Shown piece after piece: positions 1 through 64,000 of a DNA stretch of 64,000 nucleotides; within the stretch, counting starts at the first letter, position 1; each line of letters starts with the position of its first letter. This stretch comes from Streptomyces sp. Alt3. GTDB taxonomy: Bacteria; Actinomycetota; Actinomycetes; Streptomycetales; Streptomycetaceae. Both the position numbers and the translations under genes were made by a program. Where the stretch lies: the NCBI RefSeq assembly GCF_030719215.1, contig NZ_CP120983.1:1612001-1676000 (forward strand), read 5' to 3'. The notes beneath the pieces are model-generated. The model ran no database searches. It saw only the letters and a program-made list of their open reading frames with translations, and was not told where the DNA came from.

Positions 1-587
1 TGCTCGCCGCCGCCGTGGTGACGGAGTCCGAGCTGACGATCCGCCGGGTCCCGATCGAGTTCCTGGAGATCGAGCTCGCGGTCCTGGAGGAGATGGGCGT
101 CGACTGCGACCGCACGGCGGAGTACGCCGCCGACAACGGCCGCACCCGGCTGGTCGACCTGACGGTCAGGCCCTCCAAGCTGGAGGCCCCCATCGACAAG
201 ATCCACCCGATGCCGTTCCCCGGCCTGAACATCGACAACGTGCCGTTCTTCGCGGCCATCGCGGCCTCCGCCCACGGCCAGACCCTGATCCACGACTGGG
301 TCTACGACAACCGCGCGATCTACCTCACCGACCTCAACCGCCTCGGCGGCAGGCTCCAACTGCTGGACCCGCACCGCGTCCTGGTCGAGGGCCCGACCCG
401 CTGGCGCGCCGCCGAGATGATGTGCCCGCCGGCCCTGCGGCCCGCGGTGGTGGTCCTGCTGGCGATGATGGCGGCCGAGGGGACCTCGGTCCTGCGCAAC
501 GTGTACGTCATCAACCGGGGCTACGAGGAGCTGGCGGAGCGGCTGAACTCGGTGGGGGCCCAGATCGAGATCTTCCGGGACATCTGA
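1..587 (+). CDS. murA: UDP-N-acetylglucosamine 1-carboxyvinyltransferase, C-terminal part
   Basis: This is the last ~195 residues of MurA (EPSP synthase fold), which transfers enolpyruvate from PEP to UDP-GlcNAc in the first committed step of peptidoglycan synthesis in the cytoplasm. The frame is open from base 3, so the start lies left of the window. Recognisable family features are the FPGLNIDNVPFF-like stretch, the block around ALRPAVVVLLAMMAAEG, and the C-terminal ending RGYEELAERL...IFRDI, which is the usual MurA end. A strong hairpin follows 10 bp after the stop. This is the only clearly chromosomal housekeeping gene in the window and marks the left flank of the acquired DNA. Confidence 0.93.
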   Translation, partial: LAAAVVTESELTIRRVPIEFLEIELAVLEEMGVDCDRTAEYAADNGRTRLVDLTVRPSKLEAPIDKIHPMPFPGLNIDNVPFFAAIAASAHGQTLIHDWVYDNRAIYLTDLNRLGGRLQLLDPHRVLVEGPTRWRAAEMMCPPALRPAVVVLLAMMAAEGTSVLRNVYVINRGYEELAERLNSVGAQIEIFRDI

Positions 588-596
588 CTGGACGCG

Positions 597-630
597 GTGT
601 CGTGCCCCTTGGGGGCAAGGGGCACGACAC
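597..630 (+). terminator. Hairpin terminator downstream of murA
   Basis: A perfect 14-bp inverted repeat (597-610 with 617-630, arm GTGTCGTGCCCCTT) encloses a 6-base loop and begins 10 bp after the murA stop. There is no long U-tract, as is common for actinobacterial terminators. Confidence 0.8.
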
Positions 631-946
631 CTCAATAGGCCATCTGACCTGCGGATACCTACCTTCACGGTCTTTCGCTGATCTCTGTCATTTTTCAGCA
701 CCTTGTGCAACGCATGTGCAAGATGATCTTGAATGATTGACGGCACGTCAGAAAAGACCGAGTAACCGTCAGCCTTTACGGAGGGTTACCGCCGAAGCGG
801 CCTCGCAACATCCGATGTCGGTCGCGTCGCGCCGACCGCGTCTGGGCGACGAGGCGAACCGCCATCCGCTCGACGTCTCCGGCCTCACGACGCAGCCTGG
901 GTAGACCGCGCATCCGAGTCCTCCGGCTGACCACTTCGCCACGCAG

Positions 947-981
947 CAGAGGACCCGCACCACGTGGGCGCGGGTCCTCTG
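947..981. terminator. Hairpin in the murA-to-integrase gap
   Basis: A perfect 12-bp inverted repeat (947-958 CAGAGGACCCGC with 970-981) has an 11-base loop. It lies in the 631-1080 stretch, where I see no convincing gene. That stretch also holds a direct repeat TGTGCAA twice near 702-722 and a TTGACG hexamer near 738. I looked for a tRNA-like attachment site there and could not support one. It probably contains the chromosome/element junction. Confidence 0.5.
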
Positions 982-1130
982 TCGTAGACGGGCGCCGTGT
1001 CACGGGCTGAGCCTGCGCCCACCTCGTGGGAGCACCCGCCGCGACGTCCGGGCCGGCGGGGTGTAGGGCCGCCCTACGATGAGCAGCGTGACAAGTCTCC
1101 GCGCCCCAGGCTCGCCTTCAGCACATAGCC

Positions 1131-1410
1131 GTGGGGACGGCCGACACCAACCGCCAGCTGACCGACGCCACCCGCCTGATGTACTCCTCCGACATGGCCG
1201 CCTTCATTGCCTGGTGCGCGAGCGTCGGTCGGCGGACGCTGCCTGCTACCCCGGAGGCTGAGTACGCTGGCGCACTTGACCGTAACCCCGTCGCCGCGGA
1301 CCGGCCGCCCGCTCGCCCCCGGGTCCATCAATCGCGTCCTGACCGCCGTCCGCCGCGCTGCGCGCCGGTCCCACGCGGACCGTGCGGTCCAGCCTGCCCC
1401 GGGAGGCACG
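1131..1410 (+). pseudogene. Tyrosine recombinase (phage-type integrase) N-terminal remnant
   Basis: Two frames together read like the SAM-like N-terminal domain of a tyrosine recombinase. The first has NRQLTDATRLMYSSDMAAF and an IAWC segment. The second, after a shift near 1255, has LAHLTVTPSPRTGRPLAPGS and INRVLTAVRRAARR. The catalytic domain (R...HxxR...Y) is absent: the reading frame runs straight into an IS5-type transposase remnant. This is a decayed integrase, consistent with sitting at the left end of an integrated element next to murA. It cannot be functional as it stands. Confidence 0.7.
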
Positions 1411-1411
1411 C

Positions 1412-1625
1412 GGGACGAATCTGTCTCCCTCCCTCAAGGGCGCCCCGAACATCAGGGCCTGGGGCAGCTCCGCTACGTCGTCGAGCAGACTTTCGCCCTG
1501 CTCCACCAGTGCAAACGTCTCGCTGTCCGATGGGAACGACGCCTCGAACTCCACGACACCTTCGTCTCATTGGGCTGCAAACTCATCTGCTGGAGGCGCC
1601 TCAAGAAGATTGAATCGCGAACTTG
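1412..1625 (+). mobile_element. IS5-family transposase 3' remnant
   Basis: The translated segments LRYVVEQTFALLHQCKRL, AVRWERRLELHDTF and LICWRRLKK match, nearly residue for residue, the C-terminal end of the intact IS5-family transposase at 29.3-30.1 kb. The first residues (SLKGAPNI) are in another frame, so the fragment carries at least one frameshift. The left part of the element is lost. Homology stops exactly after the last transposase codons, and the matching right end of such an element reappears at 2108. Confidence 0.8.
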
Positions 1626-1635
1626 TGCTGCAACT

Positions 1636-2082
1636 CTAGGATTTACGGCTCACGGTTGAGTTGGCGTATGACGCGAGATCGTGGACCCAAACCTGTAGAC
1701 GCCGACTCCTGAGCATGTCCAAGAGAGAGAGGGTGTGCCGGTAGGTCGCTGACCAAGTGATGTCGGTGCCGCCATGGGGGGCTCGGGTCAGGTCCACAGA
1801 CCCTCGATGAGATGTGAACAGCCCTGCGGCCTGTTCATAGCTGAACCGCCGGCCGGGAACCATCTCGACGACCCGCTCGCGGCAGCACATACGTCCAATG
1901 CGGGAACGGATGGTGCGCAGGTCATCTACTCGTGCCGGTCGGTCGACTCCGGCAGGCACATCCCACTCGACGTCGGCGTAGGCGGACCACAACGGCCAGG
2001 ATTCTGCATTCAGGAGTGCCGCGTAGACGATGGCGGCAGACGCCGATGAGTGTGAAGAAGCAGTAACAGCGAGGGACGACAC
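1636..2082 (-). CDS. SRPBCC-fold (polyketide cyclase/dehydrase-like) protein
   Basis: This 148-aa protein resembles the SRPBCC/START-like superfamily, small hydrophobic-pocket proteins that bind or transform lipophilic ligands. The N-terminal segment ASAAIVYAALLNAESWPLW (where the family has 'vfalltdp..wp.w'), a central strand-rich region, GGTDITWSATYRH and a C-terminal helix fit the fold and the usual length of 140-150 aa. The start is probably the GTG at 2082, although no strong ribosome site is visible. The gene fills almost exactly the space between the end of an IS5 transposase remnant and an IS right-end remnant, on the opposite strand. Its substrate cannot be told. Other small alpha/beta proteins could look similar. 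Confidence 0.6.
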   Translation of the reverse strand: MSSLAVTASSHSSASAAIVYAALLNAESWPLWSAYADVEWDVPAGVDRPARVDDLRTIRSRIGRMCCRERVVEMVPGRRFSYEQAAGLFTSHRGSVDLTRAPHGGTDITWSATYRHTLSLLDMLRSRRLQVWVHDLASYANSTVSRKS

Positions 2083-2107
2083 CCCAACAAGGGTAGACCG
2101 CGTCTCA

Positions 2108-2129
2108 CCATGATCGTTTTACGAGCTCA
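2108..2129 (+). repeat. Right-end remnant of the IS5-family element
   Basis: CATGATCGTTTTACGAGCTC is identical in 19 of 20 bases to the right end of the complete IS at 30112-30131. It is followed by ATAAG, where the intact copy has TAAG. It marks the outer end of an old insertion whose transposase remnant lies at 1412-1625. Confidence 0.75.
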
Positions 2130-2178
2130 TAAGGTTGTCCCATTGCGCAGAATGGTCACCACCGAAAGGCAGGTCAGC

Positions 2179-3203
2179 ATGCTTTTCCGGCACCCTGGGT
2201 ACGTCAGTGGCTTCATCCAGCTGCGCCCCGAGGCAGAACAAGACCTCGCCAAGTTACCGAAGTCCCGCCGGGAAGAGTGGGAGGCCGCGATCGAGGCCGC
2301 CGAAAATGACATCCTCCATGACACGTCGAGCTGACCCGTGAGGAGCACCGCGGCACCTACGACCCGAAGTGGCAGTCGTGGAAGATGCCGGTTGAGCTCG
2401 GCATCGGGATTAGCGCCGTCGAGGACGGCGTGGCGACAGTGCGGCTCGCGCAGCGCCGCATAGCAGGGTTCGAGACGATCTACCAGGTCGTCTCCTACCT
2501 GAGCGGCGCGAGCATCCGCCACCAGGTAACTGTCGGCGAGGTCGTAGCCACAGGCGAGAGGTCCCGCATCCACGCTTCCCTGCCGCAGCAGAAAACTACT
2601 GCCGCCCCCGGGGATGCCGCGTACAGCTTCGGCGCGTATGTGCGGCTCCTAGGCGAGGTCGAGGCATCCTGCCACGACCTCGTTGCGAAGTATCGGACGG
2701 TGAACGCCGAGCAGCATGACGCGAGCTATCGGGACCTTCGGCAGCTCGCCGCGTTCCTGGCAGAGCAGACCAGGCTCCTGGAGAAAAAGGCAGCCGCCTC
2801 TCCTGCCAAGCCGAAGTTCCGCGCGGTAAAGGACTGGTTCGACCTGACGCCCTCCGAGTTCGAGCAGGCCATCGCCGACCTGTGCCGTGAAGGCGGCTGT
2901 TACCGGGTCGAGACGCCCGGCGGCGCGGGTGACCTCGGCGCGGACGTCATCGCATACACCCCTGAGGGCCGTAAGGTCGTCATCCAGTGCAAGCAGTACC
3001 GCGGCAAGGTCAGCAGTCCGGAGATGCAGAAGTTCGCCGGCACGGTCTTCAGCGTCCACCAGGCCGACATCGCGCTGATGGTCACGACCGGGTTCGTCAC
3101 CGGGCCGGCAGCTGCCTACGCAAGCGTCATCGGCATCCAAATCGTTGACTCCAACGTTCTACGCCGGTGGGCCGACGGCATCGATCAGCCACCTTGGAAG
3201 TAG
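2179..3203 (+). pseudogene. Mrr-like restriction endonuclease, frameshifted near its 5' end
   Basis: The 3' part (ATG 2385 to 3203, 272 aa) ends in an Mrr/RecB-like PD-(D/E)xK nuclease domain at about residues 150-265. It has GGAGDLGADVIAY (catalytic D), KVVIQCKQYRG (Q-x-K motif) and a following SSPEMQKFAGT helix. Such enzymes cut foreign, often methylated, DNA. A helical coiled region around residues 85-140 precedes it. The upstream frame (best start ATG 2179, after AAAGG) reads LRPEAEQDLAKLPKSRREEW and stops at 2334. The two halves join in sense if one base is shifted near 2310-2340, the joined sequence being HVELTREEHRGTYDPKW before the 2385 Met. The 3' ORF might still be expressed alone from 2385, but no good ribosome site is seen there. 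Confidence 0.7.
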
Positions 3204-3815
3204 AGGCGAACGGCAAATGAATCACTTGCGGCGGCGCGTGGTAGACGGGCCGCCGATATCCACAAGCGCAGGCGGCGGCCCCCGCGGGTGAGGCGGGTGG
3301 CGACGTGCAGCAGCCGGTAGCGGATCTTCTTCGGCTCGGCAGCCGCGAGTTCGCCGTCCCGGAGCAAGACGCGGGTCCAGGCCAGCAGATCGATCGCTGT
3401 GAGACTGAGTTCGAGCCAGACGGCATTGATGCCGAAGTCTCGAGAGGGGAAGCGGCCGAATCCGGTGGTATTGCCTCACCGGCTGTGGTCCTCGACGGTG
3501 GCATGCCCACGGTGACGGACCTCGAGGAACTGGGCGGAGCCGCCGCCGGAGTGGGGGGTGTCGGTGAGGAACACCTGATGCCGTAGGCCCTCGTCCTGGA
3601 CGAACAGGGACAGTTGGGCTCTGGGGTGGGGCCGCTCGCGGCACACGATGCGGGTGCCGCGCGGGTAGCCGTTTAGGTCGACCATGCCGGTCAGCTCGGC
3701 GCCGTCCCGCATGGTCCCGTCCTGGTCCAGGGCGGGATGCCAGAGGCGCCCGGGCATGGCCCGGACAGCGCGGCGGACCGGCTCGGTGATGGCGTATCCG
3801 ACACGGACGGCCCGA
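3204..3815 (-). mobile_element. IS1380-family transposase C-terminal remnant
   Basis: On the minus strand the segments TGMVDLNGYPRGTRIV, RERPHPRAQLSLF, HQVFLTDTPHSGGG, FLEVRHRGHATVED and GFGRFPSRDFGINAVW, WLELSLTAIDLLAWTRVLL, RYRLLHVATRLTRGGRRLRL are characteristic of IS1380-family (DDE) transposases. They fall in several frames with an internal stop near 3476, so the copy is dead, and only the C-terminal half is present. Its upstream edge (~3815) abuts and truncates the neighbouring glycosylase-fold gene. Confidence 0.8.
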
Positions 3816-4611
3816 GGGAGCTTTTATATGGGTTCCATGCGCCACTGAACAGTGCCAGTTCCAGTAGGTCGGGAGCGAGCGGCCAGTGCGTGGACCCGGC
3901 CAGCTGGTCGGTGGCGCCGTGTGCCCATCTCAGGTACACGTCGTAGCGGTGCGGGGTCCACCCGCCGTCGCTCCACAGCCAGGCAGCGAGCTTCACGGGT
4001 TCCTCAAGCCCGATCCCCTCCCCCAGTCGTGTCGTGTAAGCGCGCAGGACACGAGCTATGCGCTGGTCGAGGATGAGCGGGCGCGGCCCCGGCGCATCCA
4101 CTACGGCGCCGCCGGCGAAGTAGAGGAACTTGGTAAAGAACGCAGGTCCAAGGCCTGCGATCGCGCCGCTCAGCCTGCGGTAGCCCGCCACGGCGCCATC
4201 GGTGGCCAGCAGCGCAATAGCCTGTGCCAGCACCGCCTCGACCCGGCCTGGGCGCAGGATCTCACCCAGCCGGTAGGCCCCGTACCCGTTGTCACCTTGT
4301 CCCCAGACGTAGCTGGCGACGAGTGTCTCGGTCCAGCTAGCCGTTGCTACCCCAGTCCGGGCCACCGCCAACACCTGGGCCCGGCTCAGCAAAGTTGGCT
4401 TACGTCCGACCTGCTCAGCCAACCCCGAGGGCCACGGCCGGATGCCGGCCCAGGACCCCGGGATGTAGCGAACTGCGTGCGCGCCTGTCCCGTCCGCGTA
4501 CGGCGCCCCGTCTTCGGCCAGCCAGGCTCCCAGCTTTTGCACTGCATCCGAAGGAAGCGGACGCTCGAGCATCCGCGCGTCCAGTTCCCCGGCGCCCTCT
4601 CGCCATCCCAT
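3691..4611 (-). CDS. 8-oxoguanine DNA glycosylase OGG-fold protein, 3' end replaced by IS DNA
   Basis: The first ~270 residues match the family annotated as 'OGG fold protein', found in bacterial defence loci. Recognisable are WPSGLAEQVGRKPTLLSRAQ, ASYVWGQGDNGYGAYRLG, GLGPAFFTKFLYFAGG and PRPLILDQRIARVL. The start is the ATG at 4611, preceded by AAAGGAGAG at good spacing; a longer upstream frame to 4704 lacks a ribosome site. Sense sequence ends near FSGAWNP (~3820). After that the frame runs into IS1380 remnant DNA until a stop at 3691, so the last ~40 residues are foreign. The gene lies 107 bp downstream of the GmrSD-like gene on the same strand and is probably co-transcribed with it. Whether it excises a base or only binds modified DNA is unknown. 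Confidence 0.7.
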   Translation of the reverse strand: MGWREGAGELDARMLERPLPSDAVQKLGAWLAEDGAPYADGTGAHAVRYIPGSWAGIRPWPSGLAEQVGRKPTLLSRAQVLAVARTGVATASWTETLVASYVWGQGDNGYGAYRLGEILRPGRVEAVLAQAIALLATDGAVAGYRRLSGAIAGLGPAFFTKFLYFAGGAVVDAPGPRPLILDQRIARVLRAYTTRLGEGIGLEEPVKLAAWLWSDGGWTPHRYDVYLRWAHGATDQLAGSTHWPLAPDLLELALFSGAWNPYKSSLGPSVSDTPSPSRSAALSGPCPGASGIPPWTRTGPCGTAPS

Positions 4612-4718
4612 CCGAACTCTCTCCTTTGGTTCCACCAGCTCGCCGCGACAGCAGGCATCACCAGTTCGTGACGGGTTCTGTCCCGAGGAAGTGCACCCCC
4701 GCACGAGTGCGGGACCGT

Positions 4719-6812
4719 TCAGCTGATCTTGCGGGCGGAAAGTGGGCTGGAACCAGGTACGGCCCGGATACCAGGAACGTTGTCGGCGCGTAGTCTGGCG
4801 GCCACAGCGCCGGGACTGATCTCCCCGCCCTCGTACTGGCTCGTGGGGACCGCCGTTATCTGCGACACCGTCAGAATGCTTCCGACCGGCAGCCCGGAGA
4901 AGGCCTCTCGCATGTGACGTGCGACATCGCGCCGGGACCGGGGCATCTGAACCGTCGCCGGCCTACCGACGGGGGTAGCCTCCCGCGCCCCCAGCCGGGG
5001 TGCCGGGAAGCCTGCGACCGAGGAGGTGGGCGCGCCTCCATCCGGGCGTTGCCAGCGCCTGGAGAACGCCTCGGACAGATGGTCAGCCCGGGCCAGGATG
5101 CTCTCCTCGTCCCACTGAGCAGGCAGGGAACGGTTCAACGAAAGTGCACTGTGCACGAGGATGTCGTTCCTCTTGCGCTCCCAGGGACCATTGGAAACCG
5201 ATGTGTTCAGTCTGCCGGTGAGCAGAGTCAGGTTTCCCACGGTGTGGAGGAGAGACTGCCTGCGCTCATGAGCCTCGACGCTCCCGAGGCCTCCGCCGTC
5301 GGGAAGCGGCCAGTGTTCCTCCCAGGCCTGGGGCAGTAGGTGCTCGATCGTCAACTCCCCGTTGTGGACATGTCGCTCGGTCTTACCCGAATACAGCGAG
5401 TCCTCCAACTCGGCCAGCAGCAGCCGCATCCGGGTCCGTGTGAGTTGCTTGTACAACGGCTGGGACCGAAAGACATCTCGGATATCGCGATCGCGGGGCC
5501 AGAACCCGGAGTCGGCCTCCTGTCGGAGCAGAAAGTCCGCCACGACCGACGGGTCGTCCTTCGCCTTCAGTTCCTTGAGCAGTTCCAGGAAGAGCCGGTT
5601 GTAGTTCTTCGTCGTCAGGCGGCAGACGGTGCGTCGCACCAGGTAGGAGTCCAGGGTGCCCACCGCGCCGGCCCGGTCGTCCTCGTCGAAACGGCTCACC
5701 ATCCACAGGAGTACGGGCATCACGGTGTTGGCGTCCAGAACACCAACAGTGCGCAAAAAGCGGCCTTCCGGTGTCAGCGGCTGTTCCTCGGCCGTCAGCC
5801 TTCGGTAGGCACCTGCCCGCTCCACCAGGCGCCTCATCAGATTGACCAGGCCCATATCAGCGGCCTTGACGTACCTGCGAAAGGTCAGCAAGAGCTCTGG
5901 AGCCATCACCTCCTCGGCGAGTTCACCCGTGAGGTACTGCATGAGGAAGACGTCCAGGCGAGGCCGCTTCAGCCTTCCCTGCCGCACCTCCTTGCGCCAG
6001 TCAGGCGTCTCTAGCTGCGCCCACAGATCCCTGTACAGCTCCTCCACCGGGAGCCCTTGCTCCTCCGCCTGCTGGAAGACCAGGTTCTTGACCAGGTCGG
6101 ATGCCTGCAACGGGGTGCCTCGGTCGTTCAGAGCCTCGAAGATGACCTGGGCGTTATCCTCGGGCTTGAGATCGATAACGACCAACTCAAACTTGTCACG
6201 AAGCACGCGCACCAAGGCATCAAAGCCCTTGTCCAGCCTGCCTTCGTAGTTCAGCTCTTGTGCCCACTCGACCGTGCGGTTGCGAAAGAACCAGTACGCC
6301 TGGACGATCGCCGAGGCGTCTGGAGCGACGGGGAATGCGACGTCGACGGGCCGCCGGAGCCGACCGTCCATGACCATGCGGAACGAGTCACGGTCAATGT
6401 TGGTAGGCCACACCTTGTAGGCGGCATGCGGGTCGTCGGTCATGTCGTCGTCGTTGGCGGTCAGTTTGACGAGCGCACGTACGTACCTGTCCTGTACATC
6501 AAGCTCGCGTGCGACATCGCGGACCGCGGCAAGGAGAACCTGAAGTGTTGTCAGCCTCTGCTGTCCGTCGATGACCTGTCTGGCGGGCATCGACCCCGTG
6601 AGTGTCAGTAGCTGATCCAGCACGACCGCACCAAGAAAGTGCGGATGAACCTCCTCATCCGCCATTCTTTGGTGGACCAGAGCGGTGACGTCCTCCCACA
6701 GGGGGCGCCAGTTCCGGTCCTCCGTCCAGACGTACGGCCTCTGGAAGACCGGCACGACGAGTCGCCGGTCCGGCCCGAACAGATCGCGCAGGGTCATCGA
6801 TTTCGCTTCCAC
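4719..6812 (-). CDS. GmrSD-like type IV restriction protein (DUF262 + DUF1524)
   Basis: The N-terminal DUF262 domain (GmrS-like, ParB/Srx-type nucleotide-dependent) shows VVPVFQRPYVW and the signature VIDGQQRLTTLQVLL at about residues 80-95. The DUF1524 domain (GmrD-like, His-Me/HNH nuclease) shows ELTIEHLLPQAWEEHW and HTVGNLTLLTGRLN with NGPWERKR at about residues 480-550. In characterised systems this pair cleaves DNA carrying glucosylated hydroxymethylcytosine or other modified cytosines. The best start is the GTG at 6812, five bases after GGAGGA; the TTG at 6824 overlaps that site. A ~70-residue C-terminal extension resembles a small winged-helix segment (LPVGSILTVSQITAVPTSQ). At ~697 aa it is a full-length single-chain enzyme. 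The OGG-fold gene follows in the same direction. Confidence 0.88.
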   Translation of the reverse strand: MEAKSMTLRDLFGPDRRLVVPVFQRPYVWTEDRNWRPLWEDVTALVHQRMADEEVHPHFLGAVVLDQLLTLTGSMPARQVIDGQQRLTTLQVLLAAVRDVARELDVQDRYVRALVKLTANDDDMTDDPHAAYKVWPTNIDRDSFRMVMDGRLRRPVDVAFPVAPDASAIVQAYWFFRNRTVEWAQELNYEGRLDKGFDALVRVLRDKFELVVIDLKPEDNAQVIFEALNDRGTPLQASDLVKNLVFQQAEEQGLPVEELYRDLWAQLETPDWRKEVRQGRLKRPRLDVFLMQYLTGELAEEVMAPELLLTFRRYVKAADMGLVNLMRRLVERAGAYRRLTAEEQPLTPEGRFLRTVGVLDANTVMPVLLWMVSRFDEDDRAGAVGTLDSYLVRRTVCRLTTKNYNRLFLELLKELKAKDDPSVVADFLLRQEADSGFWPRDRDIRDVFRSQPLYKQLTRTRMRLLLAELEDSLYSGKTERHVHNGELTIEHLLPQAWEEHWPLPDGGGLGSVEAHERRQSLLHTVGNLTLLTGRLNTSVSNGPWERKRNDILVHSALSLNRSLPAQWDEESILARADHLSEAFSRRWQRPDGGAPTSSVAGFPAPRLGAREATPVGRPATVQMPRSRRDVARHMREAFSGLPVGSILTVSQITAVPTSQYEGGEISPGAVAARLRADNVPGIRAVPGSSPLSARKIS

Positions 6813-6934
6813 ACTGTCCTCCAATAGGGGCTGTTCACACGGGCCGAGTGCCTACCGTTGAGGTCCTCTCGGCCGATTCAGGGACTAGCGTCAGCCCTGC
6901 AACCAGTGGCCCGCCCGCTCCGCCGACCTACGGA

Positions 6935-7050
6935 AACTGCCCTGGAGCACACCGCGCGCAACCGTATCCGGCTCGAGATCGCGCAGATCACACGCAACCT
7001 CCCGGCCTGGATGCCGATATTCGCGTTGACCAACTGGCACTCGGGCCACC
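6935..7050 (+). mobile_element. Short IS1380-like transposase remnant
   Basis: The plus-strand frame reads TARNRIRLEIAQITRNLPAW followed by MPIFALTNWH, which resembles the conserved 'ARNRI.CE...L...L.AWMQ.LAL' stretch near the end of IS1380-type transposases. The rest of the element is gone. It lies in the 6813-7122 gap upstream of the GmrSD-like gene, where nothing else is recognisable. Confidence 0.55.
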
Positions 7051-7122
7051 ACCCTGCCCTAGCACGGCCACAGCCTGTGACATGGGTCGTCGCCTCCCTC
7101 GGCAGCCCAGCACGAATGAGCG

Positions 7123-7641
7123 TCAGGACTCGGTGGGCTCGATGGTCTCCTGTTTCACCAATCTGTCCCGCAGCTTCTTCGCAACAGGTTTCACCTTGTT
7201 GTCCCAGAAGGGCTTGACATGAGGAGCGACGAGAATAGCGCCTACTACGACCCCGCCGATGGCCAACTCTTTCCAACTGAGCTGAGGGTCATCGTCGCCA
7301 CCACTACCGCTGTCGTCCACGATGGGATCGGGCTCGAAAATTGCCTCTTCTTCAGCGGGAGACCCTCCGTCGTCGAAGCCACCGGGATTCGCTTCTATAT
7401 CGGCCCTAAGTGCCGCTACCGTCTCCTCGCTCCAGGTACGAGTTTCCCAGTTCCGGTTGTACTGGGCGTAGCCGCCCGTACCGCGTGAATGGTATTGCTC
7501 CTTCGCGTACTGCTGCCCCTTCTCGGTGAGCCCATAAGCGCCAGGATTTCCGTCCAGATAGCCGTACTCCTTGAGGAGCGCATTCATTTCTCGAGCAGTT
7601 CGGCCAAACTCCTCGCCCAACACCCGTGCTGATTTCCCCAT
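7123..7641 (-). CDS. Hypothetical protein with winged-helix-like N-terminus and one membrane segment
   Basis: This 172-aa protein is not assigned to a named family. Residues ~1-55 (LGEEFGRTAREMNALLKEYG, then GAYGLTEKGQQYAKEQYHSR) resemble the wing-and-helix pattern of small phage-antirepressor/KilA-like DNA-binding domains. An acidic linker (EEEAIFEPDPIVDDSGSGGDDD) follows, then a hydrophobic stretch ELAIGGVVVGAILVAP that could span or associate with a membrane, then a basic tail (KVKPVAKKLRDRLVK). The ATG at 7641 has GAGGGGG upstream. It diverges from the kinase gene, with ~360 bp between the starts. Its role is unknown; the position between a restriction gene and a kinase suggests a defence accessory protein. 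Confidence 0.6.
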   Translation of the reverse strand: MGKSARVLGEEFGRTAREMNALLKEYGYLDGNPGAYGLTEKGQQYAKEQYHSRGTGGYAQYNRNWETRTWSEETVAALRADIEANPGGFDDGGSPAEEEAIFEPDPIVDDSGSGGDDDPQLSWKELAIGGVVVGAILVAPHVKPFWDNKVKPVAKKLRDRLVKQETIEPTES

Positions 7642-7998
7642 GGCTCAGCGCCCCCTCTACACTTCGGCCGCACGCGGGCCGCCGCTGACGATATGGACGA
7701 CGTTACTGGCAGCACGCTGCACTGCGGGGCTAGTTCTGTCAGACGCGTACCGCCTTCGCTGGGACGCCGAGCAGCGCCTGGCCTTCAACGGCCGCAGCGG
7801 CCTGCGCGAGCGGACGGCGTTCACCGACCTGCTTCGTGAGTACGTTGGCTGACTCCCGTCGGGCCAACTCGTCCGCCCTTGAGGTCTGCGCACGTCAAGG
7901 GCCAGAAACCCGCCCTGTTCCCGTAGCCGCAGAGATAGGGTGACCTTCGGTGATGGTGCAACACGGTGACGCGGTCGCGAGAGGGTGACGCAGAGAAC
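7642..7998. other. Divergent intergenic region with a short coding remnant
   Basis: This ~357-bp gap separates the divergent 7123-7641 gene and the kinase and should hold both promoters. A plus-strand open stretch ending at 7852 contains LSDAYRLRWDAEQRLAFNGR and TAFTDLLREYVG, which reads like the tail of a lost gene. I do not recognise the family and see no start with a ribosome site. Confidence 0.4.
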
Positions 7999-9186
7999 AT
8001 GGCAGAGGTGCCCGCGCAGATCGGCCGCTACGTGGTCGAGCGCGAGCTGGGCTCGGGGGGCATGGGAGAGGTCTATCTGGCCTATTCGCCCGGCGGGGAC
8101 CCGGTCGCGGTGAAGGTGATTCGACGGGATCGCCTCGACCAGGCCACGCGCGCCCGATTCGAGAAGGAAGCGCTCATCGCGCGAACGGTCGTGGGTACGA
8201 ACCGAGTGGCACGCTTCCTCGATGCCGATCCGTACGCCGAGCAGCCCTGGATGGCTGTCGAGTACGTCCCAGGACATACGGTTCACGAGCAAGTACAGGG
8301 CCGGGGCACGCTCCCTGCTCCCCTCGTCGCCAGCCTCGGCGCGCTGCTCGCCGAAGGGCTCGAAGCAGTTCATAAGGTGGGTTTGCTCCACCGCGACCTC
8401 AAACCGCAGAACGTCATGCTCAGCGAGTACGGTCCGATACTGATCGATTTCGGTCTCGGGGCCTTCGTTGACGCTGACAAGGACAACCTGACGCAGGCCG
8501 GGATGATCATCGGCACCATTCGGTGCATACCTCCCGAGCAAGCGCTCGCTCGCACCAAGCCGAAAGAACCTGCCGATGTGTACGGGCTCGGCACAGTGCT
8601 GCTCTATGCGGCGACCGGCCACTACCCGTACGAGGGCGCGGACTGGCTCGGGATCGCCACTCAGGTGGCGGACGAGGAGCAGTTCCCGAATCTGGCCGGG
8701 CTGCCAGATGCCCTTCTCCCGCTGATCACGGCGATGCTCGCGTACGCGCCGGCCGACCGTCCCATGCTGGCCGAGGTGACCCGGCAGTGTGTGGCACTCG
8801 TTGAGGATGCGGGGTTGTCTGCGGCACAAGCCCGCCATGCACTGGTGAATGCGACGGCTTCCTCCGAGGACAGTGCTCGCGCGGCGCAGACCAAAAGCCC
8901 GTCCTCCTCGGTGTGGGAACGCATCGAACAATTCGCGGCCCCTGTCGGCGAAACCAGCACTGCGGACGAGGACGACCACGACAGCCCGCTCGACCGTCCT
9001 CTCCCGGCCTCAGAGGACTCCGGCGCTGAGGCGCCTGCCGGTCTCACGAAAGACATCGTGCGGGAAGCCGAGAAACCCACCGATCCGGGGCTACCGGCCC
9101 AGAAGTCTAGGCGAGGTCGGAAGCCGGCCTCTCTGACGGTTTCCGAGGACTTGCGAAAGCGGTACGCGATGCAGTCCGCGCTGTAG
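7999..9186 (+). CDS. Serine/threonine protein kinase, cytosolic
   Basis: A Hanks-type kinase domain covers residues ~7-265. The glycine loop GSGGMGEVY, VAVKVI with the ATP-binding Lys, the catalytic loop HRDLKPQNVM, DFGLG as the metal-binding motif, and the APE-equivalent PPEQA are all present. The kinase should be active. The C-terminal ~130 residues are low-complexity and acidic (ADEDDHDSPLDRPL) and end in a basic patch with SLTVSEDLRKRYAMQSAL. There is no membrane segment or PASTA domain, unlike PknB-type cell-wall kinases. The start is taken as ATG 7999; an in-frame GTG at 7966 has no better ribosome site. The gene sits just upstream of, and in the same direction as, the four-gene helicase/methylase operon. 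Kinases occur in BREX type 2 (PglW), so a regulatory or effector role in defence is plausible but unproven. Confidence 0.87.
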   Translation: MAEVPAQIGRYVVERELGSGGMGEVYLAYSPGGDPVAVKVIRRDRLDQATRARFEKEALIARTVVGTNRVARFLDADPYAEQPWMAVEYVPGHTVHEQVQGRGTLPAPLVASLGALLAEGLEAVHKVGLLHRDLKPQNVMLSEYGPILIDFGLGAFVDADKDNLTQAGMIIGTIRCIPPEQALARTKPKEPADVYGLGTVLLYAATGHYPYEGADWLGIATQVADEEQFPNLAGLPDALLPLITAMLAYAPADRPMLAEVTRQCVALVEDAGLSAAQARHALVNATASSEDSARAAQTKSPSSSVWERIEQFAAPVGETSTADEDDHDSPLDRPLPASEDSGAEAPAGLTKDIVREAEKPTDPGLPAQKSRRGRKPASLTVSEDLRKRYAMQSAL

Positions 9187-9255
9187 CTCGCCTATCAGGC
9201 GCATCGTCCGCCGGAGGCAATGTCAGTGCACCGCGGTAAAACAACGGCGACTCAC

Positions 9256-9273
9256 CTCCGGGATTCTCCGGAG
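9256..9273. promoter_or_regulatory. Small inverted repeat before the helicase operon
   Basis: CTCCGG-GATTCT-CCGGAG forms a 6-bp dyad ~40 bp upstream of the first helicase start, in the 113-bp gap after the kinase. It could be an operator or a weak attenuator. No -10/-35 pair is clear. Confidence 0.25.
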
Positions 9274-9311
9274 CGCATGCGAAACAGCAGTATGAAGGAA
9301 TGGAGCGGTAC

Positions 9312-12300
9312 GTGACCAGCGTGACGGAGACCGGTGACGGTCAGGGCGCGTTCGACACGGAGGACGCTGCGGATGAAGCAATGGACTCCGGCGTTCCCGG
9401 CCCCACGGGGGCCGCCTCCCTGACCCGTCAGGCCAAGTACGCGCCAGGCGCGCAGGTCCGGGTCCGGGACGAGCAATGGCTGGTCAAAACCGTCACGCCG
9501 GTGGGTGACGAGGACTGGATGGTCGAGGCGACCGGAGTCTCCTCCTTCGTCCGCGGGACCGACGCCGTCTTCTACGACAAGCTCGACTACATCGAGGCCC
9601 TCGACCCGAAGAAAACCCTCCTGGTCCCGGACGACTCCCCGAACCACCGCAAGGCCCGCCTCTACCTGGAGGCGGTCATCCGCAAGACCGCGCTCCCGCA
9701 GACCGAGCACGGTCTCGCGCTGGCCGACAACTTCCTCATGGACCAGCAGACCCACCAACTGCGCCCCGCCGAGCTGGCCTTGTCCAAGGAGAATCCGCAG
9801 CCGCGGGTTCTGATCGCCGACGTGGTGGGGCTGGGCAAGACCCTGGAGATTGGCATCCTGCTCGCCGAGCTCATCCGCCGCGGGCGCGGCGAGCGCATTC
9901 TGGTGGTCACTCCGGCGCATGTCCTGGAGCAGTTCCAGCGCGAGCTGTGGACCCGCTTCTCCATCCCGTTGGTCCGCCTGGACTCCACCGGTATCCAGCG
10001 CATCCAGCGCGACATCCCGGCCGGCCGCAACCCGTTCGCGTATTTCAAGCGCGCGATCATCTCCGTGGACACCTTGAAGAGTGACGTCTACGCCCACCAC
10101 CTGGAGAACTCCCACTGGGACGCGGTGGTCATCGACGAGTCGCACAACCTGGTCAACCGCGGCACCAAGAACAACGACCTCGCCCGCGCCTTGGCCGAGC
10201 ACACCGACGCGCTGATCCTCGCCTCCGCGACTCCGCACAACGGTGCGACGGAGTCCTTCGCCGAGCTGATCCGGATGCTGGACAAGACGGCGATCGCGAA
10301 CACGTCGGAGTACGACGTGAAGGACCTCGGCCACCTGTACATCCGGCGGACCAAGACCGACCGCGAGGTCCGTGACTCCCTCAAAGGCAAGTGGGCCGAC
10401 CGCGGCCCGTCCCGGCCGGTGATCTGTGAGGCCGGGCCGAAGGAGCGGGCGGTCCTGGAGGAGCTCGCCGCACGGTGGACACCGCGCGATCCGGCCGCTT
10501 CTTCGGTGTGCGCGGACACGATGGTGGCCTACAACCTGCTGAAGTCGTTCCTGTCCTCGCACCGGGCTTTCCAGGACTCGGTCGTGGCACGGCGGAAGGT
10601 CCTGGAGGCTCCCCTCAAGGCCAGGAGGGGGCAGGATCCGGCGGCCCGCGAGGCCGAGCGCCGGATCGAGCGCGAGGCCATCGTGGAGCTGGAGCGCCTT
10701 GCCGCCGACATCGGCGACGACGACTCCGCGAAGCTCGACGCCCTGGTGCGCGAGCTGAAGGAGATCGGGGTGGGTCCGGGGTCGGACATGCGGGTCGTGG
10801 TCTTCTCAGAGCGCATCCCCACCTTGAAGTGGCTCGCTGAGGTTGTCCCGGCCAGGCTCGGTTTCCGGGCCGGTACCAAGCTTGAGGAGTCCGTGGCGGA
10901 GTCGAAGCCTTGGCTGGCCTACGGCGGCGCGGTCCAGGTCATGCACGGCGAGGCCAGCAACGAGGACGAGCAGAAGGACATCGTCTCCAAGTTCGGGCTG
11001 AAGACCGACCCGGTCCGCATCCTGTTCACCGGCGATGTCGCCTCCGAAGGCGTCAACCTGCACCAGCAGTGCCACCAGTTGATTCATTACGACCTTCCGT
11101 GGTCGCTGATCCGCATCGAGCAGCGTAACGGCCGTATCGACCGTTACGGACAGAGCAAGGCCCCTCAGTTCCGGGCCATGGTCCTCACCGGCGATGTGGA
11201 GTGGCGCACGGATGAGAAGGGCGAACCGCTGCATCTGGACGACCGCCTGGTGGGCTCCAAGCTTCTGGCCCGTGAGGAGGAGGCGCATCGGATCGAGGGC
11301 TCGGCGGAGGCCGTCACCGGTATCTACCGGGCAAAGGAGGAAGAGGACCGTCTGACGCGGGACTTGATCTCCGGACGGACGGTCGAGGAGTCCATCAAGA
11401 AGTCCAGCGGCGGCGCGAAGGCGATGCTCGGCCGGCTGATGGGCAATGTCGGTGCCAAGAAGCCGACCGACGACGTGCCCGTCGCCACGGTGCCGAGCCT
11501 GTTCGGCGCCGCAGGTTCCACGGCGGCCTACTTCGACGAGGCGTTGCGCCAGACGTACTTCCCCGACAAGCCGGAGAACGTGCTCAAGCTGCGCCGTGAG
11601 GGCGACGGCACGATCGCCTTCGAGCCGCCGCCGGATCTGGTGTACCGGCTGAAGTCGCTGCCCAAGTCGTACCTGACCGACCAGGGCATCCTGCCGACCG
11701 CTAAGAAGGAGGGCCGGCTGCGGCTCACCTTCGACAAGGGGCTCGCCGCCAAGCGTCTTGAGGTCGCCCGGGAGACCACCGAGAGCCAGTGGCCCAACGT
11801 CAGTTACGTGTCGGACGTCCATCCCGTCCTGGACTGGGTGACCGACAAGGCCCTGGCCGCCCTGCGCCACGACGAGGCGTTCGTTCTCGCCTTCGCCCCC
11901 GATCTCGAAGCGGCAGGGAAGCTCGACGAGCGGCTGCCGGCCGACCTGGCCGGTCCGGTGTATCTGGTCCAGGGCATCTACTCCAACGCGGTGGGCCGCC
12001 CTACCGTCGTGGAGTGGATGGCCGTCGTCGGCCTGCCCACCGCCCCGCGCGTTCTACGGATCGACGACGCCTTCCTCACCGCGTGCAAGGTCGGCCCGAA
12101 GATGCCCGGACGCGCCACCCCCGCCGACCGGGAGGGGCTCCAGACGCTGGTGCCGACGGCCGTCGACGCGGCGACCGTGTTCCTCACCGACCGGGCGGCG
12201 GAGTACAAGGAGGCGATCGACGCGGTGCTCGCCCCGTACGAGAAGCGGGTCGCCCAGTGGCAGCAGGACGCACTCTTCGCCGCCTCCACACGCTCGCAGA

Positions 12301-12476
12301 AGGCCAAGCAGGACGTGAACCTCACGGCGAGCCGTCGCAAGTCCATGATCCGGTCGCTGCGGACCTCCGGAGCGCCGATGCTGCGCCTGCTCGGTGTCCT
12401 TGAACCGCTGTCCGCGACGCCTGCTGGCGTCACCGATGTATCTGCTGCGCCTGTTGCCGGAGAGACGATCGCCTGA
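9312..12476 (+). CDS. SNF2-family SF2 helicase (DrmD-like)
   Basis: This ~1054-aa SNF2/HepA-type ATPase has Walker A ADVVGLGKTLEIGILL at about residue 173, motif II as DESHN at ~274, motif III SATPHNG at ~306, and the C-terminal lobe with GDVASEGVNLHQQCHQL and motif VI RIEQRNGRIDRYGQ at ~575-615. This organisation matches DrmD of class 1 DISARM and related helicases, which act with a methylase and a DUF1998 helicase against phage DNA. The start is uncertain: GTG 9312 has GGAG six bases upstream, while ATG 9300 has AAGGA too close. The stop overlaps the next start by one base (TGATG), so translation is coupled to the methylase gene. The C-terminal ~300 residues contain no recognised domain. 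Confidence 0.88.
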   Translation: MTSVTETGDGQGAFDTEDAADEAMDSGVPGPTGAASLTRQAKYAPGAQVRVRDEQWLVKTVTPVGDEDWMVEATGVSSFVRGTDAVFYDKLDYIEALDPKKTLLVPDDSPNHRKARLYLEAVIRKTALPQTEHGLALADNFLMDQQTHQLRPAELALSKENPQPRVLIADVVGLGKTLEIGILLAELIRRGRGERILVVTPAHVLEQFQRELWTRFSIPLVRLDSTGIQRIQRDIPAGRNPFAYFKRAIISVDTLKSDVYAHHLENSHWDAVVIDESHNLVNRGTKNNDLARALAEHTDALILASATPHNGATESFAELIRMLDKTAIANTSEYDVKDLGHLYIRRTKTDREVRDSLKGKWADRGPSRPVICEAGPKERAVLEELAARWTPRDPAASSVCADTMVAYNLLKSFLSSHRAFQDSVVARRKVLEAPLKARRGQDPAAREAERRIEREAIVELERLAADIGDDDSAKLDALVRELKEIGVGPGSDMRVVVFSERIPTLKWLAEVVPARLGFRAGTKLEESVAESKPWLAYGGAVQVMHGEASNEDEQKDIVSKFGLKTDPVRILFTGDVASEGVNLHQQCHQLIHYDLPWSLIRIEQRNGRIDRYGQSKAPQFRAMVLTGDVEWRTDEKGEPLHLDDRLVGSKLLAREEEAHRIEGSAEAVTGIYRAKEEEDRLTRDLISGRTVEESIKKSSGGAKAMLGRLMGNVGAKKPTDDVPVATVPSLFGAAGSTAAYFDEALRQTYFPDKPENVLKLRREGDGTIAFEPPPDLVYRLKSLPKSYLTDQGILPTAKKEGRLRLTFDKGLAAKRLEVARETTESQWPNVSYVSDVHPVLDWVTDKALAALRHDEAFVLAFAPDLEAAGKLDERLPADLAGPVYLVQGIYSNAVGRPTVVEWMAVVGLPTAPRVLRIDDAFLTACKVGPKMPGRATPADREGLQTLVPTAVDAATVFLTDRAAEYKEAIDAVLAPYEKRVAQWQQDALFAASTRSQKAKQDVNLTASRRKSMIRSLRTSGAPMLRLLGVLEPLSATPAGVTDVSAAPVAGETIA

Positions 12477-15400
12477 TGAGTACCGACTTCGACTCCTTCT
12501 CCAACCGCGGCGAGTACCTGTCCGCGTTCTACTTCGCCGAGCAGCTCGGCGACGGCCTCAAGAAGGGGGTCTTCGCCACCTGGACCAACCGAGAGAGCGA
12601 CGAGCACGACCCGCGCCCCACGCCGCGCGAGTCGGTGCGGGCACTGCGCTCGACGTACCTGGAGGAGAAGTACCGCGGCTTCTTCGCCGAGCAGGCCAAG
12701 GCCGACGAGCAAGACGACGAGTATCCGCACGCCACGGCCTTCGAGGCCCGCCTCAACACCTACGGGGACGAGGAGTGGTGCGAGCGCGTTCAGGACTGGC
12801 ACCGGCAGGTACTCGCCGCGCTCGGCTTCCCCTCCGTCTCAGCGGAACCCACCGCACGGACCCTGACTGTGCACCGCGCCGGGCGCGAGCACGAGGTGAC
12901 CGTGGCCTGGCACAGCGACGGCATCGTAGCCCTGGACTGTGGCTGGTCGGCGAGCAACGACACGGCACTTGACGCGGACGGGTACGGCCGCCTGCTCCAC
13001 CCGCTGCGGGCGGGCAGCGGTGAGACTTACGAGACCGGGCAGGCGCTCGCCACCTGGTTGTTTCAGAGCGAGCTAGGTGAGGAGGGTGGAGCGGCCCCGC
13101 GGTTCGTACTGCTCCTGTGCGGCGGCGTCATCGTCCTCGCCGACCGGCATGCCTGGGGCGAGGGCCGCTACCTCTCCGCAAACCTCGACGCCGCTCTGGA
13201 GCGCAACGACCGCCGCCAGCACGGCGAACTCGCCACGATCGCAGGCCTGTTCAGCCACGACGTACTAGCACCGGCCGAGGACGGCAAACCGCCGGCCATC
13301 GACGCGCTGGTCAAGGCGTCCCGCGACAACGCGGTCGGCGTCTCCGGGGAGCTTCGCGAAGGACTCCAGAAGTCCGTCGAGATCATCGCCAACGCGGTCC
13401 TGGATCGCCTGGAGGACTCCGGGCTCTACCCGCGCGACATCGAGCGCCCGGACCTGTCGTTCGCCCGGCAGCTCACCCGGGAGTCGCTGCGCTACCTCTA
13501 TCGAATTTTGTTCTTGTTGTATGCCGAGGCCCGCCCTGAACTGGGCATCCTGCCCGCCGACGACGGCTCCTACGAGGCTGGCTACTCGATGGCGCGCCTG
13601 CGTGAACTGGTTGAGCGCGACGAGCTGTTGACCGAGGAGACGGCTCGTAACGGATTCCATCTACACGCCTCGCTGGACGTCCTCTTCAAGAAGGTCAACA
13701 ACGGCTACCGGCCCTATGGCACCGAGCCGAACGACGACCTGCCCGGCGACGACGAGGACACCCGTCGTCGGAAGGCGAAGTACCGGAGCGAGGACCGTGG
13801 ACTGCGCTTCGAGCCCCTGCGCAGCGAGCTCTTCGAGCGTGGGTCCGTCCGCCTCATCGGCAACGAGACCCGCGACCCGCGCAGCGACGAGGACAACGAG
13901 CCGCGCTGGCTGGACCTGCGGCCGCGCAACAGCGCCCTGCACGAGGTGCTGCGTCTGCTGACCCTGAAGAAGGCCGAACGGGCCGGGGGCCGAGCGGGCT
14001 TTATCTCCTACCGCAACCTGGGCATCAACCAGCTCGGGGCCGTCTATGAGGGGCTGATGTCGTACACCGGCATCATCGCCGAGGAGGAGTTGTGCGAGGT
14101 CGCCAAGGGCGGCGACCCGGCGAAGGGCTCCTGGCTGGTGCCCTCGCAGCGGCTCAAGGAGTATCCCGAGAACACCTGGGTGACGTACGGCGACCGGGAC
14201 GCGGTGAAGGGGCTGCGCGGCCCGAAGAAGTACCCGCCGGGCCGGTTCGTGTACCGCCTGGCGGGCCGTGACCGGGAGACGTCCGCCTCGTACTACACGC
14301 CCGAGTCGCTGACGAAGGTCACGGTCGAGCTGGCGCTCAAGCAGCGTCTCGACCAAGAGCGGGACGCCGACGGAAACGTCGTGAAGACGCGCGCCTCGGA
14401 GCTCCTCAAGTACCGGATCTGTGAGCCCGCGCTGGGCTCGGGGGCGTTCCTCAACGAGGCGATCAACCAGGTCGCCGAGGAGTACCTGCGGCGTCGGCAG
14501 GACGAGCTGGGTGTCTCCGTGCCGACGGGCGACGCGCTGACGGAGAAGCAGAAGGCCAAGGCGTACATCGCCCTGCACAACGCTTACGGAGTCGACCTCA
14601 ACGCGACCGGCGTCGAGCTGGCCGAGGTCTCGATGTGGCTGAACACCATGCATCCCGGGATGCGGGCCCCATGGTTCGGGCTGCATCTGCGGCGCGGCAA
14701 CTCGCTGATCGGCGGGCGGCGGGCCGTGTACGCGGCGGGGGACGTGTCCCCGCTGAAGGGCAAGGCCCCCTGGCTCAACGCCAAGCCGCTCGCGCCGGAA
14801 CCGCTGCCGTTCCTGCAGGACGGGGCCGAGCAGCCGCTGCCGGACGGGGCGGTACACCAGTTCCTGCTGCCGACACCGGGGTGGGCGGCAGTCACGGGTG
14901 CGAGCGGCGACGCGAAGAAGCTGCTCGTGCAGCTGGCCGAGGGTGGGGTGAAGGATCTCGGGGAGTGGAAGAAGGGAATCCTGAAGACGCCGGCACGGCG
15001 GCTGAACAAGAAGACCGGCGAGCCGATCCTCGACCGGAAGTCCGGCGACGAGGCGGCCTCGCAATACACGCGGCTGCGGGATGCGGCGCGGCGGGCGGAG
15101 TTCCTGTGGTCGCTGGTCGTCAAGCGGATGGAGCTGTCGGAGCGGGAGATCGCCCGCAGCATCGACGTGTGGGGCGCGGATACGAAGGACGAGGAGTTTG
15201 CCTTCCTGCGGCGGTCCGAAGGCGACGGGGATAGTTCGGATGCCGCCGCCGTCCGGATGTCGAAGGAGAAGGTGTACGCGGACCTGTTCCGTGCGGCGGG
15301 AACCCCGTACTGGCGGCTCAAGCGCGTCATGGACGCGTGGTGCGCGCTGTGGTTCTGGCCAGTGGGCAAGGCAGGGCTGCTCGACGGGACAGACGACGCG

Positions 15401-18154
15401 TATGCGGGTGCGCCGGTGGTGGGGGGTGAGGGCGCGGGGAGTATCGGCGACTTGATCGAGGCGATGTCCGCGACGGTGGTGCCGCTGGGTGATGCGGCAC
15501 CGCCCGTCGAGGCCGCATCGGAGACTGAGATCGGGGTGACCCCGCCTCCCTCCCCGCCCATGCCTACGAGCGCACCCCGCTTCGTGGAGAACACCATGCT
15601 CTTCGCTATGGAGGGCGACCAAATCTCGATGTCCGACATCGAGGCGTCCTCCGACGGCGTGGTCCACGTGGTGGTCAAGGAGGTCGGCCCGTCGAAGACG
15701 ACGGTGAAGACCAGGAAGCAGCCCTCCCCCGATCTCTCCCGACCCGCCCGCCGGCCGCTCATCGCGCTGAAGGACCTCGACGACTGGCTGGACTTCCTGG
15801 AGGCCATGCTCGGCCGTGGACCGGTCCCGGACGCCGGATCGCTCATCGGGTCCCTCAACACCCTGGAGGAGCTCAGCGAGTACGAGCAGCTCATCCAGGA
15901 CGAGACAGAGATGGACATGGACCAGTGGGAGCCGGAGGCACGCTTCCCCTGGATGGGAGCGGTACGCGACATCGCGGAGGACCAAGGGTTCCTGCACTGG
16001 GAGTTGGACTTCGCGCTGGCCTTCGCCGAGGGCGGAGGGTTTGACCTTCAGGTGGGGAACCCGCCGTGGGTGCGGCCGGAGTGGAAGGAGAACTCCGTCA
16101 TCGCGGAGTTCGAGCCATGGTTCATGCTGACGGAGAAGCCACCGGCGGCGGAGAAACATCGGCGGCGGACGGCGGAACTGGCGAGGCCGAAGGTAGCGGC
16201 GTACGCGCTGGGTGCGGTGACGTCGACGGTCACGGTGGCGGACTATTTGGCGGCGCCGCAGGTATATCCGCTGATCGCAGGGAGCCAGCCGGACCTGTAC
16301 CGGGCGTTCATGTGCCAGGTGTGGGCGCATACGGCGGGGTCCGGCTGCGCTGGGATGGTCCACCCCGACACGCATTTCAACGGGGACAAGGAGGCCGCGC
16401 TGCGGGAAGCTGCGTACCGCCGACTTCGAATGCACGGGGACTTCGTCAACTCGGGCAACCGCTTCTTCCCGCCGCCGGTCGGGCGGTCCAGCCACTTCGG
16501 CGTGCACATCTACGGCGAGTACGGGGAGATCGACTTCCAGCACCTGTCGTGGCTCTTCTCCGTAGACGCGTTCCGGCTCTCGGGCGCACACGACGGAAGC
16601 GGTGACGCACCAGGCGTCAAGTTCGACGGCGGCTGGGACGAGCGGGCACACCGGAAACGCGTCGTACGGGTCACCCCGCACACCTTGAGCAGGTGGCAGC
16701 GGCTGTCCGGCGAACAGGACGTCCCGGTCGAGCGGGCGCGCTTGCTGACGCCGGTAAGTACGGCGGAGGACCCCGCGATCGACGCGCTCGCCGCGTATCC
16801 GCTGCGGCTCGGGGCGCTTGACGCTCGGATCACTCGCGGCTTCGACGAGAGCGTGGCGAAGAAGTCGGTCTACGGGCCGAACGAGGATACGCCGCTCATC
16901 GACTACAACAAGGGGCAGAAGGACCGGGAGGACTACCAGGCGGACTCTTGGGAGGATGTCATCCTCAAGGGACCCCAGCTCGGGGTCGCTAACCCCTTCT
17001 TCAAGCAGCCCAGCCAGGGCGGTGGCGAGGTGCTCGGGCTCAACCATGTCGAGCTGGCGTTGGACGCGGTGCCTGAGTCGGAGTACCGGCGGGTGGCAGA
17101 CCGGTCGACTTATCGCGGGGCTCAGGAGCGTTGGCTGGATCACACGGAGCTGGAGCGGCTGCGTGGATCTGACGAGGAGATCAAGGAGATGCGGGCACGA
17201 CTTGCCGAGAAGCTGAAGTGTCTGCCGCGGGAGATCGAATATGACTCCGTAGACAAGGCGTTCGTCGCCAAGGCGACGAAGCCGTACACCTCCTTTTACC
17301 GGCTGGCGTGGCGAAACCAGATCGCCCCAGATACAGAGCGAGCTCTCTACACCGCGCTGTTGTCTCCTGGCCCTGCACATGTTGGTGGGCTTCGCAGCGC
17401 TGCCGCTGCTCGAAATATCGACACAGCATTGGCGTGCGGCATGTGGTCATCGATTCCGCTCGACTACTTCCTACGCACGATCAATGCCTCACATCTCCAC
17501 GAAACTCGTTCGCAGACGCTTCCAGCCCCTCAGCGGGACCACCCCCTCGCCCCCGCCCTCCTCCTCCGCACCCTCCGCCTCAACTGCCTCACCACCGCCT
17601 ACGCCGACCTCTGGCAGGAGCTCCACGACCCCACCTGGTCCGCCTACGAGCCCTGGGCCCGCCCCTGGCCGAACATGACGACCGATCTCCATGCCATCAC
17701 CCCTACCTGGCAGCGCGACACCCCCCTCCGCACCGAGTACGCCCGCCGGGCCGCCCTCGTGGAGATCGACGCGCTCGTGGCTGTCTGGCTCGGCATCGAC
17801 GCCGCCACGCTCGTCACCATGTACCGGGCCCGCTTCCCGATCATGCAGGACTTCGACTCGGTCACCTGGTTCGACTCCGCCGAGTGCAAGATCGCCGGGA
17901 ACCGGTACACCTTCGGTCAGGGTCAGACCAGTGACCACTGGAAGGCCTTCGAGAAGTACCAGGCCGCCGAGAAGAACGACGCCCTTTCCGAGGCCGAGAA
18001 GCACCCCGTCCCCGACGGCTACACCGCCCCCTTCTACAAGGCCGACCGCGAGACCGAGATGCGCGAGGCCCACGCCTACTTCCAGAAGCGTCTCGACGCC
18101 GCCGTCGAGGCCGGTCAGTGGGACCCGGTCACGCAGGAGGTACCGAAGCCGTGA
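12476..18154 (+). CDS. Very large N6-adenine DNA methyltransferase (DrmMI-like, Eco57I/PglX-type)
   Basis: This 1892-aa protein contains the class gamma methylase signatures: motif I as EPALGSGAFLNEAINQ at ~650 and motif IV as NPPWVRPEW at ~1195. These bind S-adenosylmethionine and flip the target adenine for N6 methylation, probably marking self DNA in the operon's defence system. The N-terminal ~500 residues include the LYRILFLLYAEARPELGILP and GAVYEGLMSY segments typical of DrmMI, PglX and Eco57I-like proteins. A long ~540-residue insert separates motifs I and IV. Its variable part (~1010-1120) is acidic and proline-rich and probably flexible. The C-terminal ~550 residues should hold target recognition. 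The length exceeds typical DrmMI. It starts inside the helicase stop (TGATG) and ends by overlapping the next GTG (GTGA). Confidence 0.88.
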   Translation: MSTDFDSFSNRGEYLSAFYFAEQLGDGLKKGVFATWTNRESDEHDPRPTPRESVRALRSTYLEEKYRGFFAEQAKADEQDDEYPHATAFEARLNTYGDEEWCERVQDWHRQVLAALGFPSVSAEPTARTLTVHRAGREHEVTVAWHSDGIVALDCGWSASNDTALDADGYGRLLHPLRAGSGETYETGQALATWLFQSELGEEGGAAPRFVLLLCGGVIVLADRHAWGEGRYLSANLDAALERNDRRQHGELATIAGLFSHDVLAPAEDGKPPAIDALVKASRDNAVGVSGELREGLQKSVEIIANAVLDRLEDSGLYPRDIERPDLSFARQLTRESLRYLYRILFLLYAEARPELGILPADDGSYEAGYSMARLRELVERDELLTEETARNGFHLHASLDVLFKKVNNGYRPYGTEPNDDLPGDDEDTRRRKAKYRSEDRGLRFEPLRSELFERGSVRLIGNETRDPRSDEDNEPRWLDLRPRNSALHEVLRLLTLKKAERAGGRAGFISYRNLGINQLGAVYEGLMSYTGIIAEEELCEVAKGGDPAKGSWLVPSQRLKEYPENTWVTYGDRDAVKGLRGPKKYPPGRFVYRLAGRDRETSASYYTPESLTKVTVELALKQRLDQERDADGNVVKTRASELLKYRICEPALGSGAFLNEAINQVAEEYLRRRQDELGVSVPTGDALTEKQKAKAYIALHNAYGVDLNATGVELAEVSMWLNTMHPGMRAPWFGLHLRRGNSLIGGRRAVYAAGDVSPLKGKAPWLNAKPLAPEPLPFLQDGAEQPLPDGAVHQFLLPTPGWAAVTGASGDAKKLLVQLAEGGVKDLGEWKKGILKTPARRLNKKTGEPILDRKSGDEAASQYTRLRDAARRAEFLWSLVVKRMELSEREIARSIDVWGADTKDEEFAFLRRSEGDGDSSDAAAVRMSKEKVYADLFRAAGTPYWRLKRVMDAWCALWFWPVGKAGLLDGTDDAYAGAPVVGGEGAGSIGDLIEAMSATVVPLGDAAPPVEAASETEIGVTPPPSPPMPTSAPRFVENTMLFAMEGDQISMSDIEASSDGVVHVVVKEVGPSKTTVKTRKQPSPDLSRPARRPLIALKDLDDWLDFLEAMLGRGPVPDAGSLIGSLNTLEELSEYEQLIQDETEMDMDQWEPEARFPWMGAVRDIAEDQGFLHWELDFALAFAEGGGFDLQVGNPPWVRPEWKENSVIAEFEPWFMLTEKPPAAEKHRRRTAELARPKVAAYALGAVTSTVTVADYLAAPQVYPLIAGSQPDLYRAFMCQVWAHTAGSGCAGMVHPDTHFNGDKEAALREAAYRRLRMHGDFVNSGNRFFPPPVGRSSHFGVHIYGEYGEIDFQHLSWLFSVDAFRLSGAHDGSGDAPGVKFDGGWDERAHRKRVVRVTPHTLSRWQRLSGEQDVPVERARLLTPVSTAEDPAIDALAAYPLRLGALDARITRGFDESVAKKSVYGPNEDTPLIDYNKGQKDREDYQADSWEDVILKGPQLGVANPFFKQPSQGGGEVLGLNHVELALDAVPESEYRRVADRSTYRGAQERWLDHTELERLRGSDEEIKEMRARLAEKLKCLPREIEYDSVDKAFVAKATKPYTSFYRLAWRNQIAPDTERALYTALLSPGPAHVGGLRSAAAARNIDTALACGMWSSIPLDYFLRTINASHLHETRSQTLPAPQRDHPLAPALLLRTLRLNCLTTAYADLWQELHDPTWSAYEPWARPWPNMTTDLHAITPTWQRDTPLRTEYARRAALVEIDALVAVWLGIDAATLVTMYRARFPIMQDFDSVTWFDSAECKIAGNRYTFGQGQTSDHWKAFEKYQAAEKNDALSEAEKHPVPDGYTAPFYKADRETEMREAHAYFQKRLDAAVEAGQWDPVTQEVPKP

Positions 18155-21100
18155 GGCCGACGCTCGAGGCGCAGGGACTCAAGGAGAGCCTGCTGCAGTA
18201 CCTGTCCACCACCTACGCGCTGACCGACGAGGGCGCGCGGCAGGCGCTGCACCGGTTCCTGGGGGACGAGAACTCCGGGATGTTCCGGGGGCCGTTCCAC
18301 CGCCTGCGCACGCCGTTCGTCGCGGCCGACGCGTCCTGGACCAGGTACCTGGACTGGCGTCGGACCGACGGCTGGACACCGTACGCGCACCAGGCGAAAG
18401 CCTTCGAGCGGCTGTCCTCGGCGGGCGGCCGTACGCCGAAGCCCACGCTGGTGACGACCGGTACCGGCTCCGGCAAGACGGAGTCGTTCCTCTATCCCGT
18501 ACTGGACCACTGCGCCCGCGAGCGGGCGGTCGGCCGGGCTGGGGTCAAGGCCGTACTCCTCTACCCAATGAATGCGCTCGCCACCGACCAGGCCCAACGC
18601 ATCAACGAACTTCTGTGTGAACACGAGGCGTTGAAGAAGGTGAGGGCCGGTCTCTACATCGGCGACAAGGCGGCGACGCACTACGACCGGGTGTACACGC
18701 GCCGGTCGGACATGCAGATCTCGCCGCCCGACATCCTGATCACGAACTACAAGATGCTGGACCTTCTGCTCCAGCGGGCCCAGGACGGCCCGCTGTGGGC
18801 GGACGCGGACATCCGGTACGTGGTCGTGGACGAGTTCCACACCTACGACGGTGCGCAGGGCACGGACGTCGCGATGCTTCTGCGCCGCCTCGCCTCGGCG
18901 GTCGGGGTGGCGGAGAAGGGCCGTCCGTTGGGGCGGATCTGCCCGGTGGCGACCTCGGCAACGCTCGCCTCCGACAGCACGGACCAAGACGGGGTCCGCC
19001 AGCTGCTCGACGTCGCGACGCAGGTGTTCGGTACGGAGTTCGACGCGTCCTCGATCGTCGGGGAGCACCGGCAGACGGTGGACGAGTTCGTGCCGCCGAG
19101 CGGCTTCGATCCGATGCTGCCGATCCCGGTCCCGGACGAGTTGGCCACCCTCCCTGACCCCTCACTCGGCGAGGAGGAGTTCCTCGCGCTCGTCGAGGCC
19201 GTCACCGGCACCCGTGAGACCGACCCGCTCGTGCTCGGTGGCCTGCTGAAGAAGCACATGCTGACCTCGGCGGTGATGCACGCTCTGGACGGGCAGGTGC
19301 GGACCGTGCCCGAGGTGCTGGACCTGATGTGGCGGCGGGGCGCGTTCTCCTGGGGGCAGGCGATCACCCGGCAGCCGGAGGTGGCGGCGTCCGCCCTCGC
19401 CCGGCTCTTGGCGCTGCTCTCGGTGGCTCGTGATCCGGCCTCCACGCCCGAGCGGCCGCGGCCCTTCGTGCAGGTCGAGGTGCATCAGTGGGCGCGGTCG
19501 GTGTCGCGGGTCGTGCGCGGTGTGCTGCCGTGGCCCAAGGCCGAGTTCCAGTGGGACTCGGCCGGTTCCGCCCACCACTCGGGCGAGCAGCCGGCCCGTA
19601 CCGCCCCGGTGACGACGGCGACCGCGGGCGCGGCCGCGAACCTGTTTCTGCCCGCTGTCTACTGCCGTGACTGTGGCCGTTCGGGCTGGGCGGTGTTCTC
19701 CCCGGAGACCGACGACGCGGACGTACAGGTCGACACGCACAAGATCCGGCGTGCCTCGGTCAGCCAGGACAAGATGCGTGTCCGGAACCTGATAGCGGCC
19801 ACCGAGAAGGAGTCCCAGGAGGGCTCCGGTGCCGCCCTGATGGACGAGGCCGGGCGCGGTGCGGGCCGGGGCAGCACCGCCCTCGCGGCCACCAACGCCG
19901 GGCAGTTGCGTGTACTGGACGGGCCGAAGCGCCGCCTGCGGCTGCCCGACCCGGTCGAGGACTACGACCAGGAGACCGGCGCGCCCCGGTTGGCGGGCTC
20001 CGACTCAGCCTTCGTCCTCGTCTACCTCGGGGACACCGCGACCACCGCCGCAGAGGACGACTGGTGTCCGGCCTGCGGCTCGCACAACGCGATCCGCTTC
20101 CTCGGTACCGGTGCCGCTGCCCTCGCCGCGGCCTCGGTCACCCAGCTGTTCACCGGCGGCGAGATGGACCGGGCGCAGGGTGAGGACAAGACCCTGATGT
20201 TCAACGACTCGGTGCAGGATGCCGCACACCGGGCCGGGTTCGTGGCCAGCCGCTCGTACACCTTCTCCCTGCGCGCACTGTTCAAGAAGCATCTGTCGGA
20301 GGAGACGCCGACCGCGCTGCACGACCTGATCGCCGACGTGGTCGCGGCGACCACCGACCGCGAGACCCTTGCCGCCGTCGTCCCCACCGACCTGCACGAC
20401 TTCAAGGGCGTCAAGCGGCTCCTGTCCGGTCAGGGGCGAGGCGGGGACAAGAAGACCTGGGAGCTGATCGGCGAGCGCTTCGCGTTCGAGGCGCTGATGG
20501 AGTTCGGCTTCCGCTCCCGCAACGGCCGCACCCTGGAGCTCACCCGCACCGCCGCCGCCCACGTGCGCATCGAGGACCCCGCCGCCGCGATCGCCCTGGT
20601 CAAAGCCGCGCACACCGAGCCGTACGGGCACGGCGGCGGGCTGCCGGTCATCGAGCAGGACGACGCCCGCTACCTCGGGTTCCTGCGGATCTTCCTGGAG
20701 CGGCTGCGGACCCGTGGCGCGATCGGTCACAAGTGGCTGGAGGGGTACCTCTCGGAGGCCGGTACCAGCCGGTACTTCATCTGGGGCAAGCGGCCTCCCG
20801 GTATGCGTGCCTTCCCCAAGGGCATCGCGGCCCCGGTGTTCCTGCTCAGCGCACCCAAGACGAAGAGCGAGTTCGACTTCGCGACCGGCCGTCTCTCCTG
20901 GTATGAGCGGTGGGCACAGCGCACGCTCGGGCTGCCGCGGGAGCAGGCCGCGGAGTTCTGGGCGCGGCTCCTGCCCGCGCTGGTCGAGGCGGGCCTGCTC
21001 TCGGTGCGCACTCCGACCGACAGCAGCCTGCGCGTCTTCGGTCTGAAGCCTGGCGCGATCGACGTACAGCTGTTGAAGGACGCCGAGGTGAACGAGGCGT

Positions 21101-24100
21101 TTGTCCGCTGCCCGGACTGCTTCTGGGAGCAGACCGTCCACCCCGGCCTGCTCGCGCAGTGGGACGGGCAGCGCTGCCCGTCCTACCGCTGCCGCACCGG
21201 CATCCTCGTCGCGGGCGACCGGCCCGAAGGGCTCGGCAAGCACCAGCGGGACCGTAACTACCGCGAGGACTACTACCGCAGGCTGTACCGGAAGGCGGGC
21301 ACGTACCAGGTCATCACGGCCGAGCACACGGGCATGCTGACCCGGCCGGAGCGGGAGCGGGTCGAGGCGGCGTTCAAGGACGGCAGCGGGTTCAAGGATC
21401 CCAACGTGCTGTCCTGTACGCCGACGCTCGAAATGGGCATCGACATCGGCGACCTGTCGGCCGTCGTGCTCGCCGCGCTGCCCAGGCGCGCTGCCAACTA
21501 CGCCCAGCAGGTGGGCCGGGCAGGGCGCCGTACCGGAAATGCGTTCCTGCTGACCATCCCCGACCGCAGCCGCCGAGACCTGTACTACCTGGAGCAGCCG
21601 CGCGACATGATCGCCGGGCAGATCGTGCCGCCTGGCAGTCACCTGTCGGCCATCGAGATCCTGCGCCGCCAGTACCTCGCACACCTCCTCGACCTCGCCG
21701 CGCGGGGCCGGCTGTCGCGCACTGACGGCCGTCCGCTACCCGCAGTCGTACGGGACGCTCCGGCCCTCTTCGGCCCGTCCGGATACCTCGCCGATCTCGT
21801 CGAAGCGGCGCTCGCGGACGCCTCGAACCTGGTCGAGGGGTTCCTGGACCTATTTCCCGTCGGCGTCAACGAGCAGTCCGCCGACGACCTGCGGGCCTTC
21901 GCCGGGCGTGGGCTGCGCAGCGCGGTGGAGCGGGCCGAGCGACAGTGGCTCCACGCCGAGGAGGTGCTGCGGCGGCGACTGCGGTACATCGCGGAGGCCC
22001 GCGACGAACTCCACGACACCGAGGACGAACAGCGCGACCGTAAGGCCGAACTCGACGCCGAACACCGGGCGCTCGGCAAGCGCTTGAGCAAGCTCGGGCT
22101 CATCACCGCCCAGCAGGCCCTGTGTGATCTCGGACTGCTGCCTAACTACGCGCTCATCGACTCCGTCACCACCCTCAACGCGACGCTGTACTGGGTCGAC
22201 GGTATGGATCCGAACACCGGCCGGGACCGCTTCGACTCCAAGATCCGCTCCTACGACCGGCCCCGGCGCTACGCCCTGTCCGAACTCGCTCCCGGCAACA
22301 CGTTCTACGTGAACGGCTACAAGCACGAGATCACCGGCATCGACATCGGCAGCCCCTCTCAGCCGGACTGGAAGGCCTGGCGGTTCTGCCAGGAGTGCGG
22401 CTACGTCCGTACCGAGGACGCCAAGGACGACCGCTCGCCATGCCCGCGCTGCGGCAGCGCCGGGATCGCGGACGACGGTTCCTGCCTGCACCAGGTCATC
22501 GAGCCCACGACCGTCACCTCCCGCGACAAGCGCGAGGACGCCCGTATCGGCGACGATAAGGACGACCGGGAACAGCGCTACTACACCGTCATCGACGCGG
22601 TGGACATCCCCCGGGAGGAAATCAAGCACGGCGCGTCCTGGCGGCACGCCCACCACACCTTCGGCGTCGACTACTGCCGCAAAGCGGTAATCCGCCGCAT
22701 CAACGTCGGCCCGATGCGTTTCGACAGCCAGACCGAGGACGAGCTCGCCGGGCAGGATGTCCGCATGGCCCCGTTCCACGTGTGCACCGCGTGCGGGGCG
22801 GCGAGCGCCGATGGCAAGCCGGTCTTCGACCACGCCATCGACGCCTTGGACTCCTCGGCCGCCCACAACCCGAAGGTCAAGCACCACCAGCCGTGGTGCC
22901 CGCTGCGGCGTGGGAAGAAGGCCGCTACCGTGCCCCAGCAGCCGGTGCTCCTCGCCCACCAGTTGAACACCGAGGCGCTGCGGGTGCTCCTGCCGGCGGC
23001 TACCGTGCTCGTCGAGGAGAAGATCTACTCCTTCAAGGCCGCACTGCGGCTCGGCGTCGACCGCCAGTTCGGCGGCGACCCCGCGCACCTGGACACCACG
23101 CTGGCCCGGATGCCCGACCAGGCCACCGGCGAGAAGCGCCACTTCCTGGTGCTCTTCGACCGGCTCCCCGGCGGCACTGGATATCTGGACCGGCTGACCG
23201 ACCCCGGCGACTTCAAGGAAATGCTCCTCAAGGCTCGTGCCGCGCTCCTCGAATGCCCCTGTCAGGACGAGGGCCTGCGGGCCTGCCACCGCTGTCTGCA
23301 CCGCTACACCGAAGAACGCCACCAGGACGTCGTCTCACGCCACGAGGCCCTGGAAATCCTCGGCGACCTCCTCGGCCCGGTCGACGAGAACGGCGAGCCG
23401 CTGCGCGACGCCGACGGTAACCCCGTCGACGGGTGGGCGGTCACCAAGGTGGCGTCCACCGAACTGATCGGCCTGGACAAGCAGGTCGAGTCCGACCTAG
23501 AGGCCCGCTTCCTGGCCGCCCTGCGCAAGTGGAGCGAGAACCAGGACGACGCCGCACTCGACGAGAGTGGAACGAACAGCGGATACCTCCGCTTCACCGG
23601 TCCCACGGCCAGTGCGGGAGAGGCCGCCGATACCGATTCCGTACGCTCGACCGGCTGGCGGCTCACCGCCCAGCGCAGCATGGAGCACACCCGCACCGAC
23701 TTCACCTTTGAATCCACCGACGGCCCCCGCCGACTCGTCACCGTCTACCTCGACGGCCACAGGTACCACGCGAGCCGCAAGCACAATCGGATCGCGCCCG
23801 ACTGCACCAAGCGCAACCAGCTGCGGGCCGACGGGCACATCGTCTTCCAGATCACCTGGGACGACCTGGAGCTCTTCGAAAAAGGCGACGCCGCCAAGGC
23901 GCAGCCGGTGTGGCCGCCTTATCGGCGCATCGGCCAGGACACCGCCAAGGAGTGGTATGAGGAGCTGGGCGGCGACCGCGCCCACTACTCGGCCGCTGTG
24001 TTCGCCAACCCCATCGACACGCTCCTCGCCTACCTGCGCCAGCCCTCCCGTACCGCATGGGGGCGGCGGGCCAAGGCGTTGGTCGGCGGGCTGATGAGCA

Positions 24101-24999
24101 TGCCGGAGCCGCTCGTACAGCAGGCCGACGGGGGCCAGGCACGCGAAGCCGTACGGGCCGCACTCACCGCCCTCGGCCGCGGTCAGGAGCCGGGGCCGGA
24201 AGCCGGGGAAGGCGACGGAGAGATCCTCGTCCTGCACGCCGTGGACGAAAACGGGCTGCCGCTGATCTACACCGTGGACGCCTCCGGCCAGGAGCCGGGC
24301 TGGAGCGCCATCGCCGTACTCGACGACCGCACCGAGAACCTGGGCACCACCGAACACAAGCTGATGTGGCGGTCCTGGCTGTACTGGTCGAACCTGCTGC
24401 AGTTCCTGGCCTTCGCCGGCGGCGATGGCATCCAGCTCGCGAGCAGCCAGGCCGCCGACTACCCGGTGGAAGTCCTCACCATCAGCGGCGGCGTCGGCGA
24501 ACTCGAATCGCTGATCGTCCAGCGGAACCCGGCTGCCGACGAGGTGAGTTCTGTGGCGGACAGCCGCACCGCGGTACTCGCCGATGCGGCCGACGCCGAA
24601 TCGACGGAAGAGACCTCCCTGGAGAAGATGGTCGCCGGCGTCCTGCGGGACCGGACCTGGGACGAGGACATCCTCGAGCTCCTGGAAGAGGACGAACCGG
24701 AATCCGACCTCACCCGGCTGGCCAAGAAGATCGCCGCCAAGGGCAAGAAGGCGCCTGTCTTCGGTTACGAACTGGGCGAACGCGGCTGGCAGACGGACTT
24801 CGCCTGGGACGACTCCCAAATCAAGATCGCCGTCGTCGTGGCGCCGGACACACACGGATCACAAGCCGAAGAAGAGCGCCGCAAACGCGACGAGGCCTAC
24901 GCCGCCGACGGCTGGACCGTACGTACCGCCACCGACTGGCTCGACCACCTCGACACCCTCCTGACACTCCTCCCCGACACGGAAGGCTCCCACTCCTGA
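18151..24999 (+). CDS. YprA-family DEAD/DEAH helicase with DUF1998/MZB and C-terminal nuclease-like domains
   Basis: This ~2282-aa protein opens with an SF2 lobe: TGTGSGKTESFLYPV at ~103, DEFH at ~226 and TSATLAS at ~269. The second lobe is far downstream: CTPTLEMGIDIGDLSAVVLA at ~1090 and QQVGRAGRR at ~1120. Cys pairs that look zinc-binding occur at ~505, ~640, ~987, ~1413 and ~1545. The DUF1998/MZB cluster CPCQDEGLRACHRCLHRY lies at ~1702. Residues ~1835-1910 (TDFTFE, VYLDGHRYHAS, RNQLRADG, ITWDDLE) resemble a Vsr/DUF559 nuclease fold, and a weaker repeat lies at ~2204-2268 (WQTDFAWDDSQIKIAVV, DGWTV). The start is GTG 18151, preceded by GGAGGT; the longer frame to 18118 is unlikely. Size and order resemble Druantia DruE and the YprA helicases of DISARM-related systems more than DrmA. 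Confidence 0.88.
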   Translation: MRPTLEAQGLKESLLQYLSTTYALTDEGARQALHRFLGDENSGMFRGPFHRLRTPFVAADASWTRYLDWRRTDGWTPYAHQAKAFERLSSAGGRTPKPTLVTTGTGSGKTESFLYPVLDHCARERAVGRAGVKAVLLYPMNALATDQAQRINELLCEHEALKKVRAGLYIGDKAATHYDRVYTRRSDMQISPPDILITNYKMLDLLLQRAQDGPLWADADIRYVVVDEFHTYDGAQGTDVAMLLRRLASAVGVAEKGRPLGRICPVATSATLASDSTDQDGVRQLLDVATQVFGTEFDASSIVGEHRQTVDEFVPPSGFDPMLPIPVPDELATLPDPSLGEEEFLALVEAVTGTRETDPLVLGGLLKKHMLTSAVMHALDGQVRTVPEVLDLMWRRGAFSWGQAITRQPEVAASALARLLALLSVARDPASTPERPRPFVQVEVHQWARSVSRVVRGVLPWPKAEFQWDSAGSAHHSGEQPARTAPVTTATAGAAANLFLPAVYCRDCGRSGWAVFSPETDDADVQVDTHKIRRASVSQDKMRVRNLIAATEKESQEGSGAALMDEAGRGAGRGSTALAATNAGQLRVLDGPKRRLRLPDPVEDYDQETGAPRLAGSDSAFVLVYLGDTATTAAEDDWCPACGSHNAIRFLGTGAAALAAASVTQLFTGGEMDRAQGEDKTLMFNDSVQDAAHRAGFVASRSYTFSLRALFKKHLSEETPTALHDLIADVVAATTDRETLAAVVPTDLHDFKGVKRLLSGQGRGGDKKTWELIGERFAFEALMEFGFRSRNGRTLELTRTAAAHVRIEDPAAAIALVKAAHTEPYGHGGGLPVIEQDDARYLGFLRIFLERLRTRGAIGHKWLEGYLSEAGTSRYFIWGKRPPGMRAFPKGIAAPVFLLSAPKTKSEFDFATGRLSWYERWAQRTLGLPREQAAEFWARLLPALVEAGLLSVRTPTDSSLRVFGLKPGAIDVQLLKDAEVNEAFVRCPDCFWEQTVHPGLLAQWDGQRCPSYRCRTGILVAGDRPEGLGKHQRDRNYREDYYRRLYRKAGTYQVITAEHTGMLTRPERERVEAAFKDGSGFKDPNVLSCTPTLEMGIDIGDLSAVVLAALPRRAANYAQQVGRAGRRTGNAFLLTIPDRSRRDLYYLEQPRDMIAGQIVPPGSHLSAIEILRRQYLAHLLDLAARGRLSRTDGRPLPAVVRDAPALFGPSGYLADLVEAALADASNLVEGFLDLFPVGVNEQSADDLRAFAGRGLRSAVERAERQWLHAEEVLRRRLRYIAEARDELHDTEDEQRDRKAELDAEHRALGKRLSKLGLITAQQALCDLGLLPNYALIDSVTTLNATLYWVDGMDPNTGRDRFDSKIRSYDRPRRYALSELAPGNTFYVNGYKHEITGIDIGSPSQPDWKAWRFCQECGYVRTEDAKDDRSPCPRCGSAGIADDGSCLHQVIEPTTVTSRDKREDARIGDDKDDREQRYYTVIDAVDIPREEIKHGASWRHAHHTFGVDYCRKAVIRRINVGPMRFDSQTEDELAGQDVRMAPFHVCTACGAASADGKPVFDHAIDALDSSAAHNPKVKHHQPWCPLRRGKKAATVPQQPVLLAHQLNTEALRVLLPAATVLVEEKIYSFKAALRLGVDRQFGGDPAHLDTTLARMPDQATGEKRHFLVLFDRLPGGTGYLDRLTDPGDFKEMLLKARAALLECPCQDEGLRACHRCLHRYTEERHQDVVSRHEALEILGDLLGPVDENGEPLRDADGNPVDGWAVTKVASTELIGLDKQVESDLEARFLAALRKWSENQDDAALDESGTNSGYLRFTGPTASAGEAADTDSVRSTGWRLTAQRSMEHTRTDFTFESTDGPRRLVTVYLDGHRYHASRKHNRIAPDCTKRNQLRADGHIVFQITWDDLELFEKGDAAKAQPVWPPYRRIGQDTAKEWYEELGGDRAHYSAAVFANPIDTLLAYLRQPSRTAWGRRAKALVGGLMSMPEPLVQQADGGQAREAVRAALTALGRGQEPGPEAGEGDGEILVLHAVDENGLPLIYTVDASGQEPGWSAIAVLDDRTENLGTTEHKLMWRSWLYWSNLLQFLAFAGGDGIQLASSQAADYPVEVLTISGGVGELESLIVQRNPAADEVSSVADSRTAVLADAADAESTEETSLEKMVAGVLRDRTWDEDILELLEEDEPESDLTRLAKKIAAKGKKAPVFGYELGERGWQTDFAWDDSQIKIAVVVAPDTHGSQAEEERRKRDEAYAADGWTVRTATDWLDHLDTLLTLLPDTEGSHS

Positions 25000-27326
25000 T
25001 GACCGCCCGGCTCAGCCTGTACGAAAAGGCCGAACACGAGCTGTACAAGCTCGACCGCTCGGTCAAGGGAAAGTTCTACGACTTCTGCCACCGATTCCGG
25101 CAGAACCCCGACCACCCCGGCCTCGACCTCAAGCCCCTCAAGGGCGACGGACGGGTCTTCCGTGCCAAGATCGACCAGTCCTACCGCGCCCTCCTCGCCA
25201 AGGCCGGCGTGGACGAGCACGGCCAGGAACGGTGGCTCGTCGTCGCGGTACGCCACCGCAAGCACGTCTACGAAGAACTCTCCGTCGCGATCAACCGCGT
25301 CACCGGTGAGATCGAGTTCGTCGACCTGTCCGTCGTCGGGCAGAGCGTGCTGCAGCGCGCCGGCGTCACCCTCACCCCGGTCGACCCGACGCCCGAGGCC
25401 GAGCTCCAGCAGCCGGCACCGACCCCGGAGGTTCACGAGTCGATCGCCGTAGAGCCCGCCGCACCGCTCCTCTCCGGGATCACCGGCGAGAACCTGCGGT
25501 CACTCGGCGTCGCGGCACAGCTCATCGACCTCGCACTCGCCGTCACCGAGAGCGGCGAGCTCGACCAGCTGGTCTCCGGCGCCCCGCTCCTGACCAAGGA
25601 CATCCTCTACGGCCTGGCCGCCGGGATGTCCATCGACGAGGTCCGGCGCGAGATCACGGCCCCCGTCGAGGTCGAACTCGCCGACACCGAACGTGACGAC
25701 CTCGGCGCGGCACTGGCCCGCACCACCGTCACCACCATCGACGACGACCTCCGCGTCGTACTGGAGGAAGGCGACTTCCGGGCCTGGAAGGTCTTCCTCC
25801 ACCCTGCCCAGGCCAAGCTCGTCGACCGCCGCTACAACGGTCCCGCCCGGGTCTCCGGCGGCCCCGGAACCGGCAAGACGATCGTCGCCCTCCACCGGGT
25901 CAAGCACCTGGCCCAGCAGCTCCCTCCCGGCCACAACAAGCCCATCCTGCTCACCACCTTCACCACCAACCTCACCGTCGACCTCCGCGCCCGCCTCTCC
26001 TCCCTCCTCGAACCCGACCTCGTCGCCCGCGTCGAAATCACCAACATCGACAAGCTCGCGGCCCGCGTCCTGAACGAGAACTCACTCAGCGGCACCGGCA
26101 AGCAGCGCATCTACGACAGCGTCGCGATCGGCATCCTCCAGCACCTCCTGTTCGAACTCGACGAGAAGCGCTGGGAGCCCGAGTTCCTCTACGAGGAATG
26201 GGAACAGGTGATCCTCGGCCAGTCGCTCGGCAACCGCAAGGCGTACTTCGAGGCCCGCCGCGCAGGCCGCGGCCGGTCCGTCAACCGCCCCGAACGCGCC
26301 CAGATCTGGAAGATCCTCGAGCAGTTCACCGCCCGCCTCGACAAGGAGAACCGCGAAACCTGGGGCCAGGCAGCCGAACGCGCGGCCCGCTTCGAGATGG
26401 AACGCGCCGCCAAGATCAAGGCCAGGCAGGACCGTAAGGACGAGGTCGGCGGCAAGGACCTCATCCACCGCGACGACAGCTCCGGCATGCGCTACATCGC
26501 CCACCGCTACCAGCACGTCGTCGTCGACGAGGCCCAGGATCTGCGCCCCGCTCACTGGAAGATGCTCCGCGCCATGGTCGCCCCCGGCCCCGACGACATG
26601 TTCATCGCCGGCGACACCTACCAGCGCATCTACGACCAGCAGGTCACCCTCGGCACCGTCGGCGTCAACATCCGCGGCCGCTCCTCCCGCCTCACCCTCA
26701 GCTACCGGACCACCAAGGAGATCCTCGCCCGCGCGATGCAGGTCGTCGATGCCAAGGGCAACGCCCCCGCCTACGACGACCTCGACGACGGCACCGACAC
26801 CCTCGCCGGCTACCGCTCAGTCCTTCGCGGCCCTATCCCCGAACTCGCCCCCTGCGACACCTGGGACGACGAACTCACCCAACTCGCCACCACCCTCCAC
26901 GCCTGGCGCGAGGAACTCACCTCCGGCGACGGCGGCAACAACCCGCGCCGCGACCCCCGCGGCAACATCGCTGTCTGCGTCGCCGACCGCGACTCCGTCA
27001 ACCAGGTCATGTACTACCTCGCCACCGAGGCCGGCATCACCGTAGCCGAACTCACCAAGGACGGCGTCAAGGGCGACGGCGAAGTCCACGTCGGCACCAT
27101 GCACCGCTTCAAGGGCCTCGAATACCAGAAGCTCGCCATCGTCGGCGCCCGCGACGGCGTCATCCCCCGCACCACAGTCATCGACCGCTACCGCGAATCC
27201 GACCCCCAGCGCTACGCCCGCGAGGAACGCAAGGCCCGCTCCCTCCTCTTCGTCGCCGCCACCCGCGCCCGAGACACCCTCCGCATCAGCTGGCACGGGA
27301 CCTCGAGCCCTTATATTTCCCAATAG
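24999..27326 (+). CDS. UvrD/Rep-type SF1 helicase with RelE-like N-terminal domain
   Basis: The true start is ATG 24999, overlapping the previous stop (TGATG); the product is 775 aa. Residues ~1-95 look like a RelE/ParE-fold domain: SLYEKAEHELYKLDRSVKGK, LDLKPLKGDGRVFRAKIDQ, YRALLAKAG and VVAVRHRKHVYEE. The SF1A helicase follows, with SGGPGTGKTIVALHRVKHL at ~287, VVVDEAQDLRP at ~510, GDTYQRIYDQ, SYRTTKEIL, GTMHRFKGLEYQKLAIVGA and LLFVAATRARD. Such helicases unwind or translocate on single-stranded DNA. It is the last gene of the overlapping four-gene operon, so it probably acts with the SNF2 helicase, methylase and YprA helicase. The RelE-like part may bind ribosomes, RNA or another protein; no cognate antitoxin is adjacent. 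Confidence 0.87.
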   Translation: MTARLSLYEKAEHELYKLDRSVKGKFYDFCHRFRQNPDHPGLDLKPLKGDGRVFRAKIDQSYRALLAKAGVDEHGQERWLVVAVRHRKHVYEELSVAINRVTGEIEFVDLSVVGQSVLQRAGVTLTPVDPTPEAELQQPAPTPEVHESIAVEPAAPLLSGITGENLRSLGVAAQLIDLALAVTESGELDQLVSGAPLLTKDILYGLAAGMSIDEVRREITAPVEVELADTERDDLGAALARTTVTTIDDDLRVVLEEGDFRAWKVFLHPAQAKLVDRRYNGPARVSGGPGTGKTIVALHRVKHLAQQLPPGHNKPILLTTFTTNLTVDLRARLSSLLEPDLVARVEITNIDKLAARVLNENSLSGTGKQRIYDSVAIGILQHLLFELDEKRWEPEFLYEEWEQVILGQSLGNRKAYFEARRAGRGRSVNRPERAQIWKILEQFTARLDKENRETWGQAAERAARFEMERAAKIKARQDRKDEVGGKDLIHRDDSSGMRYIAHRYQHVVVDEAQDLRPAHWKMLRAMVAPGPDDMFIAGDTYQRIYDQQVTLGTVGVNIRGRSSRLTLSYRTTKEILARAMQVVDAKGNAPAYDDLDDGTDTLAGYRSVLRGPIPELAPCDTWDDELTQLATTLHAWREELTSGDGGNNPRRDPRGNIAVCVADRDSVNQVMYYLATEAGITVAELTKDGVKGDGEVHVGTMHRFKGLEYQKLAIVGARDGVIPRTTVIDRYRESDPQRYAREERKARSLLFVAATRARDTLRISWHGTSSPYISQ

Positions 27327-27469
27327 TGAAGGAGACGTCGGCAGCGTCCACACCGGTTCGCCCTGCCGGTGCGACCGGCGTCACCAAGAAGGGATCTCCC
27401 ATGGTTTGCGGTCCCGGCTCCGACGGCCACAACCGCTGGCGCAGTCCCTGACCCGTCGTAGGAGAGCCC

Positions 27470-29242
27470 ATGCCGTACTCCGAAGCAGACGACACCCGTA
27501 AGGTGCAGACCGCGGTCACCTACGGGGCCGAGTCGGATCAGCCAGTGTTCCTGCCCTACGCACATGACAACTTCGACCGGTTCATGCGCGGCCGGACACG
27601 TGATGACTTCTACTGCGGCGTTCTGCTCGGCGGCTGTGGCGCCAAGTTGTCCCCGAAGCGGTACATGGACAAGAAGTGTCACTTCGCTCACCGACCCCCT
27701 GTGCACTGCCACCGTACGGAGGTCGGTGAGAGCAGTGCCGATCACCTCTACATCGGGCAGGCCATCGCGGACTGGCTGAAGCAACAGGGCCGAAAGGCCT
27801 CCCGTCCCGCCTACAAGCCCCATGGACACCAAGTCCGTGATGTCGTCGATGTGTCGCACGATGGCGGACGCCGGCTCGTACGCGTTCAACTCGCCAGGCG
27901 GTCAAAGCATGAATGGGAGGATGAGGACGCAAAGCTGCGGCTCAGGCACGTCAACCTCGACTGGTTTTTCGGACCGGACAGTCTCGTCGCCAACTGGCAG
28001 ATGGAACGACAGGGATACGCCCTTCGCGTGCAGTGCCGGTCAGCCGGGGCGTCCCGAGTGGTGGAGGTCGGGGCACAGTTCCCCGAGATGCCGGTGGAGT
28101 GGACGTCGCTCTCAGAGTGCACGCTCACTCCTGACGGAATTCTCACTCCGGGTCTTATCCGCATGCCGGACGGCATAGTGCCCCGACATGCCGTTAACTC
28201 AGAGCCCCGCCTCGGAATTTCCTCCACTTCTTTCCTCATCACCGAAGCCACCCCGACACACACCACCGCCACCCATCGCTGGTTCGACACCACCCTGCGC
28301 GTCACAGCCCGTCTGTCACTCCCCGCACGTGCCGCTTCACCCGAAGGACAGCACACCTATCAGCCGACGAACGTGTCGCTCTCCATCGACGGAGACGGCA
28401 CGTGGGTGGTCCAAGCCCAGTCCTTGGAGCAGGCGCAAGCACCTGTTCACGCCCGTCCGAGAGCCAGCACATCCTCCCCCGCCGCACCGCCCAGCCCGTC
28501 GGCCGAGCGACAAGCGCTGCCTCCAGAAGCCAATCTCGTCGCATCCTTCCGAGCCACGATGGAGAATGCGGCAAGCAACGGCAAGGTCGTGACAACGACA
28601 ACTCTGTGCAGGGAAGCGGCACTCCAAGACCGTGTCCTCTCAGCGGAGCAATGGGTCAGGTTGCTCCTGGCAGTGGAGCAGCCCCGGACACCGGGCAAGC
28701 CCGTTCTGTGCGCCTTGATCAAGGGACGCGACGGAGGCCCTGCACCATTCTTCCGAGAGGTGCTGCACGGTATCGGCTGGACGAGAGACTTCTCCAGCAG
28801 CGATCTGCTCGACATTTGGCTCCGTGAGCGCCGCCGCGTACTCGCGGCCTACGGATCGGAACGTCGGGCGATGCTGGCCTCCTTGCCTGCCCCTTCGCCC
28901 GTCCTCGCGCGGGAGCACCGACCCCCCGCGCATACCAAGACCACCCCGATCAAGGGTGACCCCGCCTTCGACGCACTGCTTGACATTGCCCATGAGGCAA
29001 AGCGGAGCACGGACCTCGATACCCTCGAGCGCAGCTTGTGGCTTGCGGAGCAAAAAGCGCCATCGACTGATACGCACGAAGTCCTGAACGCGCTCACCGA
29101 CTGGCTGGTAGATCAACGTGCTGACGCGTTGTACGACACCTGGGAGAGGCTGTCTGCCCTAGTCGACGCTCTCAACCGGGACGGCGACGACCTCCATGCC
29201 GATGAATTGCGTCGGATTCTCCGGGACGCTAAGAGCTCGTAA
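27470..29242 (+). pseudogene. CoiA-like nuclease-family gene, 5' part, interrupted by IS
   Basis: This 5' segment (590 codons, ATG 27470 after AGGAG) resembles the CoiA-like family (restriction-endonuclease fold with an N-terminal zinc-binding region). Cysteines and histidines around residues 47-82 (GGCGAKLSPKRYMDKKCHFA, then HCHRTE) precede ADHLYIGQAIADWL and then RDVVDVSHDGGRRLVRVQLA, where the family has its catalytic D...(E/Q)xQ strands. The remainder is helical and unassigned. The final codons and the stop at 29242 come from the IS5-family element inserted at CTAAG (29229-29233). If one target copy and the IS are removed, the frame continues without a stop from 30131 to 30573. The gene follows the helicase operon by 143 bp and may be a fifth part of that system. 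Confidence 0.75.
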
Positions 29243-30130
29243 CACGATCTTGCTGAAGTGTGCTGGTGGGGCGTAACCGGTGTGACGATTCCGCCGTTCG
29301 TGACGGTGTGGGTACTCGACCGTGGATCGTGGACGATGAGTTGTGGGCATTGATCGAGCCGTTGCTGCCGCCGTGGCCGGATCGGTCTCCGGGGCCGAGG
29401 CCGGTGCCGGATCGGCTCTGCCTGCAGGGCATCCTGTTCGTGCTCTACAACGACATAGCCTGGCAACTCCTACCGCTGGAGCTGGGGTTCGGTTCGGGGC
29501 AGACGTGCTGGCGGCGACTGGACCGGTGGCAGAAGGCAGGGGTTTTCGACCGGCTGCACCGGGTCCTGCTGGCCGAGCTGAACGCGGCCGGCGAGCTCGA
29601 CTGGTCGCGGGCGTGCGTGGATGGTTCCCACATTCGCGCGAAAAAGGGGGCGCCGACACCGGTCCGTCGCCGGTCGACCGGCGGAAGACAGGCAGCAAGC
29701 ACCACCTGATCTGCGACGGACGCGGCACCCCGCTCAAGGTCATCACGACCGCGGCCAACGTCAACGACGTCACCCAGACCCTCGCCCTGGTCGACGGCAT
29801 CCCACCCGTCGCAGGCCGCCCCGGCCGGCCCCGCAGACGGCCCGACGCCCTGCTCGGCGACAAGGGATACGACTCCAACCCCAACCGCGACGAGCTCCGT
29901 CACCGAAGGATCCTGCCCGTCATCTCCCGCAAGGGCTCACCCAACATCAAGGGCCTGGGCAAACTCCGCTACGTCGTCGAGCAGACCTTCGCCCTGCTCC
30001 ACCACTTCAAACGCCTCGCCATCCGCTGGGAACGCCGCACCGAACTCCACGACGCCTTCGTCTCCCTCGCCTGCAGCCTCATCTGCTGGAGACGTCTCAA
30101 GAAGGCCCGATCATGATCGTGTTACGAGCT
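29234..30130 (+). mobile_element. Complete IS5-family insertion sequence, 897 bp
   Basis: Perfect 16-bp terminal inverted repeats (AGCTCGTAACACGATC at 29234-29249 and its complement at 30115-30130) are flanked by the direct repeat CTAAG (29229-29233 and 30131-30135). An equivalent reading is a longer inverted repeat beginning with G and a TAA target duplication. The element is inserted in the CoiA-like gene. Intact ends, a clean duplication and an undamaged interrupted frame suggest a recent event. Confidence 0.93.
29260..30116 (+). CDS. IS5-family transposase, two frames joined by -1 frameshifting
   Basis: The first frame (29260-29709) carries the DUF4096-like N-terminus (WALIEPLLPPWPDRSPGPRP, LGFGSGQTCWRRLDRWQ) and the first catalytic Asp region (CVDGSHIRAKKG). 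The second frame (ending 30116) carries SKHHLICDGRGTPLKV, LLGDKGYDSNPNRDELR and YVVEQTFALLHHFKRLAIRW, the DDE catalytic core typical of the IS427 subgroup. The frames overlap at the slippery run AAAAAGGGGG (29641-29650), where a -1 shift joins KKG to GADTGPSP. This is the usual expression mode for such elements. Confidence 0.88.
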
Positions 30131-30573
30131 CTAAGGAGCTCGCCGAAGAGGTTGGCGCGGATCTTGCATCTGCCGAGTACGGCGACATCACGCGGTGGCA
30201 GCAGCACCTGACTGAGCTCAGCGATCGCCTTACCCTGAAGCAGATACGCGGCCACGCCGTCGCCGTCCGCGTAGCGCTCCGGCAGAACGCCCGCGCGGGG
30301 CGCACGACAACATGGGGCGGACTGTCTCGGAAGATAGGGGCTCCCCTCGCTGCTCTCCACCCCGACGACAAGGTTGCCGTACTCGTCGAGGCCGACCGCG
30401 AGACGAGAGACGACAAGCCGCTCCTGTCCACGCTGATAGCCGCACACGGAGGCGTCCGGCCTCATTCGCTCTACCCGCAGGTCCTCTTCATCCTGGATCG
30501 TCCAGTTCCCCGGCCCTCAGCGCTCTTCATGCACTGGCGAATGGCACTGCACCAGCACTCAGAACTGCGGTGA
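30131..30573 (+). pseudogene. CoiA-like gene, 3' part after the IS insertion
   Basis: Read from the second CTAAG copy in the frame of the upstream 27470-29242 segment, this stretch stays open for ~147 codons to TGA at 30571-30573. It encodes KELAEEVGADLASAEYGDIT, SDRLTLKQIRGHAVAVRVAL, TWGGLSRKIGAPLAALHPDD and a C-terminal LYPQVLFILDRPVP. No independent start with a ribosome site is evident, so it is the severed C-terminus. The complete protein would be ~735 aa. The antisense frames here are shadows. Confidence 0.75.
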
Positions 30574-30593
30574 CGTTCGCATGAACCGATCCT

Positions 30594-31117
30594 GATGGCC
30601 GTGCAGAGGCTGCCCGAGCGGATCGACCTGGTGCGCTACCGGATCTTCGACGGTGGCCTTCTGGGGCTGTTGCTCGTGGATTCCGTGACCGGCTTCCCAA
30701 GTGCTGCCTCGTCTCGCCGAGGCCGGAGCGGGTTACGGCGGTCGACCGCGTTCTGACGGTTCCGGCGGATTCTTCGCTGCGGATGGCGGGGCGGTGCCGA
30801 AGTTTCTGCGTGGCTTGTACGCGGATCTGGACGAGGCGCTCACGGCGTGGGGCGAGGTGGAGGTGGCGCCGCTACGGCACTACATCGCCTACCGGCGGTT
30901 GGTGAACGAGGCATCGGTGATCTTCCGTCCGAAGCACGAGGCGATCCTGGTGTACCTCAGACTCGACCCGGACTCGGTCGAGCTGGAGGAGGACTTCACC
31001 CGGAACATGCGCGGCATCGGGCACCTCGGGACCGGCGACCTGGAGGTTCGCGTCGTCTCGGCAGCCGACTTGGAGAAGGCGGCGCCGCTGATCCGGCGGG
31101 CATTCGAGGCGGCCTGA
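30594..31117 (+). pseudogene. DUF91 (NucS-like)/DUF5655 protein remnant
   Basis: A short frame from ATG 30594 reads LPERIDLVRYRIFDGGLLGL, like the end of a DUF91/NucS-type nuclease domain, then shifts near 30700. The downstream frame (to 31117) encodes a good DUF5655 domain: FLRGLYADLDEALTAWGEVE, LRHYIAYRRLVNEASVIF, YLRLDPDSVELEEDF, RGIGHLGTGDLEVRVVSAAD. Architectures with DUF91 then DUF5655 are known in restriction-like loci. The N-terminal catalytic part is missing, so this is debris of another defence gene. Confidence 0.6.
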
Positions 31118-31126
31118 CGTAACAGG

Positions 31127-31170
31127 AGGGGCGGCTGGAGCATCGGTTAGTCGATGCTCCAGCCGCCCCT
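31127..31170. terminator. Strong bidirectional terminator hairpin
   Basis: A perfect 19-bp inverted repeat (31127-31145 with 31152-31170, arm beginning AGGGGCGGCTGG) has a 6-base loop. It lies between the convergent DUF5655 remnant and the methyltransferase gene and should terminate both. Confidence 0.85.
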
Positions 31171-31214
31171 TTGGCGTCTGTGGGCCGCCGGCCCCGGCCT
31201 CTCCGCTCTCACGC

Positions 31215-31961
31215 TCATGCCTCCGGTCCGGCCAGCTCGAAGTCGTCCTTCGTCAGTTCGGCCCGCAGCCGCTCCTCGGCAACGTCGGCGTAGTGCGCGG
31301 ACAGCTCGACGCCCACGAAGCGGCGTCCCTCGCGCAGGGCCGCGACCCCGGTGGAGCCGCTGCCGGTGAACGGGTCAAGGACGGTGTCACCCTCGGGGCA
31401 GACCTGGACGAGCTGCTGCATGACCTCGACCGGCTTCTGGGTGATGTGAACCCGGCCCTTGCGGGGCTGGGAGGCGATGTAGTGCCCCGGCAGGTAGAGG
31501 TCGCGGGTGTTGTCGAGGGAGCCCTTGACGCCCCAGATGATGAACTCCGAGTCCTGCTTCGGCCCGCCCTTGCGGGGCCGGCTGGACGGCTTGATCCACG
31601 GAATCGTGCCGCTCCAGGTCCATCCCGCCATCTGCAGGGCGTCGGAGGTGGTCGGCTCCTGTCGCCAGTCGGTGAAGACCATGGCGACCGCGTGCTCGGT
31701 CGAGGCCCGGTACGCCTCGGTGAGAAGTTCGGTGAGCCAGGAGCGATAGGAGCGCTGGTCGCGGTTCTCACCCGGGAAGTTGGCGAGGTCGTGCGCCGAG
31801 TTGCTCGTGACGTACTTGGCGCGGGCGGTACGGCCGGTTCGATCGGAGCTGGTGCGGCCTCCGGAGTTGTACGGCGGATCGGTGATCACCGCCTGGACGC
31901 TCTCGTCCGGGAGGGACTTCAGGACAGTCAGGGCGTCGCCTCGGTGCAGCGTGTAGCTCAT
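31215..31961 (-). CDS. Beta-class DNA methyltransferase (N6-adenine or N4-cytosine)
   Basis: This 248-aa protein has motif IV first (VITDPPYNSGG, ~residue 28) and the AdoMet-binding motif I near the C-terminus (TVLDPFTGSGSTGVAALREG, ~200). This order is typical of beta-class methylases. ITQKPVEVMQQLVQVCPEGD before motif I is also characteristic. The start is ATG 31961, preceded by AAAAGAGG; the open frame extends upstream to 32279 but without coding character. No cognate endonuclease is adjacent, so it is an orphan methylase, possibly protecting the element from host restriction. It is transcribed away from the transfer module. Confidence 0.88.
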   Translation of the reverse strand: MSYTLHRGDALTVLKSLPDESVQAVITDPPYNSGGRTSSDRTGRTARAKYVTSNSAHDLANFPGENRDQRSYRSWLTELLTEAYRASTEHAVAMVFTDWRQEPTTSDALQMAGWTWSGTIPWIKPSSRPRKGGPKQDSEFIIWGVKGSLDNTRDLYLPGHYIASQPRKGRVHITQKPVEVMQQLVQVCPEGDTVLDPFTGSGSTGVAALREGRRFVGVELSAHYADVAEERLRAELTKDDFELAGPEA

Positions 31962-32454
31962 GGGGCCTCTTTTCGGGCGCGGCGGAGTCTGGACCCGCTC
32001 CGGGCAGCGCTCAACGGCGTGCATCCGGTGCGAGGTTGCAGCGGAGATTAACGGCGAATTCCGGCCGCGCCTAACGAGGTGGCTCCCTGCTTCAGGCCCC
32101 TGGATGGCAGTCGTTTGGTGCGGCCGGAATCCCGGTCTACTGTCTCGCCGTGCCACCGGGAAGGAGCACTGCTCCACCCCCGTTGAGCTGTGCTTATCCG
32201 TGCCGTCTCGTCCAATCGAGCAGCGTCGGAGGCATGTTGCCCATCTGCCCGCGAGCGCCGTGAGGAGGCTCCTGTGCACTGCCTGAGATTACGAGCGCGG
32301 CTGGATGCTGCGCGTGACCTGAAACCGGCGTCCCGGAGCTACCAACTCCTCTGACCCGGGCCCGCCGAGAGGCGGATGCACATCGGCGCGGTGCCGACGG
32401 CTTTGCACGAGAAGTCGGCACCACGCCTCCAACGAACACCGAGGAGCCGCTGCG
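31962..32454. other. Intergenic region between methylase and transfer module
   Basis: No convincing gene is seen in ~490 bp. The region must hold the divergent promoters of the methyltransferase (leftward) and the transfer operon (rightward). Open frames across it on either strand are fragmentary and unlike known proteins. I could not assign an origin of transfer. Confidence 0.4.
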
Positions 32455-32541
32455 ATGCAGCATGCCCTGACACACCCGCGCCCCGACCCACCTCCGTCGC
32501 CTGGTCCGCACCGCCGTCGTGATGAACGGCGGCGGCCGTGA
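32455..32541 (+). CDS. Possible 28-aa leader ORF before the NlpC/P60 gene
   Basis: ATG 32455, after GAGGAG, opens a 28-codon frame rich in Pro and Arg. Its TGA (32539-32541) overlaps the GTG start of the hydrolase gene at 32538. The arrangement would couple translation of the first transfer gene. There is no homology evidence, and it may be chance. Confidence 0.25.
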   Translation: MQHALTHPRPDPPPSPGPHRRRDERRRP

Positions 32542-33683
32542 AGAAGACGACGGGAGCCCTCGTCGGTCTGTGCGCCACCGGACCACTCCTGCTGGCACTG
32601 CCGATCCTTGGCATCGGTGCCGGGACCGCCTCGGCTTCGTGCTCGACCGACGGTGCACAGGGTGTGGACGCCTCCGCCGTCGCCAAGCAGGTGAAGGTCA
32701 TCCTGGACGGCGGCGACAAGGGCTCGGTCTCCGTGCCGGGCCTGGACGCGCCTGCCGATCAGGTGCCCAACGCCAAGACGATCCAGGCCACGGGCGTCGC
32801 GATGAGCATCCCCGCCCGAGGGCAGGTCGTCGCCCTGGCGACCGCGCTGCAGGAGAGCGGCCTGCGGAACCTGACGTACGGCGACCGCGATTCGCTGGGT
32901 CTCTTCCAGCAGCGGCCGTCGATGGGCTGGGGCACGGCCAGCCAGATCCTCGACTCGGTGCACGCCTCGACAAAGTTCTACGAGGGGCTCAAGAAGGTCT
33001 CCGGCTGGCAGTCCCTCTCTGTCACCCAGGCCGCCCAGGCGGTGCAGAAGTCGGGCTTCCCGGAGGCGTACGCCAAATGGGAGCCGCTGGCCACCGCCCT
33101 GCAGAAGGCCATCGAGCCCCTGCTGCAGAAGGCCGGCGGTGCATCGCCGAGCCCGTCGCCGTCCGGCTCCGCCGACACCGGCAGCCTCTCTCCCGATTCT
33201 GCGGGGGGTTGTTCGGCGGACGGCGACGGGACGGACTTCGGCACCATCCCGGCGGGCACGCTGCCGGACGAGTACAAGATTCCCGCCTCCGCGCCGCCGA
33301 AGGTGCAGACGGCGATCCGGTGGGCGCTCGGCCAGCTCGGCACCCCGTATCAGTGGGGCGGCACGTGCACCGACTCCCACGGCAAGAACCCGATGGGCCG
33401 CTGCGACTGCTCCTCCCTGATGCAGGGCGCGTACAAGGCCGCCGGGGTCACCCTGACGCGGACCACGTACACGCAGGTCAAGGACGGCAAGGCCGTCTCG
33501 GTCGATGCCGTCAAGCCGGGCGACCTCCTCTTCACCGAGGGGACGGCCGCCGTACCGGAACACGTCGGGATGGCGATCGGGCAGGGTCTGATCGTCCACG
33601 CCCCGCACACCGGTGACGTTGTACGGATCACCACCGTCGCGTCCTGGAAATCGCGGATTCTCGCGGCCCGCCGAGTCGTCTGA
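32538..33683 (+). CDS. Secreted NlpC/P60 peptidoglycan hydrolase of the transfer apparatus
   Basis: This 381-aa protein has a signal peptide or membrane anchor (GALVGLCATGPLLLALPILG, ending ASAS near residue 34). It has a lytic-transglycosylase-like middle (VALATALQESGLRNL, GDRDSLGLFQQRPSMGWGT, ~95-140), a Ser/Pro-rich linker (~195-225) and a C-terminal NlpC/P60 domain with catalytic Cys in CDCSSL (~288), His in PEHVGMAIG (~340) and HAPHTG (~354). Such VirB1-like enzymes open the cell wall for assembly of the conjugation channel, outside the membrane. It heads the transfer gene cluster. The GTG start overlaps a possible small leader ORF. Confidence 0.9.
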   Translation: MKKTTGALVGLCATGPLLLALPILGIGAGTASASCSTDGAQGVDASAVAKQVKVILDGGDKGSVSVPGLDAPADQVPNAKTIQATGVAMSIPARGQVVALATALQESGLRNLTYGDRDSLGLFQQRPSMGWGTASQILDSVHASTKFYEGLKKVSGWQSLSVTQAAQAVQKSGFPEAYAKWEPLATALQKAIEPLLQKAGGASPSPSPSGSADTGSLSPDSAGGCSADGDGTDFGTIPAGTLPDEYKIPASAPPKVQTAIRWALGQLGTPYQWGGTCTDSHGKNPMGRCDCSSLMQGAYKAAGVTLTRTTYTQVKDGKAVSVDAVKPGDLLFTEGTAAVPEHVGMAIGQGLIVHAPHTGDVVRITTVASWKSRILAARRVV

Positions 33684-33773
33684 CCGGCGCTCCTCTCCCT
33701 CCTCACCTCCCCCTCGCACCGCTGGTTCGCCCCGCCGGGCTTCGTCGTGCGTTCATTCCGAACTGGAGTTCCC

Positions 33774-34082
33774 ATGTATCTCGCTGACCAGGTCATACAG
33801 CTCGCCTACGACCCCGGAATCAAGCCGAACGAGGGAGGGCTCCCGGGCCTCAACGTCCTCAAGCAGGTAATGGGCTCGATCAACCTCTTCGGGCTCATCG
33901 CCGTGGTCGGCGCCCTCGCCGTCAGTGCGGGCGTGTGGGCCTGGGGTCACCACTCGGGTGGTCACCAGGCCGAGGCGAACGGGAAGAAGGGCGTGCTGGT
34001 CAGCGCCGGCGCGGCCCTTCTGCTCGGTGCGGCCAACGGCGTGGTGGCGTTCTTCTCGACGCTCGGGACGCAGGTCCACTGA
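33774..34082 (+). CDS. Small membrane protein of the transfer module (DUF6112/pilin-like)
   Basis: This 102-aa protein has two hydrophobic segments (INLFGLIAVVGALAVSAGVW and VLVSAGAALLLGAANGVVAF) joined by a hydrophilic loop (GHHSGGHQAEANGKKG). It resembles the DUF6112 family found in actinobacterial ICEs and, in layout, VirB2/TrbC pilins. The ATG at 33774 follows CTGGAG. Its stop overlaps the next start (TGATG). It probably forms part of the mating channel. Confidence 0.7.
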   Translation: MYLADQVIQLAYDPGIKPNEGGLPGLNVLKQVMGSINLFGLIAVVGALAVSAGVWAWGHHSGGHQAEANGKKGVLVSAGAALLLGAANGVVAFFSTLGTQVH

Positions 34083-34762
34083 TGGCTCAGCACTCCACCC
34101 ACCCCGGCGGCGCAGCTCGCGTGCGCCGCCGGGCGCTGCTCGGCACTGCCGTCCTGGCGGTGCTCGTCGCCCTCGCCGGCCTGGCTGCTTACCTCACCCG
34201 CGAGGGCCGAAGCCCCTCCGATACTGCGGCGCCACCGCCGAGTTCGCCCACGGCGTCCTCGTCGCCCGCGGCACCGTCCGGGCCGCACACCCGGCCCCGC
34301 GCTCTGCCCGTTCCGCCGAAAACCCACGACCCGATCACGTACGGGAAGGCCGCCGCAGCAGCGCTGTGGTCGTACGACACCCGCGCGTACTCGCAGCCCG
34401 AGCTGCGCAAGGCGCTGCGCGGCTGGCTGACCACGGAGTCGAAGTACGCCGATCCGGCCTCCGTCGACCAGGCGGTCCCCTCGGCCGTGCTGTGGAGGGA
34501 GATGGCCGCCAACAAGCAGGTCGCCACCGCCAAGATCAACGAGGGGCACTTCCCGCATGCCTTTACCCAGGCCCTCCAGGACGACCCCGGGGCGATCACC
34601 CAGGCGTACGTCTACGCCGTCACGGTCTCCGGCAAGCAATCGATTCGCTGGAAGGGCTCACCCGCCGGCGGCGCGGAGAGCCGTTCCACCACCCTCGCGG
34701 TCCAGTGCCGGCCCGACCACCCCTGCGCCCTGGTCGGCGTCATGCCGTCCGTCGCGCCCTGA
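34082..34762 (+). CDS. Single-pass transfer protein (VirB8/TcpC-like)
   Basis: This 226-aa protein has an N-terminal membrane segment (ALLGTAVLAVLVALAGLAAYL, residues ~17-38) and a Ser/Pro-rich spacer. Its extracytoplasmic domain is alpha/beta (LWSYDTRAYSQPELRKALRG, ITQAYVYAVTVSGKQ, TTLAVQCRPDHPCALVGVMP) and resembles the NTF2-like domain of VirB8/TcpC conjugation proteins. It overlaps the preceding gene by one base and precedes the TrbL-like gene, a usual transfer-operon order. The family call rests on layout more than motifs. Confidence 0.65.
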   Translation: MAQHSTHPGGAARVRRRALLGTAVLAVLVALAGLAAYLTREGRSPSDTAAPPPSSPTASSSPAAPSGPHTRPRALPVPPKTHDPITYGKAAAAALWSYDTRAYSQPELRKALRGWLTTESKYADPASVDQAVPSAVLWREMAANKQVATAKINEGHFPHAFTQALQDDPGAITQAYVYAVTVSGKQSIRWKGSPAGGAESRSTTLAVQCRPDHPCALVGVMPSVAP

Positions 34763-34790
34763 CCCTCGCCCCAGAACGGAGTTACGACCC

Positions 34791-36200
34791 ATGGGAGTCT
34801 GCGACTTCCCGCTGATGGAAAAGGTGTGCGGCGCCGTCGACTTCGCCACCAACCCCGCCGGCACCGTCACCGACGGTCTCGGCGCGTGGATCGCGAAGTC
34901 GGCGGGCGAGCTGGCGTCCAGCGCGGCCGACCTGGCCGCCAAGGCCGTCAACAAGACGACGGCCATCGACCTCAACGCCGGGTGGTTCCGGGACAACTAC
35001 GAGTTGCTGCTGCCCATCGGCCTCGCTCTGACCGTCGGCATCTTCTGCATCCAGCTCATGACCGCGGCCTGGCGCCGCGACGAACGTGCCCTGGCCAAGG
35101 CGGCGTTCGGCACCATGACCGGAGTCCTGTTCAGCTTCTCCGCCATCGCCTTCACCACCGTCGCCATCACCGTGGTTGACGCGCTGTCCGACGGCCTCTT
35201 CAAAGCCGCCAACACCTCGATCGACGACGCGATCCGCCGTGTGATCAAGGTCGATCAGATGGGGGCCATGTACGGCCTCGGCTGGGGTGTGCCCGCGCTG
35301 GTCGCCTTCGGGTGCGCGATCGGTGCCTTCCTCTACTGGGGCGTGATGGTGGCCCGCAAGGTCGGTGTCCTGATCATGGTCGCGCTCGCGGTGTTCGCCG
35401 GGGCGGGCGGCGGCTGGGAAGTCGCCAAGCGGTGGCGGCGCGGCTGGATCGAGGCCACCGGCACCCTGATCGTCTCCAAGCTGTTGATGACCGTCGTCTT
35501 CCTCATCGGCGTCTCCGCCATGGGCAAGACCGACGCCAGCGACGGAATGGCGGCCCTGTCCGATGCGATGGCCGGCATCGTCGTGATGGTCCTGGTCCTG
35601 CTCTGCCCCTACGCGACGTACAAGTTCGTCCACTGGGCCAGCGACGGCGGCGGCCATGACGACATGCACCGCACCGGCGTCGCCGGCATGGCGGTCGCCG
35701 CAGGAGCCGCGAAGACCGCAGGCAGCCTCGCACTGCGGGCCAGCACCGGCGCCCCCGCTCCGCAGGGTCCGAACCAGGTCCCGGGCGCGGGCACCGATGG
35801 CGTCGCCTCCGGCATCAACCCCTCCGGCGGCAACCTCAGCAAGGAGGGCATCGATGCCGGCCCGCCCAAGCAGCAAACCCGCTTCCGGTACGGCGAAGAC
35901 CCGAACGCGAGCGGCGACAAGGGCCGGGCTCTGATCCGGCGCCCCGGGATCCCGCCGCTGATCACACGTCCTGGCGAGGACGAACCGGAAGGGTCCGAAT
36001 CAACTGCCCAAGGCGTTGCGGGCGGCTCCGGTCACCTCGCAGCCGCATCGGCTCCGGGCGGCGACATGACCTCCATGCCGCCAATCGGTCCCGCCCCTTC
36101 GCCATCGGGTACTCCGGCGTCCGCGTCCGGACCGTCGGCCACCGGCTCTCCGACACCGACGAACTGGGTGTATCCCACCCAGCCGCCGTCGGGCCCCTGA
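34791..36200 (+). CDS. TrbL/VirB6-like polytopic transfer protein
   Basis: This 469-aa protein has about six membrane segments between residues ~68 and ~280, including LLLPIGLALTVGIFCIQLM, TGVLFSFSAIAFTTVAITVV and GVPALVAFGCAIGAFLYWGV. A cytoplasmic or periplasmic disordered tail rich in Gly, Ser and Pro covers ~310-469. VirB6/TrbL proteins form the inner-membrane channel of conjugative type IV systems. The start is ATG 34791 after GGAG. The tail ends in PTQPPSGP and lacks the RVxAAxxRST motif seen in later backbone proteins. Confidence 0.8.
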   Translation: MGVCDFPLMEKVCGAVDFATNPAGTVTDGLGAWIAKSAGELASSAADLAAKAVNKTTAIDLNAGWFRDNYELLLPIGLALTVGIFCIQLMTAAWRRDERALAKAAFGTMTGVLFSFSAIAFTTVAITVVDALSDGLFKAANTSIDDAIRRVIKVDQMGAMYGLGWGVPALVAFGCAIGAFLYWGVMVARKVGVLIMVALAVFAGAGGGWEVAKRWRRGWIEATGTLIVSKLLMTVVFLIGVSAMGKTDASDGMAALSDAMAGIVVMVLVLLCPYATYKFVHWASDGGGHDDMHRTGVAGMAVAAGAAKTAGSLALRASTGAPAPQGPNQVPGAGTDGVASGINPSGGNLSKEGIDAGPPKQQTRFRYGEDPNASGDKGRALIRRPGIPPLITRPGEDEPEGSESTAQGVAGGSGHLAAASAPGGDMTSMPPIGPAPSPSGTPASASGPSATGSPTPTNWVYPTQPPSGP

Positions 36201-36273
36201 CCCACCACATCCCCGGGGGCGGGCCGCGCTCCGCGGCCCGCCCCCGCCTCCCCACCAGCAGGAAGGTTTCGCC

Positions 36274-36372
36274 ATGACGTCCAGAAGAGCGCCGCGCATC
36301 CCGTCCTCCGCCCGCTCTCACCGTCTGGAACCACCATGTCCGGCAAGCACCAGTCCTCCACGCCCACCGTGA
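36274..36372 (+). CDS. Possible 32-aa leader ORF overlapping the SCO6880-family gene
   Basis: ATG 36274 has an excellent ribosome site (AGGAAGG) and opens a 32-codon, Arg/Pro-rich frame. It overlaps the start of the next gene in another frame and stops at 36372. It may couple translation to the next gene. No homology is recognised. Confidence 0.3.
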   Translation: MTSRRAPRIPSSARSHRLEPPCPASTSPPRPP

Positions 36373-37802
36373 AGTTCCCGCACCGCAGCAGGCGCGGCGT
36401 CCTGCTCGGCCTGACCGTCCCGCAGTTGACCGTCGCCGGACTCACCGGCCTCCTCCTGCTCGCCGTGATCCTCGCCCGCGGTGTGGTCGGCGCCCTCCAG
36501 CTCATCCCGCTGTGGGCCGTGATCGCCCTGCTCGTCTTCGTCCGCCACCGAGGCCGTGCTCTGGCGGACTGGGCCCCGATAGTCGTCCGATACGCGCTGC
36601 GCCGAATGCGAGGCCAGCTCGTCTGGCTCACCCGGCCCTCCCGCCGGCCGACTCGCGAGGGACTGCTCCACCTCCCCGGCACCGCTGCCAGCCTGCGCGT
36701 GACCACTGCTCCCGATGGCAAGTACGGCGCGGTCCACAACCCGCACACCGGGACGCTGACCGCGGCGGTCAAGGTCTCCTCCCGCGCCTACGCCCTGCTG
36801 GACCCGGGCACCCAGCAGGCCAACGTCGGCGGCTGGGGACGCGCTCTGGCAGCCCTCGCCCGTACCGGGCAGATCGCCCGCATCCAGGTGATCGAGCGCA
36901 CCATCCCCGACTCCGGCGACGCGCTGCGCCGCTACTGGGAAGAGCACGGCCGACCCGACACCTCGATGGCCGGCGCGATCTACAACGAGCTGATCCAGAG
37001 CGCCGGCCCCGCAGCCGCCCCGCACGAGGCGTACGTCGCGGTGTCCCTGGACCCCAAGGCGGCCCGCCGGCTGATCAACCAGGCTGGCGGCGGTCTCACC
37101 GGTGCCTTCAGCGTCCTCGCCCAGCTCACCTCCACGTTCGACCAGGCGGCGCGGACCGCCGGTCTCACCCCGACGGGCTGGCTCACCGCCCGCGAGATCG
37201 CCGCCGTGGTGCGCACCTCCTACGACCCAAAGACGCTGGCGACACTCGACCGCTGGTCCACGGCCGGTCGCCCCGAGGCCGAGCCCGCCGCCGCCGGCCC
37301 CGTCGTGGTCGTCGAGAAAGCGGACCACATCGCCACCGACTCCGCCGTGCACGCCACCTACTGGGTGGAGAACTGGCCGCGCACCGAGACCAGCGCCGGC
37401 TTCCTGCACCAGCTCCTCTTCACCGGCGGCGTCCGGCGCACGCTGTCGCTCTCCTACGAGCCGAAGAACCTCGACGCCGCCCTGCGCGACGTGCAGCGCA
37501 AGAAGTCCAGCGTGATCGCCGACGCCGCCGAACGGGCCCGGCGCGGCCAGGTCGACTCCGAGGCGGACTCGATCGAGTACCAGGACATCAAGTCCCGCGA
37601 ACGCCAGCTCATCGCCGGGCACGCCGACGTCGCCCTGACCGGTCTGCTGACCGTCTCGGCCAACACCGAGGACGAGCTGCGCACCGCCTGCGCCGTCGTG
37701 GAGACCGCCGCTGTCGGCGCCCAGCTCGATCTCCGGCCGCTGACCTGGCAGCAGGCCGAGGCGTTCACCGCCGCCGCCCTGCCGCTCGCGCTTGCTGCCT
37801 GA
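36336..37802 (+). CDS. SCO6880-family transfer protein
   Basis: This 488-aa protein has two membrane segments near the N-terminus (LTVPQLTVAGLTGLLLLAVI and LQLIPLWAVIALLVFV, residues ~27-70; PrgI/VirB3-like) followed by a large cytoplasmic region. It contains the segments ALLDPGTQQANVGGWGRAL, YVAVSLDPKAARRLI and EYQDIKSRERQLIAGHADV that recur in SCO6880-type proteins of Streptomyces elements. These correspond to the N-terminal half of VirB4, and the ATPase half is encoded separately at 38307. It lies in the transfer operon between the TrbL-like and VirB4-like genes. Confidence 0.75.
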   Translation: MSGKHQSSTPTVKFPHRSRRGVLLGLTVPQLTVAGLTGLLLLAVILARGVVGALQLIPLWAVIALLVFVRHRGRALADWAPIVVRYALRRMRGQLVWLTRPSRRPTREGLLHLPGTAASLRVTTAPDGKYGAVHNPHTGTLTAAVKVSSRAYALLDPGTQQANVGGWGRALAALARTGQIARIQVIERTIPDSGDALRRYWEEHGRPDTSMAGAIYNELIQSAGPAAAPHEAYVAVSLDPKAARRLINQAGGGLTGAFSVLAQLTSTFDQAARTAGLTPTGWLTAREIAAVVRTSYDPKTLATLDRWSTAGRPEAEPAAAGPVVVVEKADHIATDSAVHATYWVENWPRTETSAGFLHQLLFTGGVRRTLSLSYEPKNLDAALRDVQRKKSSVIADAAERARRGQVDSEADSIEYQDIKSRERQLIAGHADVALTGLLTVSANTEDELRTACAVVETAAVGAQLDLRPLTWQQAEAFTAAALPLALAA

Positions 37803-37827
37803 CCCTTCCCTTCGAAAGACCACCCTC

Positions 37828-38280
37828 ATGTCCCGCACCGCCAGCCCCACCGCGCAGGACTTCGTGCCCTTCGCCACCGCCGCGCTCGACTTCCACCGGG
37901 CACTCAACATCCCGGGCGGCCCGCTGGTCACCACCCGGGCCGAGCTGGACGCCCTGCACGCCCACCTCGTCTCGCTGTACGGGCTGCTCGACGCCCACGC
38001 CGGTCGCACCGGGCAGCTCGTTGCGGTCGAGGGCGACCAGCTCCGTACCGCCCGCACCCGCATCTGGCAGGCCGCCGAGCACCTCCACGCCGCCTACCAC
38101 GCGGCGCCCCGGCCGGAGTCCGGCGAGCTCCCCGCACCGGAGGCGTGCCAGGCCGGCCTTCCCGAGGGAGCACCGGAACTGACCATCTGCCAGCGCCACC
38201 AGCGCACCGCTCATCTCGTGCGGCGGCGCACCACCCCGGCCGACCTGCACGCTCCGTTCACCGGCCTCGTCCGCCGCTGA
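37828..38280 (+). CDS. Conserved ICE hypothetical protein
   Basis: This 150-aa, mainly helical protein (FATAALDFHRALNIPGGPLV, LYGLLDAHAGRTGQLVAVEG, TRIWQAAEHLHAAYH) has no membrane segment and no recognised motif. The ATG at 37828 lies 25 bp after the SCO6880-family gene, and the VirB4-like gene follows 26 bp later, so it is part of the transfer operon. It could be a small cytosolic chaperone or accessory factor. Confidence 0.65.
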   Translation: MSRTASPTAQDFVPFATAALDFHRALNIPGGPLVTTRAELDALHAHLVSLYGLLDAHAGRTGQLVAVEGDQLRTARTRIWQAAEHLHAAYHAAPRPESGELPAPEACQAGLPEGAPELTICQRHQRTAHLVRRRTTPADLHAPFTGLVRR

Positions 38281-38306
38281 CCCACCCCTCACCTGGAGAA
38301 ACGCTC

Positions 38307-39812
38307 ATGCCTCGTATTCGCGCCAGCGCCTGCCCTCTGTTCGTGCCCCGTAAGACGACACGCGCCGAGCAGCGGGCCGCCCGAGCCGGTTTCACCGAAG
38401 CCAGCCGCCAGGCACGCCTCGCCGGAAACCCGCCCAAGCACCGCGCCGAGCAGACCCTCGACCCGGATCTGCGGCCCACCTACCCGCTCGCCGGTCGCCC
38501 CGGTCCGGCCTCCGCCCGCGGCGGCAAGCTCGCCCTGCCCGCCCACCGGATGACCACCGCCACAGCCAGCGGCGCATACCCGTTCGTGGCCGAGGGCGGC
38601 CTGGGCGCCGAGGGAGTGTTCATCGGCCGCGATGTGCACGCGGAAGCAGCTTTCTGCTTCGACCCCTTCTCGCTCTACAACAGCGGCAGGGTGGAGGGCT
38701 TCACCAACCCCAACGCGGTCCTGGCCGGGATCATCGGCATGGGCAAGTCGGCGCTGGCGAAGTCCATCGCCACCCGGTCGATCGCCCACGGCTACCGCAT
38801 CTACATCCCCTGCGATCCCAAGGGCGAGTGGACCGCTGTCTCGCAAGCCCTCGGCGGATACAGCATCGCCCTGGGCCCGGGGCTCCCCGGCCGATTGAAC
38901 CCGCTGGACGCCCCGGCCCGCCCCGCCTCCGTGCGCGAGGAGGACTGGTTCACGGAGGTTCGCAAGCGCCGTCTGCTGCTGCTGGCCAGCCTCGCCCGCA
39001 CCGTGCTGAAGCGCGACCTGCTGCCGATGGAGCACACCGCCCTCGACCTGGCCCTGGATCTGGTCGTCGCTGACGCCGCCGCCCGGGGCACGGTGCCGCT
39101 GCTCGGCGAGATCGCCCACGTACTCGGCTCCCCCGAGCGCCTCGACCAGGCCCTCGGCCACCAGGCGGGGCACCTCGGTTCAGCCGCCCAGGACCTCGCC
39201 CATGCCTTGCGACGTCTCGTGCACGGCGACTTGAGCGGCATGTTCGACGCGCCGAGCACCGTGTCGTTCGACCCGACCACACCGATGCTGTCCATCGATC
39301 TCTCCCGTCTCGGCGGCTCCGGTGACGACACGGCATTGGTGCTCGCGATGACGTGCGCGAGCGCGTGGATGGAGTCAGCCCTCAGTGATCCCGATGGTGG
39401 TCGGCGCTGGGTGATCTACGACGAGGCGTGGCGGCTGATGCGGCACGTCGGGCTGCTGGAGCGGATGCAGAGCCAGTGGAAGCTCTCCCGAGGGCTGGGC
39501 ATCGCGAACCTGATGGTGATCCACCGCCTCAGAGATTTGCTCTCGGCGGGCGACGCCGGCTCGCGCGGCCGAGTCCTGGCCGAGGGCCTGCTGGCCGACT
39601 GCTCCACCCGCATCATCTACCGCCAGGAGCCCGACCAGCTCGCCGCCGCTGCATCTCTGCTCGGCCTGACCGGCGTCGAGACCCAGGCGGTCTCCGCCCT
39701 GACCAAGGGCCGAGGTCTGTGGAAGGTCGCCGGCCGCTCCTTCATCACCCAGCACATCCTCCACCCGGCCGAGCGGGAGCTGTTCGACACCGATGCCCGC
39801 ATGGCGGCCTAA
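38307..39812 (+). CDS. VirB4-like conjugation ATPase
   Basis: This 501-aa ATPase has Walker A IIGMGKSALAKSIATR at ~140 and Walker B RRWVIYDEAWRLMRHVGL at ~367, the latter typical of VirB4/TraC energisers of type IV secretion. The start is ATG 38307 after CTGGAGA. The N-terminal VirB4 domain is shortened and appears to be supplied by the SCO6880-family protein upstream, a split common in actinobacteria. DPKGEW after the P-loop is also family-typical. It powers assembly or substrate transfer at the inner face of the membrane. Confidence 0.87.
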   Translation: MPRIRASACPLFVPRKTTRAEQRAARAGFTEASRQARLAGNPPKHRAEQTLDPDLRPTYPLAGRPGPASARGGKLALPAHRMTTATASGAYPFVAEGGLGAEGVFIGRDVHAEAAFCFDPFSLYNSGRVEGFTNPNAVLAGIIGMGKSALAKSIATRSIAHGYRIYIPCDPKGEWTAVSQALGGYSIALGPGLPGRLNPLDAPARPASVREEDWFTEVRKRRLLLLASLARTVLKRDLLPMEHTALDLALDLVVADAAARGTVPLLGEIAHVLGSPERLDQALGHQAGHLGSAAQDLAHALRRLVHGDLSGMFDAPSTVSFDPTTPMLSIDLSRLGGSGDDTALVLAMTCASAWMESALSDPDGGRRWVIYDEAWRLMRHVGLLERMQSQWKLSRGLGIANLMVIHRLRDLLSAGDAGSRGRVLAEGLLADCSTRIIYRQEPDQLAAAASLLGLTGVETQAVSALTKGRGLWKVAGRSFITQHILHPAERELFDTDARMAA

Positions 39813-39844
39813 CTCAGCGACCAGCTCAGCAAAAGGGATCGATC

Positions 39845-40543
39845 ATGTCTGCTTCTTCTACTTCTCCTTACTCCGGTGATAACCCGCCCGCGCAGGCCAC
39901 CGACCCCTTGGCGTGGCGACGTCACCTCCCGGCACTGGCCTCGGCCGCCGCCGGCATCAACGAGGCGTCCGCCGCCTGGGACGCGGGCTCGGACTCCCTC
40001 TGCGACGCAGACGGCTGGCCCCTGGACGACAAGGTCTACGGGGACGGGAAGGTCAAGCGAGACGCCGAAGCGTGGAAGCACGCCGAGGTGTTCCTCGACC
40101 ACGGACCCGAGGTGCTGGCCGGGGTCCGCGCCGCCGCCAACGGCGCCGACTACGTCGAGGGACCGATCAGTGACGACCTCCGTCGGCTGCGCGGGATCGA
40201 CACCACCCTGCTCCGGGCGGAGGAGCTGCGGCACGAGTGGGACGGCGTCATGGCGCTCATGGACGGTTCGCAGCCGAGCGTGCTCCACCTCTACCAGGAG
40301 CGCGCCGAGGAGCACCGCAACACCGAAGGCTGGCACTACGCACACGAACTGGGTTCCAAGGGACCGGCGTTGGTGCGCGTCGGCGAATACCTAGTTCACC
40401 GGGCGGACACCGAACGGCCGGCGCAGACCGAACGGGCGCGCGTCGCCCTGACCCGGTCCACTCACAACACCCCTGCCGTGTCACCCGCTTCACCCCAGCT
40501 CCCCCAGGCATCGCATCCTCCGACTCCCCATCGCTCGCGGTGA
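39845..40543 (+). CDS. ICE accessory protein with C-terminal RVxAAxxRST-type motif
   Basis: This 232-aa helical protein of unknown family starts at ATG 39845 after AAAAGG. Residues ~20-190 contain HLPALASAAAGINEASAAWD, DLRRLRGIDTTLLRAEELRH and YQERAEEHRNTEGWHYAHEL. The C-terminus carries RARVALTRST (~40433-40462), then a Pro/Ser-rich tail ending in HRSR. The motif is shared with several other proteins in this element. It directly follows the VirB4-like gene and is probably cytosolic. Confidence 0.65.
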   Translation: MSASSTSPYSGDNPPAQATDPLAWRRHLPALASAAAGINEASAAWDAGSDSLCDADGWPLDDKVYGDGKVKRDAEAWKHAEVFLDHGPEVLAGVRAAANGADYVEGPISDDLRRLRGIDTTLLRAEELRHEWDGVMALMDGSQPSVLHLYQERAEEHRNTEGWHYAHELGSKGPALVRVGEYLVHRADTERPAQTERARVALTRSTHNTPAVSPASPQLPQASHPPTPHRSR

Positions 40544-40673
40544 TCCCTAGCACGCAGTCACGGCAGCACCAAACCACCCGATCACCGGATCCTCATGGAC
40601 CACCGCACTCCTTCAAGCTCCACACTCCCGGCGGCTCCCGCCGTCCGACGGGGCGTTCGCAACGGAGAACTCC

Positions 40674-41237
40674 ATGCACCACGAAACCCCGCCCCCGACC
40701 GCCGAGTCCGATCCGCGCCGCCTTCAGGCCGACCTCTGTTCCGCGCTCGGGCAGCGCGGCCTGGAGTGCACCGTCGAGTACGGCCTCAGCGACTACATCA
40801 TCCACGCCGAGCTTCCTGACGGCAGTTCGCTGATCATCTCGCCCCCGCAGGAGCCACCCTCCGCGCACCCCGAGTCCCCGGAAGACTGGATGGTCACCCG
40901 CCACCGGTCCGCCGAGCCTGCCGTCTACGAGGTGATCTACGACTCCGAGCCAGACGGTCCGCATGCGCGCCACGGCGGCAGCGTGCCGGATCTCCTCTCC
41001 GCTGTCGACGCCCGCCTGGACCAGCTTGGCGTACCGCCACGCCAGGAACAGGAACGATCCGGCAAGGAGCGCGCCGCCAACGTGCTCCCGTCCGACTCCG
41101 CTCCATCCCGGGCGAGTGTCGCTCTCGCCTCTTCGCCGTCGATCGGCCGGCACGTACTCCCGACCGGTCCGCCGACGGAGTCTTCCGCGCGGGCCGCGCT
41201 GCCGCCGGCTCGTCCCTCATCCGCCCCCAGGCTCTGA
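40674..41237 (+). CDS. ICE hypothetical protein with disordered C-terminal tail
   Basis: In this 187-aa protein, residues ~15-115 look folded (LCSALGQRGLECTVEYGLSD, YIIHAELPDGSSLIIS, DWMVTRHRSAEPAVYEVIYD). The remaining ~70 residues are a Ser/Pro/Ala/Arg-rich tail containing RASVALASSP, a variant of the motif shared by the backbone proteins, and ending PSSAPRL. The ATG at 40674 follows ACGGAGAA. No known function. Confidence 0.6.
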   Translation: MHHETPPPTAESDPRRLQADLCSALGQRGLECTVEYGLSDYIIHAELPDGSSLIISPPQEPPSAHPESPEDWMVTRHRSAEPAVYEVIYDSEPDGPHARHGGSVPDLLSAVDARLDQLGVPPRQEQERSGKERAANVLPSDSAPSRASVALASSPSIGRHVLPTGPPTESSARAALPPARPSSAPRL

Positions 41238-41334
41238 CCGACCGCGATCCAGGAGTCCTCCGTGCACCGCGCCCCCAGACCTGATCCGCCCGTCGCCCGC
41301 ACCTGTAACCGCACCCGCCTCGGATGGATCTGCC

Positions 41335-42099
41335 ATGCCCAGCCACTACGACGTGCTGCCCGACCTGGCCTTCGGCCACCACCCCGTCCACGGCATCGTC
41401 GCCGCGAACCCGAAAAACCTCGCGGCCAGCACCTGGATGCTCAAGGGATTCGACTTCCATCCCGTCCCCGACCAGCCGACGTTGTACGCGCTGGCCGACC
41501 AAAACCGTGACGGACACGGCCGTACGAGCCGGGCCATCGAGCTGTTGCGCGAGGCCGGCTACCAGGTCGATGTGGACGCCGCACTTGACCCTGCACTGGC
41601 GCCCGACACGGCACAGGTACGCGACCGCGGTCCGATTGGCGAACCAGACGTCGCCTTCGCCGCTCACCCGCAGCTCGGCATCGTCGCAGCCCTCGACGAC
41701 CGTGTCTCCGGCCTCAGCAGGCTCGCGCTGGTGGAGGACGGCTGGCGGCACAACTCGAGCCTGGACATCTACACGCTCCCCGCGACCACCGATCGCGTCG
41801 AAGCGCTGGGGAAAGTCGCCGACGCCACGGTGGCCCTGCACCGTTCGGGGCTCCAGGTCGCAGTACAGCCCCGCCTCGCTCAAGAAGTGACGGCCCGGCC
41901 CCGCCCTGCTGCCACGCCGGCCGCCGGCCGTGAGCGCGGCCATGGTCCCGCTCGCGCGTCTCCGTTGAGCGCCGCCGCGCTCGCCGCCAGCCCGGCCCGT
42001 GCCGGTATCCCGGGCAGTGCGCCGGTCCCCGCCTCCGCCGTCACCACAGCGGCGGTCCGGCCGGTTGACCCCCGCATCGCCTTCTCCCGTAACCGCTGA
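41335..42099 (+). CDS. Protein with two tandem copies of an ~80-residue ICE domain
   Basis: This 254-aa protein starts at ATG 41335. Residues ~1-85 and ~100-185 are related repeats. AFGHHPVHGIVAANPKN with HPVPDQPTLYAL and ELLREAGYQVDVDAAL aligns with AFAAHPQLGIVAALDD, RHNSSLDIYTLPATTD and VALHRSGLQVAVQPRL. The same domain recurs in the disrupted gene at 51293. A Pro/Ala-rich stretch follows, and the protein ends with DPRIAFSRNR, a variant of the shared C-terminal motif. No enzymatic motif is visible. The domain may bind DNA or another protein. Confidence 0.65.
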   Translation: MPSHYDVLPDLAFGHHPVHGIVAANPKNLAASTWMLKGFDFHPVPDQPTLYALADQNRDGHGRTSRAIELLREAGYQVDVDAALDPALAPDTAQVRDRGPIGEPDVAFAAHPQLGIVAALDDRVSGLSRLALVEDGWRHNSSLDIYTLPATTDRVEALGKVADATVALHRSGLQVAVQPRLAQEVTARPRPAATPAAGRERGHGPARASPLSAAALAASPARAGIPGSAPVPASAVTTAAVRPVDPRIAFSRNR

Positions 42100-42383
42100 C
42101 TCAACTCCCCTACCCTCGATAGGGTCAGACTCGGAGTCGAGCCGGTCACCGCAGTTCTGCCGGACCTGGAGCGTGGTGAATCCAGCCCGCTGACCTGACG
42201 TACCTATGGGTACGGCTACGGCATGCTGCCGTGGTCCGACCTGCCGTGGCTACTCGGCATCGAGTGGGAGCCGACGACCGAGGTCGTGGTGCTGACGGGT
42301 TGGTTGCGCTCGGCAACCAACCCGCAGTGTGCCCATGGGAGATAATGGTGCGCGCGAGATCGTCTGCAACGTAGGAGGCATCG

Positions 42384-45300
42384 GTGAAGTGGCCTGAGAT
42401 CGATTTTTCTCAGATCCGGCCGCTGGGGGCTGAGGGTCAACGCTCCGGATTCGAGCAATTCGTCTGCGAGCTCGCGGCAGAGGACTGCCCAGCCGAAGGA
42501 GCCCGCTTCGTCAGCCTGCACGGCGCCGGCGGAGATGGCGGCGTCGAATGCTTCTGGACCCTTCCAGACGGCGCGGAGCATGGCTGGCAGGCAAAGTACT
42601 GGGTGACCGGAGACGCCGTCGCCAAGCAGCAGCTCGACAAGTCGGTGTCGGCCGCGCTCGATGTCCACCCGCAGCTCACAAAGTACGTAATCGCTATCCC
42701 AGTCGATCCCACAGGGCCCACGGTCAAACGGGGGACCCAGCCGCTCCGCAGCAGCACCAAGCCTCGCGGACGTGAAAGGAAGTCGCTACACGAGAAGGTG
42801 TACGACACCGGCGGCTGGCTCGACAGCTGGAAACAGATGGCCATCGACCGGGACTTGACGGTCACCTTCGAGGTCGAGTGGGCTACGAATCTGATCGCCC
42901 GCTTCAAGAAAATCGACACCACCGGTGTGCGGACCCGCTTCTGGTTTGACGCCGAAATCCTCGCTGCCCAATGGTGGCAGGACCGTCTAGATGAAGCCGT
43001 CCAAGCGGCGCGTCCCCGGTACGTGCCGGAGCTTAGCGTGCGCATCCCGGCAACCCAGCATGCCCTGGAAGCCCTGTGCAGCGACGGGGCATGGGCTCAC
43101 CGGGTGAGCGTCGACATCACTCGCTTGCAGAAGCTTAACGACAGGCTTCGAGGCAATGCTTTCGACGGGCGGAAGGAAGTCACGGAGCCCGAACTCCCAG
43201 CCGTACGGGCGCTTGGAGCAAAGCTGGTTGACGCGCTGATTCAGTGGCGAGAACACCCATCTGAGGCGACTACTACCGTGCTGCAAGCAGCGCTCACTGC
43301 AGTCCAGGCGGCGAGTTCAAGGGCGGAGACAGCCGAGGGGGCAAGGCTGGATGCTGCGCATCAATCTGGTTGGGACACTCCTTCCTGGCGACAATGGAAT
43401 GCCGAGTACATGGGGACGTTTCCCGCCGCTGCCATGGATGCGCTGCGCGAACTGAACAGATTCCTGGCTGAACTGTCCGATCGAGTGATGGGTCCCACAG
43501 GACACCTTCGGACGGAGCGCACCGCCGTAGTGACAAGTCCAGCTGGTATGGGCAAGACGTTCGTCACTCTGGACTACGTCGTTCAACGCCTGCACTCTGG
43601 GCGTCCGAGCGTGTTTGTGCATGGCCGCCACTTCCGAGACGGACCCGTCCTTGAGCAGTTGCGGGTACTCCTCGGCCTGCCAGCCGACCTCAACGGCAAC
43701 GACGTACTGGCCCTCCTAGACCAAGCCGGCCACAGCGCCGGGTGCCCAGTGCTCTTGGTGATCGACGCGCTCAACGAGTCTCGACCACGGACAGTCTGGC
43801 GTGACGAGCTCGACACACTGATCACCAAGATCAATCGCTTCGAGCACCTGCGCGTCGTACTCACCTTCCGCTCTCATTACCGGGCCCAGGTACTGCCCCA
43901 GGAGCTCGTCCTCCCGGAGATCGTGCACCGCGGCTTCGACGGCGTGGAGTACGAAGCGCTCCGGGAGTACGCCGACTTCTATCGCCTGGAACCGCCAGCC
44001 GCGCCGCCCATTCAGGCAGAGTTCAGCAGCCCTCTCTTCTTGCGCCTCCTGTGCGAAGCCTTCAAAGAGCAAGGGCGCCTCTCACTGGAAGAAGCCGCCA
44101 TTGGTCTGGACGAACTCGTTGACCTGCTGCTGGACCAGATCAATCGCCGCATCAGTAATCAGTTGAACGCCCCCGTCGCGGACCAAATCGTCCACCAAGC
44201 GATGCACGCCATCGCCGAACGACTTGGCAGCGGAACGCAGCCATGGATTGACCGCACGGGTGCGCACACCCTGCTGCAGGACATCTGGCCCGGGCGCACC
44301 GCCGACAGATCCCTCCTCGAATGCCTCGTTGGCGAAGGACTACTGGCCGAGGACATTGACTCGAGTGCCACCAGACCGCGACGCAATGTCGTCGCTATGG
44401 CCTTCGAACGGCTCGGACATCACCTCGTCGTCGTTGCCGCGATGTCCGAGCTCAGCAACCAGAAGCAGGTGCGCCAAGCGCTCTCCGGAGGCTCGCTACG
44501 CCAGCTTCTAGGAATAGATACAGAGCCCGATCCGGGGCTGCTGGAGGCTCTCTCCGTGGTCCTGGGGCAGCTAGGGATGGAACTGACAGAATTCCGTGAC
44601 CAAGTCGGCGAGGAGCAAGCCATCGCGGCGGTCGTCGCGGGCCTTCCCTGGCGCTCGGGGTCGAGCATCACCGAGGCCACGATCGACTGTGTTGACGCTG
44701 CCCTCCGCCGATCCGAAACCTTCGGCGAAGCCATGGACATGCTGTTCCGCCTCGCGCCCCGCTCTGGTCATCTTCTCAACGCCGATTATCTTGACGCGCT
44801 GTTTTCCGCCCGCTCGATGGCAGCACTCGACGCCTTCCTTGTTCCTTGGCTGCACGGAACGAAGGAGAGGGGCGGAGCCGCGCATCGTTTGATCGCATGG
44901 GCCCGGGACCGTGACATCAGCCGTACCAGCTCCGAAACATGCCGGCTTTGGACGACGGCCATACTGTGGTGCACCAGCTGCCCAGACCGACGCGTTCGTG
45001 ACGACGCTACCCTCGGGGCAGCACGACTGCTAATCGCTCACCCGGAACTGGTGCCTGAGTTGCTCAGGCAATTCCTGGACGTCGTCGATGACTGGGTCAG
45101 TGAGCGGGCCTGCTATGCCGCCTACACCGCCTTGCTGCGCTCCGGCACGGCTACACACTGGCAGGAAGCCGCACGGGCCGTGTGGAACGTGGTATTCGCC
45201 GACGAAACACCCCTGAACGCGGCTCTGCGCGATGAAGCCCGGCACATTGTCGAAGCAGCAGCCGAACGAGGTGCTCTCCCCGCCGATGTAGACCTCGCCC

Positions 45301-46637
45301 GAGTGGAACCGCCCTATCCAAGCGCATGGCCCATCACCTGGCCGTCGCCCGTTGATGTGGAAAGGTATCAGGAAGACCGGGGCGACTACCCCAAGCTCCA
45401 CTTCAGCTGTACCGCTGATGACTTCTCGACCTACGTCATCGAGTCGGCGCTGAGAGACCGGCTTGGCATCGACCCCGACGATGCGGCGCGCCGCATCCTG
45501 TTGGACGCCATTGAACTCGGCTACGATCCCAACCACCACGCGCCCTTTGACCGCCACGTCCTAAACACCTACGGCAGCGGCCGCAGCAAGCCGAGCTGGA
45601 TTGAGCGCATCGGCAAGAAGTACCAGTGGATCGCTTTCGCCCGACTGCTCGGCCAGATCAACGACCATGTTTCCCCGGCCCGAGATCGCTGGTCCCCACC
45701 GAAGCCCGCCACGCCCGGCCCGCAATCGACCCGCCTACGCCAGATGGACCCCACCGTCTGTGACGCTGAGCCTGACGCCGTTGTCCCACCCCGGCCCTAC
45801 GTACCGGCATACGCCTGGGATGCCTACGACCAGGCGCCCTCCCCCGAAGCCTGGATTGCCGACGACACAGGGCTGCCAGACCTGCCGGTTGAGTTCACCG
45901 GTGGCACCGGCCCACGGGTAATCCTGGCGGGCAACTACGACTGGCGGCAAGAGGGCGAGCGGGACGAGAGCACCCCAACCCTCTGGGCCCATTTGGTGTC
46001 CCTCTTCGTCAAGAAGTACGACCTGGACGCCCTTGTGTCGGAATTGACGGCCAAGGACCTGGGCCATGACGTCAGCCGAGTGGGCGGAGCAAGGTACGGG
46101 GATGGGTTCGTCGGCGAGTTTCCCTTTGGACAGCACTACGGAGCCGAAACACACCTTTACAAGCATGAGCACGATGAACCTTTCGGCGTCCCCACGATCG
46201 CAACCACGGTCGACATCCTGGGCGAGTATGAGTACTCAACCGTCAACCGCATCTCATTGATCGCTCCCGCACCGATCCTGTTCGGCCCGGCGCCCGGCGA
46301 CCTGAGCTGGGACGGCAAATCCGCCTGGCACGACGCGGAAGGCCGCCCAATCGCTGCCGTACGGAATGTCTTCGGCGAAGGGCAGAACGAACTCACCATT
46401 GACCGGGTCTGGCTGGAGAAGTGGCTGGAAGATCACGAGATGACCATCGTTTGGCTCGAGCTCCTCGGCAAAGACCTCCTGCGCAGCAGCTTCCACAACG
46501 GCCACCCCGGCCGGCTTCTACGCTCCCGAGCACGCCACCTCACCGCAGACGGACGAATCGCCACCCTAGAGCCTTACTACGAGCGCATCCCCTCTTGGCA
46601 CGAAGACAAGTCGAAGGACGGCTTCACCTTGGGTTAG
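42384..46637 (+). CDS. Avs-like STAND NTPase with N-terminal Mrr/Cap4-like nuclease
   Basis: This 1417-aa protein starts at GTG 42384, six bases after AGGAGG. Residues ~45-75 (HGAGGDGGVECFWTLPDG, then GWQAKYW) show the E...QxK strand pair of PD-(D/E)xK nucleases of the Mrr/Cap4 type. A STAND/AAA-type NTPase follows: P-loop VVTSPAGMGKTFVTL at ~385, Walker B VLLVIDALNES at ~456, and VVLTFRSHY as a sensor-like segment. The C-terminal ~750 residues are helical and probably sense a phage protein, as in Avs (AVAST) systems. No membrane segment is present. It is the first cargo gene after the transfer block. Activation would be expected to unleash DNA cleavage. Another STAND subclass is possible. 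Confidence 0.78.
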   Translation: MKWPEIDFSQIRPLGAEGQRSGFEQFVCELAAEDCPAEGARFVSLHGAGGDGGVECFWTLPDGAEHGWQAKYWVTGDAVAKQQLDKSVSAALDVHPQLTKYVIAIPVDPTGPTVKRGTQPLRSSTKPRGRERKSLHEKVYDTGGWLDSWKQMAIDRDLTVTFEVEWATNLIARFKKIDTTGVRTRFWFDAEILAAQWWQDRLDEAVQAARPRYVPELSVRIPATQHALEALCSDGAWAHRVSVDITRLQKLNDRLRGNAFDGRKEVTEPELPAVRALGAKLVDALIQWREHPSEATTTVLQAALTAVQAASSRAETAEGARLDAAHQSGWDTPSWRQWNAEYMGTFPAAAMDALRELNRFLAELSDRVMGPTGHLRTERTAVVTSPAGMGKTFVTLDYVVQRLHSGRPSVFVHGRHFRDGPVLEQLRVLLGLPADLNGNDVLALLDQAGHSAGCPVLLVIDALNESRPRTVWRDELDTLITKINRFEHLRVVLTFRSHYRAQVLPQELVLPEIVHRGFDGVEYEALREYADFYRLEPPAAPPIQAEFSSPLFLRLLCEAFKEQGRLSLEEAAIGLDELVDLLLDQINRRISNQLNAPVADQIVHQAMHAIAERLGSGTQPWIDRTGAHTLLQDIWPGRTADRSLLECLVGEGLLAEDIDSSATRPRRNVVAMAFERLGHHLVVVAAMSELSNQKQVRQALSGGSLRQLLGIDTEPDPGLLEALSVVLGQLGMELTEFRDQVGEEQAIAAVVAGLPWRSGSSITEATIDCVDAALRRSETFGEAMDMLFRLAPRSGHLLNADYLDALFSARSMAALDAFLVPWLHGTKERGGAAHRLIAWARDRDISRTSSETCRLWTTAILWCTSCPDRRVRDDATLGAARLLIAHPELVPELLRQFLDVVDDWVSERACYAAYTALLRSGTATHWQEAARAVWNVVFADETPLNAALRDEARHIVEAAAERGALPADVDLARVEPPYPSAWPITWPSPVDVERYQEDRGDYPKLHFSCTADDFSTYVIESALRDRLGIDPDDAARRILLDAIELGYDPNHHAPFDRHVLNTYGSGRSKPSWIERIGKKYQWIAFARLLGQINDHVSPARDRWSPPKPATPGPQSTRLRQMDPTVCDAEPDAVVPPRPYVPAYAWDAYDQAPSPEAWIADDTGLPDLPVEFTGGTGPRVILAGNYDWRQEGERDESTPTLWAHLVSLFVKKYDLDALVSELTAKDLGHDVSRVGGARYGDGFVGEFPFGQHYGAETHLYKHEHDEPFGVPTIATTVDILGEYEYSTVNRISLIAPAPILFGPAPGDLSWDGKSAWHDAEGRPIAAVRNVFGEGQNELTIDRVWLEKWLEDHEMTIVWLELLGKDLLRSSFHNGHPGRLLRSRARHLTADGRIATLEPYYERIPSWHEDKSKDGFTLG

Positions 46638-46823
46638 TAATCGACCTTCGGGGAGGCTGGCTCCCATCCAGGGAGCGGCAGCGCTTACGGAAGCGAGCGT
46701 CCGCCCTCCACATCGCCACGACCAACGGCGGGACCGCAGAATACTCCCCGGCGGTAGCCGACTGATCTTGACTGCCTGGGGCGAACGTCCTATCCACCCA
46801 GTCGGCCACTCCCATGGCTGGCT

Positions 46824-46964
46824 CTGTTCCAGCGATGCGAACAGCCCACCGAACAAATCGCCGCCAACTTCGCCGTCCAGCCGATCACGCTGTCGAAGTG
46901 TCTGCACCGCGCGGACACCGACGAGGGCGCCAGACCATTCCCTTACACGAGTCTGCTTGCCTGA
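46824..46964 (+). mobile_element. IS3-type OrfA remnant
   Basis: The frame reads LFQRCEQPTEQIAANFAVQP then ITLSKCLHRADTDEGARP and a stop at 46964. This resembles the helix-turn-helix of IS3-family OrfA ('IA.dFGV...TL.KW...AD.DeG'). Nothing else of the element remains. It lies in the 359-bp gap between the STAND gene and the next operon. Confidence 0.6.
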
Positions 46965-46996
46965 GCAGCCCTGCCCTCAGACTAGGAGTGCACTAA

Positions 46997-47332
46997 GTGA
47001 CCACGACTGTCCCCACCGCTGCGGACGCCAGAGAGCTGTACGACTTCCTCAGCCGACGCGTCGACGAGGAGCACACGGCCGCCCTCGCCGACGAGACCCT
47101 GGAGGGAGAGGCGCAGGCCCGGTACTTCCGCCTCTCCAACGCCAGCAAGTACGGCCTCCCGGGCACCGTCGAGTCCGTCTCGTACCTCCTCGCCCAGGGC
47201 GACACCGAGGGCGTAACGCGGGTATGGCACCTGCTGACAGGTGCCGGCGAGCAGTGGCGGGACCACGCCGACTACCTCCCCGCCTGGCAGAACCCCCAGC
47301 TGGCGAGCATCCGCCAGGCCCTCGAAGGCTGA
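46997..47332 (+). CDS. 111-aa protein, first gene of a HEPN-containing pair
   Basis: GTG 46997, eight bases after AGGAG, starts a helical, acidic protein (ARELYDFLSRRVDEEHTAAL, GTVESVSYLLAQGDTEGVTR, VWHLLTGAGEQWRDHADYLP). I do not recognise the family. The next gene starts 6 bp after its stop and encodes a HEPN/zinc-ribbon protein, so the two are co-translated. By position it could be an antitoxin or partner of the HEPN protein, but it has no MNT nucleotidyltransferase motif. Confidence 0.65.
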   Translation: MTTTVPTAADARELYDFLSRRVDEEHTAALADETLEGEAQARYFRLSNASKYGLPGTVESVSYLLAQGDTEGVTRVWHLLTGAGEQWRDHADYLPAWQNPQLASIRQALEG

Positions 47333-47338
47333 CGCCCG

Positions 47339-48448
47339 ATGACGCATCCGCCTATACAGGCCGACGACTCGGACGACAGCGAGCGGTCGGCCGACGACAT
47401 GCCGCGGGTGGTGCGGCGGTCGTTCATCCGCCGGGTCCGCGAGGTCGAGTTCGCCGGCGACGCGCACTTCCCGCCCGTCGCCAACGGTCTCGACTACCTT
47501 GTCAGCGTCGTCGAGCTTCTGCAGCGCGAGGAAGGGGCGGCCAGCGCCCGGGATCTGAAGTACGCGGTGCTGCACTTGGCCGCCGGGGCCGAGGTCCTCC
47601 TCAAGTCCCGGCTGCACATGGAGCACTGGAGCCTGGTCTTCACCGACCCCGGAGCGGCCACCTGTACGGCCTTGGAGGACGGCTCGCTGTCCAGCTGCAC
47701 CCCGGAACAGACGCGGAAGCGGCTGAAGAACATCGTCGGGATCACCTTCGCCAGCCATGAAGAGCAGGCGCTGAAGGACCTCGCCAGCAGCCGCAACGCT
47801 CTGCAACACTGGGGGCTGATCGGCGACCAGGCACGCGCGGCCGTGGTTGCCTCGACCACCGCCACTGTGCTGAACTTCCTCGTGTCGTTCGTGGACAACC
47901 ACCTGCTCCCCGAGCTGAAAGAGCCCGAGCGCAGCGCGGCCGAGCTGGAGATGGAACACGTCCGCGACGGGCTCCACTACATCGAGGAGTACGTACGCGA
48001 GCGCATGAAGGATCTGGCGCCCCGGCTCGGACCGGTCCGGCCTATGACCGTCCAGTGCCCGCTGTGCGGTCAGTGGGCCCTGGTCGTGCCGGGATTCAAG
48101 GACGGCCCGGACACCGACCGCATTGACGACACTTACAACGTCGAGTGCTTGTTCTGCAGCGCGTCATTTAACGCGGTCGAGGCGGCTCACGAGTACAACG
48201 CAGCCATCCTGGGATGCTACTCGGAGGCCGAGGAGTACGACGGTCCAGAGGGCATCTACACCTGCCCGCTGTGCCCACACGGCCTGCTCATCCGCGGAGT
48301 CTCCACGGCGGCTGACCGGGAGCGCCCGGTGGACTTCTGCTTCGCCTGCGCAACCAGCTTTGACAACCTGCAGAAGTGCCAACGCTGCGGAGCCGTGCAG
48401 CCAGCGGAGGAAGAGCACCGGTGCCCCTTCGCACGGAGCCTGCTGTGA
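47339..48448 (+). CDS. HEPN-domain protein with C-terminal zinc ribbons
   Basis: In this 369-aa protein, residues ~55-200 are helical and contain LKYAVLHLAAGAEVLLKSRL and SSRNALQHWG. The R-x4-H spacing (RNALQH, ~152) is the HEPN ribonuclease signature. The C-terminal ~130 residues hold repeated Cys pairs (CPLCGQW, CLFC, CPLCPHG, CFAC, CQRCG, CPFA), likely two or three zinc ribbons that could bind RNA or DNA. HEPN proteins are common RNase effectors in toxin-antitoxin and abortive-infection systems. It is coupled to the 111-aa gene upstream. Substrate and activation are unknown. Confidence 0.72.
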   Translation: MTHPPIQADDSDDSERSADDMPRVVRRSFIRRVREVEFAGDAHFPPVANGLDYLVSVVELLQREEGAASARDLKYAVLHLAAGAEVLLKSRLHMEHWSLVFTDPGAATCTALEDGSLSSCTPEQTRKRLKNIVGITFASHEEQALKDLASSRNALQHWGLIGDQARAAVVASTTATVLNFLVSFVDNHLLPELKEPERSAAELEMEHVRDGLHYIEEYVRERMKDLAPRLGPVRPMTVQCPLCGQWALVVPGFKDGPDTDRIDDTYNVECLFCSASFNAVEAAHEYNAAILGCYSEAEEYDGPEGIYTCPLCPHGLLIRGVSTAADRERPVDFCFACATSFDNLQKCQRCGAVQPAEEEHRCPFARSLL

Positions 48449-48488
48449 GCCGCCCGGCCCTGGCCGAGCCGCATGAGAAGCTAACTAA

Positions 48489-50249
48489 GGGCGTGCAGAT
48501 CATTTACTTGCCTTCTTGATCTTTCACTAGAGCAGGTCAGAAGCGAGGAACGTCGTGATGTCGGCTGGTGTGCGGAAGCGGGCGGTGGAGGCATCGACTC
48601 GAGGGCCGTGTGCTTCGAGGAGTGGGCGAATTTCCTGGTTCGCTCGGCAGATGGTCACGGCGGAGACGCCGAACAGTTGGCCCAAGAGGTCCATGGTGGC
48701 GAGTTTGCGCAGGTGGAGCACGGTGGCCAGGACCCGGTCGGCTGGGGTGAGCTTGGCTTTGGCACCTGTGCCCGGTGCGACCAGACGCTCGTGACCACGA
48801 CGTGCGCGGAGCACGTCCTCGCGTTGAGCCTCCAGCGCTGGAGTCAGCTCGTCGATGAGCTCGCTGAGCCGCTGGCGGGTCATCCCGGTCAGTTCCGGGT
48901 CCTGCAGCGAACGCCGCGTGAGGTGATCCAGCCTGTTCGCCTGGGCCTGGTCGGGGGTGTTGTTGATCGCCGTCGCCTCCCGCGAGGGCTGCGGGTGGAG
49001 GGTGTAGTTCCAGTCGCCGTGGAAGCGGTGTCGGGTGATCGGCAGGGCGGCAAGTTCGTCATCACTGACCTGGACGCCGGTGGGATAGAGGTTGGTGTCG
49101 AGTTCGGCGTGAACGGTCAGGCCGGTCTTCGTGGTGGTCGCGGCGATGCTCTGGACGATGACTTCGTGGCTGGTCAGAGGCCTTCCACGCCAGTTCATGG
49201 TGATGTGGGAGAACAGCCGGTGCTCGATCCGGTTCCACTTCGAAGTTCCGGGAGGCAGGTGGCAGACGGTAACCGTCAGGCCGGCCTCGGTGGCGAACCG
49301 GGCGAGTTCGGTCTTCCAGGTGCGGGTGCGATAGCCGTTGGAGCCGCCCGCATCGGCGGTGATCAGGAGCCGGTCGGCCGTCGGGTAGGCGGCCCGGCCG
49401 GCTCCGTTCCACCAGCGGCGGATCGATTCGACGGCGAACGCGGCGGTGTCGTGGTCGGTGCCCACGTTGACCCAGCCGGTGTTCGCGGCGACGTCGAAGA
49501 TGCCGTAGGGCACCGCTCTGCCCAGCTCGCGGTCGGGGAAGTCGTGGGTGTCGACCCGCACCGGTTCGCCTCTCGGCTCCCATTCACGGCCGTTGTTTTT
49601 GAACGGGCCGACCAGTTCCTTCTTCTTCGTGTCCACGCTGATCACCGGAGCTCCGCAGTCCTGGTGATCACGGGCCTGCTCGTTGAGGTAGTGGAACTGT
49701 GCGTCACGGTCGGGATGCTGCTTGCCTTCCAGCGTCTTGGCGTTGCTCTGCAGGCTGAAGCCCTCCTCGCGCAGCAGGTCGCCCACCGTGTCCGCACAGA
49801 TCTTGTGGCCCTGCCGGGTCAGCTGCTCGGCGAGCTTGCGGGTGGATTTGGTGGTCCAGCGCAACGGCGACATGGGATCTCCGCGGACGTCCGGCTCGAC
49901 CAGCGTGAGGAGTGCTTCCCGAACGGCCGGGTTCCGGTCGACGACGCGTTTGCGGCCGGCGCCGGACCGGCGAATGCGTCCCAATGGCACTTCTCCGGAG
50001 TCGAGTTCCCGCACTCCGACAGACACAGTGGCCTCACGGACACCGGCGGCACGGGCGACTGCTCTGATCCCGCCGTGGCCGAGGGACTGGGCCTCCGCCC
50101 CTATCAACAAGCGACGCTGCCGCTCGTCGAGGTGCGGCAGAATCGCCTCGAACTTGGCTGCCAGTACAGTCGGTTGTCTCTCTAACCCGCTCATGTCACA
50201 CCAACGACACACCGAGCGGAAAGCTACGAGTTAATGATCTGCACGCCCT
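48489..50249 (-). mobile_element. Complete ISAzo13-family insertion sequence, ~1.76 kb
   Basis: Terminal inverted repeats GGGCGTGCAGATCATT (48489-48504) and its complement (50234-50249) bracket one transposase gene. The flanks carry TAA on both sides, a likely 3-bp target duplication. The element lies directly beside an IS5 remnant. Confidence 0.88.
48527..50194 (-). CDS. ISAzo13-family transposase
   Basis: This ~555-aa transposase starts at ATG 50194, with a GTG at 50212 as an alternative. An N-terminal helix-turn-helix (DERQRRLLIGAEAQSLGHGG, AVARAAGVREATVSVGVREL) is followed by the DDE catalytic core: VISVDTKKKELVG for the first Asp, LLITADAGGSNGYRTRTW for the second, and CHLPPGTSKWNRIEHRLFSH for the Glu. 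These are the signature stretches of ISAzo13. It fills the element between the inverted repeats. It looks intact and is unrelated in function to the defence cargo. Confidence 0.93.
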   Translation of the reverse strand: MSGLERQPTVLAAKFEAILPHLDERQRRLLIGAEAQSLGHGGIRAVARAAGVREATVSVGVRELDSGEVPLGRIRRSGAGRKRVVDRNPAVREALLTLVEPDVRGDPMSPLRWTTKSTRKLAEQLTRQGHKICADTVGDLLREEGFSLQSNAKTLEGKQHPDRDAQFHYLNEQARDHQDCGAPVISVDTKKKELVGPFKNNGREWEPRGEPVRVDTHDFPDRELGRAVPYGIFDVAANTGWVNVGTDHDTAAFAVESIRRWWNGAGRAAYPTADRLLITADAGGSNGYRTRTWKTELARFATEAGLTVTVCHLPPGTSKWNRIEHRLFSHITMNWRGRPLTSHEVIVQSIAATTTKTGLTVHAELDTNLYPTGVQVSDDELAALPITRHRFHGDWNYTLHPQPSREATAINNTPDQAQANRLDHLTRRSLQDPELTGMTRQRLSELIDELTPALEAQREDVLRARRGHERLVAPGTGAKAKLTPADRVLATVLHLRKLATMDLLGQLFGVSAVTICRANQEIRPLLEAHGPRVDASTARFRTPADITTFLASDLL

Positions 50250-50252
50250 AAC

Positions 50253-50790
50253 TGATCATTGCAGAATGAGGTTCGGAGGCGCCGCAAGCAGATGATGCTG
50301 CAGGCGAGTTCGAGGAGACCCAAGCGTAGGTCAGCGCGTATCTCGTAGCGCATGCGGAATCGCTTGAACTGCTGGAGCCCGGTGAAGGTTTGCTCGACAC
50401 CTCAGCGGGCCCTGCCCAAGCCGGACCCGTGAGAGGCCCCGCGGGGGGCGGGGCGATCTTCGCTGTGATCCCCGTGCCCAAACCAGGCAGCGGCCAGTCG
50501 GGCCGGCCGGTGGCGCGGCCGGCCGCCACAAACCACGGATGCGAGGTATGGCGTCCAGCAGGGGCATCAGCTGCGTGACGTCGTGCCCGTTGCCGCCGGT
50601 CAGCGAGACAGCCAAGGGTGTGCCGTGCCGATCGGTGATCAGGTGGTGCTAGCTGCCCGGACGTGCTCGGTCGACCGGCGAAGGCCCGGTGTGAGCCCTC
50701 CTTGGAGGGCTCCGACATGCGAGCCGTCGACCGCTGCGTCGTCCATGTCCAACAGGCCCGCCGCTCTCAGTTCCGTCGGCACCCATCCCC
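50253..50790 (-). mobile_element. IS5-family transposase remnant, frameshifted
   Basis: On the minus strand, pieces in several frames read AVSLTGGNGHDVTQLMPLLD, SLVGGP-like first-Asp debris near 50700, and the C-terminal FKRFRMRYEIRADLRLGLLE-like and TSFCND residues at 50255-50340. These belong to an IS5 group different from the element at 29.2 kb. Frameshifts and stops make it inactive. The ISAzo13 element sits immediately at its transposase 3' end. Confidence 0.65.
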
Positions 50791-51292
50791 GCTCCATGCG
50801 TGTGAAGTGCAGAGAAGCACCGACTGCTGGCGTGCCTCCAACGAGGGCGACGAGCGGGACGTGGCCGCCTGCCTCAAGGCCAAGCGCGCCGAGGAGCAGG
50901 CGGAGACCGACGCCTAGCCCGAGGCAGTACCGGATGCCTCCCCTGGAGGGGACCGAACGGGCCGTTCCCTGGGGCGTGCGGTGTCGCCGCTAGACCTTGA
51001 CCACCGCCTACACAGCCCTGATCACCGAAGGCGAAACCAGCGAGGAGGAGTGGAAGGGAGGCGATGAGGGCGCCCGTACGGTCACCCGCGCCGGGTGGTG
51101 GACGACCAGGCTCCTCCTAGCCGGAGAACCTCACCGAGCTGCTCCAGGCCGCCACCCGGGGCCGACCGGCCGATCGAGAACCCACTTTCTACCAGTGATC
51201 CCCGGTCCGACCAAATCCCGGATTCGCCGGATTCTCTTCCTGGTGACCCGGCCCCCCCTGGTCCTTTGTTTCCCCCAGCTCCGGAGGCTTCC
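50791..51292. other. Cargo/backbone junction without a clear gene
   Basis: About 500 bp between the IS5 remnant and the next backbone gene. A plus-strand frame ending at 50917 (NEGDERDVAACLKAKRAEEQ, AETDA) looks like the tail of a lost coding sequence, but I cannot name it. The rest is fragmentary. A ribosome site (CCGGAGG) for the next gene lies at 51281-51287. Confidence 0.4.
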
Positions 51293-52018
51293 TTGCCTAC
51301 CTCGATCACCATCACGTCCGAGTTCAGCGGCAGCGTCGTTGCCAAGGGCGCTACCGATGACCTCTCCGCGCAACTCCTCCGCCACGCCGGTTTCAAGCAG
51401 ATCGACGACTGGCACGGCCGACGCCATCGCCTTCCCACCACCACTCCGCTCGCCGAGCAGGTCGCCATCGCCACCCATGCGGCCGAGATGCTTCGAGCCG
51501 CTCGCTATGACGTCGCCCTTCCGCCCTCTCTCGACACCGCTGGGATGAGCCCTCCGGTGCATGCGCTGGGGCCCTACGCCGCCGGAGCCGAGCTTCTCAG
51601 CATCACGGACCAGATTCGTGCGGCCGAAGACGAGGCCAGCCTTCGGCGCACAGTCGACCACCTCCTTCACCCCTAGCACGGTGCGCTGGAGCGTGTCCGG
51701 GAGGCTCTGGAGGCGGCGGGCGAACAGGTCAACGACTTGGACGACGACGCGTATGCGCTCGCTGACCGGTTCGACTTCGCCTCAGAGTTCGTCAGCTCGG
51801 CCCAGTCTGAACTTGTCGATTCCGAGGCCGAGCTACGCCGCGTCGGCACCGCTTCGACGAGTTACGCCGCAGCACAGACCGTGCGTGATCACCGTGGTGC
51901 CGCTCTGGCCACTGCTCCTGCGGCGAACCAGGCCAAGGTCTCCTCGGCGTCCACTTCTCAGACGGCGCCGCTCACTGCGTCGGGTCACCCGCCGCGCGCC
52001 TCAGCCCCCCGACGGTGA
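51293..52018 (+). pseudogene. ICE-domain protein interrupted by an in-frame amber codon
   Basis: TTG 51293 follows GGAGG at good spacing. The first 127 codons encode the ~80-residue domain also found twice at 41335 (SEFSGSVVAKGATDDLSAQL, QIDDWHGRRHRLPTTTP, MLRAARYDVALPPSL). They end at TAG 51674-51676. The same frame then continues without a stop to 52018, reading HGALERVREALEAAGEQVND and DRFDFASEFVSSAQSELVDS, with a disordered tail ending SAPRR. The sense on both sides shows a single nonsense change, probably GAG to TAG, in a ~241-codon gene. Alternatively a short product is still made. Confidence 0.7.
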
Positions 52019-52107
52019 CCCCGGAGGCTCTCTTCGCCGTCGGCCACCCGTACCTGGTGCGCCCGCTCGACCCACCCGTCAAGGATCACTCACCCGAAGA
52101 GGCAAAC

Positions 52108-52773
52108 GTGCCCGAGTACTACTCCAGCATCGGCGAGGCCGTCGGTGCGGCCATGCAGCACAACATCCGGCTCGCCCACCGCAGCGCGGCACCGGGCTCC
52201 AACAAGCCGCTGCAGGTCAGGCACCTGCCCAGCGCTTCCACCGATCCGTACTCGGTCCGTGGAATGATCTCTCGCCTCCACGAGGACGCCTCGCCCGATG
52301 AGGTGGCGGGCATCATCGAGGAGGTCAACGGCGCACTGGCCGGGGCTCTGCCCGAGCTGACCGAACTCGTCGCCTCTGCCGCCGATTGGACTCGCGCCCG
52401 TCTCGACTTCGACGACCCGCATCACAATCCGACTTTCGAGACGTGGACACGACTAGCAGCCGCGTACGGGATGCTCCAGGACGTCCGTGAGCAGTTGGAA
52501 GTCGCCGAGGACGGTCTCGCTGCCTGTCCCGCAGAGCGCACGGACCCCCGGCACCACCAGATGGTCAACGTCTTGCGCAGTCGGGAGTTGCTCGACGATG
52601 TCCTCGGTGCCGAGGCTGCTCCTGTGCCGTCCGCTGCCCGGAACGTCGATTCAGACCGGCAGCGGGCGGCCCGCGCCTCCTCGCCGCGCGCCGGAACATC
52701 GCCGTCGACCGGCAGTCCGCCAGCCACCGCAGCACCTCCGCCCGCGCCTCGTTCTGCCGGCCGACCCCGCTGA
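52108..52773 (+). CDS. ICE helical protein with C-terminal motif
   Basis: This 221-aa protein starts at GTG 52108, after AAGAGG; the frame is open from GTG 52015, which overlaps the previous stop but lacks a ribosome site. Residues ~55-175 are helical (MISRLHEDASPDEVAGIIEE, LPELTELVASAADWTRARLD, MLQDVREQLEVAEDGLAACP). The tail contains RQRAARASSP, aligned with the shared RVxAAxxRST motif, and ends SAGRPR. No known family. It precedes the coupling-protein gene. Confidence 0.62.
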   Translation: MPEYYSSIGEAVGAAMQHNIRLAHRSAAPGSNKPLQVRHLPSASTDPYSVRGMISRLHEDASPDEVAGIIEEVNGALAGALPELTELVASAADWTRARLDFDDPHHNPTFETWTRLAAAYGMLQDVREQLEVAEDGLAACPAERTDPRHHQMVNVLRSRELLDDVLGAEAAPVPSAARNVDSDRQRAARASSPRAGTSPSTGSPPATAAPPPAPRSAGRPR

Positions 52774-52868
52774 AACGTTCCGCCTCAGACGTCCAGGAGG
52801 ACCCCCATGAGCTGCACGAGAGCCGAGCGCGCCCCGCCCCTGCCCGCTCGCACACCCAAGGAACCGCC

Positions 52869-54657
52869 GTGCCTTCCCCGCGCACCAGCGCGCCCTCGAC
52901 CACCACCGGGTCGGACGCGCTCCTCTACCTCCTGTTCGGCATCCTCGGCGCCGCCATGGCCTTCGGCTCCCTGGCCTGGCTGACCGGAAATCTCACCAAC
53001 ACCTTCGTCGGGAGCGGAACATGGGCCCCCTTCCGCGTCACGGACGCGCTGCTGCGCCCGGAGGTGATGTGGCCGGCCTTGAGCACCAGCATGCTGATGG
53101 TCGGCGCCCGCGTCGTCCCCGCCCTGTTCACCGTTGCCCTGGTCGTCACCGCTGCCGTGCTGTGGATGCGCTGGCGTGCCGGGTCCAAGTCCGGCCTCGC
53201 CCGCAAGGCGGACCTGGCGCCGCTGCTGGACAAGGAGATCGTCGCCAAGGCGAAGAGCCTGCGCCCGAGCCTGGGCGGCCGGGAGAGTAAAAGAGGTCCT
53301 GCCCGCTGACCGCGGCATCCTGCTCGGCACCCTCGATCCCGGTCGTGCGGAGGTCCGCGCGTCCTGGGAGGACGTGATCGTCGCGATCATGGCCCCGCGT
53401 TCCGGCAAGACGTCCGGGCTGGCGATCCCCGCGATCCTCTCGGCACCGGGCCCAGTCCTGCTCACCAGTAACAAAGCCGCGAACGACGCCTTCACCACCA
53501 CGGTGGACGCCCGTGCCGAGGTCGGCACGATCTGGACCCTCGATCCGCAGCAGATCGCCCACCACCCGCGCGAGATGTGGTGGGACATCCTCGCTGACGC
53601 CCGCGATCTCGCCGGGGCTAAGAGGTTGGCGGGGCACTTCGTGACCGCGAGCGTGGACGAGTCCAGCGGCTCCGACTTCTGGTCCACCGCCGCGAGCAAC
53701 ACCCTCGGTGCCCTCTTCCTCGCCGCCGCGTCCCACCGGCGGCCGATCACCGACGTCCTGGCCTGGCTCGCGATGCCGGCCGACCGCACCCCGGTGGACC
53801 TGCTCACCGACGCCGGCCACCATGCGGTCGCCGCCCAGCTCCAGGGCACCGTCTCCGGCGCGACCGAAACGCGCGACGGCATCTATGAGACCGCGAGGCA
53901 GTACGCGAGCTGCCTGCTCGACCCGGACGTCGCCGCCTGGGTCACCCCCAACGACGACCTTCCCGAGTTCCGGCCGTTCGCCTTCGCCACGTCCCGCGAC
54001 ACCTTGTACCTGCTGAGCAAGGACGGCGGCGGCAGCGCGTCCGCGATCATCGCGGCAGCGGCCGACGCCGTGATGCGCGCGGCCGTGATCGTGGCCGAGC
54101 GCTCCGGCGGGCGACTCGACCCGCCCGCCCTGTGCGTCCTCGACGAGGCGGCGAACGTCTGCCGCATCTCGGACCTCCCGGATCTCTACAGCCACCTGGG
54201 CAGCCGAGGCGTCATCCCGATGACGATCCTGCAGTCCTACCGTCAGGGCCAGCGGTGCTGGGGCGAGGCCGGTATGGACGCCCTGTACTCCGCCGCCACC
54301 ATCAAGATCATCGGATCTGGCATCGATGACGCGGACTTCACCGACCGGCTCAGCCGTCAGGTCGGCGATCACGACGTCCAGACCACCTCGGTGTCGACCA
54401 GCGAGGGCGGCAAGTCCACCTCGGTGAGCATGCGCACGGAGCGGATCCTTCCGCCGGACGCCATCCGCGCCCTACCCAAGGGCAAGGTTCTGCTGCTGGC
54501 CACCGGCATCCGGGTCGCCATGCTCAACCTCAAGCCCTGGTACAAGGAGCCCTCCGCCAAGGTGGTCGGCCCGGCTTCCGCTCGCGCCACGAAGGCCATC
54601 ACCGAGCGTGCCCTCGCGAAAAGCATCGACCAGGACGACCTTGGACTGTCGGCATGA
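52869..54657 (+). pseudogene. VirD4/TraG-like type IV coupling protein, frameshifted
   Basis: The 5' frame (GTG 52869 to stop 53309) encodes two membrane segments (LLYLLFGILGAAMAFGSLAW and VPALFTVALVVTAAVLWMRW) and the start of the cytoplasmic domain. The second frame, entering near 53288, encodes the ATPase: ADRGILLGTLDPG, P-loop IMAPRSGKTSGLAIPAIL, Walker B ALCVLDEAANVCRISDLPDL, and GVIPMTILQSYRQGQRCWGE. These are signatures of VirD4/TraG coupling proteins, which bring the DNA-relaxase complex to the channel. The frames join if one A is removed from the AAAA run at 53289-53292. As written, no full-length protein is made unless ribosomes shift +1. The next gene overlaps the stop (ATGA). Confidence 0.85.
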
Positions 54658-54884
54658 GCGCGCCCACACCACAGCAAGGGCGGTTGGCCCACGCTCCGGT
54701 CGTCCTGCGCGGTGGCCGGTGGTGGCTTGACGGCGGGGCCGACTCGGTCCCCGCCTCCGATCCCGCCTTCACCGCCGCCCTGGACGACTTCGCGCTGTCG
54801 ATGGCCGCTGCCGACCAGGCAGTCACCGACCTCCTCATCCGGCAGGACGAGGCGTCCTCCGTTGATCCCGGAGGCCGGCGGTGA
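54654..54884 (+). CDS. Small ICE hypothetical protein
   Basis: This 76-aa protein (ATG 54654) overlaps the coupling-protein stop by four bases (ATGA) and the next start by four (GTGA). It has a short strand-rich N-terminus (HAPVVLRGGRWWLDGGADSV) and a helix (AALDDFALSMAAADQAVTDL). The coupling suggests a stoichiometric partner of its neighbours. Its function is not known. Confidence 0.65.
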   Translation: MSAPTPQQGRLAHAPVVLRGGRWWLDGGADSVPASDPAFTAALDDFALSMAAADQAVTDLLIRQDEASSVDPGGRR

Positions 54885-56053
54885 ACCCACTGATGAGTGC
54901 CGAGCAGGCGGTCCTCGGTGCCGCCCTCCTCGACCCCAAGCAGCTCACGCACCTGGAGTGGCTCGCTGCGGACCACTTCTATCGGCCCGTCCACCAGGCG
55001 CTGTTCGCCGCCCTCCGCAAGCTGCGCAACGACGGGCATCCCGCGCTCTCGGCCGATGGTCCGTTGCCGCTGTCGTGGGTGACCGACGCAGTCGAGGAGG
55101 CCGGACAGCACGTGCGCGGGCTGACCGCGGCGTACGCCCACACTCTGATCCAGGCGTGTCCCCGAACCGAGCACGCACCGGTGTACGGACGCATGGTGCT
55201 GGAGGGGGCGATTCACCGCACCGTCGCCCAGCACGCGATCCGTCTCCACCAAGCGGCTCGGGCCGACGCCGTCCAGGGCGAGGTCGAGGGAGCCTTGCGC
55301 ACGGCGGACGTCCTGACCGGCGTACTCACCGACCTTGCACGACGCTGGGGAACCGACCCTCGACCGGTCCCACCCACCGCTGGGCCCTCTGCCGCCACGG
55401 ACATCCCGCCTCCGGCGCAGAGCGGCCAAGTCGCCGAGGACGAGCGGTTCCTCCTGGCCGTCCTCGCCGAACAGCCGGGGGCCATGGGCGAGGTGGTGGC
55501 CTGGCTGCGGCCGGGAGACTTCGCCCACCCTACCCACGGGCAGCTCTACCGGTGCCTGGGCGCGCTGCACCACCGAGGCGAACCCATCGACCGGATCACC
55601 CTGCTCTGGGAGGCCCAGCGACGCGGTCTGCTGGCCGACGGCACTGTGTCGAGCGAGCAGCTGACCGCCGTCTGCGAAGGCATGGTCCCCGGAAGCGCTG
55701 ACTGGTTCGGACAGCGGGTGATGCGCTCCGCCGTCACCCGCACCGCCGCCGCCTCCGCGCGAGCCATCCGGACTCTGGCCCAGGACGAGGTTCTGGGGCC
55801 CGGCCGGCTGATCAACCACGCCCTGCACGAACTCGGTCCGCTCGACGAGCTACGTGCCCGCTGGGCCACCGCGAACAGCAGTCCGGCTCCGAAGGCCACG
55901 GCATCCGCGCCGCCGACGGCCGAGCCGCCGCCCGACCGAGTGAAGGCCGCCCGCGCCCGCAGCACACCACGCCCAGGCGCGTCACCCCCAGTCCCGGCCA
56001 GCCGTCTCCCCACGCTGTCGATAGCCCGACCACCCTCGCGCGGCCACCCGTGA
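54881..56053 (+). CDS. Tandem DnaB N-terminal-domain protein without the helicase domain
   Basis: This 390-aa protein starts at GTG 54881. Residues ~5-60 (SAEQAVLGAALLDPKQLTHL, DHFYRPVHQALFAAL) and ~190-260 (ERFLLAVLAEQPGAMGEVVA, DFAHPTHGQLYRCLGALHHR) each match the N-terminal domain of replicative DnaB helicases, which mediates hexamer and primase contacts. The RecA-like ATPase domain is missing. The protein could therefore act as an adaptor or a modifier of the host DnaB for element replication. The tail carries RVKAARARST, the shared motif, and ends PSRGHP. It overlaps both neighbours by four bases. Confidence 0.78.
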   Translation: MNPLMSAEQAVLGAALLDPKQLTHLEWLAADHFYRPVHQALFAALRKLRNDGHPALSADGPLPLSWVTDAVEEAGQHVRGLTAAYAHTLIQACPRTEHAPVYGRMVLEGAIHRTVAQHAIRLHQAARADAVQGEVEGALRTADVLTGVLTDLARRWGTDPRPVPPTAGPSAATDIPPPAQSGQVAEDERFLLAVLAEQPGAMGEVVAWLRPGDFAHPTHGQLYRCLGALHHRGEPIDRITLLWEAQRRGLLADGTVSSEQLTAVCEGMVPGSADWFGQRVMRSAVTRTAAASARAIRTLAQDEVLGPGRLINHALHELGPLDELRARWATANSSPAPKATASAPPTAEPPPDRVKAARARSTPRPGASPPVPASRLPTLSIARPPSRGHP

Positions 56054-57332
56054 GACCCCCTCCTCAACAGCCTCTTCTGCCCCTGGAACTCGCCTTGATC
56101 TACCCCATCTCCGCAGCCGCGCCGGACCTACGCGTCACGGCCCCGAGCCTCGCCACCCCCTTGATCGGGTCTCTCTGCTCGGGGTACGGCGGCCTCGACC
56201 TGGGCGTGCAGTCCGCGCTCGGCGGCACGCTCGCCTGGCACGCCGAGGTCGACCCGAAGGCCTCACGCATCCTGGCCCGCCACTGGCCCGGCGTCCCGAA
56301 CCTGGGCGATATCACCGCCGTCGACTGGTCCACCGTCCCCCGGGTGTGCGTCCTGACGGCCGGCTTCCCCTGTCAAAGACGTCTCGGTCGCCGGCCGCCG
56401 GGCCGGACTCAACACCCAGACCCGCTCCGGGCTCTGGCTGCACGTCGCCCGTGCGGTCGCGGCCCTCCGACCCTGCCTGGTTGTGATCGAGAATGTGCGC
56501 GGCCTCCTCACCTCCCCCGCCGGTTCCCCTGGCGACGTGGAACCCTGCCCGTGGTGTCTGGGAAACACCGCAGGTCAGCCTCCTCTTGCGGGCACTCGGT
56601 GCCGTACTCGGATCCCTGGCCGACCTCGGGTACGACGCGAAGTGGCTCGTGCTTCGCGCCTCCGACGTCGGGGCCCCGCACCGCCGCGAGCGGACCTTCC
56701 TCGCCGCATGGCCCGCCGGGCACCCTGCTGAAGACGCCGACCAGCAACATCGGGAAGAACGGCGGCAGCCAGCATCCATCGAAGCGGAAGAGCGGGGGGC
56801 ACGGTCCGAACCTGGCCGACGAGGTCGAGTGGCTGCTGCCGACCCCGAAGGCGTCGGACGGAATCAAGGGCTCGCCGAACCAGCGGCACGGCAATGGCGA
56901 CATGACCCTGCCCAGTGCCGCTGCGTCTCTGTTGCCGACCCCGAGGGCCAGCGACACGGGCACCCCGGCCCGCCGCCCCGGGAAGGGATGGCGGCCTCCC
57001 TTGTCGGCGGTGGTCCTGCCCCTCTGGGCGGAGGAGACGCCGGAGGCGGGGGCGCGGACCGGCGATGGGGAGCGTACGGATCCGCCATCACCCGATGGGA
57101 GAGCCTCACCCGCCCGGCCCCGGCCCCCACGGACACGGCCGGTCGGCTCCGCGCGGACTTCGTGGAGTGGATGCAGGGCCTCGACGCCGGCTGGGTCACC
57201 GCGACTCCGGGGCTCGGCCGTCCAGCGCAGCTCACCGCGCTCGGCAACGGCGTCGTCCCACAACAGGCTTCGCATGCCTTGCAGTTGCTGGCACCACCCT
57301 TCCCCCGCTGTCCCCGCTGCGCCGACCGATAG
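56050..57332 (+). pseudogene. C5-cytosine DNA methyltransferase, multiply frameshifted
   Basis: The C5-methylase motifs are present but scattered over three frames. Motif I SLCSGYGGLDLGVQSALGG and the catalytic motif TAGFPCQ lie in frame 1. DVSVAGRRAGLNTQTRSGLW and VVIENVRGLLTSPAG lie in frame 2. LGSLADLGYDAKWLVLRASD with VGAPHRRERTFLAA lies in frame 3, LLPTPRASDTGT in frame 1 again, and TALGNGVVPQQASHALQLL in frame 3. At least four indels are needed: an extra A in CAAAG near 56375, an extra T near 56588, an extra C near 56716, and one near 57070. It is either decayed or affected by base-call errors. Its first codon overlaps the preceding stop. Confidence 0.82.
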
Positions 57333-57425
57333 CGCTCCACTACCGCGTTCCTCCGGCCGGACCAAACCGCTGATTCTCCGGATCCTCTCGGGCATGTCGC
57401 CGTCTCACAGATGGAGCACACCCCC

Positions 57426-58025
57426 ATGGCCGACACCAGCCCGACCTCCCCCGGCCCCGAGCCGTACCGCGTCCCCGACGCAGACCTCGACGACCTCGCC
57501 AGCACCCTCGCCAAGACCATGGCCGAGGTCAGGCAGCACGGCGTCATCCTCGACCGCCTCGGCTCCGAGCCCGAATCCGGCGCCATCCAGCCGCCGGACG
57601 GCGCTCCGGAAGCCGAGGCGGCTGACGGGAAGACGCCCGACGGCCCCGCTTCGGTGTTCATGCTCGCCCTGGGCGGCAAGGAATATGCCGTCGAACTCGC
57701 TGCCCTCAGCGACTGGGTGAACTACCTCTTCCTGCCGGTGTACGGCCGGGAGATCAGCACGAGCCGTCCCTGGTGCGCGCACTGGCACGAACACCCCGAG
57801 GCCGTCGCCCGGCTCCACGCACTCTGGCTCGCCTGGCAGCAGTTCACCGACACGGAGGCCGGCCTGTCCGGCCCCTCGACCTGGCACCGCGACCACCTGG
57901 ACCAGACCCTGGCGCACCTGCGTGCACCCGACGGACCCTTCGCGGCCTGCACGACCAGCGCAACTCGCCCCAACCACCGGGTGCTGGCCACCCCGGCGCC
58001 CGAGCAGGCGGGGGTGGCGGCGTGA
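57426..58025 (+). CDS. DUF4913-family protein
   Basis: This 199-aa protein is numbered from ATG 57426 (GGAG nine bases upstream; ATG 57411 has none). Residues ~85-190 match DUF4913 of actinobacterial plasmids and ICEs: LSDWVNYLFLPVYGREIS, WCAHWHEHPEAVARLHALWL, GPSTWHRDHLDQTLAHLRAP and DGPFAACT. The N-terminal ~70 residues include a helical region and an acidic linker. The function of DUF4913 is unknown; it recurs in conjugative elements next to coupling-protein genes. The end overlaps the next GTG by four bases. Confidence 0.8.
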   Translation: MADTSPTSPGPEPYRVPDADLDDLASTLAKTMAEVRQHGVILDRLGSEPESGAIQPPDGAPEAEAADGKTPDGPASVFMLALGGKEYAVELAALSDWVNYLFLPVYGREISTSRPWCAHWHEHPEAVARLHALWLAWQQFTDTEAGLSGPSTWHRDHLDQTLAHLRAPDGPFAACTTSATRPNHRVLATPAPEQAGVAA

Positions 58026-58792
58026 ACGACGTTCTCGACTTCGGCCTCGACGATCTCTCGCCGGTCAACGACGGCTCCGAGGAGGCGATGGAGGCCCTCT
58101 GGTCTGGCGACTTGACGGTGCTGTCCCAGCACCACACCACGCCCAACGGTTCGCACAGCTTCGTCCTCGCCCACGACCGATCGGTCACCTGGGGGATACC
58201 CGGCGAGCCACAGCTCGTTGCGATCGCGGTCGCTCGGGATCTGCGGCAGTCCACGTTCACGTTCGAGACGAGTCACCACGCCACGGCTTCCTTCGCACAG
58301 AACTGGCTGGCAGAACGCGGCTGCCCGCTCGAACGGATCGCACTGCACGGTGGCGACTACATCGAGCCCGTCGACGACCTCACCCTCCAGGTGGAACAGC
58401 AGATCCAGAAGTCGGGCATCCGCTACGAGGTCCTCGACACCTACACCTCTGACGACAACCCCAGCGAGGCGTGGACACTCGTCAACGACTCCCAGGCCAC
58501 TCAGGCATCGGTTCGCCTCTTCTACGAGGAGTGGAACCACGGTGCAGGCACGTACACGATGCGCGAAGGCGCATTCCCCGACGTCGGCGTCGCCCAGACC
58601 TGGCTGCACGAGCGCAGTGAACCGCTGCCCGAGCCTCCGGAGTACAGCGACCACAACGGTGCTGTCGTCCGGGCCCGCATCGCCCTTTCCCGGTCCGCCG
58701 GCACCTCTCCGACACCGCAGACCGGGCTCGACGCGCCCCGCGCGTCAGCGGCGGTACCGGTCCAGCGCGCGGTCCAAGGGAGGCTGCTGTGA
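58022..58792 (+). CDS. ICE hypothetical protein with C-terminal motif
   Basis: This 256-aa protein starts at GTG 58022 (GTGA overlap). The middle is alpha/beta (SVTWGIPGEPQLVAIAVARD, CPLERIALHGGDYIEPVDD, GIRYEVLDTYTSDDNPSEAW, ASVRLFYEEWNHGAGTYTM) with no motif I can name. The C-terminus carries RARIALSRSA, nearly identical to the motif at 40433, then a Pro/Ala tail. It overlaps the RelE-like gene by four bases. Confidence 0.65.
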   Translation: MNDVLDFGLDDLSPVNDGSEEAMEALWSGDLTVLSQHHTTPNGSHSFVLAHDRSVTWGIPGEPQLVAIAVARDLRQSTFTFETSHHATASFAQNWLAERGCPLERIALHGGDYIEPVDDLTLQVEQQIQKSGIRYEVLDTYTSDDNPSEAWTLVNDSQATQASVRLFYEEWNHGAGTYTMREGAFPDVGVAQTWLHERSEPLPEPPEYSDHNGAVVRARIALSRSAGTSPTPQTGLDAPRASAAVPVQRAVQGRLL

Positions 58793-59265
58793 GCCGCGCC
58801 CGCTTCGTCTTCGCCGCGCACCCTGACGCCATCGCCGACCTGCGGGAACTCCCCTCTGAGATGCGCGATTTGGCCTTGCTGGAGCTGCAGAACCTGGTCC
58901 ACGGAAGCGACGACTGCTTGCCGTTGAAGGGCCGCCTCTCCGGCTTCCACAAGGTGTACGTCGACCCGGAGGTCTCTTACCGGCTGGTCATCCAGTTCCG
59001 CCAAGCGCCACCGACCTCGACCCACAAGCGCGAGATCTACCTCGTGGCGGCTGGCAGCCGGAAGGACTACGCGGTCTACCGCGCGGCCCACCTACGGACC
59101 GAGCCCCAGCAAGGGGTCGGCCCGGACTCCGCCACGGAGGCCCGCGTGCAGGCCGCCCGGTCTCGCTCGACGCTCACCACCGAACGGCCGACAACGGGCC
59201 GCGCGGCTGCCCCGTCACCAGCGCCGCCCTCGGCCACTGCTTCTCGAAAGGTTGCCCAGCGATGA
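58789..59265 (+). CDS. RelE/ParE-fold protein in the ICE backbone
   Basis: In this 158-aa protein, residues ~1-105 have the RelE-type pattern: FVFAAHPDAIADLRELPSEM, LLELQNLVHGSD, LKGRLSGFHKVYVDPEVSYR, LVIQF and KREIYLVAAGSRKDYAVYRA. RelE toxins cut mRNA on the ribosome, but no antitoxin gene is adjacent. The tail holds RVQAARSRST, the shared ICE motif, which is not a RelE feature. It may therefore be a domesticated transfer or regulatory protein. It overlaps both neighbours by four bases. Confidence 0.75.
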   Translation: MSRARFVFAAHPDAIADLRELPSEMRDLALLELQNLVHGSDDCLPLKGRLSGFHKVYVDPEVSYRLVIQFRQAPPTSTHKREIYLVAAGSRKDYAVYRAAHLRTEPQQGVGPDSATEARVQAARSRSTLTTERPTTGRAAAPSPAPPSATASRKVAQR

Positions 59266-59927
59266 CCAACGACCGTACTGCGCTCACCAGTTCAGAGCTG
59301 GCGGATCTCCTCACCGAGGCCGCTCAGAACGTCGGCGGCATCCCTGCCGCCGAGTACCCGACGGCCGCCGCCCGCTCCTACCTGCATCCCGTCTTGGGTC
59401 CGCTGGCCGCTGGGCCCCGCGTGATCACCGAGCTGAACGACCGGTTCGAGGGCTTCGTGGCCACCGAGCCACGCCCTGCTGGTTCGGCGGGCCTGTTCGC
59501 TCTGGCCTCCTACGCCTCCGCGCTGGGGTGGCTCACCGAGTCGTTCGCCGAGCTCACCTCCTCGGTCGATGAGATCTGTACCCGCGTGGGCATACCCACG
59601 GAGCCACGCGCCCCGATCGTCGCCGCGCCCGGTGGCACGGAGCGGGACGACGAGTTCGACTTCGTCTTCAACGCACTTGAGTTGGAGGCGGTCCGCAACG
59701 CAGCCGAGGCCGCCGGCCTCGCGCCGGACGACTACGTCGAGGTTCTCTCCCAGTCGCTGCTCGCCGCCGCCCGGATCACCGACGCCTGCATGGAGATCTC
59801 CAGCGGCTTGCTCGATGACGCCAATCTCCTCAGCGAAGTGAGCGACCGTCCTCGGCTCGACAACGATCCCGGGAGCCTGCCCGCTCTGGTCCGCTCCCTG
59901 CTCGCCCGGATGGAGACGACGGAGTGA
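59262..59927 (+). CDS. Helical ICE hypothetical protein
   Basis: This 221-aa, mostly helical protein (SSELADLLTEAAQNVGGIPA, ALASYASALGWLTESFAELT, SVDEICTRVG, SLLAAARITDACMEISSGLL) has no membrane segment. It starts with ATGA overlap and ends with GTGA overlap. It lacks the disordered C-terminal tail seen in its neighbours. The family is unknown. Confidence 0.65.
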   Translation: MTNDRTALTSSELADLLTEAAQNVGGIPAAEYPTAAARSYLHPVLGPLAAGPRVITELNDRFEGFVATEPRPAGSAGLFALASYASALGWLTESFAELTSSVDEICTRVGIPTEPRAPIVAAPGGTERDDEFDFVFNALELEAVRNAAEAAGLAPDDYVEVLSQSLLAAARITDACMEISSGLLDDANLLSEVSDRPRLDNDPGSLPALVRSLLARMETTE

Positions 59928-60751
59928 ACCCGTACGACGCAGACACAAACCCTGGGCCTTATCTCGTCGTCGAAGTGCTCGGTGTCGGGGATGTCAGCGT
60001 GCACGCCCTCGCACATGGTCCGGAGGAGCCGCTGCACCAGGCCGCTACACGCGTCATCGAAGCCGCAGCGGCGCTGGACGAGCGACACGAGAGCGTGCTC
60101 AACGCGGTCCAGCGCGCTCAGCGGCTGCTCGAAGGCACTGGTCGGGGTGAAGTCGGCCGAGCCCAGGTCTCATGCGCGCTGCTGCGCACAGCTCTCCCGG
60201 ACCTCGGAGACGGCCTGGCCCAGCAGGACCGGGCATACAGCCAGCTCGTCGAGTCCCTGTCCGCCTACCGCCGGCTTCTTTCCTCGCCCGAGCCTGCTCA
60301 ACACGCGAGCAACAAGAGCCACGGGCAGGGCCAGAAGACGAGGCCCCACCGGGACGACGGCTGGGCCGTCGCCGGGGAGCGCGGGCTGGTAGCCCTCGAA
60401 GCGGTTGCGGCCGGAGGTGTTCGCTTTCGCCGCAACGCGATCGGCGAGGACCCGTACATCTCGCGGGAGAAGGCCCAGTGGCAGGACTCGGCGGTCTTCC
60501 CGCAGACCGTGCAGCGGCTGGTCGCCGACGGTCTACTGCATCAGGACATCACCGAGAACGTGTACCGGCCCGGCCAGCTCCTCTCGCTCACTGCGCAGGG
60601 GGAAGCCGCCCTGCGTGATGGTCGCGCGACGACCTCCCGGGTGTCCGCCGCCCTCGGCCGCACCACCACGCGGAACACGTCAGGCGCGCTCTCCGACCCG
60701 GCCGCCGTGCCCGTCGCCAGGGCCTCCCTCGCGACCCCCCGCTCACGCTGA
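59924..60751 (+). CDS. ICE protein with helical N-terminus and winged-helix-like C-terminal half
   Basis: This 275-aa protein starts at GTG 59924. Residues ~35-130 are helical (ATRVIEAAAALDERHESVLN, LLRTALPDLGDGLAQQDRAY). Residues ~150-235 look like a winged helix (GERGLVALEAVAAGGVRFRR, PQTVQRLVADGLLHQDITEN, LLSLTAQGEAALRDGRA). The tail carries RVSAALGRTT, the shared motif, and ends LATPRSR. A DNA-binding regulator is likely, by fold only. Confidence 0.65.
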   Translation: MNPYDADTNPGPYLVVEVLGVGDVSVHALAHGPEEPLHQAATRVIEAAAALDERHESVLNAVQRAQRLLEGTGRGEVGRAQVSCALLRTALPDLGDGLAQQDRAYSQLVESLSAYRRLLSSPEPAQHASNKSHGQGQKTRPHRDDGWAVAGERGLVALEAVAAGGVRFRRNAIGEDPYISREKAQWQDSAVFPQTVQRLVADGLLHQDITENVYRPGQLLSLTAQGEAALRDGRATTSRVSAALGRTTTRNTSGALSDPAAVPVARASLATPRSR

Positions 60752-60775
60752 CCTCATCCCGATAAGGACCCCACC

Positions 60776-61627
60776 ATGGCTACCCCCGGCCTGCCTCCCA
60801 CCTTCTCCATCGCTTCCATCGACGCCCAGCACGTCGAGGAGGCTCTCGCCCGGATCGGGCCCAAGTGGACCACCTGGTCCGCGATGACCCTGGCCCAGGT
60901 GAACGGCCCCGTGCGCGTCCGGGACGCTGCTGCGCAGCTCCCCTTCGTCAGTGAGCAGTTCGTCGGCAAACGGCTGGCCACGATGCACGCTGACGGATTG
61001 GTGATCCGCGATGACGACCGGCGGGGCGCGCCGTACCGGCTCAGCGCGCTCGGCACGTCTCTGGCCCCCGTCCTCCGCACGGTCTCGGACTGGTCCCGCA
61101 CCCACCTGACACAAGAACCGATGGCCGAAGCCGAGCGTGTCGAGGACGCGCTGCGCCGCCTGCATCTTCGGCACTCAACTGCCGTGATTCAGGCCCTCGA
61201 TTCGGCTGACGGCCAGATGCGGTTCGTTCACATCGCCGAGGCGGCCGGTCTGGACAACGGCCTCGCACGGCAGCGACTTGTCCGGCTTCAGGCCGATGGC
61301 CTGGTCACGCGGACGGGCTCCCGGCACGGAGACCCGTACGTGCTCACCGATGCCGGCCAGGCGTTGGGGGCCGTCTACGCGAGTGTCGAGCACTGGAGCC
61401 AGCCCTTCGCGCTGCGAGGTGGAACAGCGGCACCGCTTCCGGCAGCGGCAGCCACGCGCACCCACGTCAGCATTCCGCTGGGGGCGGGAGCCGACAGCGC
61501 CCGGTCCGCGGCGGCCCTACGACGGAGCGCCGCCGCGTCGAACGTCATGTTCAGCCACGCGCCTCAGCCGGAACCGCGGGTGCCGGCGGCCGTGACCGCT
61601 CAGTCGGCACCGGGCCGGGGCCGGTGA
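60776..61627 (+). CDS. Tandem HxlR-type winged-helix regulator
   Basis: This 283-aa protein has two consecutive winged-helix domains of the HxlR/MarR type. Residues ~17-115 contain ALARIGPKWTTWSAMTLAQV, SEQFVGKRLATMHADGLVIR and APYRLSALGTSLAPVLRTVS. Residues ~125-215 contain VIQALDSADGQMRFVHIAEA, NGLARQRLVRLQADGLVTRT and DPYVLTDAGQALGAVYASVE. HxlR proteins normally have one such domain and dimerise. The tail carries RSAAALRRSA and ends in GRGR. It may be the element's transcription regulator. No operator was identified. Confidence 0.8.
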   Translation: MATPGLPPTFSIASIDAQHVEEALARIGPKWTTWSAMTLAQVNGPVRVRDAAAQLPFVSEQFVGKRLATMHADGLVIRDDDRRGAPYRLSALGTSLAPVLRTVSDWSRTHLTQEPMAEAERVEDALRRLHLRHSTAVIQALDSADGQMRFVHIAEAAGLDNGLARQRLVRLQADGLVTRTGSRHGDPYVLTDAGQALGAVYASVEHWSQPFALRGGTAAPLPAAAATRTHVSIPLGAGADSARSAAALRRSAAASNVMFSHAPQPEPRVPAAVTAQSAPGRGR

Positions 61628-61742
61628 CGGGGGTGAGAACGAAAGGCCACTCGCCGCCGCTACTGCATCCGCGTGCGCTCCGGCGGCTCCCGCCGCTACA
61701 TACGCGGATCCGTTCTCCTCCTTCGCTTCCGGAGACTCGACC

Positions 61743-62789
61743 ATGTACGCCCCTGATGACCCGACCCGGTACCAAGAGGTACTGGTCAGCCCCATGTATC
61801 TGGCTGGTTCCAACGGGACCGGCGAGGCTGGCTTCGAGCCCGTCGCCCACTGGCCCCATCAGTACCTCGATGAGGGCCCCTGCCAGCTCCTCGTGACCTC
61901 TCCCGACCAACGGATTCGGATCGGCTGGTTCGGCGACGACTTCGAACTGTGGAAGATCAGCGCAGCCGAGGACGCCTTCTCGGCGCCTCGCTGGACGGCG
62001 ACGTTCAACCACGTCACCCCGGCCGAGATGGTCGCCGGCCTCACCGCCGCACTGGTCCAGGACTACGACGAAGCCATCGCCTCCGACACCCCCGGCTGCT
62101 TCTTGACAGGACCAACCGTCCCCTGGAGGGACACCGTCCGGCCGCTGACCGATGCCGGCTGGAACCTTGACGGAGCTGCTGAACTCGGCACCGTCGAGAT
62201 CATCGCTCCTGACGACCAAGCGGGCATCTTTATCGATCGGCGCGGCTACGGCTCCGACCGCACGACCGTTGAGCTGTGGGCTGGCCCGCCGGGCTGGGGC
62301 ACTCGTGCCGAGGCGACATTCACGGCCCGCACCCCTTCCCACTTGATCGCCGCTACCGCCGCTGTGATGGCGAAGTCGACCCCGGTGGTCCGTGAACGCC
62401 ACCAAGTCGACCGGCGGATGCAGCACTTGGTCACGATGACCCCTGTCGCTTCGGCCACGCCGATCGCCGAGGCTCAGGTTTCACGCGCTCCGACTCCGCT
62501 GGACGTACGTCGCACCGCGGTCACCCAGGCCGTGCACCGTGCCGCGCGGGCACCACGCACAGCAGCCGACCTCCGGGTGTTGGCCGCGCAGAGCCGCTCC
62601 ACGGGGGCGGCGCAGAAACGGACGGGACACCCCGCGCCCGCGACCTCTGCCCGCTGCCGGCCAGCTCGCCGGCGCCCCGGCGCGGACGCTGACTCCCACC
62701 CCAGGCCGCACTCCACTCGCGACCGTCCCCGCCCAACAGGAATTCCACCATGCCCACCACCACCATGCTCGACCAGGCCACGGCCATGA
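61743..62789 (+). CDS. DUF317-domain protein, possibly frameshifted near its 3' end
   Basis: In this 348-aa frame, residues ~10-210 contain two DUF317-like units: VSPMYLAGSNGTGEAGFEPV, RIRIGWFGDDFELWKISAAE and FNHVTPAEMVAGLTAALVQD, then RPLTDAGWNLDGAAELGTVE and FTARTPSHLIAATAAVMAKS. DUF317 is common in Streptomyces mobile elements and its role is unknown. The C-terminus carries RVLAAQSRST, the shared motif. The last ~45 residues are odd Arg/Pro-rich sequence overlapping the next gene by 40 bp. A one-base shift near the GGGGG at ~62605 would instead end the protein at APRRGR before 62690. Confidence 0.75.
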   Translation: MYAPDDPTRYQEVLVSPMYLAGSNGTGEAGFEPVAHWPHQYLDEGPCQLLVTSPDQRIRIGWFGDDFELWKISAAEDAFSAPRWTATFNHVTPAEMVAGLTAALVQDYDEAIASDTPGCFLTGPTVPWRDTVRPLTDAGWNLDGAAELGTVEIIAPDDQAGIFIDRRGYGSDRTTVELWAGPPGWGTRAEATFTARTPSHLIAATAAVMAKSTPVVRERHQVDRRMQHLVTMTPVASATPIAEAQVSRAPTPLDVRRTAVTQAVHRAARAPRTAADLRVLAAQSRSTGAAQKRTGHPAPATSARCRPARRRPGADADSHPRPHSTRDRPRPTGIPPCPPPPCSTRPRP

Positions 62790-63238
62790 TCGAGAATGCC
62801 TGGGGCCAGCCCATCGAAGCTCTTGAGGTCCTAGGGGCCCGCCGCCCCAGCGAGGACCCGCTCCTGCGCTGCGCCATGTACACCCGCGCGGCCCTGGCCA
62901 TCACGGATAGCGCGGTAACCGTTCACGAGGACCGTCTTCACGCCCTGTCCCGGCATGGGTACGTGCCTGACTTCTACGAACTCGACCGGATCACCGAAAC
63001 GGCGGTCAAGCTCCGCGTCGCCCACGCGGAGAGCCGTGCGTACCTCCAGGCGATCCGGCGCGTGGTGGAGGCTCGGGAGGCCGCCGCACCCGAGGTTGAA
63101 TCACCGGCGGTTCGGCTGGCTCAGGCCGCTGTCGCCCGCTCCGGGCAGACGCGGCACGCCCCGGGGGCCGTGCCCGAACCGTCCTCTCCGGCGGAGATCG
63201 TAGGGCCGTCAGTGCCCACCACGGGGCCCCGACGTTGA
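62750..63238 (+). CDS. ICE hypothetical protein with C-terminal motif
   Basis: This 162-aa protein starts at ATG 62750 after AGGAA. Residues ~1-110 are helical (LDQATAMIENAWGQPIEALE, AMYTRAALAITDSAVTVHED, ITETAVKLRVAHAESRAYLQ). The tail holds LAQAAVARSG, a variant of the shared motif, then a Pro-rich end in TTGPRR. No known family. It converges with and overlaps the small minus-strand gene by ~30 bp. Confidence 0.65.
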   Translation: MPTTTMLDQATAMIENAWGQPIEALEVLGARRPSEDPLLRCAMYTRAALAITDSAVTVHEDRLHALSRHGYVPDFYELDRITETAVKLRVAHAESRAYLQAIRRVVEAREAAAPEVESPAVRLAQAAVARSGQTRHAPGAVPEPSSPAEIVGPSVPTTGPRR

Positions 63239-63505
63239 ACGCTTAGCTCTGATTCCCTCGCGGGGGCCCTCTTCGGCCCGGGGGCCCACCGCGCGGACCA
63301 GCTCCTCCACTGTCAGCTCCACGCGCCGGCCTTCGGCGACCCGGCGCTCCACCGTCTCCTCGTCCGGCCACCGGTCGGGCTGTGCGCCGACTCCCCACTG
63401 GCCGTCGGCGACCATCGCGATGTCGCCCACGGTCCAGGGCCTTCCGGCGGCGCGGATCTTGCGTTCCAGTTCGGCGCCGTCCCAGTGTCTGCTCGCCTCG
63501 GCCAT
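63209..63505 (-). CDS. Small minus-strand hypothetical protein
   Basis: This 98-aa protein starts at ATG 63505, preceded by GAAGGGGAA. AELERKIRAAGRPWTVGDIA, VERRVAEGRRVELTVEELVR give a compact helical, charged sequence. It is the only leftward gene in the second backbone block and could be a repressor-like or unrelated passenger gene. The longer upstream frame to 63721 has no coding character. Confidence 0.45.
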   Translation of the reverse strand: MAEASRHWDGAELERKIRAAGRPWTVGDIAMVADGQWGVGAQPDRWPDEETVERRVAEGRRVELTVEELVRAVGPRAEEGPREGIRAKRSTSGPRGGH

Positions 63506-63723
63506 CCTCTGTTCCCCTTCACCAACGTGCGGTCCCTCACCGCAACCCAGGTACGACAACCGCGGTCGCCGATCCATTCCCGTCCCGCCGACCGCTCGCT
63601 GGTGGTCTCCAGTTCGCCCGCGGCAGACGGCATCCCCGGGGAAACGACTACGCACTTCGGCATGCCACATGCCAACGTACGGGTGTCGGGAAAACCGCAG
63701 GTCAACGAAGGGATCGTCCAACC

Positions 63724-64000
63724 GTGAACGTCTCTGCCACCCTCCTGCCCGCCGTCGTCCGCCCCGCCGTGGAAGACCGCCTCTGGCTCGCCTCCGACCA
63801 CTGCGCCGCTCCGATGCTCGACCTCCTGGACGCTCTCGGCTGGACGATCGCCGAGACCCCGGAGGCCAACATTCACATGACCAGCCCGGACGGGGGCGTC
63901 TACGTCGGCTGGCTTCCCGAAGACCCCTCCGCCTGGGCGCGCGAGATCGTCTGGCGCGTCCAGGTGCTGCCCGCCGACGGCGAGGTGTGGGTCCAGGAGT
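63724..64000 (+). CDS. DUF317-domain protein, 5' part, runs off the window
   Basis: From GTG 63724 the frame is open to the window end (92 codons). RLWLASDHCAAPMLDLLDAL, GWTIAETPEANIHMTSPDGG, VYVGWLPEDPSAWAREIVWR and VQVLPADGEVWVQE match the N-terminal DUF317 unit. It shows that the backbone continues to the right. The window ends before any C-terminal motif could be seen. Confidence 0.7.
   Translation, partial: MNVSATLLPAVVRPAVEDRLWLASDHCAAPMLDLLDALGWTIAETPEANIHMTSPDGGVYVGWLPEDPSAWAREIVWRVQVLPADGEVWVQE

Follow-up and report, generated by a model that had tools for sequence, protein, structure and literature searches.

The window, by which we mean the whole stretch of 64,000 nucleotides analysed from Streptomyces sp. 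Alt3, contains four overlapping genes at 9300-27326, all on the + strand, which on reading the ORFs we designate armA, armB, armC and armD. The first, armA (9300-12476), encodes a BrxHII/RapA-like SNF2 helicase of 1058 aa with SNF2 and Helicase_C domains (Pfam); among the PADLOC models it matches DrmD (9e-80) and BrxHII (2e-47). It is followed by armB (12476-18154), which encodes a PglX/type IIG-like N6-adenine methyltransferase of 1892 aa with Eco57I/N6_Mtase domains (REase_MTase_IIG 5e-237, DrmMI 3e-47), and by armC (18151-24999), the gene of a YprA helicase of 2282 aa counted from the GTG at 18151. The DEAD, Helicase_C and MZB/DUF1998 domains of ArmC, the last at residues 1629-1716, lie on one chain (Pfam), and the protein matches the DruE3 model at 2e-96 as against 2e-15 for DrmA. 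The fourth gene, armD (24999-27326), encodes a RelE-UvrD (GajB-like) fusion of 775 aa counted from the ATG at 24999, with UvrD_N (4e-25) and UvrD_C in Pfam and GajB (4e-25) in PADLOC; the mechanical start of this frame at 24057 was dropped because the homologues begin at 24999. The junctions can be read straight from the DNA as TGATG (armA/armB), GTGA (armB/armC) and TGATG (armC/armD). The families and overlaps proposed for these four genes in the first-pass annotation are thus borne out by the ORFs, the domains and the junctions. The identical four-gene order is found on one plasmid each of Streptomyces, E. coli, Microvirga and a cyanobacterium as well as in dozens of actinobacteria, so the operon is not a chance arrangement.

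The same annotation referred to a survey of YprA helicases that had named such systems ARMADA. The survey exists (Bell et al. 2025, PMC12458937), and the locus falls under its definition of ARMADA type II, a strict order of BrxHII-like, PglX-like, YprA and RelE-GajB genes. According to this work, ArmA-D in E. coli blocks the phage without killing the host (non-abortive), and all four genes are required. A BrxA-like insert after RecA1 and zinc-binding modules also belong to the features of the type. The window operon has the same gene order, and its ArmD has the RelE-like N-terminus fused to a GajB-like UvrD helicase, as seen from Pfam, PADLOC and a structure model. The eight positions at which the E. 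coli system was tested by mutation all keep their residue here (8/8) in the alignment to the E. coli plasmid copy (L026), where the published residues stand at exactly the published positions: K180 and D279 of ArmA align with K136/D236 of E. coli, N1195 of the ArmB NPPW motif and G654 of its GxG motif with N971/G605, K109/D227 of ArmC with K110/D234, and K293/D510 of ArmD with K266/D454. The armC of the plasmid copy is about 98.8% identical to the O157:H7 chromosomal copies. In agreement with PMC12458937, the ARMADA operon of one E. coli chromosome has Druantia III-like and Zorya II genes next to it.

In the YprA tree, the window ArmC is found with the ARMADA II ArmC proteins and separate from those of ARMADA I, from DruE and from DrmA. 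As outgroups the tree had E. coli DruE (DruE3), one DrmA-like protein and six YprA proteins of type I order; these rows are few and their branches long, and the type I rows are proteins of type I order with no reference type I protein among them. The 19 ArmC rows make up one side of a branch with modest support (bootstrap 56, SH-aLRT 96), and the window ArmC lies inside starred sets made of ArmC only. Such a tree had been proposed as a check in the annotation; ArmC does not group with DISARM DrmA in it, and the four genes co-occur widely. The remark that DrmB and DrmC are absent is likewise correct, as the operon has no such gene and DUF1998 is within ArmC; other DUF1998-bearing genes exist elsewhere in the genome, in other loci, not all of which are classified. 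Judged by its sequence, the operon is a member of ARMADA type II, in a kinase-linked variant described below.

The C-terminal 548 residues of ArmC contain the motif D...DG...HA....N..A.D..KR, which is conserved across 92 ArmC proteins. The part encoded at 23485-24051 (+; residues about 1779-1967) is predicted from motif conservation and model matches to be an active Vsr-like nuclease domain. In the model of the ArmC tail (pLDDT 81), this part resembles DUF559-like and EDxHD/Vsr-like nucleases at Z 5.6-6.5, the matches being a DUF559-like endonuclease (Z 6.5) and the homing nuclease I-Bth0305I (Z 5.6), which are moderate values. The last ~100 residues match Hjc-type PD-(D/E)XK folds, again at a moderate Z of 4.6-4.8; we take this terminal PD-(D/E)XK-like domain (24682-24978, +; residues about 2178-2276) to be a predicted inactive one and a candidate dock for ArmD. 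The motif conservation and the nuclease matches (Z 4.6-6.5, below the level that settles a fold) agree with the reading of the ArmC C-terminus in PMC12458937, i.e., an active Vsr domain followed by inactive domains. A whole-model Foldseek search with the ArmC tail gave no significant match, and a profile search of solved structures with the tail returned only engineered proteins and tRNA methyltransferases, which were not taken as meaningful.

The RelE-fold domain of ArmD (24999-25328, +; residues 1-110) rests on a structure model. Pfam has no match in these N-terminal 110 residues; the AlphaFold2 model of residues 1-260 (pLDDT 90) matches RelE/YoeB toxins with a target TM of 0.71-0.81. Residue R63 (in YRALL) is invariant in A3. 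In the group of the G541, G677 and G450b loci, the member inspected (G541) has neither the YR motif nor the HR-type residues in its RelE domain, which suggests that catalysis is not always kept; since residues of the catalytic type are lost in one subgroup, RNase activity of ArmD is not safe as a general claim. ArmD is also found without ArmA, ArmB and the ArmC helicase in four genomes (G615, G665, G668 and G499; loci L068-L071 and L087-L090), the stand-alone homologues being 63-65% identical. Directly before each of them is an unrelated protein of ~890-950 residues, which has a sigma-region-4-like motif and, at its end, a match to the final domain of ArmC. At one of these loci PADLOC detects DndC, DndE, PbeC and, as a weak match, PbeD; a second locus has the same gene layout (G665 and G615 were checked). 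The joint recurrence of the ArmC terminal domain and ArmD covers four related genomes with Dnd/Pbe-type phosphorothioation loci, and its simplest reading is that ArmD would bind the inactive nuclease-like terminal domain of ArmC.

A Ser/Thr kinase gene (7966-9186, +; Pfam Pkinase 8e-34) ends 113 nt before armA, and no terminator-like site is present on the + strand between the two. The protein has its kinase domain at residues 22-272, followed by a low-complexity tail; G29, K50, E68, D144, K146, N149 and D161 are invariant in 55/55 orthologues. Of the loci that have a usable ArmA and whose upstream sequence is long enough, the kinase directly precedes armA on the same strand in all 55 loci of one actinobacterial ARMADA II group and in none of the 52 others. 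The loci were found via ArmB or ArmD and not via the kinase, so the search was unbiased towards it; species genomes scanned with an ArmB alignment that had a Tsukamurella sequence at its head added 80 named loci. Within the genus, ArmD is present at E<1e-100 in 48 of 296 genomes, and a co-directional Ser/Thr kinase precedes armA in every genus locus that has armA and enough upstream sequence. The kinase group includes Streptomyces, Micromonospora, Dactylosporangium, Plantactinospora, Nocardiopsis, Actinomadura and Glycomyces. It has an SH-aLRT of 99 on the ArmA tree, where the presence of the kinase takes one change versus 37 for shuffled labels; on the ArmB FastTree it takes 2 changes. Each of the 54 kinases compared is homologous to the 53 others. 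The other upstream genes recur in a median of 0 loci and never in more than five, and among the downstream genes 89% recur in none. The gaps between the kinase and armA are mostly tens of nucleotides, with 13 nt in Micromonospora and a 4-nt GTGA overlap in Glycomyces. A minus-strand ORF (7657-8979), antisense to the kinase in many loci, was not counted as a gene because it recurs only because the kinase does.

The first-pass annotation had supposed that the terminal RelE-UvrD gene and the flanking kinase may together define a variant. Only the second half of this can be kept: the RelE-UvrD gene, as ArmD, is the fourth gene by which ordinary ARMADA II is recognised, and does not mark a variant, whereas the kinase does, being co-inherited with one group of actinobacterial ARMADA II. 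We believe that the kinase is probably a dedicated fifth component of this branch. Co-inheritance as such is linkage and not function, and the kinase could be a transcriptional or an unrelated regulator. The ARMADA II core does not need it, since the ARMADA II loci of E. coli, cyanobacteria, Nocardia and others have no such kinase. The main text of PMC12458937 does not mention the kinase, and a search of the open literature found no paper tying a kinase to ARMADA or YprA defence. The flanking Ser/Thr kinase of ARMADA II looks new.

The C-terminal peptide of the kinase, LRKRYAMQSAL (9151-9183, +), is a candidate docking motif singled out by tail conservation. The strict form [LIV]RxxYA is found in 44 of the 55 kinases, and in 49/55 if M is allowed in the first position ([LIVM]RxxYA); the tail mostly follows the pattern [LIVM]RxxYAxxxx[LF] and comes after a variable low-complexity linker. 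None of the 29 other kinases of the genome has the [LIVM]RxxYA tail, some of these 29 translations being possibly cut at the locus end. From this pattern, we infer that the tail may serve as a docking peptide. In the kinase tree, five Streptomyces loci (L157, L158, L182, L224 and L226) are apart from the rest, with a single clade not rejected (p-AU 0.31), and their kinases are without the tail motif; for both reasons the kinase may have been recruited twice, and a gain of the type II kinase in one or two recruitments is possible.

A second ARMADA-like operon is found in the same genome outside the window (G000:C1:2002163-2015678; L264, L265). Its order, YprA, SNF2 (BrxHII-like), methylase (PglX-like), is the gene order of ARMADA type I, and its YprA helicase has a Ser/Thr kinase fused at the N-terminus. 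In this genome the YprA frame is broken after RecA1, the first helicase domain; in the relatives a single frame of about 2,000-2,500 codons stays open. About 34 matches in 247 genomes of the genus span the whole of kinase and helicase in one open frame, and the fused gene is followed by the SNF2 and methylase genes in all 18 fused loci fetched (18/18). Two unfused loci of type I order have a kinase gene divergently adjacent. In the kinase tree, the type I-order kinase (other_L259) falls among other kinases of the genome and away from those of type II, to which it is not the closest relative, so the two kinase links look independent. Further DUF1998/MZB proteins, possibly DISARM-like, are encoded at G000:C1:2025255 and C1:6887947 in open frames of 898 and 581 codons, respectively; the former gene is close to the type I-order operon and in the same island.

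Several other genes surround the operon in the window. A GmrSD type IV restriction gene (4719-6824, -) is beside a putative OGG-like 8-oxoguanine glycosylase gene (3691-4704, -), and an S. cellulosae plasmid has a GmrSD gene, 81% identical, at the same place beside its ARMADA. Among the other loci searched, GmrSD keeps this position only on that plasmid, and it was not retained as a part of the operon. Behind armD, 27470-29242 (+) encodes a protein of 590 aa that weakly resembles the N-terminal domain of CoiA (E 0.097); judged by eye, its CoiA-type ExQ residues are presumably degenerate (RVQ). The CoiA-like and OGG-like genes were also rejected as operon parts, having been found in none of the other loci searched. 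An IS4/5-family DUF4096 transposase gene (29260-29709, +) is located just behind the defence genes. Elsewhere, the armB-armC junction is an insertion site: G623, G573, G632, G549, G479, G461, G553, G460, G619, G629, G497 and other genomes have insertions of 2-20 kb there, which carry an XRE-DUF5753 regulator, an HATPase_c_2 gene and variable cargo, e.g., GmrSD_N with an AAA_15/DUF3696 ATPase. Here a defence hot spot is nested within an operon for which a strict order has been described.

We presume, with a probability of about 0.72, that the locus encodes an ARMADA type II antiphage system in which a dedicated Ser/Thr kinase is the probable fifth component, the whole being switched by phosphorylation. 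ArmA and ArmC would act as ATP-driven DNA motors that engage phage DNA on entry or during its replication, with two or three helicase motors in all, and ArmB would part self from non-self by making or reading N6-adenine methylation. The Vsr-like domain of ArmC would cut DNA; ArmD, docked on the inactive nuclease-like end of ArmC, would add unwinding and perhaps RNA cleavage where the RelE site is intact. The kinase would bind the complex via its C-terminal [LIVM]RxxYA peptide and, by phosphorylation, turn the assembly on or off during infection. For this step, the nearest functional precedent is PglW, which is thought to act so in the Streptomyces Pgl system (PMC4365076). Taken together, the data suggest phosphorylation control of this ARMADA II branch.

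On another explanation, the system is plain ARMADA type II, and the kinase, although linked to it on one mobile unit, has a function of its own, for instance as a solo defence kinase of the PD-T4-6 kind. The best PADLOC matches of the kinase are in fact PD-T4-6 models, and PD-T4-6 is reportedly a single-gene kinase defence. A separate gene, however, would hardly keep its place immediately in front of armA in 55/55 loci when all the other neighbours vary, nor would it be expected to overlap armA by 4 nt in Glycomyces, to have a counterpart fused to YprA in the type I-order operon and to share a tail peptide across most of its family; for these reasons, and even considering that the E. coli ARMADA II works without a kinase (PMC12458937), we regard this explanation as unlikely.

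Somewhat less probable still is that the kinase is an operon regulator, which controls the expression of armA-D rather than the activity of the complex. Regulators do gather at such loci, as seen from the XRE-DUF5753 and HATPase_c_2 pairs between armB and armC in other ARMADA II; but Pfam detects no DNA-binding domain in the kinase, and the fusion of a kinase with the YprA helicase in type I order speaks for an effect on the machinery as such. As for the view that the operon is a variant of DISARM or Druantia rather than ARMADA, we consider it very improbable. The best matches of ArmA and ArmC are DrmD and DruE3 models, taken from a PADLOC library of 2023 that predates ARMADA; against this, the DUF1998 part is fused within ArmC, the operon has no DrmB, DrmC or DruH gene, RelE-UvrD is present, and the tree parts ArmC from both DrmA and DruE3.

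Beyond the phosphorylation-switched type II system proposed for the window, a wider statement can be made, to which we give slightly less than even odds: the ARMADA systems of Streptomyces and its relatives may be phosphorylation-controlled in general, with a kinase taken up on two or more occasions, upstream as a gene of its own in type II and joined to the N-terminus of YprA in type I order, in parallel to PglW. The type II kinase would dock by its C-terminal peptide, and ArmD would be an exchangeable effector, which either ARMADA or Dnd/Pbe could take up by way of one and the same inactive nuclease-like adaptor. For ARMADA, described in 2025, the sensing of phage and the sparing of the host are points at issue, and a dedicated conserved kinase would offer a direct handle on activation. 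The kinase-YprA fusion in the type I-order operon points to the subunit that the kinase likely touches. The terminal domain common to ArmC and the Dnd/Pbe-linked protein predicts an ArmC-ArmD interface, and it suggests an exchange of whole effectors between defence systems, with adaptor domains as the means.

Among the known systems, Druantia III (DruH-DruE) resembles the window operon in that DruE is a related YprA helicase-nuclease. It differs in that the operon has no DruH, and the nuclease of DruE is of the PLD and not of the Vsr type according to PMC12458937; instead of a DruH-DruE pair, the window has an ArmC flanked by ArmB and ArmD, and the tree sets this ArmC apart from E. coli DruE3. 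DISARM class 1 has DrmD-like and DrmMI-like genes in common with it, but in that system DrmA and DrmB are two different chains, and the nuclease DrmC belongs to the PLD type. The window operon shows neither arrangement: DUF1998/MZB is within ArmC, and there is no separate DUF1998 or PLD protein among the four operon genes. The Pgl/BREX type 2 system of Streptomyces (PMC4365076) likewise associates a PglX-like methylase with a Ser/Thr kinase, PglW, the kinase activity of which is required for phage resistance; PglW is, however, a larger multidomain protein, and the other subunits differ. No PglZ over the curated cut-off is found anywhere in the genome, and membership in Pgl is not claimed. ARMADA type I (YprA - BrxHII-like - PglX-like) has the YprA gene first and is without the RelE-UvrD gene; it shares three protein families with the window operon, and the Streptomyces operon of type I order is likewise kinase-linked, by fusion. 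The closest counterpart is ArmABCD of E. coli NCTC 12900 (ARMADA type II; PMC12458937). The window proteins are 29-34% identical to the E. coli plasmid copy, ArmB and ArmC are longer in the window, and the upstream kinase gene of the window is absent in E. coli, but the four genes, their order and overlaps, the domain content and all eight mutated residues are the same.

Follow-up and report, generated by a model that had tools for sequence, protein, structure and literature searches.

A divergent HEC-08/PDC-S64-type HEPN-zinc-ribbon gene of Streptomyces, probably a mobile single-gene effector, and the small gene that precedes it

Within a defence-rich region of an 8.65-Mb Streptomyces genome, a gene for a small acidic protein of 111 aa is followed on the same strand, after 6 bp, by a gene for a 369-aa protein that combines a HEPN domain with zinc ribbons. 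The initial annotation of this stretch (64,000 nucleotides, hereafter the window) treated the two as a unit, potentially a new HEPN-based toxin-antitoxin or abortive system, and both open reading frames and the gap between them are confirmed (Table 1). The question raised by this locus is whether the two genes belong together, or whether the HEPN gene acts, and moves, by itself.

Table 1. Coordinates of the features discussed, in the window and at six enterobacterial plasmid loci
Feature	Sequence	Coordinates	Strand	Evidence or remark
GmrSD-like type IV gene	window	4719-6812	-	
PD-T4-6-like kinase	window	7999-9186		
DrmD-like SNF2 helicase	window	9300-12476		
Type IIG enzyme-methylase	window	12476-18154		
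Druantia-E-like helicase with MZB domain	window	18151-24999		
UvrD-like helicase	window	24999-27326		
Avs2-like STAND gene	window	42384-46637	+	neighbour, outside unit; PADLOC E = 1.2e-255; below NCBIfam Avs2 cut-off
Gene for acidic, probably helical 111-aa protein	window	46997-47332	+	family unassigned; pairing with the HEPN gene not conserved
HEPN plus three-zinc-ribbon gene, 369 aa	window	47339-48448	+	HEC-08 / PDC-S64 / DUF3644-like
HEPN domain, residues about 44-195	window	47468-47923	+	pLDDT mostly 87-98 here; VIA-align HEPN-chain matches, Z up to 10.4
Rx4H motif, R152 to H157, predicted RNase active site	window	47792-47809	+	conservation
Zinc ribbon 1: C240, C243, C270, C273	window	48056-48157	+	cysteine conservation
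Zinc ribbon 2: C309, C312, C334, C337	window	48263-48349	+	cysteine conservation
Probable zinc ribbon 3: C347, C350, C362	window	48377-48424	+	missing from some Streptomyces homologues
ISAzo13-family transposase	window	48527-50212	-	in the position of a tyrosine recombinase at many homologous loci; inverted ends near 48488 and 50249
HEPN/Toprim_N gene, after ResD-like recombinase or HEC-08 set	L197	5229-6128		
HEPN/Toprim_N gene, after ResD-like recombinase or HEC-08 set	L200	5239-5904		
HEPN/Toprim_N gene, after ResD-like recombinase or HEC-08 set	L202	5184-6083		
HEPN/Toprim_N gene, after ResD-like recombinase or HEC-08 set	L209	4202-5446		
HEPN/Toprim_N gene, 'before' region	L201	2613-3845		
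HEPN/Toprim_N gene, 'before' region	L207	1607-2866		

The Rx4H signature attributed to the 369-aa protein is found at R152-NALQ-H157 (codons 47792-47794 for the arginine and 47807-47809 for the histidine). Taken alone this is weak evidence, because 61% of shuffled 369-aa sequences contain some Rx4H and the protein has a second copy at R91; the motif is significant because it is conserved across homologues. The survey that had been proposed as a check found both R and H kept in 41 of 42 sequences (window counted), the sole exception being the degenerate copy L085. An alignment of the window protein with 44 of the 72 other intact rows, picked by the analyst (A3), has R152, N153, H157, C240, C243, C270, C273, C309, C312 and C334 invariant in all 45 rows. 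The same is true of E85-x3-K89, which lies within helix 70-95 of the structural model and corresponds to the Ex3[KR] pattern of the second HEPN helix, just as R152-N153...H157 corresponds to the HEPN Rx4-6H pattern with a polar residue after the arginine. Downstream of the HEPN domain the several Cys-pair ribbons are also borne out, as five CxxC pairs starting at residues 240, 270, 309, 334 and 347. From the Pseudomonadota, 17 plasmid regions were opened, chosen for spread; E85, K89, H96, R152, N153, H157 and all 11 ribbon cysteines are kept in 16/16 relatives, a count that leaves out L203, annotated as a shorter ORF. The fold, the active site (E85, K89, R152, N153, H157) and the cysteines of a HEPN domain with three zinc ribbons are supported in both Streptomyces and Pseudomonadota. 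The gene is under purifying selection, with a dN/dS of 0.34 between the window copy and its S. goshikiensis relative.

The AF2 model of the 369-aa protein has a mean pLDDT of 86.4 and is confident apart from the first 40 residues. Among the 19 best rows of a VIA-align comparison, we take 18 chains, all except 3mfn, to be HEPN or HEPN-fold. Their Z-scores of 10.4 to 7.2 exceed those of the unrelated rows, although the tool itself advises caution below about 13 for helical bundles, so that a Z near 10 is only suggestive. HEPN toxins, HEPN-MNT complexes and Csm6 predominate at the top of the list, and families missing from it are not thereby excluded. A Foldseek search with the same model returned no match at E <= 0.001. 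On the modelled structure, the protein is predicted to have the HEPN helical fold. Its best structural matches are to HEPN-MNT toxin-antitoxins, from which the locus differs in having no adjacent MNT gene, its other neighbours being the Avs2-like gene and an ISAzo13 element. HepS of Gifsy-1 (PDB 9oik/9oij), which according to its PDB title binds a phage tail tip, also matches across the HEPN region (Z 7.2 and 6.5), yet shares only 14-15% sequence identity with the window protein.

Among PADLOC profiles, which here carry no curated cut-off, PDC-S64 matches the 369-aa protein with E=4.6e-19 (residues 47-357 of 369), HEC-08 with 5.6e-17 (residues 48-281) and DUF3644 with 6.4e-16, against no DUF3644 match in Pfam at E <= 1. 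All three profiles also match the eight other Streptomyces-side relatives scanned (8/8), and two enterobacterial relatives reach 5.7e-70 and 1.6e-149 against HEC-08. By these matches the protein is a new, divergent actinobacterial member of the known candidate family HEC-08/PDC-S64 (DUF3644-type HEPN). It resembles the family in the extent of the profile over HEPN domain and ribbons, in length, in the R-N-H residues and in the cysteine set, and differs in its weaker scores and in the lack of an adjoining recombinase. The expectation of a new kind of HEPN system is not upheld, since these candidate families already cover the protein. Nor is the pairing of HEPN with ribbons unusual, as had been supposed: in the available text of Anantharaman et al. 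(2013; PMC3710099, Table 1) the EC042_2821 family is described, with its HEPN domain joined to a zinc ribbon; it overlaps DUF3644 and occurs in restriction-modification operons. That family shares the Rx4-6H HEPN, but is described there as also fused to wHTH and REase domains, neither of which is detected in the window protein. PDCs are candidates proposed by 'guilt by embedding', several HECs being proven antiviral and most PDCs awaiting validation (PMC12988326); the portion available of the PADLOC 2021 paper contains none of the terms HEC, DUF3644 or HEPN. Conjugative plasmids commonly carry the enterobacterial form, with 153 plasmid records at E <= 1e-10, and many of these records give HEC-08 HEPN-ribbon proteins the label 'hsdR'. 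This is apparently a naming error, because E85/K89/R152/H157 and the ribbon cysteines are those of the HEPN-ribbon family.

The distribution of the gene is patchy, with 40 of 295 genus genomes carrying it (own included). Besides the window, 125 homologue loci were assembled from the genus search, plasmids, GTDB contigs and IMG/VR, with overlap between the genus genomes and the named contigs; the resulting 126 loci were reduced to 107 by dropping identical C-termini and to 96 with an ORF of at least 290 aa. Gene calls were simple codon-model calls by the analyst, with HEPN start codons chosen to match the query. Searching the GTDB contigs with the single protein gave no loci, and with the profile of alignment A1 it gave 79. 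Homologues lie on five IMG/VR contigs, and tblastn against 50,697 phage records gave no match at E <= 0.01. Compared with its 87% identical relative from S. goshikiensis, the window shows nucleotide similarity over the HEPN gene and its immediate flanks (-4 to +7 bp) and nowhere else. Little beyond the gene is common to many further pairs of 75-95% identity, though in others the similarity extends hundreds of bp upstream and in a few over kilobases. The HEPN-ribbon gene therefore travels largely alone, with gene-precise mobility. Multiple copies per contig were also observed. Two identically scoring copies lie on opposite strands near both ends of one contig (G129:C1:59560-60564 and 8472029-8473033), a layout that fits the terminal inverted repeats of a linear chromosome; two others share a strand on G088:C4 (8974-9864 and 46139-47029); and L054 has two diverged HEPN-ribbon genes (9205-10392 and 10952-12067) less than 2 kb apart.

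The 111-aa gene does not share this history. By tblastn it is present at 0/125 homologue loci of the HEPN gene, and profile searching of every ORF at these loci, at maximal sensitivity, gave only noise, the best, non-significant match (E=0.29) being a 219-aa upstream gene at L046. Conversely, the HEPN gene is found at none of the four other 111-aa loci. The family is rare but real, occurring in 5 of 295 genus genomes by profile (own included; two weak) and in 3 of 72,556 plasmid records; three 18-residue matches in viral records were disregarded. Similarity to the S. goshikiensis relative sets in 4 bp ahead of the HEPN start codon and so breaks off within the 6 bp that separate the two genes. 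Gene content and this boundary led to the rejection of a two-gene toxin-antitoxin, and the finding that the initial annotation had named as refuting the pair, lack of association elsewhere, is the one obtained. The 111-aa protein had been described as acidic, helical and not an MNT antitoxin. It is acidic (pI 4.7), and its identity as an MNT antitoxin was rejected, there being no nucleotidyltransferase match in Pfam, NCBIfam or PADLOC; the helical character appears only in a low-confidence, all-helical single-sequence model (pLDDT 55), too poor for a fold search. Nothing exceeds a curated cut-off in Pfam, and nothing was found in NCBIfam or PADLOC. The gene is read here as a separate item of cargo that by chance precedes the HEPN gene.

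The 369-aa gene is thus probably a single-gene mobile HEPN-zinc-ribbon effector of the HEC-08/PDC-S64 kind, whose RNase activity would lead to growth arrest or abortive infection. Most likely the protein would be a dimeric, metal-independent HEPN RNase held silent during normal growth. Its three-ribbon array, as sensor or substrate grip, would recognise, or be displaced by, a product of phage or plasmid invasion, upon which the HEPN site R152/N153/H157, aided by E85/K89, would cut cellular RNA and growth would stop before the invader spreads, with no need of a dedicated antitoxin gene. Such an RNase-based abortive mechanism is plausible because a HEPN-type effector with a conserved active site lies in defence cargo, so that the abortive half of the original proposal stands while its toxin-antitoxin half and its novelty do not. 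Further points for a single-gene defence role come from the neighbours of relatives, one of which comes a short way behind a complete type II CBASS operon (L194, 1286-9047, on an E. coli IncHI2A plasmid) and another near a QatA gene (L204), with Avs2 here. A precedent is Tha of S. aureus prophages (PMC11087260), described in the text available as a proven, Abi-like anti-phage system, the H270A mutant of which loses protection. Tha likewise is a mobile-element-borne HEPN RNase effector (RNSIMH) outside a classical toxin-antitoxin pair, but its HEPN domain is C-terminal, the available text makes no mention of zinc, and its inhibitor Ith is arranged antisense. The 369-aa gene offers a compact test case for a largely unvalidated candidate family that is common on conjugative plasmids.

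Two other readings are both improbable. That the 111-aa protein silences the HEPN RNase in this lineage alone, as Ith does Tha, whether as a special toxin-antitoxin or an effector-inhibitor pair, would suit its small size and acidity, the 6-bp gap with its possible co-translation, and a HEPN gene without a clear ribosome-binding site of its own directly upstream (by eye). Lineage-specific inhibitors are conceivable because at 7 of 83 loci, counting the window, the HEPN gene is overlapped or preceded at no more than 60 bp by a gene of the same orientation, whose family differs between loci; the 219-aa gene at L046 is one of these. The low probability given to such a role is kept alive by the parallel with Tha, which, in the text available, is inhibited by a small protein formerly annotated as an excisionase (PMC11087260), 111-aa relatives themselves sitting before recombinases. 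Against it, the 87%-identical relative is among the loci lacking the small gene, and the other 111-aa proteins are conserved without a HEPN gene. Slightly less probable still is that the HEPN-ribbon protein is an RNA-processing or regulatory nuclease of plasmids and islands rather than a defence effector, in which case processing of RNA or DNA, not sensing, might be the task of the ribbons. Many transcription and ribosomal proteins contain zinc ribbons, and a PDB sequence search with the A1 profile gave only weak ribbon matches, the best to S27e ribosomal ribbons (E=0.0012); patchy distribution, plasmid or island setting, defence neighbours and gene-precise transfer argue the other way.

A less remote alternative, though one still judged unlikely, starts from the neighbour on the other side. 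Among the 96 intact genes of the Streptomyces side, 24 are followed at +1/+2 by a co-directional tyrosine recombinase; the figure for genes matched in size is 9 of 429 (Fisher 1.4e-12). Recombinase-profile hits fill 31/208 slots at +1/+2, 2/204 at -1/-2 and 14/1134 further out, the 24/96 and 31/208 counts being biased towards seed families because the profile was seeded from six +1 genes. A seed-independent check with Pfam gave a smaller excess in the same place: PF00589, the commonest +1 family, at +1 in 14/95 and at -1 in 2/94. In 17 of the 24 cases the recombinase is the next gene (once 2.7 kb away), and eight of these 17 overlap the HEPN gene by 4 bp. The recombinases fall into at least three clusters, with catalytic residues kept in nearly all of 24 aligned sequences. 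Their presence is no more clustered on the HEPN tree than shuffled labels would be (23 changes; shuffled mean, 23.7), which implies repeated gain or loss of the neighbour. Pseudomonadota have the opposite order: in 9 of the 17 regions HEC-08 follows, at 15-20 bp and on the same strand, a recombinase of about 255 aa that shares about 52% identity with a protein annotated resD. Two more have a HEPN/Toprim gene between (11/17 upstream in total), three show another arrangement nearby and three none. Of the four 111-aa relatives, three likewise have a recombinase downstream, at 4 bp, at 15 bp or beyond one intervening gene, and ccdAB precedes resD on F plasmids in the available text of PMC5065971 and PMC4398462.

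On this alternative, HEPN-zinc-ribbon RNases and tyrosine recombinases would form a cross-phylum module in which the RNase, co-expressed with the integrase or ResD-like resolvase that keeps the element, has its level or state set by that recombinase or by the state of its DNA, as the arrangements of ccd-resD and Tha-Ith suggest; if the element were lost or excised, or an invasion occurred, the RNase would be released, and the module would both guard the element and retain it. Small genes ahead of recombinases, the 111-aa family being another occupant of that slot, would be interchangeable regulators, and the window copy would have lost its recombinase, perhaps through ISAzo13, which begins about 40 bp past the HEPN stop codon in the place concerned. 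Set against this are the 72 of 96 Streptomyces-side genes without a recombinase, the difference in gene order between phyla and the window itself, where neither profile nor tblastn detected a recombinase or remnant; in a search of its own genome, no more than a fragment of 63 residues at a distant site turned up. Recombinases of the same subfamily are also found after unrelated genes, again with a 4-bp overlap, for which reason the plainest interpretation is that the HEPN genes occupy a cargo slot next to integrases and resolvases. The association is nonetheless the part worth following: were the coupling functional, defence or toxicity would be tied to the residence state of a mobile element, a route not found described in the literature searched. 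On enterobacterial plasmids a HEPN/Toprim_N gene also accompanies HEC-08 at the ResD-like recombinase, following it in four regions and preceding it in two, and an ISAzo13 transposase is the +1 gene at L097 and L129 too (3/95 scanned, window included).

The single-gene effector favoured above sits in the defence cargo that had been recognised from the start, next to the STAND gene, which proves Avs2-like. A partnership with Avs2 was considered and rejected, with no full Avs2 match at any other locus searched and a short one (119 residues, 27% identity) at L101. A TraG/TraD-type coupling protein is encoded downstream. Defence cargo is also dense at window positions 4719-27326, where the DrmD-like, type IIG, Druantia-E-like and UvrD-like genes, arranged head to tail, might be one uncharacterised system.
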